Shown: in pieces, positions 1 through 64,000 of the stretch | Layout: the number at the start of each line of letters is the position of its first letter | Numbering within the stretch: position 1 is the stretch's first letter | Origin: Trichoderma breve | Lineage: Eukaryota; Ascomycota; Sordariomycetes; Hypocreales; Hypocreaceae | Assembly (NCBI RefSeq): GCF_028502605.1 | Contig: NC_079233.1 | Span: 6,014,001 to 6,078,000, forward strand | DNA: 64,000 bases | Direction: 5' to 3' | Program-made: the position numbers and the translations under genes | Notes under the pieces: generated by a model | The model's database searches: none | What the model saw: only the letters and a program-made list of their open reading frames with translations | What the model was told of the DNA's origin: nothing

Positions 1-1607
1 CCAACAAAGAAATTTTTCTTTGAGAAAGGAGTGAAGCCTTTCGTCGTCTTTGAGATATTTGTCTTTCTCGAACCCTTCAAATTGGTAGCCCAAGACTAGA
101 TGCTCAACCCAGAATACGCAGCAATATCTTATGGGAAACAAGGGATCAGACCTGTTGTCTTTTGGGGATATCTCGTCTATGTGTATCCCGGGGTCTTCCA
201 GATCATATATGTCGTACTTTAGGACACTAAACATAGCTTCTAGTGAGGTTTCAAACATCTTGTAATGCTGGTGTAGAATGGGGAAGATACGTTGAGTTGC
301 ATTCTCCACGATATAATCTTTGGCTGATTGATGAATGAAGTATATAATATCTTCTCTGATCGATAGAATTGATCCACAGTCTTTCGCCATGTCGCGCATA
401 TCTCGTAAGTTGTATGTGGCTTTGAAGTGCTTGCTTTCCTTCCAATGGGAGTTGACGAAAACGAGAAGCTCTTCAAGATGGAGAGGTCTCTTGGCTGTAG
501 TGACAATTGAGAGTAGAACTTGACAGGCTTCTCGGCCTTTTCGCCCCAGTTTCTCAGTTCGGTCCAATATTAGACCGTAGAGATTTTCTAGGTCTTTGGG
601 TACCTCCTCCAACACGTCTTCCACCCTCCAATGGTCTGTATTGTGTAGCTGATCAACCACCAGTGCTACCCACAAGAAAGTGCCCTGAGCCTTGCTTTTT
701 AACATATCAAACGTTTTAGTTTGAAGCTGTTCATCATCTTTCAAGGCGTCGATTTCTTGAATGTGGTGGCTGATATATTCATCAATGGATATAGATATTT
801 GTTCAGCATTCTGCTTCAATTCCAGGATAAGCTTTTGAGGAACTTGGTCAAGCCCCTTCTCTATGTCTTTCTCATTCCGACTCGAAAGTAGCCACTTGAC
901 ACGGCCACTTGTTTTTATGATGAGATTGAGGAGACGTCTGCAATCTGTTATGCACTCATCAAGTGCATCAACAACACAGATGACATTTGTTAAGCCCGGA
1001 TCATTAGTGATAGTCTCAAAGATGTCGCATAGAATGACCAATGCATTAGGTCCATCCAGTTGGCCCTTGGGCCCATTCCCATGCCTCTCGCGAATACGCG
1101 AAAGGAGCGCTGGGTCTTGCTTCAGAAGCGATTGTATCAAACCGCCGACAACGGCTGCAGCGGTGTTGATCCTGTAGTCTGCGGCTTGGCAGAAGAAATA
1201 ACTTAGATTTTCGCTGTCGGAATTCTGTTCCAAGTCTTCGATGATGCCACAAAGCAACATTGTCTTGCCTTTTCCAGGATCTCCTTTAATCCAGAGGACA
1301 CCACTGTCTTTCGTATGGCGCCATTTGTTGAACTCTTCATGTTCTAAGATCCAACTAAACGAATCTTTCAAAAGAGGTCCTTTCAGCATTAAAATTCGTT
1401 TTTTATCATAAACAGGATCCGTTTTGCTGATTTCTTGGAGAAATAATCTGTCGGCATTTGAGGTATCTGTGCTGCTGGTAAGTTTCACGCCTTTACAAAT
1501 AACACAGGGAACATACCAGCATTGACCGTGATATGATTGCCATTGCCCTGATTGACAATCGCATTGTTTCCAACAGTATTTTCAGAGAAATTGCGAGAAT
1601 TTTCCAT
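1..1607 (-). CDS. NLR-like NACHT-domain NTPase, truncated by left window edge
   Basis: Two exons are supported: 1607-1517 and 1466 to the edge, with a 50-nt intron (GTATGT...ACAG) that joins the frames in phase. About 519 residues are visible and the C-terminus, probably repeats such as ankyrin or WD40, lies outside. The N-terminal 30 residues are rich in Asn and Gly (motif NQGNGNHITVN). Then comes the fungal NACHT lead-in (KTDPVYDKKR), Walker A GDPGKGKTM near 1255-1282 and a Walker B-like ICVVDALDEC near 960-990. Fungal proteins of this build act as STAND-type signal receptors, often in self/non-self recognition and programmed cell death. The N-terminal Asn/Gly stretch resembles the short motifs in such NLRs that replace a full effector domain; that role is inferred. 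No stop codon breaks the visible frame, so the gene looks intact here. Confidence 0.85.
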
Positions 1608-2288
1608 GTTTTGATGATCCTCTCGTTGATGAATCAATGTTTCATCCTATCGGGCATTAACATGTAGGTGACAAAATGATTTAGGCTGCGATCCCAACAG
1701 GTGCAGCCGACTTTTATAGAAGAGGCAGAGCCGCAGTACGTACATGTACTTGGGAATATGCCCAATAGGCTGAAAGCGTTACCTGCCAAGTTCCAGGCGT
1801 CTCTTCTGCATTTTTTTTATAGTAAGATACATACCTATGAGGCTGCAGCAGATAAGAAACTTGCAAATGAGCTGATATAATGACTCCTTGTTGGATGGCC
1901 GAGACGCCTTATTTTGGAGGCAAACTTCTCTCAGTCAAAACATAAAAGGAGATGAGCAAATCGCAGTTCGAAAAGGTACATAGCCTGCATTACGATAACT
2001 TCACATTGACTGCAACACAAGTGACCAAAAATGATTAAGAGAATAAAAGACGATGCACGTATAAACAATGGCTCCAAAGCCTAAACTGTAAGATTATCAT
2101 TCTTCCCGCCCCTGTCTAGTCTTTCCAGAGCCAGACACTGTTGTTAGCCTTTACATTACGGCCATCCCGAATTCCATTTCTACCGTACACCAGGGCATCA
2201 AAGTCTAATCGCCGGGTTGAAAAGGCCCCATCAATACCAAAAGAAGAGAGAACGTCATACTGTTTCAAATCGATGAAGATTTACACCA
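1608..2288. other. Intergenic: GH72 3' side and NLR 5' side
   Basis: No supported gene. Both flanking genes read leftward, so this interval should hold the GH72 3' UTR and the NLR promoter. The only open frames are short. I see no repeat or RNA gene. Confidence 0.6.
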
Positions 2289-3785
2289 TTAGAGAAGAAG
2301 GGTGCCGAACAGGGTGAAGGCCAAAGTCAAACCAGACACGATGAATGGTGCCTTGTCCAGGGGACTATGGGAGAAGGAGCCAGCAGCGCTGTCGGATTCC
2401 GTCTCGGAGGCAGATCCGGATGTGCTAGTAGGAGAAGCCGTACCGCCCGTTACACTAGCCGTTGCGGTACCGCTATCAGCGGCGTTCTGAGAGCCATCGC
2501 CGCCAAGGCCAGGGCCGGAACCAGCACCCTTCTTCATGAACTTGTTGGCAGCTTCAGGCATCTCGGGGATCAGGCTGGGGTCGACGTTCCAGGTAGAGTC
2601 CTTGGGCGGGCACTTGGCAGCGTGACTAGAGCTGGCAGCGCCGCCGGAACCGGTAGGAGTCGGGTTATCAGCCAAGGCACTCTTGAAAAGATTGTACTCG
2701 TCCGACTTGGAGATGGAGTCACCCTTGATAGTGACAATTCCATAGTCGTTGTCTTCCTTTGAGTATTCGTACATGATGCCACCGGAGTAGACTTCGCTCA
2801 TCTGCGAGCTCATGAGGGCAGACAGCTCCTCAAACTTGCGAGGGCGGTTCTTGATACAACCCCACTCGGACAAGCTGGGAAACATGTTAGCATTTTGTGA
2901 AAGAGTGATAGGGATAGTACACATACAAGATGGGAATGCCGTAGTCGGTAAAATTCTTAACCTTTTGGTCCCAACCAGAGGTCTTGAAGTCGCTGTTGCA
3001 CCAAGAGTAATCATTAAAGGCAAAGAAATCAGATCGCTCATCATCACTGCCACAGTTCATGTACATGGCCGTCTGCATGCGGTTGGAGGAAACGTCGGCG
3101 GCGGAGTATCCAACGGGAACCTTGCGGAGTCCTCGAGAGTTGATGTAGTTCTTCATGTCACGAGTGACAGCCTTGACATAGGGAGCAGACTTGTCGGTTC
3201 CAGGCTCGTCGTTGATGACCTCGTTGCCAGAGAAGAAGGCCAGCGTGTTGTCATACTTGGCAAACATCTCAACAGTAGCAAAAACGCTCTGAAGATACAT
3301 GGTGTTGTAGGAGGGTCCGGGCTTAAGACGGTTGATAGAGTAGCCTGGGTTGTTGACGTCAAGAACCAAGTAGATGCCGGCATCGGCGAGGGCGTTCATG
3401 CACTGGTCGTGATCCTTGGAGTTGTCGACAGCGTAAACACGAATAGTGTTGACGCCAAGGTCCTGGAAGTTCTTGATATCTCGGAGACAGGTCTTGGGGT
3501 CAGCGAGAGGATCCTCGTTGGCAGCAGCACCACCGGGCTGGTAGTCAATACCACGAAGGTAGAAGCGCTTGCCGTCAGCCCAGAAAGCTATAGGAGTTCA
3601 AATATGTCAACAATGTATTCGGGTCGAATGAAGTGGATGGCAATATTGTTTTACTAACCATTTCCAGAGGCCGAAACAGCGGGCAGCGAAGCTCTCTTGG
3701 ATGGAGGGCTGTCCTTTGAAGGGGTGGGAGAAGCCATGACGGCGCCAAGGCCGGCAACGGCTGAGAGAAGAGCGAGTCCCTTCAT
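2289..3785 (-). CDS. GPI-anchored 1,3-beta-glucanosyltransferase (GH72, Gel/Gas family)
   Basis: Exons 3785-3659, 3587-2927 and 2874-2289 join in phase to 457 residues. Enzymes of this family cut beta-1,3-glucan internally and transfer the new end to another chain, lengthening cell-wall glucan at the outer face of the plasma membrane. A signal peptide is visible (residues 1-18, ending near VMASP). The acid/base Glu sits in SGNEVIND (about Glu165) and the nucleophile in FLSEWGC (about Glu266). The second intron falls two residues before that motif. A Ser/Thr/Gly-rich stretch and a hydrophobic tail (LTLAFTLFGTLLL) form a GPI-attachment signal. No cysteine-rich X8/CBM43 module is present, so it is of the Gel1-like, not Gas1-like, build. 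The start is chosen because it gives the signal peptide directly. Confidence 0.95.
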
Positions 3786-6501
3786 GGTGACGCCAATTGC
3801 TGATGGATGAGTAGTGAAATGGCACAAATGGATAAATCGCCGGCAGATGAGAGCAGGCAAAATGTATGGATAGATGGATGAGTCTCTGTAAAGAGTGGAA
3901 GGGAGCTGGATCAAGTCGAGTCCGAGAATTATACGATAGATTGGCTAACGAAAAAGACGAAGAAGGAGGGAAAGAAAGAAGAAGCGAAAAGACGCCGCAG
4001 TAACGAGAGAGAGCTGTGGAAAACGAGTGAAGAAAGAAGTTGGTTGGAAAGCTCTGGGCGGGAAGGAGAAGATGTTTCGGAAAGAAGAGGGAGGGAGAGA
4101 AGGGCAGGAAGATAAAAGGGCAGCTGGAATGGAGGGCTAAATATTAATACCTACCACAAACCACGAAAAAAACCACAACACCACAACCTGACGTGACTTG
4201 ACTGGATTTGATTTGTTCCCCCATGCGTGACCCGACCCTGTACAAGGCAAGACAAGGCCATTTCATTTAGCGGGCCCCCCGGAGCTGTCCATCACTGACT
4301 GATTGAGTCGGGGCACAAACATTCACCATCCCATTGACCACAGCTTGCGAGGCATCAAGCCGCCAGACGGGCCAAAGCTTCCAATGGCTGGCCCGCGAAT
4401 GTCGCACACGAGCCCACATGGAGACGAGGTGGATGATCCACCGACCGACCGACGCCACTACGACCTACGAAACCGCCAGCTCAAGCATGAAATGTAGGGA
4501 GGGAGACAAAGGAGGGCGAAGCTGCGAGGTTGGGATGGGCAGACAGTGTGAGACACTGCGCGGAGAGGCCCTCAACCAAGTTTTTTTTTGTAACCTGCTC
4601 AAGTTACAGCCAGTGCAGATCAGCTCAAGCTCAGCTGAGTTCAAGCTGGGTAACAAAAAGTTATGCACCTCATTCACAATGGGACATCAGCAAAAGAAAA
4701 AAAAAAATAAACAAAAAAACTCAATTGGATTAAAGCTGAAGCTACTCCAGGATGGGATTGTCCATGCAGAGGCGATGCCAAAGTCTATTTGCGATGCCAC
4801 CTCCTGCTATCTCTCGTATTACCCCGAACCCGCAGCCAATTGGCGACCTGAGCCGACCAAAGATTCGGTTAAACACGAGAGAAGAGGGCTGCGTCGATGC
4901 TTGGACGGGCATAGCCAAAGGTACGCGTTTGCATCCGGTGACATATACCGATCGTCATCGGTCCACCATGCCCCTTGGCCTAGATTCTTGATTTCTTGCT
5001 TGTATGCTTGTTTGTTTCTTTTAATAGCCTCGACCTTTTTATTCCATGGACGCCTTATCTATCAATTGTTTTATCACGAGTCGAATATTCTCGGAATTTT
5101 CTACCGGGAGCTCGGCATCGGCTACAATCGACCAACTCATCTCAATAAACACCCAAATCCATCACAATTCAGAGTGGACCGTGACTCCATCTTGATAGGC
5201 CGCCGCTCTCGAAACTTGAAACTCGGTCGTCGTGTGTGGATGCTCCGAATAAAGCCTCCAAGGTTATTTGTTCCCGCACCACCCCTGCTAAAGGCCCCTC
5301 TCGCACGCACATCGAATCCACTCTCCACCGTCTGCTTCTCGAAGCCATACGGCTTGGATCTCCAGTGCAGAACGAAAATAGATACGAGTACAGTATGATC
5401 AGTCGGTTCATTGATACGGTTACTAGAAGCATAAAATAGACGGCGGTTTCGTGCTGCATGCTAATGCAGTTAAGTGCAATTATTGCCTTAAGGTTCTTAC
5501 GAGTATACCTACCTTCAACCCATCGACACACTGAAGGAAGCAGCTTCAATATCGAATACACCAAAAGGCTGCCCTATCGGAGCATCTCCAACATCCTTCC
5601 GCCTCGGCTTGCCTCTTTCGTCCTCACCTTAAAATTAAGAACAAAGTCAAGCCTCTGTCAAGGTACCAAAATAAAATCCCGGAAGGATCAAATCCCTTCC
5701 ACCAAGCGCCACCTTCACAGGGAATCTCCCTGCCCGCACAGATCCAAACCCACAAAAACCTTCTGATCTTCAGGGGCCATCACCATCTTTAGTTGTTTTG
5801 AACAAACGCTTGACACTTGTATCTAGACAAGCAAGACAAGCTAGAGTCATCACAGAAAGCTTGTTGGCTCAACGTTAATGCCGCTAAGCTTCACCGGCTT
5901 TTTTGAGACATTCTGAGGTGCGGAAATTTGAATCGGCGTGGCGATCTTGCTATGCTCGTCAGTTGCTTTCGCCTTGCGCCTTGATTTAATCTCCCATCGG
6001 ATTCTCCTAGATAGAGTAGATGAAGCTTAGAATGTCAAAAACGGGAAACCCCTGGCTATCATTTCCGGATGCAAAGAACTCTGCATTGTTGATGAAAAGC
6101 TAGCGAGGTGTAAAGGGGAAGTTGTATTTCTTGCTTCATGGTCAAATCTTCAAGATGCAGATTATCATCTGCCAAGAACTGAACAGGCATTCCCCCATTA
6201 CATCACACAGAAAGCAATAAGCTATGTACCTATGGCTGTATACCAAACCTAGAATTGCTCACCTTCAGGTCATCCAACCTCAGCATACTCAATCGTAGTC
6301 ACAGTAGAAAGCGTCAAAGTAGAGGTCATAACATTCATATTCACATTCATCACCCCTTCCGCATCTATTCTTCCCAATCTCCAGCAACAAAAAGAAAGGC
6401 TGAAGAAAAAAAAAAGAGTTCATAATCTTTAGATAGCATCAAACCGCTCTATCCGTCATTGTTTTTTACCCAACAAAGCCATAACACTGCCCGCAAAAGC
6501 T
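3786..6501. other. Intergenic, about 2.7 kb: GH72 promoter and OSH3 3' region
   Basis: No supported gene. The first 350 bases are strongly A/G-rich, which is C/T-rich on the GH72 coding strand and typical of fungal leaders. There are T (near 4581) and A (near 4696) homopolymers. A long open frame at 4334-5398 is discussed under rejected items. Confidence 0.55.
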
Positions 6502-9500
6502 CTACTCCCCAGGCACGCTGAAAATCTCCTCAATGCCAGTCCAAGCACCCTTTGCACGCTCTTCCCAGTAGCTGTCCTTGCCCGTCTTGATCCTCCACAC
6601 TTCCTCTCCCTCCGGAGACTCTTCCGCCTTGACGAACCACCGTGGCTTGTGCTGCTCGCCTCGCTCTTCCAAGACGCGGCGACGAGCTCGCTGTGCTTCC
6701 TCCAGTTTGACCTTCCAGATCTCGGCCTCGTCTAGGTTGCCCTGCTCGGCGAGTCGCTGATCCTGACGCAATCTGCAGTCGGTCGGCGGCAGCTTGCCCT
6801 TCTCAATCTCTGTGATTTCGTTAAGCGAGGCTGCGAATGCCGTCATTCCATACGTCTGGGTAGGATTGTCCACCATTTTGCCGACATGCCAAATCTCTTC
6901 GCCTCCTGATTTTCCAGGGCCGGCCGTCTTGAGTCCGTTAGTCCAGGTGCCGGTGAGTCCACTGCCCGTGTTGCCGCCATCTGGTCCAAACGTCTCCACA
7001 TTGACATCTTCGGCTCTTCCACCAAACATGCCCTTGCTTCTAAACTCAACGGCTGCTTTGTGGCCGGTCGAGTCGTTGGTCACATTCATCGTTCCGACAG
7101 GCTCCACGTACTTCTCGCCCATTACCACGTTTCGCAAAAACATCGTGGCAATGTTCCACGAGTACAGCTCGTCTGATCCGTCTGACAGTCGCAGCACAAC
7201 TCTTACACGACCATCAGTCGTAATCTCGGCACTTTTGCCCCAAAACTTCTGACCTGGGGCGGCAGATTGAGAGAGCGACCAACTGGCAGATTCAGCTTGC
7301 ATAGCCAACTTGACAGGTCGATGTTGAACCTTCTCCACAAGCAAGCGGAAGCCGCCAGGGGTTTCCTTGTTCGAACGCACCAATTCAAACGTCTCTCCCA
7401 GCAGAGGGTTAAACGGCTTGCGGATAGCTCGCTCCTTGGCACGACCACTGCTAAACTGTGAGACGGCAAAGGCGGTAACGTACAGCAGTCGCTCGGTTAC
7501 CGATCCGCGCTTAGCAGCCTGGTCCAAAAGCTGCGCATATTCTAGTTGCTCTGCAATCTTCTGTAGCAGGGAGATGGGCTCGTTGGCGGAAACGGGCATG
7601 CTGATGGTACTAAGATCTTTGCCAACATTCTTCCGAACAAACGCAATCAGACTGGGGGGCAAAACCATCGCAGGCGGTATCCCGGTTCTTCGGCCAACTG
7701 TGACATCAAGAGGCAACGGAACAAGACTCTTTGGTTTGGCTGGAAATAGCGCGTTTGCGCCACCACTGCGCACCTCCTCCTCTTCGACGGATGAAATAGA
7801 CGAGTTATCATGCGAAGAGGCATCATCAGCGTCTGACTCGTGCGGCTCATCGTCGCTGGCATCAATCTTGACGACCCTTGTAGCATCTTCAGCGTCAAAG
7901 AATTCATCTCCTGTAGAGGTAGTATCCAAGCTCAGGCGAGAGGCGGCATCAGCAGACTTGGGCACCGGTATCCGGCGTCGTTTGCTGTTGTTGATGAGAA
8001 TGGTGAATTCACTGACAACAGAATCGAGGTCGGCCAGCAAAGCCGCGCAATGATCCTGCAAAGATTTTTCCTCCTGGGTCGCCCCTTTAGACCTGCGCTT
8101 GTTCGCATCAGTGTGGTCTTCGATCGTTGCTGAATCCGGCCGCAGCGTCGGAGGGGTTGAGGCCGATACGGAGTTACTAGACTTGCGTTTCCAGAAGGAC
8201 TTCTTCTCCGCTGCATCGCCACTTTCATCAATAGCACTCCCCGGTGGACCCAGGAAGTGGTGCGATGACGAAGACGTCGGTCTCGGTAGTGCCGCAACCT
8301 CCTTGGTTAGACGGCGCAGCGCATCACGAGTTCCAACAACGCGGCTAACCAGGGTTTCGACCTGCTGCCATTCAACCTCTTCGTCGCGGCCTCCATGGTG
8401 GCCAGCAAGGTTGTCTTGCTGTAGAGTGCGGTTGTCAACCTGCAAGCCAAGCTTTGGCTGCTGCGGCTGGCTTTCAAGGCCTCTCGCCAATTTGCTCGCC
8501 TTTTCAAGAGCTCGAGCCCAATCTTGAAATTCCTTGTCGTTGGGCGCTTTGAGGTGCCATACTTCAGCACCGGAATCTATGCTAATTTCCCTTCTTCTCT
8601 CATCGGCAGCAATGGCAGCCAAGCTCAATGGAATTGCTCCACGAAGAGCAGAGGAATTCCTGTTGTAGTAATAAGACAGGGTGCAGGTAGAGTAATCGAG
8701 GGAAAAGAAGCGTCTAGCATAACCCTGTCCCTTCTTACGTCTTCTCTTTGAAAGTGTTCCAACATGGTAATTGGCCGGCATAGTTGCTTCGGATACAGTG
8801 CGCGCATGGCCCTTGCTCGGGTGGCTGTGGAAGCTATCCACAGAGGCAGAGGGATCTCCCTCTCGGGTTGGCGGACTGCCATGCATACCCAAGCTGGTCT
8901 GGCTAGCATTCGGCATCTGCAGATTCGGGAGATGGTTGGCGCTCTGTGGAGCCGCACCGGTAGGATATGTCAGGACGACAAATGTGGCTGTCTTGGACGT
9001 TTGCTTGGAAAAGGTGTTGTCAAAGACCAGGCCATACATGCCCGTCTGCCCGAGGGGCACGTCGTAAGCCCCCATGGACACCTTGTCCGCCTCGCACTTC
9101 CCAAACCATTTTATCGATATAAAGCCCTTGCTGGAGAGGAGATCCTGCGCCGTGACATCTTTCTTGGCAAATCGGCTCGCTTTGCCCTCTGCAAGTTCTT
9201 GTGAGCTATTGGAGTCGAAACCGTCGCCGGCCGTGGAGGAGAGACCCGTAGCACCGCTGCCGGGGTGTTTAACGATGCCGAAGTTTCTAGATGGTTTCAC
9301 GGTCAATTAGGATTCACAGCAGAGTGCATTCGACTCTATAGAGCAGCAGCTACTCACATGGACTTTTTATGTGGTTGTACACTCCAGGAGAGGGTGTTCC
9401 CCTCCTCGACCTTGACCCAGCGGACAATGTAGGACTACATGATTTCCAGTCAGCCTTCTGCAGCCCGTTGCAGCTCGTTGCAGCCTTGGGAGGGAGGATT

Positions 9501-9548
9501 GAGAGACCATACCCTGCTATGGACCTCTAGTCTCTCTATGCCGGCCAT
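6502..9548 (-). CDS. OSH3: Oxysterol-binding-related protein, Osh3 type (GOLD-PH-FFAT-ORD)
   Basis: Exons 9548-9513, 9434-9358 and 9286-6502 give 965 residues. Osh3-type proteins act at ER-plasma membrane contacts in phosphoinositide (PI4P) regulation. The N-terminus (residues 1-150) is a GOLD-like domain with the typical opening WSVQPHKKSINFGIVKHPG, which only appears once the two small 5' exons are joined. A PH domain follows at about 214-306 (GTLSKRRRKKGQGYARRFFSL). An FFAT motif, EFFDAED, at about 499-505 predicts binding to the ER receptor VAP/Scs2. The lipid-binding ORD spans about 556-965 with KPFNPLLGETFE. The usual EQVSHHPP signature reads EKVQHRP here, so the second His of the PI4P-binding pair is Arg (residue about 694). 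Whether this is normal for the clade I cannot test. The family call is firm; the exact ortholog name is inferred from domain order. Confidence 0.93.
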
Positions 9549-11775
9549 TGCTCCTGAAATGTCTCCAGCAAAGGCTCCGGCGTCAGTTGTGTAGCAGAGG
9601 GTCGCGAAACAGGCTGCGTTGTTTAAAGCTCTTGTTCCATGGCAAAGCTCCCTGTATGTTCCAGATCTGCCGTCGGATTCGTCGGTTGGGGCTCAGACAA
9701 AGCAGAAGCGAGCTGACTGAGCAGATAAGTGAGATGGTTTGTGGCTGGGAAGCGTCTTTAAAGGGTGAGGTTTGGGCGAGATGGAGCTGAAGCTCTGGAC
9801 AGACCACGTTAACTGTCGGGCTGTCAACGTGTTTGGCCTAGCTGGTAGGTGCTGGCCGCCCACGGGGTTGTGGCTGGGGAGAATTAGCAGCCGGGCGGGC
9901 GGGTTATGCAGTGGCTGAGTTCCAGGGTCCAATCCCACTCCCTCGCGCTGTTTTGTTTAGAGCAGAGTTCAGTAAGCCCGTCGGTGACATACAAGTAATA
10001 CAATATAGGCCCGTAGGATTGGAAGGTTGGCCGCCGTCAGCATCCAAGACCTTGCTGGGTCTTTCTTTCTAATAAATGATCTGTGACATACCAGCGTCCG
10101 GCCCTTTCGGCGGCTGGGCTCGGACGGCGAACACGCTGGGAAACGGAACAAGCGCGGCGATTTGAGGGATGGCGCAAGGCACGGCGGATGTATCCGAGCC
10201 GCCAGTTGGCAGTTGACCAATTTCGCGAGCGGACTCACGGCCATTATTTTTTCTTTGTCATCTGGGGATTGGAATAGCTTTTACCTGAGTCGTAGTAGGC
10301 TTATGGGTGACCTCTGCGTCAGTGGCACCACCACGGCGTCGACGGGTACCGAGGCCAGACTCTAGGAGGCAAAGTCAGGCCGACTTCATCCACGGAGGTT
10401 GCTTAACCTAGACTCCGACCGTGGAGAGAACCAATAGGCCGGCAAGGCCGGACCCTCGGATCGAGGACACGTGAGTGACAGCGGATGGGAGTTTTAAAGG
10501 TCCTGACCGAGCATATGTGATTTGTGTGTATGCCGATGGCATATCCGGAGGTGGTCGGGTGTCCCGGTGGCTAACAGCCGTGGAGGACTATCGCGATCCA
10601 GAACTGCTCTGCAAGCCATCAGACGAAGATAAATCGGATACACAAAAACTCCACGCGATCATAAGTGTGGGTATGAGGGCATTTGGAATTCTTCATGACC
10701 AAAGGACAACCCGCCAAATTTACTTTGATTTGAGAGAAAAAGAAATCGTAGCATAGCGACACCCGTACCGAGAGCCTCGAGTGCTGCTGAGGGTCATCGC
10801 GAGCTGCCATCAAGTTATGTTACCTTTATGCTTGCTAATAAACGGACAACGTAGTTGCCAGCCGCTGCCGACCGGAAAATTCTCCATAACCGAGCCATTC
10901 ACCTGGAACCAGTCATCTGTGCATTGCATTGCCTTGCCTCTTCCAGATCGAGAGCCTCGCATCTCCTGGTGATTCATCCGCACATGGCTTCCACGTTCGT
11001 CTCCAGACTATTGATTGTTTGCAATCCCAGCCTTATCGATTAGCCCCGCCGCGACGGGTCTTTTGTCGGCGCCTTGAGTCCATTTTTGGCGCCCAAATAC
11101 GAAGGATGCAGCGCTACCAACACCGCTGAAGCGCAGAGCCAGGGCCGCTAACTCGCCTCGAGCACAGGCGTCTGCACAGGCGTCTGCAGGCCCTGAGCCA
11201 GCGCTTCCAAGGCTCTCTGGAACAATTGGGGCCTATCCACAAATGCTGTGGCGCGGTGCTTGGCCCTTCTGCTAGCCCAGGCTGGTCGTGTGGCATCTGC
11301 AGGCTAAAACCAACGTCGGGTAATGATTCGATGCTTCTCCTTTTCCCCAGTGGGTAGTCCGAAATCGAATCGCATCACCCATGAATCGCTTGCCTCGCTA
11401 GCACCATTTTCTTTGTGCTTTCTCCTCGTCTCTTTTTTGACTTGTTGTTCCGTGCCTTGCTTTTCTTTCTCCGCCCATCTACGAGCTGTCTGCTGGCATC
11501 GACGTTCTCGTTTGGTTCCTTTCCTTTGCCAGCTCCTGCACGGCCCCTCCTTGCCCGTCTCCATCGCCATGACCCTTGTCTGATTCCAAAGCCTCATCTT
11601 ACAGCCAGCCGTCGAAAATCGAATAGGCCCGTTTGGGTCTCCAATTGCTTGGACACGGCGAGCACCCCGGTCCTCTTACGCCTGAGCCTTCACGCGCGCA
11701 TTTGTCTCTGCTACCCATTACTGTACACTCGCTTGGACTCGACGCAGAACATCGCTAGAGAGCCACGACAGCGTC
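9549..11775. promoter_or_regulatory. Divergent intergenic region between OSH3 and ArfGAP genes
   Basis: No supported gene in about 2.2 kb. It separates two divergently read genes and must hold both promoters. Visible: a CACGTG E-box-like site at 10468-10473, a GGCCGG-CAA-GGCCGG direct repeat ending near 10451, an exact 12-bp tandem duplication GCACAGGCGTCT at 11162-11185, and a long C/T-rich stretch from about 11380 to 11570 that probably belongs to the ArfGAP leader. None of these has a known role here. Confidence 0.5.
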
Positions 11776-13977
11776 ATGACGGGGACTTTGAGCAAGCGCC
11801 AGCAGGCGCGTAATGAGGCGATTCTCCAAGACCTGGTACATTCCGTCCCAGGCAATGACCAGTGCGCCGACTGTCACGCGCGAAATCCATGTATGCATCT
11901 GCTGTCTCCGTTCGCACATCTCGTACAACCTCTTGCTAACCGCGACCTGTGTTACAGCTTGGGCATCATGGAGCGTACGATATCCTTTCCTCAACGACGC
12001 TGCGATTCGAGATGATAGATACTGACCTGTGCAATTACAGCTGGGAGTCTTCTTATGTATGCGCTGTGCTGCGATACATCGAAAGCTAGGCACGCACATA
12101 TCCAAAGTCAAGTCGCTAAGCATGGATGCATGGACGAATGAACAAGTTGATGTGAGCGAACGCCGCCCCTTTGTACAATGTTGTGGATGTAGGAAACTTA
12201 TCTGTTTGGGTCATAGAACATGCGAAAGGTCGGCAACACTACGTCGAACAAGATATACAACCCCGAGAACAAGACGGCATCGGTGCCTATTGACGTGGAT
12301 GAAGCAGACTCGGCCATGGAGAGGTTCATTCGCCAAAAATATATCAATACTGTCGCGGGCCAAGCTGGGAAGCTGAAAAAACCGCAGCTGGATGAAGGAA
12401 CTCCGCCACCGTTACCGCCCAAGAACTCCAAGTTCGGATTCAGATCGGCCTCGTCAATATTCCCACTGTCATCGCGAGCGAAGAAGGAGGCCAAGGCAGC
12501 CGCTGCGCAAGAGCTTGCGAATTCCAATTCTTCAGCCAACCATGGAAACCACGCAAACAAACAGTCCAAAGTCTTCGGAGCTTCTGTAGACTACGGCCAG
12601 GACGACACAGACAAGAAGCTGGCGAGACTACGAGACATGGGCTTCCAGGACGACCATCGAAATGCAACCATTCTAAAAGGAGTCAACGGCAACTTGGAAC
12701 GTGCCGTTGAGGCGCTCGTTCGTCTTGGCGAAGGCGAGAGTAAATCACCAGGGCCCGGCGCGGCTGCGGAACGGACGCTGCGAGCTTCAAGGTCGCTGAC
12801 ACCGGTAGGCTCGAATCCCGTGGGCCTCAACCTAGGTTTGAGCGTGTCCCAGAAGGAAGCGACTCCAGAACGCCCAATCACGGCTTCAGCAGCCTCTACG
12901 AATCCGTTCGATATCTTCCCGCCTGCTCAGCCCCAGACGGCTCATTCCACGGGGACACTCCAAACCAACAATCCTTTCATAAACTCGACGAATCCCTATG
13001 GAACACCAGCACAACAGGCCAGCCTTGTCACCCAAGCATTCCAGAACATGTCCCTGTCTCCGCAAGCTCAACCTCTTTTCCCCCATCATACTGGTGGAGT
13101 CATCTCGACGCCCCATCAGTACGCGATGTACTCTCAGTCTCAGGCTACCCCGTCAATGCCTCAGCAATATCAGAGCTTGAGCTTCCAGAATAGCATGACA
13201 TACCCTCAACCTGCCGCACAGCCCATTGCACCACAGCAGACGGGCTACAATCCATTCTTCACGCAGGCACCGACCCAGCAGTTTCAGCAGCAGGCACCTC
13301 AACAAAGTTTGTCGCTCAACACCAACCAGGCTGCGGCATATGCGAACAATCCCTTTACGCGATCACCGACCAGGATATCGTCGCCTTCTCTCACCCAGAT
13401 TCCAGAGCAATCTCTGCCTACCATTTTCCAGGCCCCAACACCACTGCAGCAACACCTGACTGGAACGAATCCCTTTTTGAACAATGGCGTGCAGCACCCC
13501 CAGCAAGTGACGCAGCAACAACCTCAGTTTTATGGACAGCAGCAGCAGCCTCAGTTTTATGGACAGCAGCAACAACTACACCAGCAACAGCAGCAGCAGC
13601 AGCAATATTATCAGCCTCAGCGTCAAGACAAGGCCTCCATCCTCGCGCTATATGGCCAGCCGCAAGCAGCACGTCCCACGGTTTCTGATCCCAACATACA
13701 CGCACAGACGCCAACTATCCCAGAGGACAGACCCATGCCAATGCAGGCCATGCATTCTCCAGCAGCTCCGGCCCAGTCACCTCTGAGCGCGACACAGCCA
13801 CTTGCAGGAAACAACAACCCGTTCATGAAGAGCGGGCCTCCGGCAGTAGCTCCAGACCCCTTTGCCACGGATCGCAAGATTAGTAGAGAAAGCATGAACC
13901 TGGGTATGGACATGGCATGGACGAATGGACGGCACAGCCCCGATGCCTTTGCAAGCCTCAGTGCGAGACACGGTTGA
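11776..13977 (+). CDS. GTS1: ArfGAP with UBA domain and Gln-rich tail (Gts1/Ucp3 type)
   Basis: Exons 11776-11890, 11958-11974, 12041-12151 and 12217-13977 give 667 residues. The ArfGAP module switches off Arf GTPases in vesicle traffic. Its zinc finger reads C-x2-C-x16-C-x2-C (CADC ... CMRC), and is complete only if the 17-nt second exon (SWASWS) is included; the invariant finger Arg follows in [22 protein letters not shown] domain lies near residues 210-255 ([20 protein letters not shown]). The rest is Gln/Pro/Asn rich with NPF repeats (TNPF, NNPF, NPFFTQ), which bind EH domains of endocytic proteins, and CAG tracts around 13500-13630. Yeast Gts1 has the same order: ArfGAP, UBA, Gln-rich. 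The ATG is the first that precedes the finger in frame. Confidence 0.9.
11958..11974 (+). other. 17-nt microexon of the ArfGAP gene
   Basis: Flanked by ACAG on the left and GTACGA on the right. With one base from exon 1 it encodes SWASWS, the conserved centre of the ArfGAP zinc finger. Skipping it would also break the frame (17 is not a multiple of three). Confidence 0.85.
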
Positions 13978-15598
13978 ACAGCTGGAGGAGTTAGATGTTG
14001 GCTGTGATTTTGTTTTGGTTTTACTTGTTTTGTTTTGATTCCTATTTTCCCTTTTCTATTACACCAGGCGCATATGCCAAAGCAAAGGGTTTGGCAAATT
14101 TGTTTATTATATATGCCTTGTGATGACTGGGCCTCAAGAGGGTTTTTAAAATCTATACCTGATAAGTCGTTTGGGTAGCGAGATGGAAAGGGCCCATCTA
14201 CCTAGGATGTAAGTAGTGGTCATAGCATACATGAATGTACATGGCAGGCGGCCGAGAAGTCTGTAGATGTAAACACTTGTCTCTTTTCTCCTTGTTTGGT
14301 TTCATCCACGGATCGATGAGTGTAGAGTCTAAGGGGTCAATAGCTTTGGGGATGAATGCGTTCGTGGTGTCTCACGGTGTCTCATTGTCTCATCGTTAGC
14401 AAACAGTGTTGATTTTGTCCATTGCCAAGTGAGTTGATTTGAGCTCTCCTGTAACCTCGTACTGAACTTAACCATACTCGTATGATTGAATCACAGCGTC
14501 TGGACTGAATCAAGACATGAGGCGCACAGACGGTCATACTCGGAGACACTTTGATACTGTGACAGCTGCACAGACACAAATGGAGTACATGACAGCAAGG
14601 TGGTTTTGCGCCCCCTTTTTAGCATCCATGTACCTGCCCTGTAGGTATAGACCTTGAAGCTAAGATGCTTTGGCTGAAAGCTGAAGCTTTGCTCATGCGC
14701 CCGTACTAAGCTGGATAAGGTTCAGGTTCACCTAGCAGCTAATGCACTATCACTGTAATTATCCAGAAGATTTGACAGCACGCCCGAGTGACACTTTGAA
14801 GCCCATCAATGTTGTTGAACCCACCATTACAGAGCATCAAATCAGCTCACCCCCGAAATCCCCCACCGTCAAACAGTGCAATCCATAAATGATCCCCATT
14901 GTACGAGGTCACGGCCTTGGCGAGAGAAAATTTCGTCATCAGCGCCGTTTGACAGCGGAAGCTCGGGGGCCGCAGACGGCGACAAACACGCTGGACGAAG
15001 GGTCACACTGTGCCACCGCACCCAGCCGGTGCGCCCCAAGACAGTGTCCACAAACGCCGAGAAGCTGTGAATCAGTCATCCAGCATGTGGGCTTGGCGGC
15101 CCGGATGATTGGCACTGGATGGAACTCCCAAGCGCCTCTTTCTCCGCTGGGCCACAGGCCCTGAAGCGCTGTAAGCGGCCTGCCAATGTCCCGCCGAACG
15201 GCCTGGAAGCGTCCACCTGCAAGTGCTAGTCAGCAAGCCGCCAATCCAGTTAAAGCGCACCACTTCTGCCGAATTTCCTGTGCTCCTCCGCTTTTTCCTT
15301 TTCCACCACCTGCACGCAATTTCACTGCAAAAAACCGCTTCGTCAAACTACCTGCCGTCTGACCATCAGCTCAACGAGCCAGCATCGCGAAATCGACCCG
15401 ATTACATCGCTCGAGACTTTAACCAAACAAACGCACCGACTCACATCTTCGATCAAGTCCTAATTGATCGCTCCGCTGCTCTGCACGACCCCTACCAATC
15501 ATTCGCCACCCACAGTCGACCTAGCCCGAGGCTCGGTATTTCCCATCTCTCTTTCAAGAAACAGATCTCCCAAGCGATCACCGTGGAATCCAACAGCA
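13978..15598. promoter_or_regulatory. Intergenic: ArfGAP 3' side and antizyme promoter/leader
   Basis: No supported gene. The right end is the antizyme leader: from about 15262 to the start codon at 15599 I find no ATG at all, giving at least 330 nt free of upstream start codons. The left end carries T-rich 3' UTR sequence of the ArfGAP gene. Confidence 0.55.
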
Positions 15599-16585
15599 AT
15601 GGCGCCAATGAGTAACCAAAGTATAAATTACAGTAGTAATTATGGCGAGGAGTTGACTGCCCGTGTCAACGTCCTTGCCTCCTGCTACGTTGTTGACTCT
15701 GCCGCCAACCTCAAGGGCCTCCACTACTGCACTACGGGGGTCACAGGTAAACTTCTTTCTTTCTTCTTCCAATTTCCTCGTCTTAAAGTCAGCCTGTTCT
15801 AACCATGCGTCTCTCGTATCTCCAGGGGCGGAGTGGTATTCCTGAGGTCCCTTCCTCAGGCCTGCCTTCTCCTCCGTCAAGTCCCCCCCTCGCCGCATTG
15901 ACCTCGTCCAACCAGCTCGCCCTTCTTCCTAAGCAGAAGAAGCGCGACATTCCAGACAGACGCCTGGAGCGACGAGGGGGGGCAGCACTCATGATCAGGG
16001 AAGAATGTGAGAGATTCTTCTGTGAGACCATGAAGACCGTGTTCCTTGGTGAGAGGAACCTGTCTATCAATGGCTCCGGCTTTTCAGGTGCTTATTTACA
16101 ATCGCCGCCACCCGACAACCACCTCGCGGATCCATTCAACCAGGGCCCGGACACTGTTCCGGCTGGCTCGCGGATCGACGCCTGGATGGAAGTCTGGGAC
16201 TACGCCGGCGGATCGAGCTTCCGCGCCTTTGTGGCAGACGATGGAAGGGAGAAGTCCCTCTTCATCTTCTTCGACATTGAAGGCGTGCTCGGAAGAGACT
16301 TGAAAAAGGCGTAAGTTGCTACCTTATTTTTGTCCAGCCGTGAGATTTGATCCCATTACTAATATCTCTTCTTATAGTCTTATGGCGCTCATCGAACTTG
16401 CTGATGGTCCCCTGGCCTGTAGCCAGATCATCACTTGTCTCGACCGCCGCCTACCTGCAGATAATGCTCGTGATTTGATCAAGAGCCTTCAATGGGTTGG
16501 CTTCGACATGGCCACGCTAGACCACTGGGCCAGTGACTTGGACGTGACTAGCAAACAGTGGATTTTCATGGGCATGGAACTCTAG
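15599..16585 (+). CDS. OAZ: Ornithine decarboxylase antizyme, +1 programmed frameshift
   Basis: Exon 1 is 15599-15746, exon 2 is 15826-16310 and exon 3 is 16378-16585. Frame 1 makes a 55-residue leader ending in AEWYS at TCC-TGA (15840-15845). Skipping T15843 lets translation continue at GAG (15844) in the +1 frame to TAG at 16583-16585, giving 279 residues in all. The C-terminal half has the antizyme fold signature: DAWMEVWDYAGGSSF, the DLKKALMALIELADGPL helix and the ending WIFMGMEL. Antizyme binds ornithine decarboxylase, blocks polyamine synthesis and uptake, and sends the enzyme to the proteasome; polyamines raise frameshifting, closing the loop. UCC-UGA is the classic antizyme shift site. 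Two in-frame Met codons (1 and 4) lie at the start. Coordinates for a single product: 15599-15746, 15826-15842, 15844-16310, 16378-16585. Confidence 0.94.
15840..15860 (+). promoter_or_regulatory. +1 ribosomal frameshift site with overlapping inverted repeat
   Basis: Slippery element TCC (15840-15842) followed by the frame-1 stop TGA (15843-15845). CCTGAGG (15841-15847) and CCTCAGG (15854-15860) are perfect reverse complements around a 6-nt loop, so the stop codon lies inside a predicted 7-bp stem. The shift is well supported; the role of the stem is untested. Confidence 0.85.
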
Positions 16586-17150
16586 TTTTTTCTCTTGCTT
16601 TGTCTGCTTTTCTGCGCATTCGTTTGATTGGGGAACCAGCTTTACTTGTTAAGGAAAACCAGATTGATTCGTTGTCGATCGTGGATCCGCCCGTTTGTTC
16701 TTTATGGCTCGAAAAAGCAAACAAAAAGCATTAGGGCGTTGGTCAGTGATTCTGCTTCTCTTGTTCTTTTGAAGCTAGTACCATCCCGGGAGTTTTTAGT
16801 TGGGACTGTTTATGTTTTGGTGTTGTGTCGTTTTAATATTGGTCAAACTGCCCTTTGAAAAGTGTCTCGATGCTTTTTCATTTGGAGTCATGGATCGACA
16901 GGGATAGACTGTACGGAGTTGCTCCGGACGGGTTTAGGCCAAACAGTTATCGGGTAGTTGCCATCGTATTAGGTAGTTTTGAGTGAATGGATCAAACTTT
17001 TTTCTCTCATCATCTGTGATAGAATTAAACCTTTTTACTTGTCATCTTTTACAGCGTAATCATGGACATGAAATGCATCAATTGCGTCTTGCGAATAGTC
17101 TATAGCCACCCACCCTAACCCCGAAGCCCCCTTTTTTTCGTATCCCTAAA
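16586..17150. other. Convergent 3' region of antizyme and HIS7
   Basis: No gene. T-rich sequence downstream of the antizyme stop and the HIS7 3' side; it should contain the poly(A) sites of both convergent genes. A GTACGGAGTT element, one of a recurrent family, lies at 16911. Confidence 0.55.
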
Positions 17151-18852
17151 TCACAAGTCTCCATCAAACTGTCGTATCAGTAAACCCTTGTCCTGGAGGA
17201 AATCCTTGACCTGTTTTACTGTGTACTCTCCTCGGTGGAACATGCCAGCCCCAAGGGCGGCATCCGTAGTAGTCTTCTCAAACACCTCCTCAAAGTGTCC
17301 CGGGTTACCGGCGCCGCTGGATGCAATGACGGGGATCTTGACAGCGTTCTTGACCTGCTGAATGAGCTCAAGATCGAAGCCGCTGTTGGTACCGTCCTTG
17401 TCAATGCAGTTGAGCAAAATCTCTCCCGCGCCCATCGCCTCGACGGCCTGCGTGAGCTCCACAACGTCCATATCGCGTGTCTCGCGGCCGCCCTTGATGG
17501 TGCAAGCGTACCAGCAGAAGGCCTCGCCTTTGGGGCCGGGGAACTTTGTCTCGACGATGGCGTGGCGGGTGGCATCGAGCTTGGGGACGTAGACGCGCTT
17601 GGGGTCGACGCTGACGACGACGGCTTGCCTGCCGTAGGCGCGCGAGATTTGCTCGATGGCGGTGTTGCCAAAGAGCTTCTTGCCGAGAGAGTAGTATTCC
17701 TCGGCGGCCAAGACGGCGTCGGATCCGATGGAGACCTTGTCGGCGCCGGACTTGAAGTACATGGTGGCAATATCAAGAGCGGAGACCTTTGTGCCATCCG
17801 TGTCGACGGTGTCGCGGATACCACCTCCGATGGTTAGAGGCACGAAGACGGTTAGTGAGGTCTGTCGGAGGACCTCCAGCATGGGAAGATCGGCGAGGGG
17901 GCAGTCGCGGAAGGATGTGATGTTGAGGAAGGTGACTTCATCGGCACCGGATTCGTAGTATTTCTTAGCCATCTCCACGGGTTTGCCCAGGTTGCGGACA
18001 TTGCGGTCGGCACCCTTTTCGCGGACGTCGTACTGGTCTCCTTTTGTGACGACGAGATCGCCTTGGTCATTGGTTCGGACGTCAAGACAGGCAATGAGTC
18101 GGCGAGTGAGGCCGTCCTTGTGGCCCGCTGATGCGACGTCGGATGGCAGATCAGCTCCGAGGTTTTGTGCTCCGGAGCCGGTCAAGAAGGCCTTGATCGT
18201 CCGAAGGCCGGCAACGCCAGACTTTTCAGGGTGAAATTGGGTAGCGTAAATGTTACCCTTTGCAATGGCGCCAATGAATGTCTCGCTCCCGTAGGTTCCT
18301 GTCGCAACTGTCCAGCCTTGGGCTTCGAGCGTGCCTTTGCTGTAAGGGGACTTGTAGGAGTGGACGTAGTAGTATTTTGAGTCTGGTCTCAGGTCATACA
18401 TGACCTTGCCTCCAGTGTTGGCGTTGTTCCATCCAATATGCGGTACCGATTTGTCGCTTTCATCAAAGTGAGTGAGATATGAAGGTATCACGCCGAGACC
18501 GGGAACCTCAGGATCTTCCTCTGAGCCTTGGAAGAGGGCTTGGAGGCCAACACAAATGCCCATAAACGGCTTGCCAGCTTCAATGTGCTTTTTAATGGCA
18601 GGCAGATAGTTTGCCTGAGAAAGCTGTGTCATGCAGTGGCCGAAGTGGCCGACACCGGGCAAAATGAGTTTCTGTCACGACAGGTGAGTAAGTGGTACAA
18701 TTTCCAACGGTGACAACGGCCATTCAAACCTCTGCCTTGGGCACATCTTCGGGAGACCGGACCCAGTCTACCTCATAACCCAGCTTTTCAATGGCATTAA
18801 CCAGACTGCGGATATTGCCGGCGACGTAGTCCAAGAGGTGAACCGTGGGCAT
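17151..18852 (-). CDS. HIS7: Imidazole glycerol phosphate synthase HisHF (histidine biosynthesis)
   Basis: Exons 18852-18730 and 18671-17151 give 547 residues. This fused enzyme releases ammonia from glutamine and uses it to turn PRFAR into imidazole glycerol phosphate and AICAR, the fifth step of histidine synthesis and a feed into purines. The N-terminal glutaminase has nucleophile Cys81 in [10 protein letters not shown] and the His188/Glu190 pair in FHPEKSG. The C-terminal (beta-alpha)8 cyclase starts near residue 227 with catalytic Asp238 in ACLDVR and Asp465 in [10 protein letters not shown]. Length matches the fungal fused form. The start is the conserved [17 protein letters not shown]. 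The 58-nt intron uses an unusual donor, GTTTGA, but the join restores the conserved [12 protein letters not shown]. Confidence 0.97.
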
Positions 18853-19450
18853 CTTGCCCGTTGCTGTTTGCAAAAAGTCCGCGGGGTTCAGCGAATAAGT
18901 TGATTGGATTGGGGACGGTTACACAGCTCAGTTGTGCTGCTTCATGCGCTGAAAGATGTATCAAAAGGGCGGTTATGTACTTTTAAGTGCAACTGCAATT
19001 GATAACTTTGCAGTCGAGGAATGTTTTGCCGCGAGTTGTGAGTCAAGAAAAGAGTCTGAGTCGAATCAGTCAACCGCTATGAACTGAGATTCGAAATTCT
19101 TATCGAAGCCCTGATAACGGGACTTGAGAGCGATAGCGGGGTCTAGCCTTGAACAGTCATCGGCTATGCCGAAAGTAGACGCCCTAACTTTGGCAACAGC
19201 TTCTTCTGAGAGCGACTGCATTTTGCACGTTTGGCCCCGCCACAGCTATTCCTGCATTTCGTTCTCGGCATTGAAGCTCAACCGGCTTAGTACACACATC
19301 GCTCAAGATACGCGACAGAGATGCTTTAATACATCATTCGAACAAACTCACATTTCCATATCCATTCTCCATCGCATTATCGTATTCCACTGCCATTCGT
19401 GCTGCCCAGTGCTTTTCCTGTCTCGAGGATAAGCTCTGTAGCCGGCTGCT
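18853..19450. promoter_or_regulatory. Divergent promoter region of HIS7 and the TFIIIC subunit gene
   Basis: About 600 bases between two divergent start codons. One possible general amino-acid control site, TGAGTCA-like, is present as GTGAGTCAAG near 19035-19044. This fits Gcn4/Cpc1 control known for fungal histidine genes, but the match is one short site. Confidence 0.5.
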
Positions 19451-20975
19451 ATGGCAACCTCAGCAGCTGCAGTGGCAACAGGATCCACGACCACGGCCAC
19501 AGCAGCGACAGCAACAGCATCACCATGGCTAGGAGATGAAGCTGGCGCCTTGAATGCCGATACAGTCTTGCAGCAGGTCTCTCAAGATGACCAGGATGAG
19601 TGGGAATACGAATACTCTGCCACCGAGACAGAGGTAAGCTTTATGCTCCTCTCCAACATACGCGTTCCTGGATATTAACACCCATGTCACCAACTAGACA
19701 TACTACCTAACGCTTGAACTGTCCTATCCAGAGTTCAAGGATCGTCCAGCAAAAGCCCACCATCACAGCCGTGGCGGGTATTACAAGAACTGGTCAGATC
19801 AGTATGCCGACCACCTGAAGTTGGACGCCAAGCCTGACCTTGCCGTCGGCCAGCAAGACCCCAATCATAATGAAGATGACAATGGTAAAGACAATGACCA
19901 AAATAATGAAGAAGCCCCTGAACCGGAGGAGGAGGTGCCGCTGGAAGAAGAGGAGGAGAACGCAGAGGACGCAAACATAGATCCTCGTCTACGAGCTATG
20001 GGGGACGACAGCCATAATGCCACAACGAAAACAGCGAAGCAAGGGAAAAAAGACAAAGGAAAAGGAAAGGAGAAAGAGGTAGAAACCACGAAAGCGGCAC
20101 CAGAGGCAACAGAAGGTGACGAAGAGTCGGCGAACGACCCCCTGGAAGAAATACAGATACTCGAACTTCACTCTCGCAATCCGATTATATCCTACAGAGG
20201 TCGAGTGTTTGAGGGACAATGGGCAGAGGTTATTGGCACAGAGGCAATATTGACCGATCGTGAAGCCAAAGATGCCGCTCAGTTACCTGCTCTTCGTCAT
20301 CTTCCCGGCGGTGTGGATATACTCGGAGCAAGCTCTTCGCGCATCTTGACCACCGAAAAGATTCTGAAACCCAGAGTTGCCCAAGAGGACTCTTTGGCGG
20401 CCATTCGCGAGGAGTGGAACATTCGCATCCCCCCAGGGAAGGATAGGACCGGTGAAAGAGCGCAGCAGTTGCGCTTCCTAGAGAATCTCATCGCCTTGAA
20501 GAAGAAAAGGGGGGATGCAGATGAAGTTACAGTATATGCGATGGATGGCCCTGGAAAAGATTTTGACGACAGAAAGGGACCAGATTTTAAACCTCGCAGG
20601 AAAAAGCCTAGTCTCGGCGTCGATCAAACCAACGGGGCCAGTCAGAGTGACAGAAGAGAACGTCGATATACAAGGCGAAGCCAGGGTCGCCGAGGCGGTA
20701 GACGAAGAAGGGCATCTGCTGCGAGAGGAACATCAGCGGCAACGGATAGGGGCGCTGGTTCAGGTTTGGATTCGAATACGCTGTCCACGCCCACGCCAAG
20801 TCACTGGGACGAACTCTTTGGGATTCAAGATGACGAGGACGATAATGATAACGATAGTCTCAACGACATCTACGAGGACAGTGATGAGCCAGAAAGAAGA
20901 CGGGCGGGTTCCGATGATGAGAACGAGGACGACGATGGGGACGAAGATGACAACGATGCTATGATACTGGACTAG
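19451..20975 (+). CDS. TFIIIC tau55-related subunit (TFIIIC subunit 6 type)
   Basis: Exons 19451-19633 and 19698-20975 give 486 residues. TFIIIC binds the internal A and B boxes of tRNA genes and recruits TFIIIB and RNA polymerase III. The TFIIIC_sub6 beta-barrel signature is split by the intron: DEWEYEYSATETE then TYYLTLELSYPEF, and continues after an acidic insertion with ISYRGRVFEGQWAEVIGTE. A Ser/Thr/Ala-rich N-terminus, a highly acidic insert (about residues 115-160), an Arg-rich patch RRGGRRRRAS and an Asp/Glu-rich tail ending MILD are visible. Fungal relatives carry similar disordered tails. The barrel is well recognised; the precise ortholog name (such as S. pombe Sfc7) is inferred. 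Confidence 0.88.
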
Positions 20976-23900
20976 GTTTGATACTGAGACAACCTGTAAC
21001 CCCGCTCCCCTGAATCTAGACAGACTCCTGATAAGCCTGCGGACTCGCTTAACCTCCAAAGCTGCTGCGAATGGAAAATAACGCAAAAACTACGATGCCT
21101 TCACAAAGGCCGGTCTCTTGCTCTCTTGCAACTCGGCTATATGGAGATTGCAGGTCGATTACATGCCAGGTTGCATCCTACTAGTTGAAATTTACACTCT
21201 AGGCCGCCTAGAAGCATGAATGAAGCTTATGTTAGCTCAGAATTGGGCTCATGTGATAATATCTGAAGGAACTGATAGGGCCGACGCCCAGGATATTTCG
21301 ATCTAGCCATGTGCGATGCAATAGCAAATGGGGATGCTATTCCAAGACACGACATTCCTTCAATGGCCACGAAGAATAGCAAACCAAGAAGCACCAAGAA
21401 ATCAATAAGGGGTAGATGTATGACTAGCTCTACAGAAGAGAGGGAGTGAAACTGATAGCCCATTGACTACATCGCCATCTTGGCAGCGATGTTGTTTTTC
21501 GCTTGCGGATAAATGCGACAAAAGAGTCATGTGTGGCCCTTAGCTGCCCATGAGGCACAACTGAAGGTAGCCTTGCATATCTACAGACGTCTAAGAAGCC
21601 AAGCCATGATAGGGCGATGTTGACCATTGGGTGCTACCATGTGGCCGCCTCAGCAGAAGTGGTTCGCCACACATGGTTGCATCGATTAGCACACAAGCGA
21701 GTTTTAGAACACAGCAGCAACGGGACGATCTCTTGGCTTCTGACAGTTCAAGGGTCCACGGGATGAATCCAGCAGATGAGGCTAGTGATTTGCATGGATG
21801 GTCCATTGCCTTGTGTACCAACCCGCGATCGTCGAGATGACCTTCAACTGCCGCATGCTGATACCATGTACTGCTATTGGCCAGATCCGAGCCAGCGACC
21901 AAGGGCCGCCAGTACGCAGGAGGGTGTGTGGATTGTCAGGAAGGCACAAAAAGATGAACATAATCACCTTGATAGAAGCCATTGATGATAATGGTCGCGA
22001 CCATGCCATGACCATGACCATGATTGAGGACATATCAGATTCCAGTTCAAAACATGCCATTCCATGCCATGTACCGAGACTTGTGTTATCTGGAGGCCAA
22101 CCGTCCCACTAGTGGGTACTAGATTTACGAGTACGAAGCACCATAGTAAGCAGTCAATCGTTGTGGTGGTTCGAGTGAGATGCATGTATGTACATGGAGA
22201 CTACTATATCCAAGTAATTGATGGGCGAAAGTGTATAGTAAGCTACTCCTGCATGCCTTGAACTATAAACAGATATCAATGTATGTGAATAATCTGCAGT
22301 TGCGGGTAAGCCTCCCGTTTACACGTAACCACTAATAGCACTTGCATATGAGGTAAGCCGGCTGTACTCCGTACACATATACTAGAAAGTACTCGAGTTT
22401 CTGGAGATGAACGATGTCGGAGCTAAAAAGTGGTGTCCGTTGTAAAGGGAGCCCGGCGCCGATTGTGAAAGGACGCAGAGCGATGCATGCATACTGACTA
22501 GTGACTAGATGGGTAGAATACAATGGAAATGCCTCAAGAAGCATTGCACGAGGGATGAATTACTTGTTGTCATGTCTTCTCACGGCATTCGGTGCTTTGG
22601 CATTTGGGCTCTTTCTGGATTAAGACTGCCGGCCGGCTTAATTCATGCAGAGTGCCCGGATATGGCTTGATGACGTATTGTTTTTGAGTTTTTGGGGTGG
22701 CATGCCTGACAGGGAATGGAAGACCAAAAAAAGAGTTTTTGGGATGGAGAGTCCGAGTACCCGGCAAACACCGAGCATCTTGATCGAATTGATGCTTCAG
22801 GAGCTGCAGATTCAACACCTTGATGAAAGCAGGTAAAATGCATTTCTGGTCTCTCGATTGAGTGTACAGTATATCGAATGGCCATTGGTTTTGCCCTTTC
22901 CATCGGGTGGATTTCAGGGTAGCCTCCAAAGACAAGCACAAAGCAGAACTAGTGGTTTACGAAGACACTAATACTGCCACCTACTTTAGGGATTACCTAC
23001 CGTGGCAGAGTTTTTCTCTCTTTCGGGATGACATGCACCAGGCCCGTTAGCACTACGAACGCGGCCCACGATGCGCCATCAGATGGATCTCATAGGCTCT
23101 CGAGATTGCGGCCGGCGGGGGGTTCATGGAGACGGATGGTGGTTGAAGGAGGTGAAGCAGAAACGAAACCTCAATAGTGTCGGCCTTTTAATGCGCAAAA
23201 GAGGAAGAGGAAGAGGCTTGTATCCGTAGGTTCAATAGTACTTGTACAACGCTGCAATCCTAATGGAGTGGCGGTCGTGGCTCCACGTAGCACTCTAATG
23301 TACTGCTACCTGTTCTTTCTTGAGTGCTTACAGGCACTCGCACTGCAAACACGTTCGCTGGCAAGCTGGCAAGAACACATGGTACCGCTTGCGTGCGGAG
23401 TCTAGCGAATGACATAGCGAGATGATAGGAGGAGAAGGGGGCAGGCGCGGAAGGTTGGTCTTGGCTTCCTGTCAGGGCGGCTCAGCCGGACACTCCTTCC
23501 ACAGCCAGGCAAATGCCTTACAGGCACAGGTACTGGTACACGCCCTCCCCGGCGCTCGGCTTCACAGGCCTCGTACTCGTACTCTTGCGCTGGGCGGTCA
23601 GGCAGCACTGCGAGGTACCGCGAAGCGCCCGAGCAATGCCGAGCCAATCATGGCCGCCACCGCCCACTAAAACAAGCCCCTAGGGCCAACCACGTCGCCG
23701 CGTGGCAAAGTCTACAGGTCCAGCCGCAGCGCTACAGGTACCGATACTTTGGCCGGTGCCGGTGTGGAGTGTCCACCTGCCGCCCGAATGCAAGTACAGT
23801 ACCTGGACAAGTACCGCTCTGGAACACACACACCCTCACCTCAAACCACCATCTTGCGGCCTCGATGGCTACGCTTCCCGCCTTGACTTTTTCTTCCTTT

Positions 23901-24416
23901 CTTTTCTTTTTTTTCCCTCTCTATTCTTCCCCACCTCCTCTTTGATATCGCTTGTGATCCGCTTGGCCATGTCGCCAGGGGAGTCGTGATTAGTGCTTTT
24001 CGCATCGTCGGTTCCCCTTCGTGATGCACTTATAATAGGCCTTACATTCCTCACCCTGTCTCAACTTATATCCGCTTCCAGCCCCAGCCGCGCCCCGGAC
24101 CTCCCGCTTCTTCCGGAACCTGGGCCTGTCGACATCTGTCGTTCGTTCTTCTCGTTCTTTTTCATGAAGGTCTTCCTGCACGACATTTATTCCCTCTTCT
24201 TCCAACAGACATTCGCCGTCATCCTTTGTTCGCAGCCTTACCAGATCGATCGTCATTCCACATCATAGCCACCTCGAACAGTCCAGCTGACCGTCCTCGG
24301 CTCCCGGCAATCGTGCTTTATAAACCGTCCACCACCCAGCTACCTATATCCACCTCGATCAACACGCATATACTTCGACCTGTCGTTGCCGATCGCTCCG
24401 GCGCATCGAAGCCGCC
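20976..24416. other. Gene-poor interval of about 3.4 kb upstream of the Vps62-like gene
   Basis: No supported gene; open frames on both strands are short, overlap each other and match no family I know. Visible items: a perfect 14-bp palindrome ATGGTCGCGACCAT at 21991-22004, a GTACTCCGTAC element at 22374-22384, and a GTAC-rich block at about 23230-23850. The last 500 bases are C/T-rich and are probably promoter and leader of the next gene. A non-coding RNA cannot be excluded. Confidence 0.5.
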
Positions 24417-26030
24417 ATGTACTGGCTGCGACGCTTCACCATTGTGACGGTGCCGCTGGCGCTCATCATCTTCGTGGCCACATACCTACCTGTTATCCTC
24501 GATCCCTCAAACAGAGGCCCTGAGAGTCGCGCTCGTGATAGACTCTGGGTCAGCAGCAGTCCCTACTTCTGGGATCGCCAGGCCTGCCGATGGATTAGTC
24601 TTTGTGGCCTGCACCACCTGAGAAGGGACCCTGCCGTGCTCCCGCCCATCCTCGACGACGACCCTGAAGATGAGCTTTTGAGAGTGGAATTGCGTAAGCG
24701 CATGGATAGCAAGCGAATGGACCGTACGTGGGAGGAGGATGCTGAGCTCAACGCCCCAAACCCTGAACTGCGAAAAAGCAAGAGGTCCGATATGAAGAGA
24801 AACCCAAAGGAGCGACGGAGGATCCTCAGAGACGTTCCCCAATATGTTCTCGATCATGCCCCGCTGGTACACCTCTACTCTGGCGAGCAATTTTGGCCGT
24901 CCGACATTCGCGAGCACATCGAGCACATGACTGTCACGGTAGATCATAAACGAGTCAACTTGACCGAGAAAGTATCACTGCACAACCTGCAGGCACTCAA
25001 CCGCTACGACAACCAGATGGTCACGCTTCACAGCAGAGAGGACGTTGAATCTCGACCAAGTTGGCTCCATAGCCATGATAACCTGCCAAGCCCATTCGAT
25101 GACCCTGATGCTTCTACGCCGCCTCCCGTAGGGAACGGTAGAAAGCCGCATAGCGAGCCCGACACTTGGTTTGATGTGGACAAGAAGCATCCTGTGCATC
25201 GTATCTCGGATCCCCGGAATCATAACGTCCCCGCATATGCTCCCACGCCCAGCCCTGGCAAAGAGCAGCAAAAGGTCATTCCGCGCGGCCACAAACCAGA
25301 TCCCGACGGCTACTCCAAGGCGCCAGCTACTCTTGTCCTTGTGGATAAGGGCTCGGGCATCGTTGATGCTTTTTGGTTCTTCTTTTACAGCTATAATCTA
25401 GGGCAAACTGTGATCGGCCTGCGTTTCGGAAACCATGTGGGTGACTGGGAGCACTGCATGGTGCGCTTTCAGAACGGCGTGCCCCGTGGCATTTTCTTCT
25501 CTGAGCACGAGGGTGGTCAGGCGTACGCTTGGGAGGCAATTGAGAAGCGTGGCATCAGACCCGTCATTTACTCGGCCGTTGGCTCCCATGCCATGTATGC
25601 TCTTCCCGGCAACCATCCCTACGTTCTGCCCTTTAAAATGCTCAAAGACGTTACGGACAAGGGACCGCTATGGGACCCCGCGCTGAACAACTACGCTTAT
25701 TTTTACGATTATACACTTGAAAATCCAAAAGACACCATCGAGCACGAGGACGGCATCGCAGAGCAAGGGCTCACGCACGACACACACAGCTTCACCCCTG
25801 CCGCGTCCAATCCGGATGCTCCTGTTACGTGGCTGCACTACCAGGGCCGATGGGGCGATGAGACTTACACTCTTGCAGATATGCGACAGTGGCGTCTCTT
25901 TGGCCAGTACCACTATGTGACCGGACCCAGTGGGCCTAAATTCAAGAATCTCGAGCGCCAGACGCTCTGCCCGGCGAGAAACTGCCGCCTGCTCTACGAG
26001 ATTGACCCCAAGGGCACCTGGTACCATTAG
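24417..26030 (+). CDS. Vps62-family protein, membrane-anchored
   Basis: A single exon of 537 residues with a good start context (GCCGCCATG). The family is named for yeast Vps62, linked to vacuolar protein sorting; the molecular activity is not settled. Residues 7-29 form one hydrophobic segment (IVTVPLALIIFVATYLPVIL), so a signal anchor is likely. The conserved core is at about 300-430: VDAFWFFFYSYNLGQ, GNHVGDWEHCMVRF, EHEGGQAYAWEA and AVGSHAMYALPGNHPY. His, Asp and Glu residues in these motifs are highly conserved and could bind a metal, which is my inference. The C-terminal part has YQGRWGD and CPARNC. Bacterial and plant relatives (DUF946) share the GNHVGDWEH block. Confidence 0.9.
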   Translation: MYWLRRFTIVTVPLALIIFVATYLPVILDPSNRGPESRARDRLWVSSSPYFWDRQACRWISLCGLHHLRRDPAVLPPILDDDPEDELLRVELRKRMDSKRMDRTWEEDAELNAPNPELRKSKRSDMKRNPKERRRILRDVPQYVLDHAPLVHLYSGEQFWPSDIREHIEHMTVTVDHKRVNLTEKVSLHNLQALNRYDNQMVTLHSREDVESRPSWLHSHDNLPSPFDDPDASTPPPVGNGRKPHSEPDTWFDVDKKHPVHRISDPRNHNVPAYAPTPSPGKEQQKVIPRGHKPDPDGYSKAPATLVLVDKGSGIVDAFWFFFYSYNLGQTVIGLRFGNHVGDWEHCMVRFQNGVPRGIFFSEHEGGQAYAWEAIEKRGIRPVIYSAVGSHAMYALPGNHPYVLPFKMLKDVTDKGPLWDPALNNYAYFYDYTLENPKDTIEHEDGIAEQGLTHDTHSFTPAASNPDAPVTWLHYQGRWGDETYTLADMRQWRLFGQYHYVTGPSGPKFKNLERQTLCPARNCRLLYEIDPKGTWYH

Positions 26031-27461
26031 ACACACATGCATATTTCAGCATATGCATCGGCACAAAGCTAAGGCTCGCTGCCTTGTTTGTTTTTCCATT
26101 CTGCTACATATTTTGAACACTGTTCGCCATGGTTGGATGTATACCCAATGAAAGATGGGGAATTGATACCCAAGAGGGACCGAATCACATGGAATTGGTT
26201 GGAGGACTTTTCGCGGCCTGAAATGCATCTAGGAATGATGCATCGAGGGAACGAAATGTCTTGATTTTTTTTTTCAGGCGCTTCTAGACGGGCGCGAGAA
26301 CGCACCGGCGTTGTTTTCTTTTTTACAACTTGTGCACCTTGGTTTCCCCCCCTTCCCCTCCTTGTTTTTTGCATATTGGAGTTGATAAATGCTTTCGTTT
26401 CCCGACGAGTGCCTCTTTGGCCTCATGACGGTCTTCACCGACGAATTGATGATTTTCTCTCTCTTTCCTTTCCCTTGCATTTCTTCTGGTGTTTTTTTTT
26501 GATTGGGGGAGGAAGTTTCCCTGGGCATTTTTAAAGAGTCGTTCTGGGGAGGCCTTTTGATACCCGATCCCGCTAATACCGCGATCCCCTCACACACTCA
26601 CGCAAAGTACATGCATACAAAACACATGCACCCTCTATATCTACCTTATCTATATCCACATGGCATTACCGTTATCATCACACAACATAGAATTTTGCTG
26701 TTACCCTCAGTTTTTACTGATATAGATTTGTCCCCCCCTTTTTTTTGGGTGCGAAAAATAATATATACCAGATAGGTAGTTGATACTTGTCACTACATAA
26801 AAAAAAAAAGAAATCAAGTAAAATATTTTAAATCAGTACCTGTACATTGGCCGTCGTGCTTTGTGGTGTAGTATTCTGTGTTCTGTGTGTCTCGTGGGGT
26901 CTGTCATATGCCACCACCCTTTTTAGCACCTGACGATTTTGGATGGCACTTTGTGTCGCGGTTTTTGGAATCACACGCCAAACATGTTTTATCTTTGATT
27001 GAGACATTGGTAGATTTTGTGTGAGAATTACTTGGCTAGTATTCTCACGGTGTATGTTTCTTGTCTATGAGAAATATGCAAGAAATCTGCCTATGCCTTC
27101 ACCTCGGCGTATCCAAAAAAGCGAACAACAAATGTAGTAGGAGAGTATATAGTATACTGCGATGAAGAAGAACGAAGTCCGCCTGTTTTATCCAAGAAAA
27201 CGCCCCAGCCCGATAGATTCTCCGCCATCAAAAACACCTCCAACGCCATACATGAGGCATAAACAAAGGAAAAACAAAATCCACCAGCTAGATATTAAAC
27301 ACGTTGGCCGCCCTTGCATGTTGTATATGCGACCCTATACCCATAAATCCCATGAGAATCATTTCTCATCTAGAACACGCCATGCCTCGCAAACATGAGA
27401 AGAAGAATAAAGAGAAGAAGCGAGAAAGAGGAAGAAAGGGAATAGAGAGGTTTAGCCAACC
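26031..27461. other. Convergent 3' intergenic region, about 1.4 kb
   Basis: No gene. It lies between the 3' ends of a plus-strand and a minus-strand gene and is rich in homopolymers (T runs near 26267, 26492 and 26739; an A run near 26801). I see nothing else. Confidence 0.55.
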
Positions 27462-30452
27462 TCAGTTGTCATCATCTTGGTGGATGCTAAATTCTGATGA
27501 TGCGCGATCGGTCTGGTCCGGCCACGCCTTTTGCGTGCTTGGATACTCAGACGGCGGCTGGCTGCTGTTGTCGCTCTCGTGCTCCACCTCCATGGCGTTG
27601 GGGTCGACGTTTTCGCCGTCCGAATGGTGAGCGTTTTCTTGATCTTCGAGACCAGGCCAAGCGACGTCCCGCTCTCGCTCCCGCATCCATCCGGGGTAGC
27701 TATTCCGAGAGGAGGAAAGGGGCCGAGCAACTGGCTGTGCACTGGTGATGCTGGTTTTCTCGTCGTCCCCATCGTTGCCGTAGTCGTTTTCGTCGACAAA
27801 GGATTGGTCAGAGCCGCTGCTCTCGAGTATCTCAAAGTCAATATCATCGTCTTCGTCATCGTCGGCGTCAGAAGGGGGAGCTGATTCAAAAACGCTGCTT
27901 CCTCGTTCTATTAGGACTTCCCCATGGGCAGCGATGCTGTAAGGCGTAGCATAGCCACCTGGCGTAGTGCCCCGAGCAGGGGTCGTGCCCCTGCCAGGAG
28001 TTGTGCCTCGGCCAGGGGTTGTGCCACGGCCGGGAGTGATACCTCGACTAGTGTGGCGATCGTGATGACCGATGGATGCAGGAATTGGCGATGCGGTCCT
28101 CCTCGGCGTGAATCGAGGATAGCTGGGCGATCGAGCACGGCGCCTCTTCCTAACACCAGCCTGAGGTACGCCATGAACGCTCGGTGAGGACCGCCGGCTG
28201 TACCCACGGGATGCGAGTCGCTGCCTGGGATGTCCACTCTGGATCATTGTGGAGCTGATGGTTGCCGGCGATGTCCTAATAAAAGGCGCCTCTGATCCCT
28301 CTCGACTCCTTGTTATCGATCTTTGGAGGCGGGCAGCGGCAGCCGGGCTGGTCGCTCGGTACGAATGGTTGGCAGAAAAGTATTCTACCGAGGGCGATAT
28401 TGACACCCTGTGCCTTTCCTGGCGGTGTTGTATGGTGGGGGGTTGCGCATTTGGCGATTCGTCAAGCAGCTCATTCCATGCCCAACACTCTTCAAGGGAA
28501 TCCGCCTCGGGCACTTCTTGTGACTCCGTAACGTCAGGATACGCCGGTGGTACGTCTTTTAGCCTCTGCCATGTCCAGGCCGAGTCATATGCTTGATAGT
28601 CCTGGAGGTATGCGTCAGGATGGGTAACGAACAACCTAGGTTCCGTTGCCTTCATCATGACGGAGGCCAGAAACTGCACGTCCCAAAGTGCCGGGGTCGC
28701 CATTTCGTCGGGACTAAGGAACCGTAGTCGTGAATCTTTGTGGATCTTCCGCAGAGGAACCCATGAAGACTGCAGCCCCATGAACTTGGATGCCTTCAGG
28801 CCGGGGCTTTGAGGTCTCGTATACATCTGCATATCACGGAATACATTTCCAAAGGCAGCTAGCATCGCCATGCTGACGCTTCTCGCATCTGGCGCCTTTA
28901 CTTTTATGGTCTTCACCAGCCCGCGGCTCCTCAGACGCTCGTCGGCAGCGCTCTTATTACCACAGGCCCTGGGAAACAGCCATTCCCTGCCATGGTCATG
29001 CGTGGGCCAGTCGCCCATAGCCGGAGATTGGGCTCTAGGTGTGGATGTGCTCAGCGTCATGGGAAGCTGAGTCCAGTCGTCTCCATTTTCGGTATTGGGA
29101 TCTGTTGGGAATAGGTTCATATGCTGCCAGACCCTTTTGAGAGGAAACGGAAGAAAGACAACCTCGACCTCCCACGGGTTATTCCAGGTAGGCATGATGG
29201 ATTGAAGTTGGTCGACCTGGGCTTGTAGCGACTGGAGCTGGCTGTATACTTCTTGTGAGCGACTCGGTCGGTTAGCCGCACTGGAGCTGACCGAAACCAT
29301 ACTTGGGCTGGCAGCATCCTCCTGGCGATCGTGACGGAGACTTGCATTGTCATCAAGAACGCGCCTCTCAATGTCCTCTACTTTGCTCTCCAGCTCAGTG
29401 ACACGAAGGTCCATGTGTTCATACTTGTCTTGACACTCCTCGTGGGCGCTGCCGGAGAAGGAGAGCGTCTCCAGCCTATCAAGTCGTTGTGCGTGGCCAC
29501 CGACAGTGTCAGCGAGGTTCTTCAGCGTCTCACGAGGTATGGCCTCAACTGCGGCTGCAACCCGGGGTTCGATTTGGGTAGTAGCAGTGTCCGGCCGTGA
29601 GGGTGATTCCTCATCAGGGGCCAAGAAGACGAATGTCTCTTCGACGCTCGCAGTCTTCTGCTGCGTAGGAGATTCTTGCAAAGCAGTCTGGGCAGCGGAT
29701 TGCTGTAGCATTCCAGCTGGACTATTGTGGCTGAGAGTCTGTAAGCCTTTCCCAGCAAAGGGCCTGAGGTACCTGGTGTGCATGGAAGAAGTGGTGGAGG
29801 CCGTCTGGGACATGAGACACTGAGCAGGAATAGGTGGCAATGCATTACGGGCATCTGGTTGGGTTGGTGGTATGATGTTTGTCCAGGCCATTGTATCCGG
29901 CATTGAGTTGGATGCCTGCTTGGGCGTGGGAACGGCTCCTAGAGTATCGAAGGGACCGTCGAAGGATTTCTGTAGAAAGGATAGCGGGGGAGCTCCATTG
30001 AAGCTGATGAGTTCGGGTCCAAGCACTGCCGCCGTTTCCTTTGGTGAGATGAGATCCAGAGTCGGGCTTAGGGGGTCTAGTCGTTGTCTAGACTGTAGTT
30101 TCTCGAGGTCGAGCCCGGTGTTGGGAGTTGGCATTCTCTCTGCCGGCAGTGGCAGTGGCAGTGGCAGTGGTTGAGGCTGAGGCTGATCTCGAGGTCGCTC
30201 ATCATGGAAACACGCATGATGGTTGCACATGCACCATCCAGCCTGGTCCACGACGGGGCTTCCCGTAGATTGGAAAGACCAGAAGCGACGGCAGCCGCAT
30301 CGCGCTCCTCCAGCGCCGGGCGTCAAGTCCACATAATTGCACCCGCCACTAGGGAGTTGAGGAATGGCGGTGCGCACGACTGGGGCGGTTTCATGATAGA
30401 GGTCGAAGAACTCAGCGCCGAATTGAGGTGTGTCGAATGGGTTCGCGGCCAT
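27462..30452 (-). CDS. Uncharacterised protein with N-terminal Cys/His cluster and coiled coil
   Basis: One open frame of 996 residues; I do not recognise a named family. Near the N-terminus a Cys/His cluster is visible: C38, then CGC (52-54), then CMCNHHACFH (74-83), which has enough ligands for one or two zinc ions. A Pro/Leu repeat follows, then a predicted coiled coil at about 310-370 (RLDRLETL, ELESKVEDIERRVL). A better-ordered region lies at about 430-650, with GLVKTIKVKAPDARSVSM and YDSAWTWQRLKDVPPAYPDV. Then come basic RS-like sequence, five RGTTPG-type repeats (27957-28046) and an acidic tail. The ordered middle and Cys cluster suggest a conserved Pezizomycotina protein. A nuclear or RNA-linked role is possible but not shown. 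Confidence 0.8.
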   Translation of the reverse strand: MAANPFDTPQFGAEFFDLYHETAPVVRTAIPQLPSGGCNYVDLTPGAGGARCGCRRFWSFQSTGSPVVDQAGWCMCNHHACFHDERPRDQPQPQPLPLPLPLPAERMPTPNTGLDLEKLQSRQRLDPLSPTLDLISPKETAAVLGPELISFNGAPPLSFLQKSFDGPFDTLGAVPTPKQASNSMPDTMAWTNIIPPTQPDARNALPPIPAQCLMSQTASTTSSMHTRYLRPFAGKGLQTLSHNSPAGMLQQSAAQTALQESPTQQKTASVEETFVFLAPDEESPSRPDTATTQIEPRVAAAVEAIPRETLKNLADTVGGHAQRLDRLETLSFSGSAHEECQDKYEHMDLRVTELESKVEDIERRVLDDNASLRHDRQEDAASPSMVSVSSSAANRPSRSQEVYSQLQSLQAQVDQLQSIMPTWNNPWEVEVVFLPFPLKRVWQHMNLFPTDPNTENGDDWTQLPMTLSTSTPRAQSPAMGDWPTHDHGREWLFPRACGNKSAADERLRSRGLVKTIKVKAPDARSVSMAMLAAFGNVFRDMQMYTRPQSPGLKASKFMGLQSSWVPLRKIHKDSRLRFLSPDEMATPALWDVQFLASVMMKATEPRLFVTHPDAYLQDYQAYDSAWTWQRLKDVPPAYPDVTESQEVPEADSLEECWAWNELLDESPNAQPPTIQHRQERHRVSISPSVEYFSANHSYRATSPAAAARLQRSITRSREGSEAPFIRTSPATISSTMIQSGHPRQRLASRGYSRRSSPSVHGVPQAGVRKRRRARSPSYPRFTPRRTASPIPASIGHHDRHTSRGITPGRGTTPGRGTTPGRGTTPARGTTPGGYATPYSIAAHGEVLIERGSSVFESAPPSDADDDEDDDIDFEILESSGSDQSFVDENDYGNDGDDEKTSITSAQPVARPLSSSRNSYPGWMRERERDVAWPGLEDQENAHHSDGENVDPNAMEVEHESDNSSQPPSEYPSTQKAWPDQTDRASSEFSIHQDDDN
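27957..28046 (-). repeat. Five 18-nt tandem repeats inside the 996-residue gene
   Basis: The units encode RGITPG, RGTTPG, RGTTPG, RGTTPA and RGTTPG on the minus strand. In-frame repeats of this type can vary in number between strains. Confidence 0.9.
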
Positions 30453-32870
30453 TGGTATAAGTCGTGATTGCGTCCAGCGTGAGAAGCGGTGGAATGTGAG
30501 TAGAAGGGGATCAGGAGTCGTGGAAGCGTCGGGCTCGCTCGTTGCGGAATTGACAGGCTGGCGGTGATGCGCTCAATCTCGGAGGAACGCAGATTTGAGC
30601 GTCGCACATGAGCAGGCCCAGACGGGTCGCAGGCTTGGTCGGCCTTAGTTCATGGCACGAGTAGAGGAGAACGAAGAAAAGACAAGAAAAGATGAGTTTG
30701 TGGAGGCCGCGGTTGAGAGCAGCTGTCGGTGTCGGGACGGTTGAGGTCGCAGCGGAAATAGAATGCCCACGATGGTGGCTCGAGGGAGCGGGTAAAAGCG
30801 AAAATGCGGGCGACGGTAGAGTATTTATACCGGTCTATGGCGGGCGAAGCATTGCTGACTGGAGAGAAAGTAGAAGCAAAGACGGACGGCAGAAGAAAAA
30901 TGTAGAGGCAGTTGTCAAGTAAAGAGTAAGAGAGTAAGAGGATGGGATGCGGGAGAGCAGAAGCACGGGGATGCATCGAAAAGGTGGGAGCTTTGGGTCT
31001 GGCTCTCCACATTTCGGCTCCCTCGAACGCGCCTTTCTGCCCGCTAGAACGAGACAGGCACGGCTAAAGCTGCAGCTCTTACGGAGTCCTAGATAGCGAG
31101 TGGTTGCCTCACATTGCGGAATGGCAGCCTGGAAGCAACAGATGGCACTTTTACAGTATAAGGCGCATCAGATGGACGTCTTGAGTGGTTGCTTGCGATC
31201 GGAATCTATGTAGTCTTACGGCTTCGTCCAGACGGTATCGAATCTAATAGGTGCAAAAGCGCTGCACCTGATGGCTGCGAGATGCCCGTTCGTTGGTGAC
31301 CTTGGGGAGACCATGACTGGAGAGTGCCAGACAGGGATAATGCAGCCATCATCTTGTCCGACGCTGGTTCCTCTGGGGTACTCTTTCATTCGTCCTGGTT
31401 CCGCATCTGCCGGGCCTTGATGCCCAATGTCACCTTATACACACGGGAGCCCGTTGTCGCTGGTGTTGTTCGCTACAAATTCATCATCTAGAAGGCCTCA
31501 ACTGTTACAGTCATCTACTCTATACAAATCACATAGTAGCGGTGATATGAACTACCATCAACACACTCAGCCTGCCCTCTCCCAAACACAATAACACAAT
31601 AACATCAACAAACAAATAAGTCAAAAACCGCAATAACAAAAACATCTTCACCAAAACCAAAACTAAAAACATCCATCCATCCTCCCTTCCCACCCCGCCA
31701 ACAAAACCGACCACTTTACGCGGTGATCTTCTTCCCCCCCAAAATCCCATCTCCCATCTCCCTTGAAACGCGACCAGTGCTTAAACACGCCGGTCCAAAA
31801 GCCTGCCCACAATGGAAAGCAATTCCCCCCAATGGCATCGGTCGAATACAATGGGGCACCGTGTCTTGTCGGCATGGCCCGTGCCTTTTTTGCACTAATG
31901 TCAAAGTGCCTATTTAGCAGTTGTATTTTACGGCGTGGCGCTGTCTCACCGGAATCAATCAAACAGAACATACAAGTAGCCATCAAGTCCTGTCGTCATC
32001 CATTCAAATCCTCGAGAAATACAAATTTGATGTAATGGTAGATCTTCTCACTCTGTATCTTCATATTTGATTATGTCTTCAATCACAAAATGCTGGCTCT
32101 CCCACATCGACGGCATCCAACCAACAAAAGCCCCCCCAACTCTCATCAGGCTGCCCCACCACCCAATCTTTCTCTCGTGGGCCCCGTGCCATCATCAATC
32201 ATCCATTGTAATTCCACACGACCTCATTAAATAGTATACCTATTTATTTTATGAGTTACTCATGATTCTGCAATCAACATCGAAGAATACAGCTTAACAA
32301 TTACTCCATACACAGTGAGAAAATAATGATCAACATAGCCTCGTCTCGTCATCATCATCGTCATCACGGGTTCGATCCGGTGGGCCCCCTTCCCGCCCTG
32401 CATGGACACGACATGCCATCGAGCCACTAACTGCCGTTTCCTCAGTCCTTCCGCGCCATACAGACCCCTCTTCTTCCTCTCAGCCGCATATCAGATGCAT
32501 GGAATGCCACGTCGTAAGTCAATAAGTGATTATATTCGAAATCCCCCCTTTTGGGAGAGGGTTGAGAGCGTCCCTTTGTAAGAAAAAGGTCCGTGGTCTC
32601 ATCTTTGAGTATGGATTTGTCCAAATATGTCTATAACCAAGCCATGTAAAAGAAAAGAAAAGGAAAATAAAAGAAACGCCGCTTCCCAGCATGTCCCATC
32701 ATTAACATCACTCGTCTCGCGCCAACAAAATCCATTATGCCTTGCTCTTGAATGGAAGTAAACAAATCAATGCTCGCCTAATAATGCTGCTGTAAGCCAT
32801 GCCAGAAAAAAAGTGAAAGAATATGTGAATGTATCGAGTAAACCCATGTATAAACAGCGCATCGCTTCTT
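30453..32870. other. Intergenic, about 2.4 kb: upstream of one and downstream of another minus-strand gene
   Basis: No supported gene. The left part (to about 31020) is probably the promoter and leader of the 996-residue protein gene. The right part (31500-32800) is A/C-rich with CAACAA and CCCCCC tracts and is probably 3' UTR of the neighbouring gene plus spacer. Confidence 0.5.
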
Positions 32871-34577
32871 TTAAACTTCGCCCCAGCTGCCCATCGGGGC
32901 GTTGGGAGCAGTGGCAATCATTGATCCGGTTCCGATGGATCCTCCAATGTCCCAGTAGTGTCTCGATGAGACGCTGCTTCTCCTGGCTGATCGTCGTGTG
33001 CTCTGGCTGGCACAGCTACTGTGGTGTCGCATAGCCACGGGGCTGCTAGGTGCAGTTGCTTTGAAAGCTCGACGTTCATTAGGGCGAGTCCGGGAGGTGA
33101 GGGGGTGGTGCTGCCTTACTCTGGCAGCCTTAGCGGCAGCGTCTTGCGGCTTTGCAGGAACCGGACGGGTCGTCAACTCAGGAGACAATGTAGGCTCGGG
33201 TTGCGATGTGAAGCGTGATACCAAGTATCGGAACACCAGCTTGATATCAATCTCTTGCTCCCACTCCTCTTGGGTAAATGTATCGGCCATCGACACATCG
33301 TGTAATAGAATGTCTTGCGCATTTGGCCTTTGCGATGGCCTGTCGGTCGCTCGTGGGATATGCCTCATGGTAGGCCTGAACTCAGGGAACGCGCTTTCAC
33401 CATGCCTGTCTGCCGCGGCACGCCCCGAGGTAGAGGTGCGGCCGTCTGCGGTCTCTGGTATGGCAGGCAGACCGGCATAAGGCAGAGGTACCTGATGGAC
33501 ATGCGAATACGTCGAAAAGGCACCAGGGTGCTTTGAGAGATGGTTGACCAGCAAGCCGAGCTCTCTCGACACAGTCTCAAGGATGCGCATGTGCCATGAT
33601 TCCTCTGTTTCCGCGGTCGGTTCGTCGTGGCCATGCTCTGACGGCCGCGGCGTCCTAGATAGCTCCTCGTCGCTTAAAAGGTCGCCACCAAGCACCACTG
33701 ATAGTATCTTCTCATCTATGCCGAGAATATCGCGCAGTACCTTGCGAGTGATTCTCGTAATGAAACCTTCGGTGTCTTCTTTGTCTTCTGGGTGGGTATC
33801 GGGATCTTCCTCGTGCCAGGTCATGTCCTCCGAATCGGTAGCTTCCTCCGCCTTGGGCACGGGCTTTTGTGTAACAACCCGCTTCTGCTGCAGCATCCTC
33901 GTCCGCCGTGCCTCTCGCTGGACTTCCTCTAGGATGATGCGGCTATGCTCCAATCGCCAGGCTTCAATCCGCTGCCTCTTCTCGGCCTCTTGGACTTGTG
34001 CCTGTTCCAATTCGAACTGGGCTTCATCGAAGCTATTTAGCCTTCTTCGTACTCGCCTGGGGTTAAATCTCTCGAACTGGAAGATGTGGTCCTGCGCGTC
34101 TTGGCCAAGCGTAGGTTGGTCTAAGTGGAATGATCCCAGGCCATCGTGGGCTGGGAGGACGGGCATCATAAAACTACTCCTCGGGAACGATCTAAATCCA
34201 GGAAGATGGCCATCGAGACTATCCAACTCGGCATCATCCTGAGACTCATCAACAGCCGCAGAGAGAGCCGATGACTGGGCTTCGTCATTTTGAGCCGCTG
34301 CCGCCACTGAACCGGTTCTCGCAACTGTATTGAGGCTGCCGAGGTCACTTACTCGTGACCGGCCGGGGGTCTCGAGCGATTGGTCATGTTCATCTTCGGT
34401 GAGGTAGGAGGTGGTGGTCACATCGGTGGGAGGCGAGAAGAGCACCCAGGTCTGCGCTTCCTCTGGTTCTTGGTCATAGGTGCTGCGCGCCGATCGCCTC
34501 GAAAGGCCCTGGCTACCAACAGCGGAGCGAGCTGCTCGCTGCACGCTCGGGCGGTTTGGCTGCTGCTGAAATGCCAT
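32871..34577 (-). CDS. Uncharacterised mostly disordered protein with basic helix
   Basis: A single exon of 568 residues; family not recognised. It begins with a Ser/Arg/Gln-rich stretch. A charged helix at about 186-235 (EAEKRQRIEAWRLEHSR, EEVQREARRTRMLQQK) may be coiled coil. A compact region at about 270-345 (ITRKVLRDILGIDEKIL, ILETVSRELGLLVNHLSK) and another at about 440-470 (EEWEQEIDIKLVFRYLVSRF) look ordered and are probably the conserved parts. The tail is rich in Arg and Ser. There is no signal peptide or membrane segment. Codon use and lack of stops over 1.7 kb support a real gene. It sits about 2.4 kb from another unknown gene on the same strand, but nothing ties them functionally. 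Confidence 0.75.
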   Translation of the reverse strand: MAFQQQPNRPSVQRAARSAVGSQGLSRRSARSTYDQEPEEAQTWVLFSPPTDVTTTSYLTEDEHDQSLETPGRSRVSDLGSLNTVARTGSVAAAAQNDEAQSSALSAAVDESQDDAELDSLDGHLPGFRSFPRSSFMMPVLPAHDGLGSFHLDQPTLGQDAQDHIFQFERFNPRRVRRRLNSFDEAQFELEQAQVQEAEKRQRIEAWRLEHSRIILEEVQREARRTRMLQQKRVVTQKPVPKAEEATDSEDMTWHEEDPDTHPEDKEDTEGFITRITRKVLRDILGIDEKILSVVLGGDLLSDEELSRTPRPSEHGHDEPTAETEESWHMRILETVSRELGLLVNHLSKHPGAFSTYSHVHQVPLPYAGLPAIPETADGRTSTSGRAAADRHGESAFPEFRPTMRHIPRATDRPSQRPNAQDILLHDVSMADTFTQEEWEQEIDIKLVFRYLVSRFTSQPEPTLSPELTTRPVPAKPQDAAAKAARVRQHHPLTSRTRPNERRAFKATAPSSPVAMRHHSSCASQSTRRSARRSSVSSRHYWDIGGSIGTGSMIATAPNAPMGSWGEV

Positions 34578-36655
34578 GGTTGCGGGACCTGGAGGAAGAG
34601 AAAAGAGAAAAATGCTCGGTGTGGGTTGCGAGCGTCGGTTATCCTGTAATTATCGGGGAAGGGTCGCGATAAGGCGAAACGGGGACAGAAGTTGATCGGT
34701 GAAGGAGGAGCCCCAGCACCCGTCTGGCGACGCCGAGCCAGTGGAGCGCTTAAGAGGAGAAGATGATAGGGCCTAGGTAGGGATGAGGGAGCAGATCGAA
34801 CCAGTCGCCAATGGACTGGGGTTGGGGCGAGCAAGTGAAAAGGCTACACGCACGAGTGAAGCGGGAAAAGGAGAGGAGGCTGGGCCTTTGTTTTTATCAG
34901 CTCGAGCGTCATCACCACAGCAGTGCAGGCCACCTGGAGGACGGCCTGATCGGCCAGGGTGGGGGTGTGCTGTGCTCGCGTGCTGGTTGGCCTTTGGACA
35001 GTGGTCAGGCCAGTGTCAGCCACCTGTGCCGTTGACTCCCACGCCCGACAGAGGTTCCGAGACAGCACCGTCGACGCGGCTTCAGTGAGCTGGCCCGCTA
35101 GCCTCTTAGCGCTACTGGGTTACTAGGGGAGGCGCTATAACATTGGATCAATGGTGATCTGGAGGTACTGCCAGGTAGTGGGCTTGAACTGTGCCGCTCA
35201 GTATTCGTGCTTGCGGCACAGACGACGCAGACGACAGCACCACTTGGCCGCTAGAGGCCCATGGAGGGAGACATCGCTGGTACTAGCCCGTACTTACACT
35301 TCGGTTGGCGCGCTCACCTTGCAAATCTCTAGATAAGATATTACGGCGAGACTCACTCTTTTTGCGTCACATTTACGCCTCACTACTGGGCCCGTCATCC
35401 CTCAGTGCTGCAACCCCCCCATCACGGTTAAAAGCACTTTGGGGCTGATTATGCTTGATGCATGCAATCTAGATGCGAACCACGGCCCGGAGAAAAGCGA
35501 AAAAAGGGCGGCTGATGGTGAGAAAGAAGGACGAAAAAGAAAAAGTTTTTTTTCTTCTTCTTCCACATTGTTTCGTAGCAGCCGCATCTCAAACTCACTG
35601 CCATTGATCCGCAAGGATGCTGATGTGTGCCCGCCACCACTGCAGTTCCCGTGTCGTTGACTCCATGGCGCCATCAAAAGCGCGCAACCCACGACTCGCT
35701 CGTGCATACTTCGGCGTTGGCGGCGCTTCGGCGGAGATGCAGTAATCGTCTCAGCAAGCGGTTCCCTCCGACTTCTGGACCCTTTTTTGATGCATTTTGC
35801 GACAAGAGTCGAAGAGCACGGAAGGGTAAAAAAAGGACCCTGCGTCTGATAGTACGATGGGCATGGATACGCATCGCCTCCCCCCACCAGCCCGTCACCT
35901 GTGTGCCATCCTTATTATTGTGCTGCCCGCCCATCGGTCTCAACAGGATGCGTGTAATTCTTGTCCAACCAACTGTCTTGATTCCAAGATGCAGCCCCAA
36001 CAAAACCGATCATGTATCTAACCTAGCGCCGTTTTAAGCAACAGTATGAGAATCAGCGCCCATACATCATCGTCTGTGACCATTGTGTCACTGACGCAAG
36101 TCAGGTGGTCTCGTCATAGAACCTCTCACCGGCTCTCGGATGAGATGAGCAAAGCTACCTGTTCCTGGATTAGAACGGCAATTATTACCACGGTGGCTGA
36201 TGCTATATGTAAGCTTGGCTCTGCACTGTAAATTCTGCTGACTGTATCCTGCTGTTACAAATCACCCTTGATATATGATATCAAAAACTTTCCAGCCGAA
36301 CACGCCGAGTGTATTCCACAGAACAGGGCTGTGATACGAGTATCATTGGAATTCCCAAGATACCGGTGGGTCGTTATGGAAACACAAGGTGACGGTGACT
36401 GAGAACGAAGCCGTGTAAGCTGCTATTTCAGGGGTGAACACAGTTCGTTTCACCTGTTAGCTCGGACGGAATCCATATCCCGACATATTATTCATCGCAA
36501 CAAGTCCATATGTAAAATAGAACATAGCATGTCTAGTGCTGAACGCACAATGGTTTGATTTGCCTAACTGATGATTCTCAAATCGAGAAATCTCTTATCT
36601 GACATGCCATAATTACGCCAACCTAAAACCCAGATGCCACATTAAGAAGAACTAT
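34578..36655. other. Intergenic, about 2.1 kb: left gene promoter and RPL10 3' side
   Basis: No supported gene. The first 250 bases are probably leader and promoter of the 568-residue protein gene. The rest has short overlapping open frames only and no recognisable RNA gene. Confidence 0.5.
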
Positions 36656-37625
36656 TTACGCCTCGGACGAGAAAGCGTCGGGGAAACGACGAATGTTCTG
36701 CTCAATGGAACCGTGGTTGCTGAGGAACTGAACGTAAGCACCGTCGACCTTGACACGGCCGGCAGCCTTGCGCTCGAGGTAGTCCTCGCGGCGGAGAGGA
36801 GTGAAACCCCAGTTCTTGGAGATGATGATCTTCTGTCGGCCGGGGAACTTGTACTGGGATCGTCGGAGAGCCTCAAGAGCCAGAGCACGGTCTAAAGAGT
36901 GATTGTTAATACACTTTGATCTTGCCATGCTGTAGGAAACAAGAAGGAAAGAATGTCACATACTAGAGTCACGAGTGCGGACGCTCATGATGATCTGACC
37001 AATGTTGACACGGGCAACAGTGCCGTTGGGCTTGCCCCAGGCACCACGCATACCAGTCTGCAGTCTATCGGCACCAGCGCAAGACAACATCTTGTTGATA
37101 CGGACGACGTGGAAGGGGTGGGCGCGGACACGGAGGTGGAAACCCTCCTTACCGGTGTGCTTGACGAGGTACTTGTTGGCGCAAATACGGGCGGCCTCGA
37201 GGGCCTCGGAGCTCAGCTGCTCATACTCGTTGGAGACGAGGTGGATGCAGAGAGGGAAGTCGTCGACGTTGGCGCGCTTTCGGCCAAGATCGAAGATGCG
37301 GATCTTGGGGTCGGGGACACCACGGTTGAACCGAGACTTGGGATACGGCTAAGAAGCGAAAGGATGTCAGTAAAGTCCATATTATGATGCAGAACTAAGG
37401 CATCTCTCAAGAGTCCAAGTGTTGCAAGGCGAGTGACAGCAAATCCATCCAGGATGCCTCATTTTTTGTAATTTATAATCCACCTCTTGCGTCACTCCAC
37501 TGATATTTTATCTTCAAGCTTCGAAAAAAAAAGAGAAAATTCCTCCATCGACGAGAATGCGAGATTGCAGCAAAACTCACCTTGTTCTTGCAGTATCGGT
37601 AGCAACGAGCAGGACGGCGAGCCAT
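36656..37625 (-). CDS. RPL10: 60S ribosomal protein L10 (uL16)
   Basis: Exons 37625-37581, 37348-36964 and 36891-36656 give 221 residues, the same length as yeast Rpl10. The protein is one of the last to join the large subunit and is needed for its final maturation and for tRNA accommodation. The family pattern is complete: [15 protein letters not shown] at the start, [58 protein letters not shown] and [19 protein letters not shown]. The first intron splits right after codon 15, as is common in fungal ribosomal protein genes. The gene is divergent from RPL30, with 354 bases between the two start codons. Confidence 0.98.
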
Positions 37626-37979
37626 TTTGTCGGTGTTTCGCTGAACGGTACTTGAGGTTGTTTGATGATGTTTGGGGGAAGATAATTCCAACTCAAGGAG
37701 TCCCGGCGCCACTTCAGAAAAACAGCTGGGTTGATTTCAAAGCATCCAAGGATTCTTTGACTCATCTCCGCTGTGATCCGCTTAAACGCCGGAGCTTTAG
37801 GGCTTACCAAAACGGCAACTCTGCGCTCATTGGCTAGGCTCTCCATAGCCCTGGCCCCGCCTAAATTGGTGCATGCCAAAAGAAAACTAAATTCACGAAC
37901 TTTTTCAGAGCTCAGAGTGTCTTCAGCAACCGCATCAATCTAATCGCAAGATCGCAGCTCGCGCCCAAAATCAATCACA
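37626..37979. promoter_or_regulatory. Shared bidirectional promoter of RPL10 and RPL30
   Basis: The 354 bases hold both promoters. A telobox-like TTAGGGCTTA (reverse TAAGCCCTAA) lies at 37797-37806, near the centre. Similar AGCCCTAA elements are known in ribosomal protein promoters of several eukaryotes; its role here is inferred. Confidence 0.65.
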
Positions 37980-38583
37980 ATGGCCCCCCAAAAGAAGAGC
38001 AAGAAGGATGCCAACAGCATCAACTCCAAGTTGGCGCTTGTTATGAAGTCCGGAAAGGGTATGTTGCTGGTTCCTCGAAGATTGATATCCTGCGATGCTT
38101 TGTGAAAAAATCCTAACATCGTTTTGCCAGTCACTCTCGGCTACAAGTCTACTCTGAAGTCTCTGCGATCTGGCAAGGCCAAGCTGATCATCATTGCTGG
38201 CAACACTCCTCCCCTGAGAAAGAGTGAACTCGAGTACTACAGCATGCTGTCCAAGGCTCCCATCCACCACTTCGCTGGTAACAACGTAAGTTTTGCAATC
38301 TCAGACGCCCTGGACAAGTGAAGACCTGGAAACGGGTATATCTACTTGCGCCATTACACACTTCTCGCTTCTTTCAGAAGCTACTCTTGCTACCCGAGAA
38401 TTATCAATTCTTGCGGAATTGCCCAGAGAAGAAGTCTTTCAGACTTTGGAGGGTTCACCTTGGCTTACATTATTCGTAAAACAGATTGAGCTCGGCACTG
38501 CCTGCGGAAAGCTCTTCCGCTGCTCCACCCTTGCCATCCTGGATGCTGGTGACTCTGATATCCTCAGCGACCAGCAGGCTTAA
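37980..38583 (+). CDS. RPL30: 60S ribosomal protein L30 (eL30)
   Basis: Exons 37980-38058, 38131-38285 and 38485-38583 give 110 residues. eL30 is a small kink-turn-binding protein of the large subunit. Recognised blocks: [54 protein letters not shown] and [13 protein letters not shown] with the ending [10 protein letters not shown]. In yeast, L30 binds its own pre-mRNA and blocks splicing; whether this gene does so is unknown. The second intron is 199 nt, the longest in the window, and contains a strong internal acceptor (TTCTTTCAG ending at 38377). Using it would replace the last 33 codons and end at an early TAA. The gene is divergent from RPL10. Confidence 0.98.
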
Positions 38584-40545
38584 ATAGCCAAAATCTAGTG
38601 CATTCAAAACGGCGTTGGGGGTAAAACGGTTCAAGGGCAATATGGATACCATACACTTTCACATTATGTGCGAGACGAAAACTTTTGATGCGAGACATCA
38701 TCTACTAGGAAGGCAAATCCTTTGGGGATGAAAAAAGCCCCAGAAATTTCCAAGTGATAGTTATCTCAATGGAATAATACAGCCATGAAGACTGTTCCCC
38801 CTGTCAAGCTGAATTGAATCTGCATGCCATTTGCCAGAGTGACTCCGTGTATGTCGAATGCCCCTGCGATTACCATACTGGATGACGCACGGAATCTGTT
38901 TACTTGCAACTCGCCATCTACCTGCATATCTCTCGACCAGGTCAAACTGGCGGTATGAAACGTATGTGTTGCCCAGTTGCTAGGCTTCGTGGAAGCTGGT
39001 AACAAATCCCATTGGCTGGCTTTGAAGCAAGAATGCAGATGCGAACCGGTTGAAAAAGGGGGATGCATGAGTGATGGGATGCCAATCGAATGCTTCTGAG
39101 GCATATGCCAGATCCACCGCCTCACAGTGCAGCTTCAGTTGCGTGTGTGTACAGTAGGAGCGTACCTACATATTGTGGCTCATGAAATCTACAGAACTTC
39201 CGTCCACTTTACTTCAACTTGAAAGACCAGCACGGCTTCGTTATTGGCACTCAAAAATAGAAACAGAGCCCAGAAGACGAGCGATGACGATTAGTCAAAA
39301 CTCTTACAGCCCGAGTTTGCGGGGAGACGCCGTTGTCATCTTCACGAGACTGGTGGCACACGCTTTCAGGTACGCCGTGGCTAGCACATGACTTTCGCCA
39401 CGGAAAGGCTGAGCCAGTCCTCAGCGAAGCCCTGATTTTAATTATAGCAACCACAGCCTTTCTCAGGCCTCGATGTACTCGCACTTGTAGCCGGTACTTT
39501 GCAGTGACCGCATTCAGTTGCGCCTCACTGTGTCAGAACGCTTTGGTTGTTCAATGTCTCAAAGAACGACCTGCAAACAGGAACAGATGCATTGACTCAT
39601 GCTAATACCGTTTGTCTCATCGTTTCAAGTAAGAATCTGAATGACTAAGCAGCCAGCTCTGGTCAAGGGGCGTCTTTCTGTTTTCCAGAAAAGGATGAAT
39701 TGCGCTGTTTGTCTCCAGTCCAGCGCAGAGAAGCGGTCAGTGAAACCAGCGCACAGAAGCACAGCGCATCGGCGGAGGCGAGACGTTGCGTTGCGTCCGC
39801 AGAGGAGCCGAGCAGGAGAAGAGGGGAGACTTGGAGAGATTCTAGCAGCGTCCAGCAGTGGGGGTGGAGCGACTCTAGGGGCCTTTAGTGGCCCGTGATT
39901 TTCCCTCCAGCACATCGTTGACCCAATCAGGCACCCGTCCTGGCATGGAAAAGATGCAGGGCGCTGTGATCAAAGTCATGCACTGTTTAAGAAGAGGCAT
40001 GAAGAGCTGCTCCCGTAATTTGGCATGGAAGACGTTCTCCCTTGTGGATGACGGTAAAGAAGAAAAAAACGAAGAAGAAAAGAGCGAAAACAGGAGTAAC
40101 AGTTGCAACCACGGAGGATTAATCCGTAACAAAAGGGTCCTGCTGTGCCCGCTTTCGTCACCGCATCCATCCCTCCTCAACCCCCGAGTGGCTGGACTGT
40201 GGTACTGTACGAAAATGTACTCCTGCAGTACGGGTACCTCGCACACACGCGGTGCCGAACCCTTGGCGGAGGTACCTTTTTTCGTGAAACTCTGCCTTTA
40301 AATTGCCCACCGACACATTCGAGGTGGAGCCCAACCAAGCAGACCAAACCCTCGTGGCCTGTTATCCCTCCTAAACGCCTGCAGTTCTCCTCTTCACCAC
40401 TGGCCATTCTCGCAGCATAATTATAATTATCCCATAGACGAACTTGTTTGGCGCTGCGCCAGACGGCCCCGTTTGCGCGTTTCACCAACAGTAGCTCACC
40501 GACCTCGACGGAAGGACGTCTTGCTTGCATCCTCCCCTCCTCGAC
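38584..40545. promoter_or_regulatory. Intergenic, about 2 kb: RPL30 3' side and promoter of the coiled-coil gene
   Basis: No supported gene. The right part (40190-40540) has GTAC sites (GTACTGTACGAAAATGTACTCC at 40201-40222 is split by GTAC three times) and C/T-rich sequence near the next start. Short open frames overlap on both strands. Confidence 0.5.
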
Positions 40546-42549
40546 ATGTCTACGGTTGCAAACAAACCGCCGGTTATCGCAGTCGGCCGAGCGAGTTCAG
40601 ACATAGGCACTTCGCCTCCAAAGCCAACCCATACGCGAGCCCAATCCGTGCGCTCGGCCACTCCCACCGGACAACACGTCAGGACGAGATCCGTCCATCC
40701 TGTCTCTGCCCGCGCGGCTGTTGCCCGACGAGACACGGCCATGAGCAATACAGACTCCGACGCCCGGGCGGCCGCTGCTGCCGCACTGGAGGATCTCCAG
40801 CAGCGCCTGGAAAAGGAGGAGAAGCAGTCGGAGCAGTACAGGCGACAGGCCGAGGTTCTGCAGTCCAAGCTGGACGATGCGGTCAAGGAGTCGGCCAAGC
40901 TCGAGGAAAAGGTCCATGAGCACGATGAGCTGATCGAGACACTACGAAACGAAAAGAGAGAAGCCGGCCGCAAGATTCGAGAGATGGAGACAATCTACGA
41001 GGCTGAGCGGAGCGCCATTCTCAAGGAAAAGGAGGAAATGGCAACGAAAGAGGAGGAGATGCAGATGGTGATTGCACGATTAAAGGAGACCCTAGCCCAG
41101 AAATTGAGTCTTGAGGACGACCCGAGACCATCGAGGCAATGTAAGCAACGTTCCTGGTCGATATCAGTCGTTGGATCTAACGCTAATTCTGAAATGTCTA
41201 CAGCAGCCAGCGCCTCGCCCTCGCTTGATGGCAGCGGCTTCGCTCCCCCGTCTTCCCTCCAGCGAAGCGATTCGCGAAATAGCTCCAAGCTGATCCTTCA
41301 GAAGGACAAGCTTATTGAGTCGCTGCGCCTTGAGCTCGCAGAAGCCCAGATCAAGCTGGTCGAGACCGAGAATCAGGGCGGAGGCAGACTGCAAGAGGTT
41401 GAGCGTCAGTTGATGGAGGCCCGCATGTCCAACGCGCGCCTCATGGAGGACAACGAGAGCTATCAACTGCTTCTTCAGGAGAAGACTCTCAAGGGAGACT
41501 TTGGCCAGAGCGACTTTAGCTACATGAGCCCGACCGTGAACCATGAGGCATTAGATGCCCTGGAGGGCAAGACAGGCGGCTCCAGCCTCGCTGATGAGCT
41601 TTCGGACGCGACACAGTCCGAGGGCGAGCCTACCGTTGACCACCGCCGCCTCGAGAGCGAGCTTAAGGCTCTCAAGGAGAAGAACAAGGCCCTCACGCTA
41701 TACATCAACAAGATCATCGAGCGCCTGCTTCAGCATCAGGACTTTGAGACAATCCTGGATCAATCAGCAGACATGAAGCCCCCCTTGCCCGAGAAGGACA
41801 AAGACCTTCCACCACCTCCGCCTATTGAGAAGCCGCAGATCAACACGCAGCTCAACAGCCCTACCAGCCCTACCAGCCCTACTAGCCCTACCAGCCCGAG
41901 GTTCAGCAACCAGCTTAATGGGCAGCCCATCCTGCAGCGAACTAGAACTGCGCCCATCATGGCTGGGAGAACACGACCGCGACCATTCTCAATCATACAA
42001 AATTCTGATGGTACTCCGATCGCGGACCACACCGACCCCGATAAGGCACCCAGCATTCCCATTGGTCTTGGCCGAATAAATAGACGTTCGCGACCTGTGA
42101 GCGATCAGTTCCCAGGAGCTGCATCTCTCGTTAGCCAGATGTACAGAGGTCCGGATAGCCCTGCCTCGCCACCGCTCAACCAGCGACACTCGCACGCTTT
42201 CTTCCCAACCGCCGGCGTGATTGGGACTCCGGGTCGGATTCCTAGCGGTAGCCAGGCTCCTTCATCCGGAAACTTCCCAGGCACGAGAGGCGAGAGAAGC
42301 GAGACATCAAGCCTAAGCGGCGAGTCTGGCGAGATCTCAACGCCGCCGTCACAATCGCCACCGCGATCCCACTCCGATAAGCAAAAGACCTTTAGCGGCG
42401 GCAAGCCGCGCCCGTTGAGATTGGTCCAGGAGAACCCAGATGCCGTCAAGGACAACAACGCCAACAAGCGGGCAAGCTGGATCTCTGGCTGGGGCTGGGG
42501 TGGAAAGAAGGACGACAACTCGCCAGTAAGCCCTGCTATCCCAGAGTAA
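40546..42549 (+). CDS. Uncharacterised coiled-coil protein with SPT repeats
   Basis: Exons 40546-41140 and 41204-42549 give 646 residues. I do not recognise a named family. A basic, Ser-rich N-terminus precedes long coiled coils at about 75-200 and 250-345 (LEDLQQRLEKEEKQSEQY, LESLRLELAEAQIKLVE-like heptads). A well-ordered motif, ALTLYINKIIERLLQHQDFE, lies at about 361-381 and should be the most conserved part. Then come Pro-rich PPLPEKDKDLPPPPP, four SPT repeats, several Arg/Ser phospho-type sites and a C-terminal ASWISGWGWGGKKDD. The build suggests a cytoskeletal or polarity scaffold, as inference only. The start at 40546 has a better context than the in-frame ATG at 40525, which would add seven residues. 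The intron (GTAAGC, branch-like GCTAAT, CAG) is 63 nt with no stop in frame. Confidence 0.85.
   Translation: MSTVANKPPVIAVGRASSDIGTSPPKPTHTRAQSVRSATPTGQHVRTRSVHPVSARAAVARRDTAMSNTDSDARAAAAAALEDLQQRLEKEEKQSEQYRRQAEVLQSKLDDAVKESAKLEEKVHEHDELIETLRNEKREAGRKIREMETIYEAERSAILKEKEEMATKEEEMQMVIARLKETLAQKLSLEDDPRPSRQCKQRSWSISVVGSNANSEMSTAASASPSLDGSGFAPPSSLQRSDSRNSSKLILQKDKLIESLRLELAEAQIKLVETENQGGGRLQEVERQLMEARMSNARLMEDNESYQLLLQEKTLKGDFGQSDFSYMSPTVNHEALDALEGKTGGSSLADELSDATQSEGEPTVDHRRLESELKALKEKNKALTLYINKIIERLLQHQDFETILDQSADMKPPLPEKDKDLPPPPPIEKPQINTQLNSPTSPTSPTSPTSPRFSNQLNGQPILQRTRTAPIMAGRTRPRPFSIIQNSDGTPIADHTDPDKAPSIPIGLGRINRRSRPVSDQFPGAASLVSQMYRGPDSPASPPLNQRHSHAFFPTAGVIGTPGRIPSGSQAPSSGNFPGTRGERSETSSLSGESGEISTPPSQSPPRSHSDKQKTFSGGKPRPLRLVQENPDAVKDNNANKRASWISGWGWGGKKDDNSPVSPAIPE
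41854..41898 (+). repeat. 9-nt tandem repeat coding for SPT units
   Basis: CCTACCAGC-type units repeat about four to five times in frame, giving SPTSPTSPTSPTSP. Each unit is a potential proline-directed phosphorylation site. Confidence 0.85.
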
Positions 42550-44800
42550 GACGAGAAACAAAAGAAGGGAAAAAAGAATGAGCCAAAGTTGTTTTTTTGA
42601 AACTTGGAATCATGAAGGGATTCGGATAGGCGTCTACCACGGGAGCACAACAACTACTTCGATATTCAACGGATAATTTCTTTACACTAGGATCAGTATG
42701 AATGCTTCTTTTTCGACATCAGGGATGATACGCACGGCAAATAACGATAACAACGACGCCTTGGCCAGACCGGCGGGCAAAGCGGTTTGGATAACCTCTT
42801 TACTCATAGAAAAATCCTTGGACAGACGACGATGACGACAAATGACAAGTAAATGACTTGCAAAACAGTTTGATATGACATATATAACCTTGTCTTGGTA
42901 CTCTTTTTCTTTTTTTATGTATGACCTTTTTTCTTTTGTCACTTATACTATTATTATTGTTAGAAGACGTTGTTACGCGAAGGATGATGGGCCGCGTCTT
43001 CTATATTATTGGGCTATTGGTTGACGAAAGATGCTATGTATTGGAACGAAAGGAAAAAACGACGTGCATTACATATACATACAATGTACAGACAGACATA
43101 TATGCGGGTAGGTAAACCTAGGTAGTTTGTTTGGTGGAAGTTGGTGATAGGGGGTGCTTCTTGATTTTTTCTTTACCGAGTTATTTTTCGTTGGATTAGG
43201 TAGCTGTTTAATTGATACATATGATATATCTTACATGTAAGCCATGGGCAAGCACTTTGAACATACATTTTGCCTGCATACATGGTGGAGATGTCGATGC
43301 CACTCCTGGGATTTCTAGACATGCAGCATCATGTATGGCAAACAGATTCAGAAGGGAATCAAATGAAAACCATCAAGTCGTTTGCCTATGTCCCCTTTTC
43401 GGAATCTCATTTCATCACAGTTGAGGAGCTCACAAACGACGAGACAAACGCGTGCATGTAGTACGGAGGATTATCCACATACATCAACTAGGGATGGGTG
43501 GGCTTGCTGCGGCTTCCGGCGCGAAACTGCAAGAGCTTGACTCGAAGATGGCATTTTGGAAAATTGCATAAAGTGATCCGGTGTTTTTTTTATTATTTTG
43601 TTCGCTAATGTATATAATGTATATACGGAGTACATATAGCACAGATGCTGCACAAAAATCGGTTGAAGAATTGGCGAAGCTCCATTTTCTTTTCGCGTAG
43701 GGCGTTTTGTGTTTATTTACAGAGTACTTTTTTTTACTATTTTCCTACATTTTTTGTTAGTTAGCTTTTTTTTTTTTTTATTGACCGCTTGTTACATGTC
43801 AGTTAGGGATAACGCCCTCAGTGACACTCTTTTTTTTTTCCCTTTTTTTCTGTTTCTCCATGGTCCTGGTGATGCTCTCTTTTTACGACATGCTCTCCAC
43901 TTGTGTGGTCTTCTGAGCACTGTGTGTGTGGTGTGTGTTGTGTTGTATGCAGCGATGAGCAAAAGGTATGCAAGGTTATCTCCTTACAGCACGATTGATG
44001 CCCAACGTGCGATCACGAGTGGGATGGCCACTGTCCTTTTTTTTTTTTTTTTTGGTCGGTTTGTTTTGGATGAGAGGACCCGTTGCATAACGGTGCATGC
44101 GGGCGTGTGGACTGTGTTGCAGTAAGGCGGTGAGAGGTGGCTTTGCTAACTACGGTAAGGTAGAGAGAAAGAGAGAGGTAGGGGATAGTAGTGATGGAGA
44201 AAGAAAAAAAGGGTCCTGGGTCTTGTGAGACTTGGGGACTTGTTGGGGGTGGTTTTGTTTTTGTTTAGGCGCGATGCGGGATCGCAACGATAGAGGCGTG
44301 TAAGTTATTAGTGATGGTGGCTGTTTTCGCGAGAATCTACAGAGTGCTACTGTTTTGGGCAAGGGACTTTGATGGAGTATAGTGGCTCGTACGAGTGGCG
44401 GCTGAATGGGAATTTAAACGTAGCAGCTTGATGTAGTATGATTGGGGACAAGATGGAACTATGGAGTCGAAACTAATGTACGGCGTATGTGTAGGGTTAT
44501 TCGTCTACATGCGTACATACTCGTACATATAAACTATCACCATACAGGCAGAGTGTGGCGATGGGTTTATCCTTGCGGTTGATCAGGCAGTCGTTCGCTT
44601 AACGATAGATTGGCAAAAGACGGGCGTTACTGTGTCCATATCTTGGCCCCCGGTGTACTTACGTGAGGAGCCGATATCAAGATGCCTCACTACGATATTA
44701 CTACCAGTACTACCAAGTATAAATCGCCTTACTAATGTATTAAGGTAGTATGCTATTATTACCAAGGCTGTTGTATATTGTAAGCTCTGCTCTAAATCCT

Positions 44801-44817
44801 TTCGGCTTCAAGCCGAA
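44801..44817. repeat. 17-bp palindrome in an A/T-rich segment
   Basis: TTCGGCTTCAAGCCGAA is a perfect inverted repeat with a single central base. It lies in a stretch (44570-44900) whose composition differs from its surroundings, perhaps a decayed mobile element; no ends or coding parts can be defined. Confidence 0.5.
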
Positions 44818-45297
44818 TTAGACACTCCTAGGACAAACCACTTCGACAACGTCCTTACCACACTTGTATATACCAGCAGGAGGTGTCTCGGTAGCTACAT
44901 GTAAGCAGGCAAAGCCTTGGTGGGACGACATGGAGGCGTGGTCACCTGTGCAGAAACCCAGAGGCCGATAGGCCTAGATTGACATTGGCTCATACTCATT
45001 AGGATATGAGTGCAGCTGTACACGGGATGGAGGGAGGCGTTGGGAGACACGGGTGGCTTGTTTTGGTGAAGCTTTGGATACATTTGAAGAAACAAGTATA
45101 CAGAGACGCGGGATATGCGATATGCGCCATACTGCTAGGACAAAGAACCATACTGGTGTTACGATAACGGCTACCGACTCCTACTAAGGTAAAGCACTCT
45201 GCACGAAAGATTCCAATCAAGCGTCGAGTTTGCTGGGCAAGGATAAGCGAGAATGAGTGCATTATTCATCATAAAGAATCCAGCCACAGATGAGACT

Positions 45298-45353
45298 GAG
45301 TAGTACGGAATACCTTACCGGTAGATGAGTAGTACGGAGTACGTAAGGTAGAT
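45298..45353. repeat. Imperfect tandem duplication with GTACGGA core
   Basis: Two copies of a 27-29-base unit (45298-45326 and 45327-45353), each starting GAGTAGTACGGA and ending GTAGAT. The second copy has the full GTACGGAGTAC element. Confidence 0.8.
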
Positions 45354-45415
45354 ACCTCTTTGCGATACTATCACGGGAGAATTCACGACACGACTAAGAA
45401 AGAGAGGGACCAGCC

Positions 45416-45439
45416 AAAAAAAAAAAAAAAAAAAAAAAA
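45416..45439. repeat. Poly-A tract of 24
   Basis: Uninterrupted run of 24 A, preceded by CCAGCC and followed by GAGATAG. It could be the tail of an old retroposed copy, but no source sequence or target duplication is visible. Confidence 0.85.
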
Positions 45440-45975
45440 GAGATAGAGACCTTTGCCCATCCAGGTCTAACGCGAGTCGAAACGCCTGCAGGCCCCCAAG
45501 CGGGACGGCAAGGGGCAAAAAGCGCAGGTTAGGGCCATGCGCCTACTATGGAAACAAGAACAGGGGTGGCATCTATCGTGTCGAGCTGTGAGAGGCTGGC
45601 GGCAGAGGCTGATGGGAGAATCCTGCTGGGGACTGGCTCCAATAGGGCCAGTTGCTTTTGGGGGTGCCACTGCAGAGGCAGACAGAGAGAAGTGGGCTGG
45701 GTGTGGTCGTCAGCGAGGTTGATAAGAGTCAGTCAGGCAGAGGGGAGAAAAAACAAAGAAAAAGAAGAGACGAGAGACAAAAGAGGACTTGGCTGCTTCT
45801 TTTTTTGGTTTGGGTGTACGGCACGTACGTGGACGAGTACGTGTGCTTGCCTCTGCTCCATCTGGTGGTCACAGGTTGGAGATGCCGTCAGTGTGATTGG
45901 AGACTTGAGGGCGTTCATGACCAAAGCCCCGAACAATGTGTAACAGTCCTATTGCGGGTGGTGATGGGCATTCCC

Positions 45976-45999
45976 TGGTGTTGGTGTTGGTGTTGGTGT
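45976..45999. repeat. TGGTGT hexanucleotide repeat, four copies
   Basis: Four exact tandem TGGTGT units, a simple-sequence repeat in non-coding DNA. Confidence 0.9.
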
Positions 46000-48900
46000 T
46001 GTCAGGCCAGTGCTATTGATGTAAGAGCGAGTTAATCTCGGCGGGCGGATGGAACGGGACGGGCCCGAGTGCTGGTGGCAGCTTGAGCCTAAACTGGTCT
46101 GTTCATCTCTGCCAGAGCCTCTGGTTTGTTGGCGTTGGCTTTTTTGGCTGCAACTATCATGTGTTGACGAGCCATCCATTGGGCCGTTACCGACAGCCGC
46201 GCTGTGACTGGGAGCGTCGTCCCGGTTCTTTCCATCGGGAAATCTTCATCCCTATGAATGGGCTGCCCCGGCCGGTTGAGCCATTTTACCAGAGTAGGAT
46301 TGGGTTGATATTTTAAATTGTCTACATGACTTGCGCGCGCAGGGCTCATGCAGACGACGTTTGCTTTGTGCTCTGGTCTGGCAATTGCCCGTTGAGTTAT
46401 ACAGACCGATGGATGGATGGTGAGCAGATGGTGACAAGGGACGGCCCCTGGCATTGGCCGCCCTTAGCCTCTTCTCGCTGGAAATCCTGGGGAATGGATC
46501 GGGGTATCCTAAAAATCCCTACTGCCTTATTTGGGCGCTATCAGGCATCGACTAGTCAGAGGTGGCATTTCGCATACGTGATACTGACACATAACATGCG
46601 TACATACATGGAAATGTATGCAAAGCACCTGCTAGCCCGTCGCTGGAGCTGTTAATCAAAGCACGGAACTTGTTGAACCGATTGAACGCGGCTCGCGGAG
46701 CAAAACCCGCGGTAATTTTTTTTTTTTTTTCTTTAGGGATCTTGTCTTGGTCGCTCGCCGCTTGTTGGGGGAGCCTGTGGAACGCAGATTCGATTCACGA
46801 GCTAATTAGCACGGGCATTTCGACCCCATGGTTCGGCATCAATTCAGAGCCCCAGACAATCTTCTCAGACATTCACGAGGTCTGCCAGTATCCGAAGAGG
46901 CTGCAAATTGTGCCGTGGTGCCGGCAGGTTTTGTTTTGGGCGCGGGAGTGAAACCCATCCATACAGTCGGGAGGTGGATTCATGTTTGTTGTTGTCCATG
47001 ACGTGAGTGGATCGGGCAAGCTCGAATCGGGGGCCGCCGCGAGCCTGTGTTTGCACCACCCATTTCATCGGCATGGCTTGTCTGATTCCAGGTTTTTTCT
47101 TTTTTTCATTTCATTTTTTCTTCTCCGTCCTTGGGGGCCGCAGAAAAAAAAAATGAATTGCCGGCTTCTGTTTGGGCAAGGCTCGGCCGGCACCGTATAT
47201 GCTTCATGACGTCCTTGCCTAGTAATGGTGCTGGTGTCTTGTGTTGCTCCCGCGGCTCCAGCGCGACTCTCGACCCTGTGTGTCGCATTTGTGTCGTTGA
47301 GATGGTGCCATCTAGCGAAGCCGAGCGGTCAGATATAAGAAATCAACTGGACGGCATGAAATTGGCCAGCCCAGCCCGGATGATCAAATGCTCTAGCCGT
47401 GACTCTATTTGATGAATAGCCCACTAAGCTGAACAGCTTGGTGGAGGACACCATCAATCTACCTGATACCGTGGACTCGACGGGCGTGTCTTTGTCCATT
47501 GGTTCACGGACCGACTAGCTGCAGGCTCTTTCTGCCTTCCGAGTGCCACCTGGCAATGTTGTGCTGCAACTGGAGTCGTCGAGTCGAGTGCTTGGAGGAG
47601 TAAACAAAGGCCAGTCAGTGGCAGGGCAGTGGGAGACTGGACTGACCCTTGTAGCCTGTACATTGGGCTAGCGAGGAGATGCTGGCACAGCAGTCAGCAG
47701 ACCAGTGCGGTTGGGGCACTGGCCAGGTCTCTGCCCCGTACCGAAGAGGTTGGGCTTTGGGGCTAGTGCTTTGGCGAGGTGCTAATGCTAATGCGCTGCT
47801 GGTGCAAAACATTGATTCAATTGATATGATCCAATGCCCTCGATGCGAGGTTCATTTTGGCACCGGCACCGGATCCCATGCCCTAGTGAATTGAATTGGT
47901 ACTAGAGGTTGTACGGAGTAGTAAGATATTCAATGCACTCATTTGTTTGTAACAAATGGTAAGACGAGGGCAATCAAGCAGTCAGCCATTCGGCGTTTTA
48001 TGTTGTAGGATTTGCTATAGTAGTCAGCTCAGCGGCCCCCGACTTGTCTTCTACTATCGCTACTCTTTCCCGTATCTATATCTGCAATAAAGTGTCCAGG
48101 GATAGCTACTACTAAGAAAATCCCCTTATGATACACGTATTCGTACAGTACCGAGCCATCTCCGCAGTAAGCATTGATTGGCATTGGCACTCGTACATTC
48201 AAGTATATTGCTCGAGTGAAACCATTGAAATCCTCCCTGCTCCAGATGATGGAAAAAGGAGAATCCTCGCCTTTCCCCTTGGTCCCCTAAAATCGTATGG
48301 AGTACCGTAGGGCTTTCTTCTCCCTCCTAGGCCCTACCACTGACACAGAAAACCGGAGCTCTCTCTTGGTGTTGCAACAAGGTTTTCATCAACCGACCGC
48401 CGAATCTCGCTGTCTCACCTGTGCCAATCACAAGTCCCGCAGCCGCCCGGGTACAAGCCCTGTACTTCCCCCACGCACTGTACTTGGTGCTACCGCCTGG
48501 TCGCAGTGCTTTGCGCCCATGTCGCATGTACATGTACTCACTCATACCTGTACTTGTACTCACATCGTACCCTCCCGTCGGCTCCAAGTTCCCTCCATGG
48601 AGTTAGCACCACTCCCGCACGCCCATGTTTTTCGCTCTCTCCTCTCACGGTCTCACAGTCTCACAGTCACTAATTTTTTTCTTCTTTTTTCTTCCCCTTC
48701 CATCGTATTCCCACACCCTTCCATACCTTCCTGCTCCTGGTGCTAGCGCGGCCCTGAAGCAAAGTCCCACCATCTTGGCCAACCCGATTTGATTGTGTCA
48801 TCCTTTGCGCACTTGTTTCCGCTCCGCGTCCCAAAACCAAAGGCCCCATTCTCTGGCCCGTCATCCTCTTCCCCGGCTCGAAAATAATATTTCTCTTTTT

Positions 48901-49293
48901 TTTCTGTCATTCAGTTCTGTGCGAGCTTGCTTCCAGACACTCCCTCTAGGCTCCATCTGCTGCACCGCTTGAGCTCCGCTGACGCCCCCCCTTGAGGCGA
49001 ACCCATTGGCTGGCTTCCAGGATCCAGCCAGAAACACCAAGAGCTAGTACGAGTACGACCACGCAAGGGAAGAAGGGCTTCAACGTTGGGCATCGCGCCC
49101 ATCCGATCCTCCCGCATCGCAGCATCGGCGAGCCAACCACCATGAGCCGGGCCTAGGCCGTCAACCTCGCACCCGTTCCCACTCATCAGAACCAGTAACC
49201 AGACCAGCATCCCGAAGCACCAGCACCAGTAGAGGCTTGCCCCGTTGGCATGCATGCTCTGCGAACCCACGACTTGTTTCCATATCCACAGCC

Positions 49294-51986
49294 ATGAACA
49301 GGCCACCGGCTGCTGCGACTGACGGCGAGGGCGCCACACAGGCCGGGCCCGACATGGCGAATCATCAGCCCACACCTGGTGCGCCTGAGTCCGGTACGAC
49401 GTCCAGCACCAGTGCCAATCCAAGTGTCAGTGCCACTGCCAGCGAAAGTGCCACTGCCACGGCGACGTCAACACACTCGTCCGCCAGCGACTCCGTCACC
49501 CATTCACCCATGGGCTCCCGAGACCCCTCCCCGACCCGTCATCCCCGGAGAGCAACATCAACGTCGGGCAGGATCAACGGCGCAAGATCACGGAATAACA
49601 GCCAGCAGGCTCAGAGCCAGAGCCCGTCTCGCCAGGTCCAGTCAACATCAACCCTCGGCGGGCCTGCCTCCGGTCTTCGAAGCCTCTCCGCGACCACCAC
49701 GCCTACCCTCGTGCCCGTGACCGCCAACCAAGACTCGCAGATCCACGTCCAGGCACCCGCACCGCAAAAGCCTGCACTGTCGTCCGAGTTGAGAGACACC
49801 ACGAAATGGCCCGTGTCGCCCCGTGTACGCTCTCCTCCTCTGCAACTGCTTAGAAACGGCAGCACCACGCCTCGCCTGAGCGAGCAGGATCCTCCTCTTA
49901 TCAACGTACAGCACCCTAGCCCATCTCCCGTCCTGCAAGATTCATCTCAGTACCTGGCCACCAGCGAAAGCGAAGCCGAGGACCTACACATGGCGTCCGG
50001 TCTCCGATCACCGGGCCGCGGGCCTCTGGAAACCGTTCAGGAAGTCAGCCAGCCCAATGCCCCAACTCGCTTCCGCCGCCAGCAGGACTCTCCCTTCTTC
50101 GAACAGGCTGGGGAAAAGTTTTCATATGCCGACAATCTATCAGATGTAGATGGAGGCCGGACATTACGAGCCAGACCTATGCTTCCGGGTCATGAGAATG
50201 GCAGCGACAGCAGGGTCGATTCCAGGAGAACCACCTCTGTCCCTCCACCCCTCCTCTCGAGGCAGTCGAGTGCCGTTATGCTCTCCAAGCAAGCCAAAGC
50301 CAGACCTGAAGGCTCTACGCAGACTATGACGGTGGAGACCGAGACCGTAGCAAGCATTCCCCAGGTGGCCTTGGCCGTAGGCCCAAAGCCTGACGGCATG
50401 AATGGAACCCTGAGAACGAAGCAGAGCACAGAGACTATCAAGCCCCCCAAGAAGGAAAAGAAGAGATCCCGCAAACAACCAGTAAATAGTGGAAATGGTA
50501 AGTTTCTCTTGTCTCTATGTTCATTTGAGCAACCAATTTTCACTCCATGTGAAGCATTTTGTGGTCTCGAGGAAACCTTTGTGCTAAACTGCTACTAGGA
50601 TCATCCAAGGCGGACATCTTCGAAGCCAAGATTGCCAACGCTGTCGATGAAGCTAACACCTCCGACTCGGAAGAAACATTTGTCTATGATTCTAACCCCC
50701 CAGACGTTGGCGATCGAGTCTCGCGCCGCTTCCACTCTCGCACACCTAGTGCAACATCCATAGTCAGCCAGGGCGACCGCCCCAACATGCGGGCCATATA
50801 TGGTATCACGGACAGCCATGGCCCTGCACCTAAGAAGAGCATGAAGTTCTCCAATACTTACGTCAACGGTCCTATCAACGATGGCATGCTGACCGGCGAC
50901 GAGGATGGCAGGGGAACGGGCCGCAGTGCGAGCGGTTCTGGCCGAGGAACTGTTCGGCAGCATCACCACATAGGCCGCTGGGGTCGACAGCCGGGCAACG
51001 GCCATGCCTCCCTCTTTGACAATGAATCGCCTTTCCAGAACACGGTTAGGCCCAAGGTGGCCAACTCTCGTCACTCTTCTGGCCCCCCCAGTCCGAGAAA
51101 TCACCCCTCCATGCGGGGACCCCTGAACTCCAAGCGCTCGGTGATACACATGTCATCAAGCTACGATTTGGACGAAACCACTGGTGCAGATGACGAGCAT
51201 ACGCCTCTCCTTGAAAACGGCCGCAACAGAGGACGATTCAGGCGTGGTCCGCACAACTTGCGGCAGGCCGAGTCACAATCGTACTCCAGGAGGTCGTCGT
51301 ATCTCAACCGGTTTGCCGCCTGCCTGGTCCTTACCATGATGTTCCTCTTGGTCATTACGGGTGCCATTGGCTTCATGTTTGCGACTTCTCAACCCCTGAG
51401 CGACATTGAAATTGTTTCCATCCACAATGTCGTCACCAGCGAGCAGGTTCTCATGTTTGATGTCACCGTCAAGGCGCACAATCCGAACATTGTTGTTGTT
51501 ACAATCGATCATGCGAACCTGGAGATTTTCGCCAAGTCGGAGTATGGGGGTGCCGATTCGGACTGGTGGGATAATCCCGATGGACCAAAGGACAACTTGG
51601 TCCGTCCGTTTGACGACCCTGTTAATGATCCAACTACTCCTGGAGGCGAGGATGAGACAAAGCCGAATATACTCCTTGGACGTATAACCGAATTCGACAG
51701 CCCCCTGACGTTTGAGGGATCACTATTCCATCAGGGCCTTTCCTCTTCTACCGGCGAAATGCAGTTGCCATACCCTGGGAATGGGACTGCGGGCGGCTCT
51801 AAGCGCTGGGAGCGAATTTACCAGAACGAGTTCGATCTCATTGTCAAGGGCGTGGTGAAATATACCCTTCCCCTGAGCGCACGCATTCGCAGCGCTACCG
51901 TCTCGGGACGAACGACAGTCAAACCGAATTCGGCCAACAACCCGCCCAAGAAACCCAACGTCACAGCGATGAATTTCGAGGCATAA
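49294..51986 (+). CDS. VAC7: Vac7, vacuolar segregation and PI(3,5)P2 regulator
   Basis: Exons 49294-50497 and 50599-51986 give 863 residues. Vac7 is an integral vacuole-membrane protein that activates the Fab1 lipid kinase, raising PI(3,5)P2 and controlling vacuole size and inheritance. The first 600 residues are Ser/Pro/Thr-rich and disordered. The conserved part begins near ADIFEAKIANAVDEANTSDSEETFVYDSN-type sequence (start of exon 2) and FHSRTPSATSI. HTPLLEN precedes one membrane helix at about 639-663 (CLVLTMMFLLVITGAIGFMF). The domain after it (IEIVSIHNVVTSEQVLMFDV, IVVVTIDHANLEIFAKS) is LEA2-like and should face the vacuole lumen. The intron starts GTAAGT and ends ACTAG. I chose 49294; an in-frame ATG at 49237 would add 19 residues without conserved sequence. 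Confidence 0.92.
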
Positions 51987-53095
51987 AACGAAGACATTTA
52001 CTTTTTTCGAGTATGCTACGTTAATATTGTGCTGTTTCCTTGGTGGCTTTTCTTCCCTTTTCTCTTTTTCGTTTTATTTTTCTCTTTTTCTTTTTAAACT
52101 TCACATTTCCTTTTGGCTTGTGTACATCGAGCGCGCATAGCGAGGTTTCTTATGGAGCAGTGGCGTTGGATTGAAATTTCCAACCATATCATGGCTTATT
52201 CGGTTATTGGCAAGGTCAAAGTTGGCCCAGTCGAGGTGTTTTTTGGGTCTTTGTGTGTGTTCAGACTCACCAGGGGGGGAGAGGAGAGCCTCTTCCCTTC
52301 CTTTTCTTTCTCTTTCTCTTTTCTTTGTTCCTTCTCTTTTACTTCTTTTCCTTTATTTTTGGTTTTGATGTGGTATACAACCTCTGGCGGAGAACGGAGA
52401 TTCCCCTTCTAAACACAAATGTACAAGATGAAAAGTAAAAAACAGGGAGCACACGAGGCATTCGGATGGAGTTTCTTTATACGCAACATAGATGAGCAAG
52501 TGGCAACTACCATTTTTGTAATTGTAACGGTTTATGATAGGCGGTCGATCCCATTCACACACACATTTTTTTACTTTTTTTTTTTGATAGGAGGAAAAAA
52601 AGAGGGGATGGTGCAAAGTCTTAGAATAAGGAGAGCGGTCGATTGATGCCCGACAATATTTTTACAGTACAAGAGAGGCAAGAAAAGATACAGTGAACAA
52701 AATGATTTCGACGATGACGATATTGATGGATGTATATAATTTTTTGGTAGACTTGTTGGTAAAAGTTGAGTTCTTATAATTGCTATATTCGGGTGCTTGA
52801 AATAATATGTGTATTGTGAAGGGATAAAAAACGTGATGCTTCTTCGAATGCCTATTTCAAAGCTCTGTAAACGCCTAGAAACGCCCCACTCGCCGTACCA
52901 TTTTGTGAATCATGAAATACCTTGTCTTCTAGCTAAACAAAGACGTATTCTTCGTAAACTCATGCCTCCTGAAGGCACTACATGTCGTGAATATCAACCA
53001 AACCAACAGAGAAGAAACAGCTCAAGTAAAAGAAGAGAGGAAGAAAGATGGAAGGAAGCACAAAGAGAAAATCAAGAGGTGGGAATCGTCTTTTT
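51987..53095. other. Convergent 3' region of VAC7 and DIM1
   Basis: No gene. Long T- and C/T-rich stretches directly after the VAC7 stop, including CTTTCTCTTTCTCTTTT near 52302-52322, then A/T-rich spacer. It should contain both poly(A) sites. Confidence 0.55.
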
Positions 53096-54641
<1,546 letters not shown>

Positions 54642-57428
54642 ATGACGTCCCGACGCGACTTTCTGAGCCAGCCGGCTCCGGAAAACTACGTCGCTGGTTT
54701 GGGTCGAGGTGCCACCGGTTTCACAACTCGATCCGATCTTGGACCTGCTCGTGACGGCCCCAGCGAGGATCAGATCAAGGAGGCGCTTGCGAAGCGCGCT
54801 GCACAGCTTGGTCTTGTGCCCGAGGGCAAAAAGGGCAAGGAAAAGGAGGAGGAGGAAGACGAGGAGCGGTACCAGGACCCCGATAATGAAGTGGGACTGT
54901 TTGCTGGCGGAGTATACGACAAAGACGACGAGGAGGCGGATAAGATTTGGGAATGGGTAGACGAGCGAATGGACCGGCGGAAACGGCAGCGAGAGGCTCG
55001 TGAACAAGCCGAACGAGAAGAATACGAGAGGAACAATCCCAAGATCCAGCAGCAATTTTCAGATCTGAAGCGCGCTCTGGCCACGGTCTCGGACGATGAC
55101 TGGGCTAACCTGCCCGAGGTGGGAGACTTGACTGGCAAGAACAGGCGCAGCAAGCAGGCCTTACGACAACGATTTTATGCGGTGCCGGACAGTGTACTTG
55201 CGGCTGCGGGGGCCTCTGGAGACATGGGCACAACGGTCGTTGATGACGGCGCAGCGACAAGCACGACAGACGCATCCGATGGCACAATGACCAATTTTGC
55301 TAAGATTGGTGCCGCCCGTGACAGAGTGTTGAAGTCAAGGCTGGAACAGGCGTCACAAACGGCCGGTGGCGACTCTGTCATTGGAAGCTCGTCTAGTATC
55401 GATGCGCAAGGATACATTACGAGCCTCAACAAGATGCAGGTGAACGAATCACAGGCGCAAGTCGGAGACATCAACCGAGTGCGAGAGCTGCTTCAATCGG
55501 TCGTCAAGACAAACCCGAACAATGCCCTGGGCTGGATCGCCGCGGCTCGTCTGGAAGAGCTGGCAGGCAAGATTGTTGCTGCGCGGAAAACGATTGATCA
55601 GGGATGTACCCGATGCCCCAAGAGCGAGGATGCATGGCTGGAGAATATCCGACTGAATATCGACTCACCAAACGCCAAAATTATCGCACGGCGAGCCATC
55701 GAGGCGAACAACCGCTCTGTCAGGCTTTGGGTTGAGGCGATGAGAATGGAGACCATACCCAACAACAAGAAACGAGTCATTCGACAAGCGCTGGACCACA
55801 TCCCAGAATCAGAGGCACTGTGGAAAGAAGCCGTAAACCTGGAAGACGACCCTGAAGACGCAAAACTGATGCTGGCAAAGGCTACAGAGCTCATCCCGCT
55901 TTCCGTAGACTTGTGGCTTGCCTTGGCACGATTAGAATCCCCCGAGAATGCGCAAAAAGTTCTAAACAAGGCTCGAAAAGCCGTCCCTACGTCCTACGAG
56001 ATTTGGATTGCAGCTGCTCGTCTGCAGGAGCAGCTTGGCCAGGGACAGAAGAGTGCGGTCATGAAGCGAGCCGTCCAAGTTTTGGCAAAGGAGTCAGCGA
56101 TGCCGAAGCGTGAGGAATGGATTGGCGAGGCGGAGAAATGCGAGGAAGAAGGTGCCATTATCACTTGCCAGAACATCATTCAGGAGACACTAGGTTGGGG
56201 GCTGGATGAAGACGACGACCGTAAGGATACATGGGCAGAGGACGCCAAGGCGAGCATCAACAGAGGCAAATACGAAACAGCAAGGGCCATTTACGCCTAC
56301 GCCCTGCGTGTGTTTATCAATAGCCGGACGATGTGGATGGCTGCGGCGGACCTCGAGCGGAATCACGGAACGCGCGAGTCCCTGTGGCAGGTCTTGGAGA
56401 AGGCAGTGGAGGCATGTCCTAAGAGCGAAGATTTGTGGATGATGCTGGCCAAGGAGAAGTGGCAGTCAGGAGACGTGGACAACGCCAGATTGGTGCTCAA
56501 GCGAGCGTTTAACCAGAACCCAAATAACGAGGATATCTGGCTGGCTGCCGTCAAGCTGGAGTCAGAGAATGGCAACGAAGAGCAGGCCCGGAAACTGCTT
56601 GAGATTGCACGGGAACAGGCGCCCACAGATCGTGTCTGGATGAAGAGCGTTGTGTTTGAGCGGGTCTTGGGCAATGTCGAAATGGCACTTGATCTCGTGC
56701 TCCAGGCATTACAGCTTTTCCCCGCAGCAGCCAAGCTATGGATGCTAAAGGGTCAAATCTACGAGGACCTGGGCAAAACTGGCCAAGCTCGAGAGGCATA
56801 CGCCACGGGAGTCAAGGCGGTTCCCAGATCTGTCCCCTTGTGGCTTCTCTACTCCCGCTTGGAAGAAAGCGCCGGCCTGACTGTCAAAGCCCGTTCGGTT
56901 CTGGACCGAGCACGTCTGGCTGTGCCCAAAAACGGCGAGCTCTGGTGTGAGTCGGTTCGCCTTGAACGGCGCGCCGGTAACTTGTCTCAAGCCAAATCAC
57001 TTATGGCCAAGGCGCTTCAGGAAGTTCCCAAGAGCGGCCTCCTCTGGGTCGAGCAGATCTGGCATCTGGAGCCTCGCACACAGCGGAAGCCCCGCAGTCT
57101 CGAGGCTATCAAGAAGGTGGACAGCGATCCGATCCTCTTTGTGGCCGTCGCCCGCATCTTCTGGGCCGACCGCAAGCTGGAGAAGGCGCAGAGCTGGTTC
57201 GAGAAGGCTCTTGTGCTGGATGGAGACTGTGGCGACAGCTGGGCTTGGTACTACAGATTCTTGGTGCAGCATGGCACGGATGAGAAGAGGGCGGATGTGG
57301 TGACTAAGTGTGTGCTCAACGAGCCGAGACACGGCGAGGTGTGGCAGGCTGTTGCTAAGAACCCGAAGAATGCGAAGAAGAATGCCGAGGAGATTCTGAA
57401 GCTCGTTGCGGCGGAGTTGGAGCAGTGA
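54642..57428 (+). CDS. prp1: Pre-mRNA splicing factor Prp1/Prp6 (U5 snRNP, HAT repeats)
   Basis: A single exon of 928 residues. Prp6/Prp1 bridges U5 and U4/U6 in the tri-snRNP and is required for spliceosome activation. The N-terminal PRP1_N domain is clear: RDFLSQPAPENYVAGLGRG, ATGFTTRSDLGPAR, and the acidic YQDPDNEVGLFAGGVYDKDD with EADKIWEWVDERMD. From about residue 285 to 920 it is a chain of HAT/TPR-like helical repeats, each with W and E near GW-x-AAARLEE, e.g. NALGWIAAARLEELAG, EDAWLENIRLN and LWLALARLES. I chose 54642 because family members begin a few residues before RDFL; the frame stays open to an ATG at 54555 (29 residues longer) with no conserved sequence. No intron in nearly 2.8 kb. 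Confidence 0.95.
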   Translation: MTSRRDFLSQPAPENYVAGLGRGATGFTTRSDLGPARDGPSEDQIKEALAKRAAQLGLVPEGKKGKEKEEEEDEERYQDPDNEVGLFAGGVYDKDDEEADKIWEWVDERMDRRKRQREAREQAEREEYERNNPKIQQQFSDLKRALATVSDDDWANLPEVGDLTGKNRRSKQALRQRFYAVPDSVLAAAGASGDMGTTVVDDGAATSTTDASDGTMTNFAKIGAARDRVLKSRLEQASQTAGGDSVIGSSSSIDAQGYITSLNKMQVNESQAQVGDINRVRELLQSVVKTNPNNALGWIAAARLEELAGKIVAARKTIDQGCTRCPKSEDAWLENIRLNIDSPNAKIIARRAIEANNRSVRLWVEAMRMETIPNNKKRVIRQALDHIPESEALWKEAVNLEDDPEDAKLMLAKATELIPLSVDLWLALARLESPENAQKVLNKARKAVPTSYEIWIAAARLQEQLGQGQKSAVMKRAVQVLAKESAMPKREEWIGEAEKCEEEGAIITCQNIIQETLGWGLDEDDDRKDTWAEDAKASINRGKYETARAIYAYALRVFINSRTMWMAAADLERNHGTRESLWQVLEKAVEACPKSEDLWMMLAKEKWQSGDVDNARLVLKRAFNQNPNNEDIWLAAVKLESENGNEEQARKLLEIAREQAPTDRVWMKSVVFERVLGNVEMALDLVLQALQLFPAAAKLWMLKGQIYEDLGKTGQAREAYATGVKAVPRSVPLWLLYSRLEESAGLTVKARSVLDRARLAVPKNGELWCESVRLERRAGNLSQAKSLMAKALQEVPKSGLLWVEQIWHLEPRTQRKPRSLEAIKKVDSDPILFVAVARIFWADRKLEKAQSWFEKALVLDGDCGDSWAWYYRFLVQHGTDEKRADVVTKCVLNEPRHGEVWQAVAKNPKNAKKNAEEILKLVAAELEQ

Positions 57429-57771
57429 TTTGTAAGGGGCGTATATATGGTTTAGAAACGGCACGGGAGTTTGAAGAAGGGATAGGAATTTTTTGAACTT
57501 TTTCTGTTATTATGGCAAAGCACCTGATGCCAAAGCTGCTTGGAACATCTGTGATTATTCAGAAGACAGATGATGGCATAGTAGACCCAATGAATGGGAT
57601 ATGATTCAATTACTAGTTTGCTCATAACAAAGGGGATCTTGATCTCCCTCTTCCGTGAAGACAAAAACAAAAAACATTAGGTTACACGGTATAGATACAG
57701 TCTTTGCTGCGTCTTCCTGTCGACACGCCGCCCATTTCTCTCCTTATTTTCCTCAGCAATGAGCGCCTTTA
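57429..57771. other. Convergent 3' region of prp1 and the LEA-like gene
   Basis: No gene in 343 bases; 3' UTR sequence of two convergent genes. Confidence 0.55.
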
Positions 57772-58356
57772 CTTGCTGCTCCCTCCAAACCAGCCAGAGA
57801 TGCCGCTCTTGGCTTTGGAGGCGCCCTCTTCCACTTTCTGGTCAAACTTGTCGACGGCTTTTAGAGCTTCGGCCTTTGCGTCCTTGGCGTAGGCTTCGGC
57901 GTCCTTTCTGAGCTTGGTTGCTTCTTTATCTGCATCGGCAAACTAAGAAAAGAAAAAGAGTGGTTTTGGTTAGAATGACAGTTCTATTTCAATACAGAAA
58001 TGGTAAGAAGAGCTTGAAGGGAGGAGGAAGCATACAGCCTTGTCAATCTTTGCGCCGGCTTCTTGGCCGTAGCCCTTGAGGTTCTTTTCAGCATCGGGGG
58101 TCTCGCCGGGGAGCTTAGCCCTGATTTTACCAGAGGCTCTGTCCATGTCGCCTGAGCGAAATATGAGGAATCAGTATTCGGTAAAGCTACTCTTCTGCAA
58201 CACGCGCAAAGGGGGGGATTTCGAGGATGGGGGTTGTTGCATACTTTCAAACTTCTTCTCAGCTGCCTTGGCATTGCCGCCGGCGCCGTAGAGATAATAT
58301 CCAGCTCCGCCGATGGCAGCGACGCCGAGGTACATGGGCATTCGTGATTTAGACAT
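57772..58356 (-). CDS. Small LEA-like protein, calcofluor-hypersensitivity type
   Basis: Exons 58356-58245, 58151-58036 and 57942-57772 give 132 residues. Proteins of this type are annotated in filamentous fungi as calcofluor white hypersensitive protein; the biochemical role is unknown, so cell-wall or stress function is only a label from mutants in relatives. The N-terminus has a Gly-rich hydrophobic segment (MYLGVAAIGGAGYYLYGAGG) that may enter a membrane. The rest is an amphipathic, Lys/Ala/Glu/Asp-rich helix with LEA-like spacing (DADKEATKLRKDAEAYAKDA, ALKAVDKFDQKVEEGASKA) and the C-terminal end SGISGWFGGSSK. Three exons in such a short gene, all with phase-correct sites, support it. Confidence 0.85.
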
Positions 58357-59959
58357 GATGGTGAGTTTTTGGTTTGTTGTAGTTACACTGCGATGTTGTT
58401 GTGTAGGATGCGGGAGATCAGCTGGTGATGCTGGCTGTGTGGCGAAATAGCAGAGGTTGTAAGATTTGAGATTGCGACTAGTAGCCGGTAGAATACAGAA
58501 GAGGGGGAAATAGGTGGTTAGGAATTTGAGGAGAGAAAGCTCTTTTAGGGGATGTATATAAAATGGGATGGAGGGACGGGCTCAAGCAGATTGGATTGGC
58601 TGATTGGAGAAATATGTAGTCTACGGATTATTGTTCCCGGTGCTACTAAGCTGGAAACGAATTTTGCAAAAGTTTGGCATTTGCTGTATCGATTTACATG
58701 GACGGGACTGGATAACTTCATAATGACGCATTTGGGAGCGCGCAGGCGAGAGCTTCGTGATGGTGATGCAAAGATGGTGACTTGGATATACATGACGTAG
58801 TGTGGCAGAGGGAGCGGGGCCTCGAGTACAAGTACCCCGGATTTTTGAAAAAGCATGTGCTAATGTATTGGTAGGGAATACTCGAGGTGTCAACTAACTA
58901 AACTATTGAGTGTGGCAGGTGATTTAGTAGGACAAGAACAGATCAAGAGGTAAAGGAGAGAAAGGAAAAAAGGCATTGGCTTTAAAATAGACAGGGGCCT
59001 TGAATCGGCATCTGATGAGCTCTTCAACAAATGCATGGATCTGTAATCTACAATTGGAATCAAGTTATTGCCTGGGTGCTGTATGCAACAACTGGAAAGA
59101 TTCTGACTGTACAGTAGAGCATCAGCATCGATGGCACTACGGCTATGCGCCATTGTCGATCCCCAACAAGACTCCACTGGAGCATCTCCTCTGGTGCCTG
59201 TCTGTTCCCTGGAAATTAACAGACGTGCCCAATGAAGCGACTGCTAAGGCCTTTTAGCGCGCCGGCTGCAACCCTGCCATTACATCATGGCGGCCTCACG
59301 CGTAAAAACTACAGGCAGAACGCAGCTCTGTGGCATTTTAGCTCATCCAACTAAGACTAACGATGCCTTCGATCACACGCGAGTACAGCAAGAAGACGCA
59401 ACATGTTGAGAGATTTCCCCTAGCTATGCCCCGTACCTCAGCAGTATTATGTACGAGTAATTATAGATGGCATGATGCATGTACACATTAACACCAGACG
59501 GCACTAGTGCTGCAACTGCATCTCCCTTTCCTCCCCACTTGCGGGTCATTTATTACTTCCTAGTCGCCGCTGTTAGTGACCGCAAGCAGTAAAACCTGCT
59601 TCATTCAGCTGTCTGGTGTTTAATCTCCTTTTACTTCTCGTGGAGCGTTGCTGGTTCTTTGTGCTGGAGACTTCTTTCCTCCTTGGCTCCTCTATTTCTT
59701 TCTCTATACTCTTTTCATAATACACCTTTTATAATACGTTTAAGTGTGAAGATACTTGTTGGAGACTACATCGTGACCCTCCCCTTGCATGCAAGTCGAT
59801 GACGTGAATCCAAAGCGCTCTGCCGATCCGACTTCGACCCGACCCGACCCATACTCAGCTCTTTGACCCAGAGCCTCGTTGCCGTATTCCTTGTCCAGTT
59901 TTGCAGCTCTAAACCACCAGAGCGAGCTCCCTCATGACTTGTTGACGACGGTGAACAAG
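58357..59959. promoter_or_regulatory. Divergent intergenic region, about 1.6 kb
   Basis: No supported gene. It holds the promoters of the LEA-like gene and of the dysferlin-domain gene. The right end (59630-59760) is C/T-rich. Short open frames on both strands have no recognisable similarity. Confidence 0.5.
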
Positions 59960-61478
59960 ATGCACGGCTCCCGCCGCGCTGCGAGTTTGCAGCCCAGCGA
60001 TTACGATCACGAAATCACAATTACGGATGACGAGGAGGCTGCCTCGCTACAGGCCACAAGCTCTGAGGGCGGAGGCCTTTTCCCCACAAACACTTCGACG
60101 CGCTTGCTTTCAGATCGGGGAGCAGAGACGGAGGAAGAACAAGGGCAGCCGTCAGAACAAGGCGAAAGGGCGCAAGGAGATCCGAGTCATCTGCAGCCGA
60201 TTGCATCCAAGGGCAAAGATGGCGGAGCTTCAATCTACAAGTCAAACACATTAGAGACTGCCAAAAGCCTTGAGCCCCCGCGTTCTAGTACAAGACCATC
60301 GATTGAGATTCATCGTAGGTTTCATACTTTGCCTTTCGCCATGGAACAAGCTAACTCTTAAAACCAGCTCCAAGCGGCGACATCATTTCGCCACGTACCT
60401 CGAACTGGGACAACCGCTCAAGACCAAGGTCGAGAGAACAACGAGAGACTGCCATAGACATTCTCTATGAGAATGAAAGAGGAGGGTTTTTCTGTGGCGT
60501 TGGCCTCTTTGCCAGCGCAGCTCTCGGCGGACTTGATCCCACCCCCTGGAGTGAGTAGAATCGCAGAAGAACATGGTTTGGACAAGACTCACATTCTGAC
60601 TAACTCTTCCGCTAGCCAATGCATACCACAACCCATCCCCCACAAACATTCATACTGCGCAGGTTCCCGATCCTTCATGGGAGTGGGCATGGCCTGAATG
60701 GCGCGTCAACAAGCAAGATGATATGGATGAAGACGGCTGGGAATATTCTTTTGCCTTTCAGAAATGCTTCTCATGGCATGGACCTAAGTGGTGGAACTCG
60801 TTTGTCAGGAGGCGTGCCTGGATCCGTCAGAGGGCGAGGAAGCGACCCGAAGATGGCTCAACCGAAAATATGCTTGCCGGAGTCGACTATTTTCACATCC
60901 GCCCTGCATCCGTTATCAGTCCGCGATCCCAGAGCAGTCGAGCCAGTAGCAGGGCTCCAAGCAGAGCCCCAAGCAGGATTAGTATGACACAGGCATCGAC
61001 TGCAGAGGAGCGGGAGCGACCAGATATCGAGGATATAGAAACCCTTCTTCAGGTTCTCCGCTCTGCCAGGATTGATCGAGAGAGGAGAGAAGCCGTCGAG
61101 AACTATATCGCACATGCAATCGATCTCTCAGAGCTACAGAATGAGATGCACGAAATTATGTCTCTGTTCATATTCCAGCAATCGCGCAGGCAGTTGTTAT
61201 CATACTTGATGCAGATACACGAAGAGACTGAAAAGGCGTGGGAAGAGGACAAGAGTCTGGAGTTGAAGCATCGCAGAGAGGCCCTCGACGCGGCTGCAAA
61301 ACATGCTGAAGAAGAGGTTTGCAAGCTGGCTTACTGGAGCGACGTGAAGCAGATGGCTGAGAGCGGAGAGCTGCGAGATGTGAAAGGCGCTGATAAGGAA
61401 TTGGGAGCAGATCCCTGGCAAGGTCTGGACAAGAGTGCTCCAGAGCCTCCCAGAAACGGCAAAAAGCCAGAGCACTGA
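59960..61478 (+). CDS. Dysferlin-domain protein (Spo73/Mug65 type)
   Basis: Exons 59960-60314, 60368-60550 and 60616-61478 give 466 residues. Fungal dysferlin-domain proteins include peroxisome Pex23/Pex30-type factors and sporulation protein Spo73; this one, without membrane helices and with the domain in the middle, is closer to the Spo73/Mug65 kind (inferred). The N-terminus is acidic and disordered. The DysF-like core is at about 123-262: DILYENERGGFFCGVGLFAS, DPTPWT, PDPSWEWAWPEWRVNKQDD, DEDGWEYSFAFQKCFSWHG and KWWNSFVRRRAWIRQRARKR, with the typical conserved Trp spacing. Both introns have good sites (GTAGGT...CCAG, GTGAGT...CTAG) and restore this pattern exactly. The C-terminal third is a charged helical region with ENYIAHAIDLSELQNEMHE. 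Confidence 0.88.
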
Positions 61479-62031
61479 GCCTCGGCTTGCCTCCGGAGGA
61501 GTTATACGGGTTTGCGCATATACCCCTTGTGTTTGAAAAAAGAAAGGACTTGATTGAGCTATAATTTGAAAGCCATGGATTGAGAGATGATACTGGGCTC
61601 TTGGAACTGGCGTTGTATATGGGAGGAGAGCCGGAGGGACTAAACTATTGAGTTTCATTTACGCATTTACTTGCATGAGAGCGCAGCATCTGGCGATTGG
61701 GTTCGAAATTGGTGCAGCAGCATCTGAGAGTTTGATTTTGATAGTCGAATAATGAAAATAAATATTTGTGAATCGAATGTTGAGATGCTTTTTGGTGCAT
61801 TTTTCTCATAAACGAGCCATGACTCCAGGTTAAGTGACTGTACTGTAGACATTGAGTGTTAGAGCAAGTGGCACGTGACAGCCACCTAAAAAGTGCAGAG
61901 GCAAAAAGAAACACTGGAAAATCCTTATCGGTTCTTATCGGCAGTGCAATTCAATTCCAACCCTCATGGTCATGGCCCATCTGCCTCCTTCTGCCATCAT
62001 ATAAAGCAACAACATGCGCACCTCATGACCA
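61479..62031. other. Intergenic between dysferlin gene and PPR gene
   Basis: No gene in 553 bases. 3' UTR of the left gene and promoter of the right gene; A/T-rich in the middle (61700-61800). Confidence 0.5.
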
Positions 62032-64000
62032 ATGTTCCAAGGGATCAAGTCGATTTGGAGGACTCGGTCCCAATTTATCCGCACGCCAGCATCTCGTCCA
62101 CCTCATCTGCTTCCATGGCGCACCGCAGCGTCTCTTCCGCTGACGCTGGCCGCGGCCCAGCGATGTGCATCTTCAGCCGTCTCGACGAATGAATCGGCCT
62201 CTGTTGGATCGCAAGATGCTCTCGAAGAAGCTGGGACGAGTCCTTCCGCTACTACAGCCTCGCCTGTAAAGCCAATACGCCTAAACAATGCTCGGAATCG
62301 CATGTTCAGACAAGCATTTCAAGATAATAGCGAGGCTCGGAAGGAAGACGTAGAGCGGAAGCTCACTTCGCCATATGTCCCAACTGTGAGGGACTATCCG
62401 TCAGCACATGCGGCCGAGGAGAGCAAGGTTCACGCGCTGCAGGTGGCGAGGGTGCAGACTGCGTTTGACGTGATATGGCGGCATTTTGGTCAGGCCACGC
62501 CGGACTGGTCTGAGACGTTTAATCTACTCAAGAGGATGATGACCAAGAGAAGCGAGCCGTCAAGCATGGCGGCTATGAGGATCGTTTTGCCCAAGTCGTG
62601 GAAGCTGGAGCTGGAGAGCAAGAAGATTGAGTTTGTGGATTCTACGACGGGGTTGCTTGCGAAGCTGCGAGTTTCATCGGATCATCAGGACCCTTCTGCG
62701 ATTATCTTGCGCGGAAAGAGCTCGGTGTTAGCGAATGCGGCGGAGGAATTGGTGGCTGCGTGTAAGGATGTTGAGGTGTATAGACTGGGAGAAGTTGCGG
62801 CGTTTGGCTACGAAGAGAAGCGCCTGTGGCCTGCCATCGAGGATGCAGCGGATGGAGGGTCGTTTATTCCCGAGGACAAGCTCGATAACATTTGGGTGCA
62901 TCAAGAACATCAGACTTACTGGATCGATACGCCTTACGAGCAGACTCCGAAGCCGGAACAATGGACAGTGGAGAATCTGGACTTGTACATTACGATACTT
63001 GTCTGTGGCCGCCTGCGTCCACATCTCGCCCTGCGTTACTATGTAAGGCCAGAAAAAGACGGCACTTTTGTCGATACGGATGGCATCAGGATCAAGCTCA
63101 TCATGGATGCCCTCACGGACGACGGCGCCAGGGCCTGCATCACACCGTCAATTCTAAAGATGGCCATGTCATTCATGGCTCACAAGGGAGGCCATCGAGC
63201 CGATGCAGATCGACTGCTGACTTTGGCGGAGGAATGGGGTATTCCCTTGGACACAGAAGTCTTCAACATCATGCTTGAAGGCTACGTTACCAAGCGTGAC
63301 GTTTCTTTTTTCCACTGGCTTCTTCGAAAGATGGAACAGCGCTATTTCCAACCCAATGCTCGAACGTGGCTGCTGTTCCTCGAACTTGTCGAAAAGGAGA
63401 TTGAAAGGAGGCAGATCATTGTGGCCATGTACGACTTGGGGCTATTCCAGGACCCGGCCACCCGCAGAGGAATCGCGAGGATCATGGCCACGCACGACGC
63501 CTACGTTGCGTTCAGGTCAGGGAAACGGCTCGACGCTTTCATGGCGGAGCAAAAGTCGCGATATGGCGATGACTGGTTCACGGCGGACGCCATGAACAGC
63601 ATCTTGACAGAATTCTTCCGGTTCCACGAACGGGACAATCGCCGCTATGAGGAATTTCGGAGCCTCATTGAGAAGCAGTCTGAAGATGGCCGCAAGATTG
63701 GCACCGATACTATCAACCTAGTTCTAGAAAAGTGCCTTGCGTACAAGGACTGGGATACCGCCATTTGGGCGCTCACTAAGCTGCACGAGTCGGGGTGCGA
63801 GGCAGATGCTTTGACGTACCAGTATGTGATTCGGCTGGCTATTAGGATGCAGCTGCCGCATGCTCTCGGCGTGGCCGTTTTCTACGCTGCGTTAGAGTAT
63901 AAGCTGAGGGATCTCACGCGTGTGATTCTTCGTCGACACCTTGTTGACCACGTCAAGGATATGTTTTGGCTACGACATAAACCAAAGCTGCTGTCGAAGG
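62032..64000 (+). CDS. Mitochondrial-type pentatricopeptide repeat (PPR) protein, truncated by right edge
   Basis: The frame is open from ATG 62032 to the window end, so about 656 residues are visible and the C-terminus is missing. The ATG is the first in frame after a stop at 62026. The first 55 residues look like a mitochondrial presequence: many Arg, Ser and Ala, no acidic residue (MFQGIKSIWRTRSQFIRT, HLLPWRTAASLPLTLAAAQR). The later part shows helix-turn-helix units of PPR type with the spacing of about 35 residues, e.g. DTEVFNIMLEGYVTKRDVSF, NARTWLLFLELVEK, GTDTINLVLEKCLAYKDWDT and ADALTYQYVIRLAIRMQLP. Such proteins bind organellar RNA and control its stability, processing or translation. 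I cannot name the target RNA. Confidence 0.85.
   Translation, partial: MFQGIKSIWRTRSQFIRTPASRPPHLLPWRTAASLPLTLAAAQRCASSAVSTNESASVGSQDALEEAGTSPSATTASPVKPIRLNNARNRMFRQAFQDNSEARKEDVERKLTSPYVPTVRDYPSAHAAEESKVHALQVARVQTAFDVIWRHFGQATPDWSETFNLLKRMMTKRSEPSSMAAMRIVLPKSWKLELESKKIEFVDSTTGLLAKLRVSSDHQDPSAIILRGKSSVLANAAEELVAACKDVEVYRLGEVAAFGYEEKRLWPAIEDAADGGSFIPEDKLDNIWVHQEHQTYWIDTPYEQTPKPEQWTVENLDLYITILVCGRLRPHLALRYYVRPEKDGTFVDTDGIRIKLIMDALTDDGARACITPSILKMAMSFMAHKGGHRADADRLLTLAEEWGIPLDTEVFNIMLEGYVTKRDVSFFHWLLRKMEQRYFQPNARTWLLFLELVEKEIERRQIIVAMYDLGLFQDPATRRGIARIMATHDAYVAFRSGKRLDAFMAEQKSRYGDDWFTADAMNSILTEFFRFHERDNRRYEEFRSLIEKQSEDGRKIGTDTINLVLEKCLAYKDWDTAIWALTKLHESGCEADALTYQYVIRLAIRMQLPHALGVAVFYAALEYKLRDLTRVILRRHLVDHVKDMFWLRHKPKLLSK

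Follow-up and report, generated by a model that had tools for sequence, protein, structure and literature searches.

A Trichoderma breve antizyme gene with a conserved UCC-UGA site for putative +1 frameshifting

The window analyzed here is a 64,000-nucleotide stretch of the Trichoderma breve genome (contig NC_079233.1), and all positions are counted from its first letter. It contains a three-exon gene on the forward strand (Table 1). Joining the exons gives a frame 0 of exactly 55 codons (ORF1) that ends in TCC (15840-15842) and TGA (15843-15845), and omission of T15843 from the joined exons yields an open frame of 279 residues, which reproduces both the first frame and the join that had been proposed from inspection of the sequence. 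The ODC_AZ domain (Pfam) spans residues 166-279 of this product and is matched along the entire profile (1-114 of 114; E 1.5e-45). A search of the genome (38,549,885 bases in 9 contigs, the window lying on contig 2) returned two ODC_AZ matches, both of them exons of this gene, and no second antizyme gene was found by this search of the 38.5-Mb genome. The ODC-type domain PF02784 has a single match (C1:1571271-1571966). Among the matches listed, the closest protein relatives are all from Trichoderma, at 96% (Trichoderma sp. SZMC 28012), 94% (T. virens), 91%, and 88%.

The shift site reads UGG-UAU-UCC-UGA, with UGG two codons ahead of the shift codon. According to a 2016 review (PMC5009743), most antizymes shift at UCC-UGA, and the UGG is strongly conserved. 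The original prediction had two introns flanking the shift region, the first ending 15 bases before the shift codon. Intron 1 is indeed close to the shift, although it ends 14 nt before the shift codon, and intron 2 begins approximately 466 nt past the ORF1 stop and so hardly flanks it. The region from 15200 to 15598, nearly 400 bases 5' of the ORF1 start, contains no ATG on the + strand, and scanning ribosomes would therefore reach ORF1 first. A promoter and terminator scan gave results at chance level.

Table 1. Features of the antizyme locus and the basis of each assignment
Feature	Positions	Strand	Basis
Exon 1 (ORF1 codons 1-49 and first base of codon 50)	15599..15746	+	joined reading frame; ORF1 homologues
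Candidate stem-loop, first half of ORF1 (arms 15644-15657, 15665-15679)	15644..15679	+	folding against controls
ORF1 segment with conserved peptide (N24-T46), first beta-hairpin of the predicted fold	15668..15736	+	conservation; AF2 model; structure alignment
Intron 1, 79 nt, GT-AG	15747..15825	+	branch-like CTAAC, A at 15802
Exon 2 (ORF1 end, shift site, ORF2 start)	15826..16310	+	joined reading frame
GAG-UGG-UAU-UCC-UGA block (module A and shift site)	15831..15845	+	invariant in 12 base-level decoded sequences (11 relatives and the window)
Candidate hairpin over the shift site, enclosing the alternative acceptor	15835..15866	+	folding against controls, one sequence
Shift site UCC-UGA, skipped base T15843	15840..15845	+	joined reading frame
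Alternative acceptor CAG, ORF1-ORF2 fusion without frameshift	15857..15859	+	common in public models; judged an artefact
Intron 2, 67 nt	16311..16377	+	joined reading frame
Exon 3 (remainder of ODC_AZ domain and stop)	16378..16585	+	domain search; joined frame

The arrangement seen in T. breve recurs in its relatives. A search with ORF1 alone, using a query that itself ended in WYS, found 97 proteins, 82 of which end in WYS-stop (80 as GAEWYS and 2 as GVEWYS). ORF1 is uninterrupted in 67 of the 97, interrupted by an intron-size insert in 15, and stops elsewhere in the remaining 15. Fifty-five of the uninterrupted matches come from raw contigs only, with a longest contig of at least 10 kb in 21 and below 3 kb in 23; members of a raw-contig cluster may differ from the protein listed. 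The 15 insert cases suggest that the raw ORFs were called unspliced, in which case the short contigs could derive from cDNA, and those of at least 10 kb could represent lineages that do not have intron 1.

Annotated proteins deal poorly with this gene. We sorted 133 proteins, made up of the best 120 of 392 full-protein matches and 13 more from an 88-match search; 8 were from raw contigs only and all others had ncbi sources. The true fusion, W.SEVP, occurs in none of the 133, bearing out the expectation that ordinary gene callers fail at such a gene. In 42 (40 of the 120 and 2 of the 13) the models use the alternative acceptor, while in 43 ORF1 is joined upstream of the site and then read through in +1. 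In 19 others the site is read through in +1 but the HYCTT part of ORF1 is absent, 13 carry an intron placed over the site, one consists of ORF1 alone, and 15 contain ORF2 only or fall into no other pattern. This variety of splicing among near relatives points to forced gene models and probably not to biology. As the real junction is missing from all 133, searches that rely on these proteins use wrong sequences. The +1 shift complicates automatic detection of antizymes, and the tool OAF was made for that reason (PMC2375905).

No antizyme locus was found by nucleotide search of the contig collections, which are bacterial, archaeal, and viral, and the site pattern had 0 viral matches. The third bases of the relatives' codons were for this reason inferred from proteins in which exon 1 is read in +1, giving 11 sequences besides the window (two Colletotrichum sequences served for the stem described below). 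GAG-TGG-TAT-TCC is invariant in all 12 decoded sequences. For rough comparison, the window has 16 long stop-to-stop frames, not curated as genes, that together contain 198 Tyr codons, and 39% of these are TAT. Third bases vary in the same 12 sequences at Y30, V32, L38, K39, G40, H42, T46, and A51; the contrast is not absolute, as the codons of T45 (ACT), Y43 (TAC), G47, and G50 (GGG) are constant. GIPEV, equivalent to GG-UAU-UCC-UGA, is present in all 62 proteins that a pattern identified as crossing the site in +1, and one protein (P0095) that the GIPEV-finding pattern missed has GFPEV instead. The species are related, and the site counts are thus not independent. A scan of the window with an 18-base site pattern, tried as a chance test, was set aside as evidence, the pattern having been derived from its own site, which it found again. 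Taken at the level of sequence, the same arrangement recurs in relatives more than chance would give, and the +1 design is genuine and not an error. These results indicate that many filamentous ascomycetes have retained the putative recoding switch down to its individual bases.

Conservation extends into the ORF1 peptide, which has nearly fixed blocks at codons -32 to -26 and -18 to -10. Two limits apply to the tables behind this result: in the 68-sequence table residues 50-55 are fixed through the choice of sequences, and the sequences of the other table were picked for their motifs at residues 26-28 and 42-46. Part of the conservation at these residues is thus due to selection. AlphaFold places a beta-hairpin in this segment (residues 24-33 and 38-45; block pLDDT 69, 79, and 59). 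The mean pLDDT of the model is 57.6 with 46 sequences, which is poor, and 62.6 with a deeper alignment of 91. The predicted structure has the GNAT-like antizyme fold, and in structure alignment it matches human antizyme from model residue 24 onwards. Profile searches of the PDB gave weak matches (E 0.0025 to 0.0069), and a single-sequence search of the PDB gave no match. In human antizyme 1 (4zgy and 5bwa) the matched residues run from 101 and 98, respectively, to 218 and lie within the construct 69-228, which we take to be the ORF2-coded part. The matching hairpin would then be ORF1-coded in Trichoderma, unlike in human antizyme 1. From the model we infer that ORF1 supplies the first two beta-strands of the fold, which would place the shift within it in this lineage.

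The antizymes of Schizosaccharomyces pombe and of filamentous ascomycetes (Emericella nidulans and Botryotinia fuckeliana) were described by Ivanov et al. 2000 as having two ORFs and a translational frameshift (as cited in PMC3432380). Compared by that description, the Trichoderma gene likewise has two ORFs and a putative frameshift, with the difference that its predicted fold takes in ORF1. Saccharomyces cerevisiae OAZ1 also shifts to +1 at the stop codon that ends ORF1. Within the literature searched, a partial collection with key surveys outside it (PMC3432380, PMC6920978, PMC2375905, PMC5640933, and PMC12661321 were included), neither an ORF1-coded hairpin nor a nascent peptide was reported for a filamentous ascomycete antizyme.

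A different explanation of the fixed peptide, which we regard as rather unlikely, is that ORF1 is kept because its nascent peptide stimulates the shift, in the manner of Agaricomycete fungi, either instead of or besides its role as a structural hairpin. The fixed ORF1 codons should, we presume, be within reach of the exit tunnel at the moment of the shift. The fixed peptide with varying third bases (L38, K39, G40, H42, T46, and others in the 12 sequences) matches what was taken as evidence for such a peptide in Agaricomycetes; against this, the T45, Y43, G47, and G50 codons do not vary, and the predicted hairpin together with the alignment to human antizyme would explain the peptide conservation without a stimulator. 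A structural cause is as good as a nascent peptide for a fixed peptide with synonymous change.

The Agaricomycete antizyme mRNA (PMC4505036) resembles that of Trichoderma in having a conserved ORF1 peptide and module A adjoining the shift, and in a stem within the first half of ORF1. That of Agaricomycetes lies 106 nt 5' of the site, and the candidate stem of Trichoderma has its 3' end 81 nt away in the spliced RNA. The two differ in the shift site, which is UUU-UGA in Agaricomycetes and UCC-UGA in Trichoderma, and in the position of the conserved peptide, as the stimulating Agaricomycete segment covers codons -15 to -5 (PMC4505036) whereas the fixed Trichoderma blocks lie at the positions given above. 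The Agaricomycete AAAU and 3' double stem (PMC4505036) were not seen in the Trichoderma gene: ORF2 starts with 72 bases devoid of AAAT, and the predicted folding of 15846-15930 contains no such double stem. Bioinformatics had pointed to nascent-peptide control of antizyme frameshifting only in Agaricomycetes, according to the 2016 review (PMC5009743). The conserved ORF1 of Trichoderma is accordingly a test case, in which either such control is wider than Agaricomycetes or ORF1 is kept for the folded protein.

Folding of the gene returned two RNA hairpins that beat most controls; both are candidates drawn mainly from one sequence. The stem-loop at 15644-15679 has a z-score of -4.18, and its stability is equalled by 0 of 200 shuffles and by 9 of 2000 synonymous resamplings. 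Of 66 windows along the gene it scores best (z -4.21), closely followed by a window in ORF2 from fusion codon 185 (z -3.83). Overlapping frames allowed the corresponding segment to be decoded in the two Colletotrichum sequences, where GGC/GGT GAG and CTT GCC keep six pairs, with one C-G changed to U-G. A seventh pair holds if codon 18 is GCC, the decoding allowing GCC or TCC. Codon 18 was also tried as evidence for the stem and rejected: a codon that can start with G is found in 171 of 181 sequences, but the variable columns 5, 8, and 11 reach similar shares. The hairpin at 15835-15866, in which the alternative acceptor would be hidden, has a z-score of -2.59 and is equalled in stability by 4 of 200 shuffles and by 51 of 2000 synonymous resamplings. 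No 3' stimulator was recognized by pseudoknot-free folding of 15846-15930, which folds no better than shuffles (z 0.30), and Rfam gave no match.

Bringing the peptide, the model, and the RNA together, we tentatively propose as a possibility that in Sordariomycetes, and probably in Leotiomycetes, the shift site is located inside the antizyme fold, with the hairpin from ORF1 and the rest from ORF2, such that neither frame makes the domain alone; the ORF1 segment in the tunnel and the stem-loop may also tune the shift. If this is true, peptide, fold, and RNA signal are overlaid on approximately 30 codons.

The need for a frameshift would disappear if the mRNA were spliced from donor 15746 to acceptor 15859, or by other splices, into a 268-aa frame-0 antizyme. 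The original prediction had named an in-frame splice as the case that would overturn it. Such a splice is possible on paper, as the junction (next base 15860) is open in frame, and it is present in proteins from ncbi sources: an equivalent junction was found with a broad pattern in 42 of the 230 proteins gathered, and some of these alternative-acceptor models may rest on RNA-seq. The patterns behind this count and the 42 of 133 above differ by a few members, and P0222, filed as other, looks like a variant of the bypass. All 42 have ncbi among their sources, however, and the junction is absent from the raw-contig ORFs listed (jgi, lgn, and ena), with 0 of 4 among the matches listed for the full protein, 0 of 4 in the 88-match search, and 0 of 82 in the ORF1 search, genomic ORFs being of a kind that could not show splicing. 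Acceptor 15859 is moreover the fourth AG past the branch-like motif, at a distance of 57 nt compared with 23 nt for 15825, and the splices chosen in the gene models differ from one Trichoderma species to another. The 21 raw clusters in which ORF1 runs uninterrupted to WYS on contigs of at least 10 kb suggest that some lineages have no intron there. We judge the alternative acceptor to be an artefact of the gene models and consider a bypass of this kind highly improbable.

We give very little credence to the translation of ORF2 from its own start, by leaky scanning to ATG 15991 or from ATG 15805 on an mRNA that retains intron 1. The statement that no ATG is suited to start the antizyme domain alone was too strong, as both ATGs are in frame with ORF2; ATG 15805 lies within intron 1, and ATG 15991 opens a frame of 175 aa that includes the whole Pfam domain and is used as the start of some public proteins (P0032, P0106, and P0108). 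Against this, scanning ribosomes meet the ATGs at 15599, 15608, and 15642 earlier, and ATG 15599 has G at -3 and +4 whereas ATG 15991 has C at -3. A product started there would also be devoid of the predicted first hairpin, and the base-level conservation of the site and of ORF1 would be left unexplained. A sequencing error at T15843 or a pseudogene has a practically negligible chance, since its only support is the frame break itself and the same break, with 82 of 97 ORF1 matches ending in WYS, recurs in relatives.

Domain, predicted fold, shift site, and ORF1 conservation together support the reading proposed at the outset, and we conclude that the locus is almost certainly an antizyme gene that needs a +1 frameshift at UCC-UGA, with the frameshifting itself, polyamine control, and action on ornithine decarboxylase (ODC) expected from the antizyme family. 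Ribosomes would read ORF1 until the P site holds UCC and the A site UGA, at which point termination would compete with skipping of the U. Many ribosomes would terminate, and a fraction would skip T15843 and resume at GAG in the +1 frame to produce the 279-aa antizyme. By analogy with known antizymes, higher polyamines would favor the skip, and the product would bind ODC and mark it for the proteasome, closing a polyamine feedback loop. If the predicted structure is correct, the fold would be incomplete when made from ORF2 by itself, making the shift a strict gate. Antizyme recoding itself is long known; the Trichoderma gene adds a genuine, conserved member.

Several long open frames lie elsewhere in the window. 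Four of them have no Pfam match at E 1e-5: 12217-13974 (+, 586 aa), 27465-30572 (-, 1036 aa), 32874-34649 (-, 592 aa), and 40495-42546 (+, 684 aa). Other frames encode an oxysterol-binding protein (6505-9306, -), a TFIIIC subunit 6 domain (19698-20972, +), part of a Vps62-like domain (24324-26027, +), and a PRP1-type splicing factor (54498-57425, +). Convergent with the antizyme gene, and approximately 565 bases from its stop, is a frame at 17154-18674 (-) with glutamine amidotransferase and His_biosynth domains, presumably a HIS7-type imidazole glycerol phosphate synthase.
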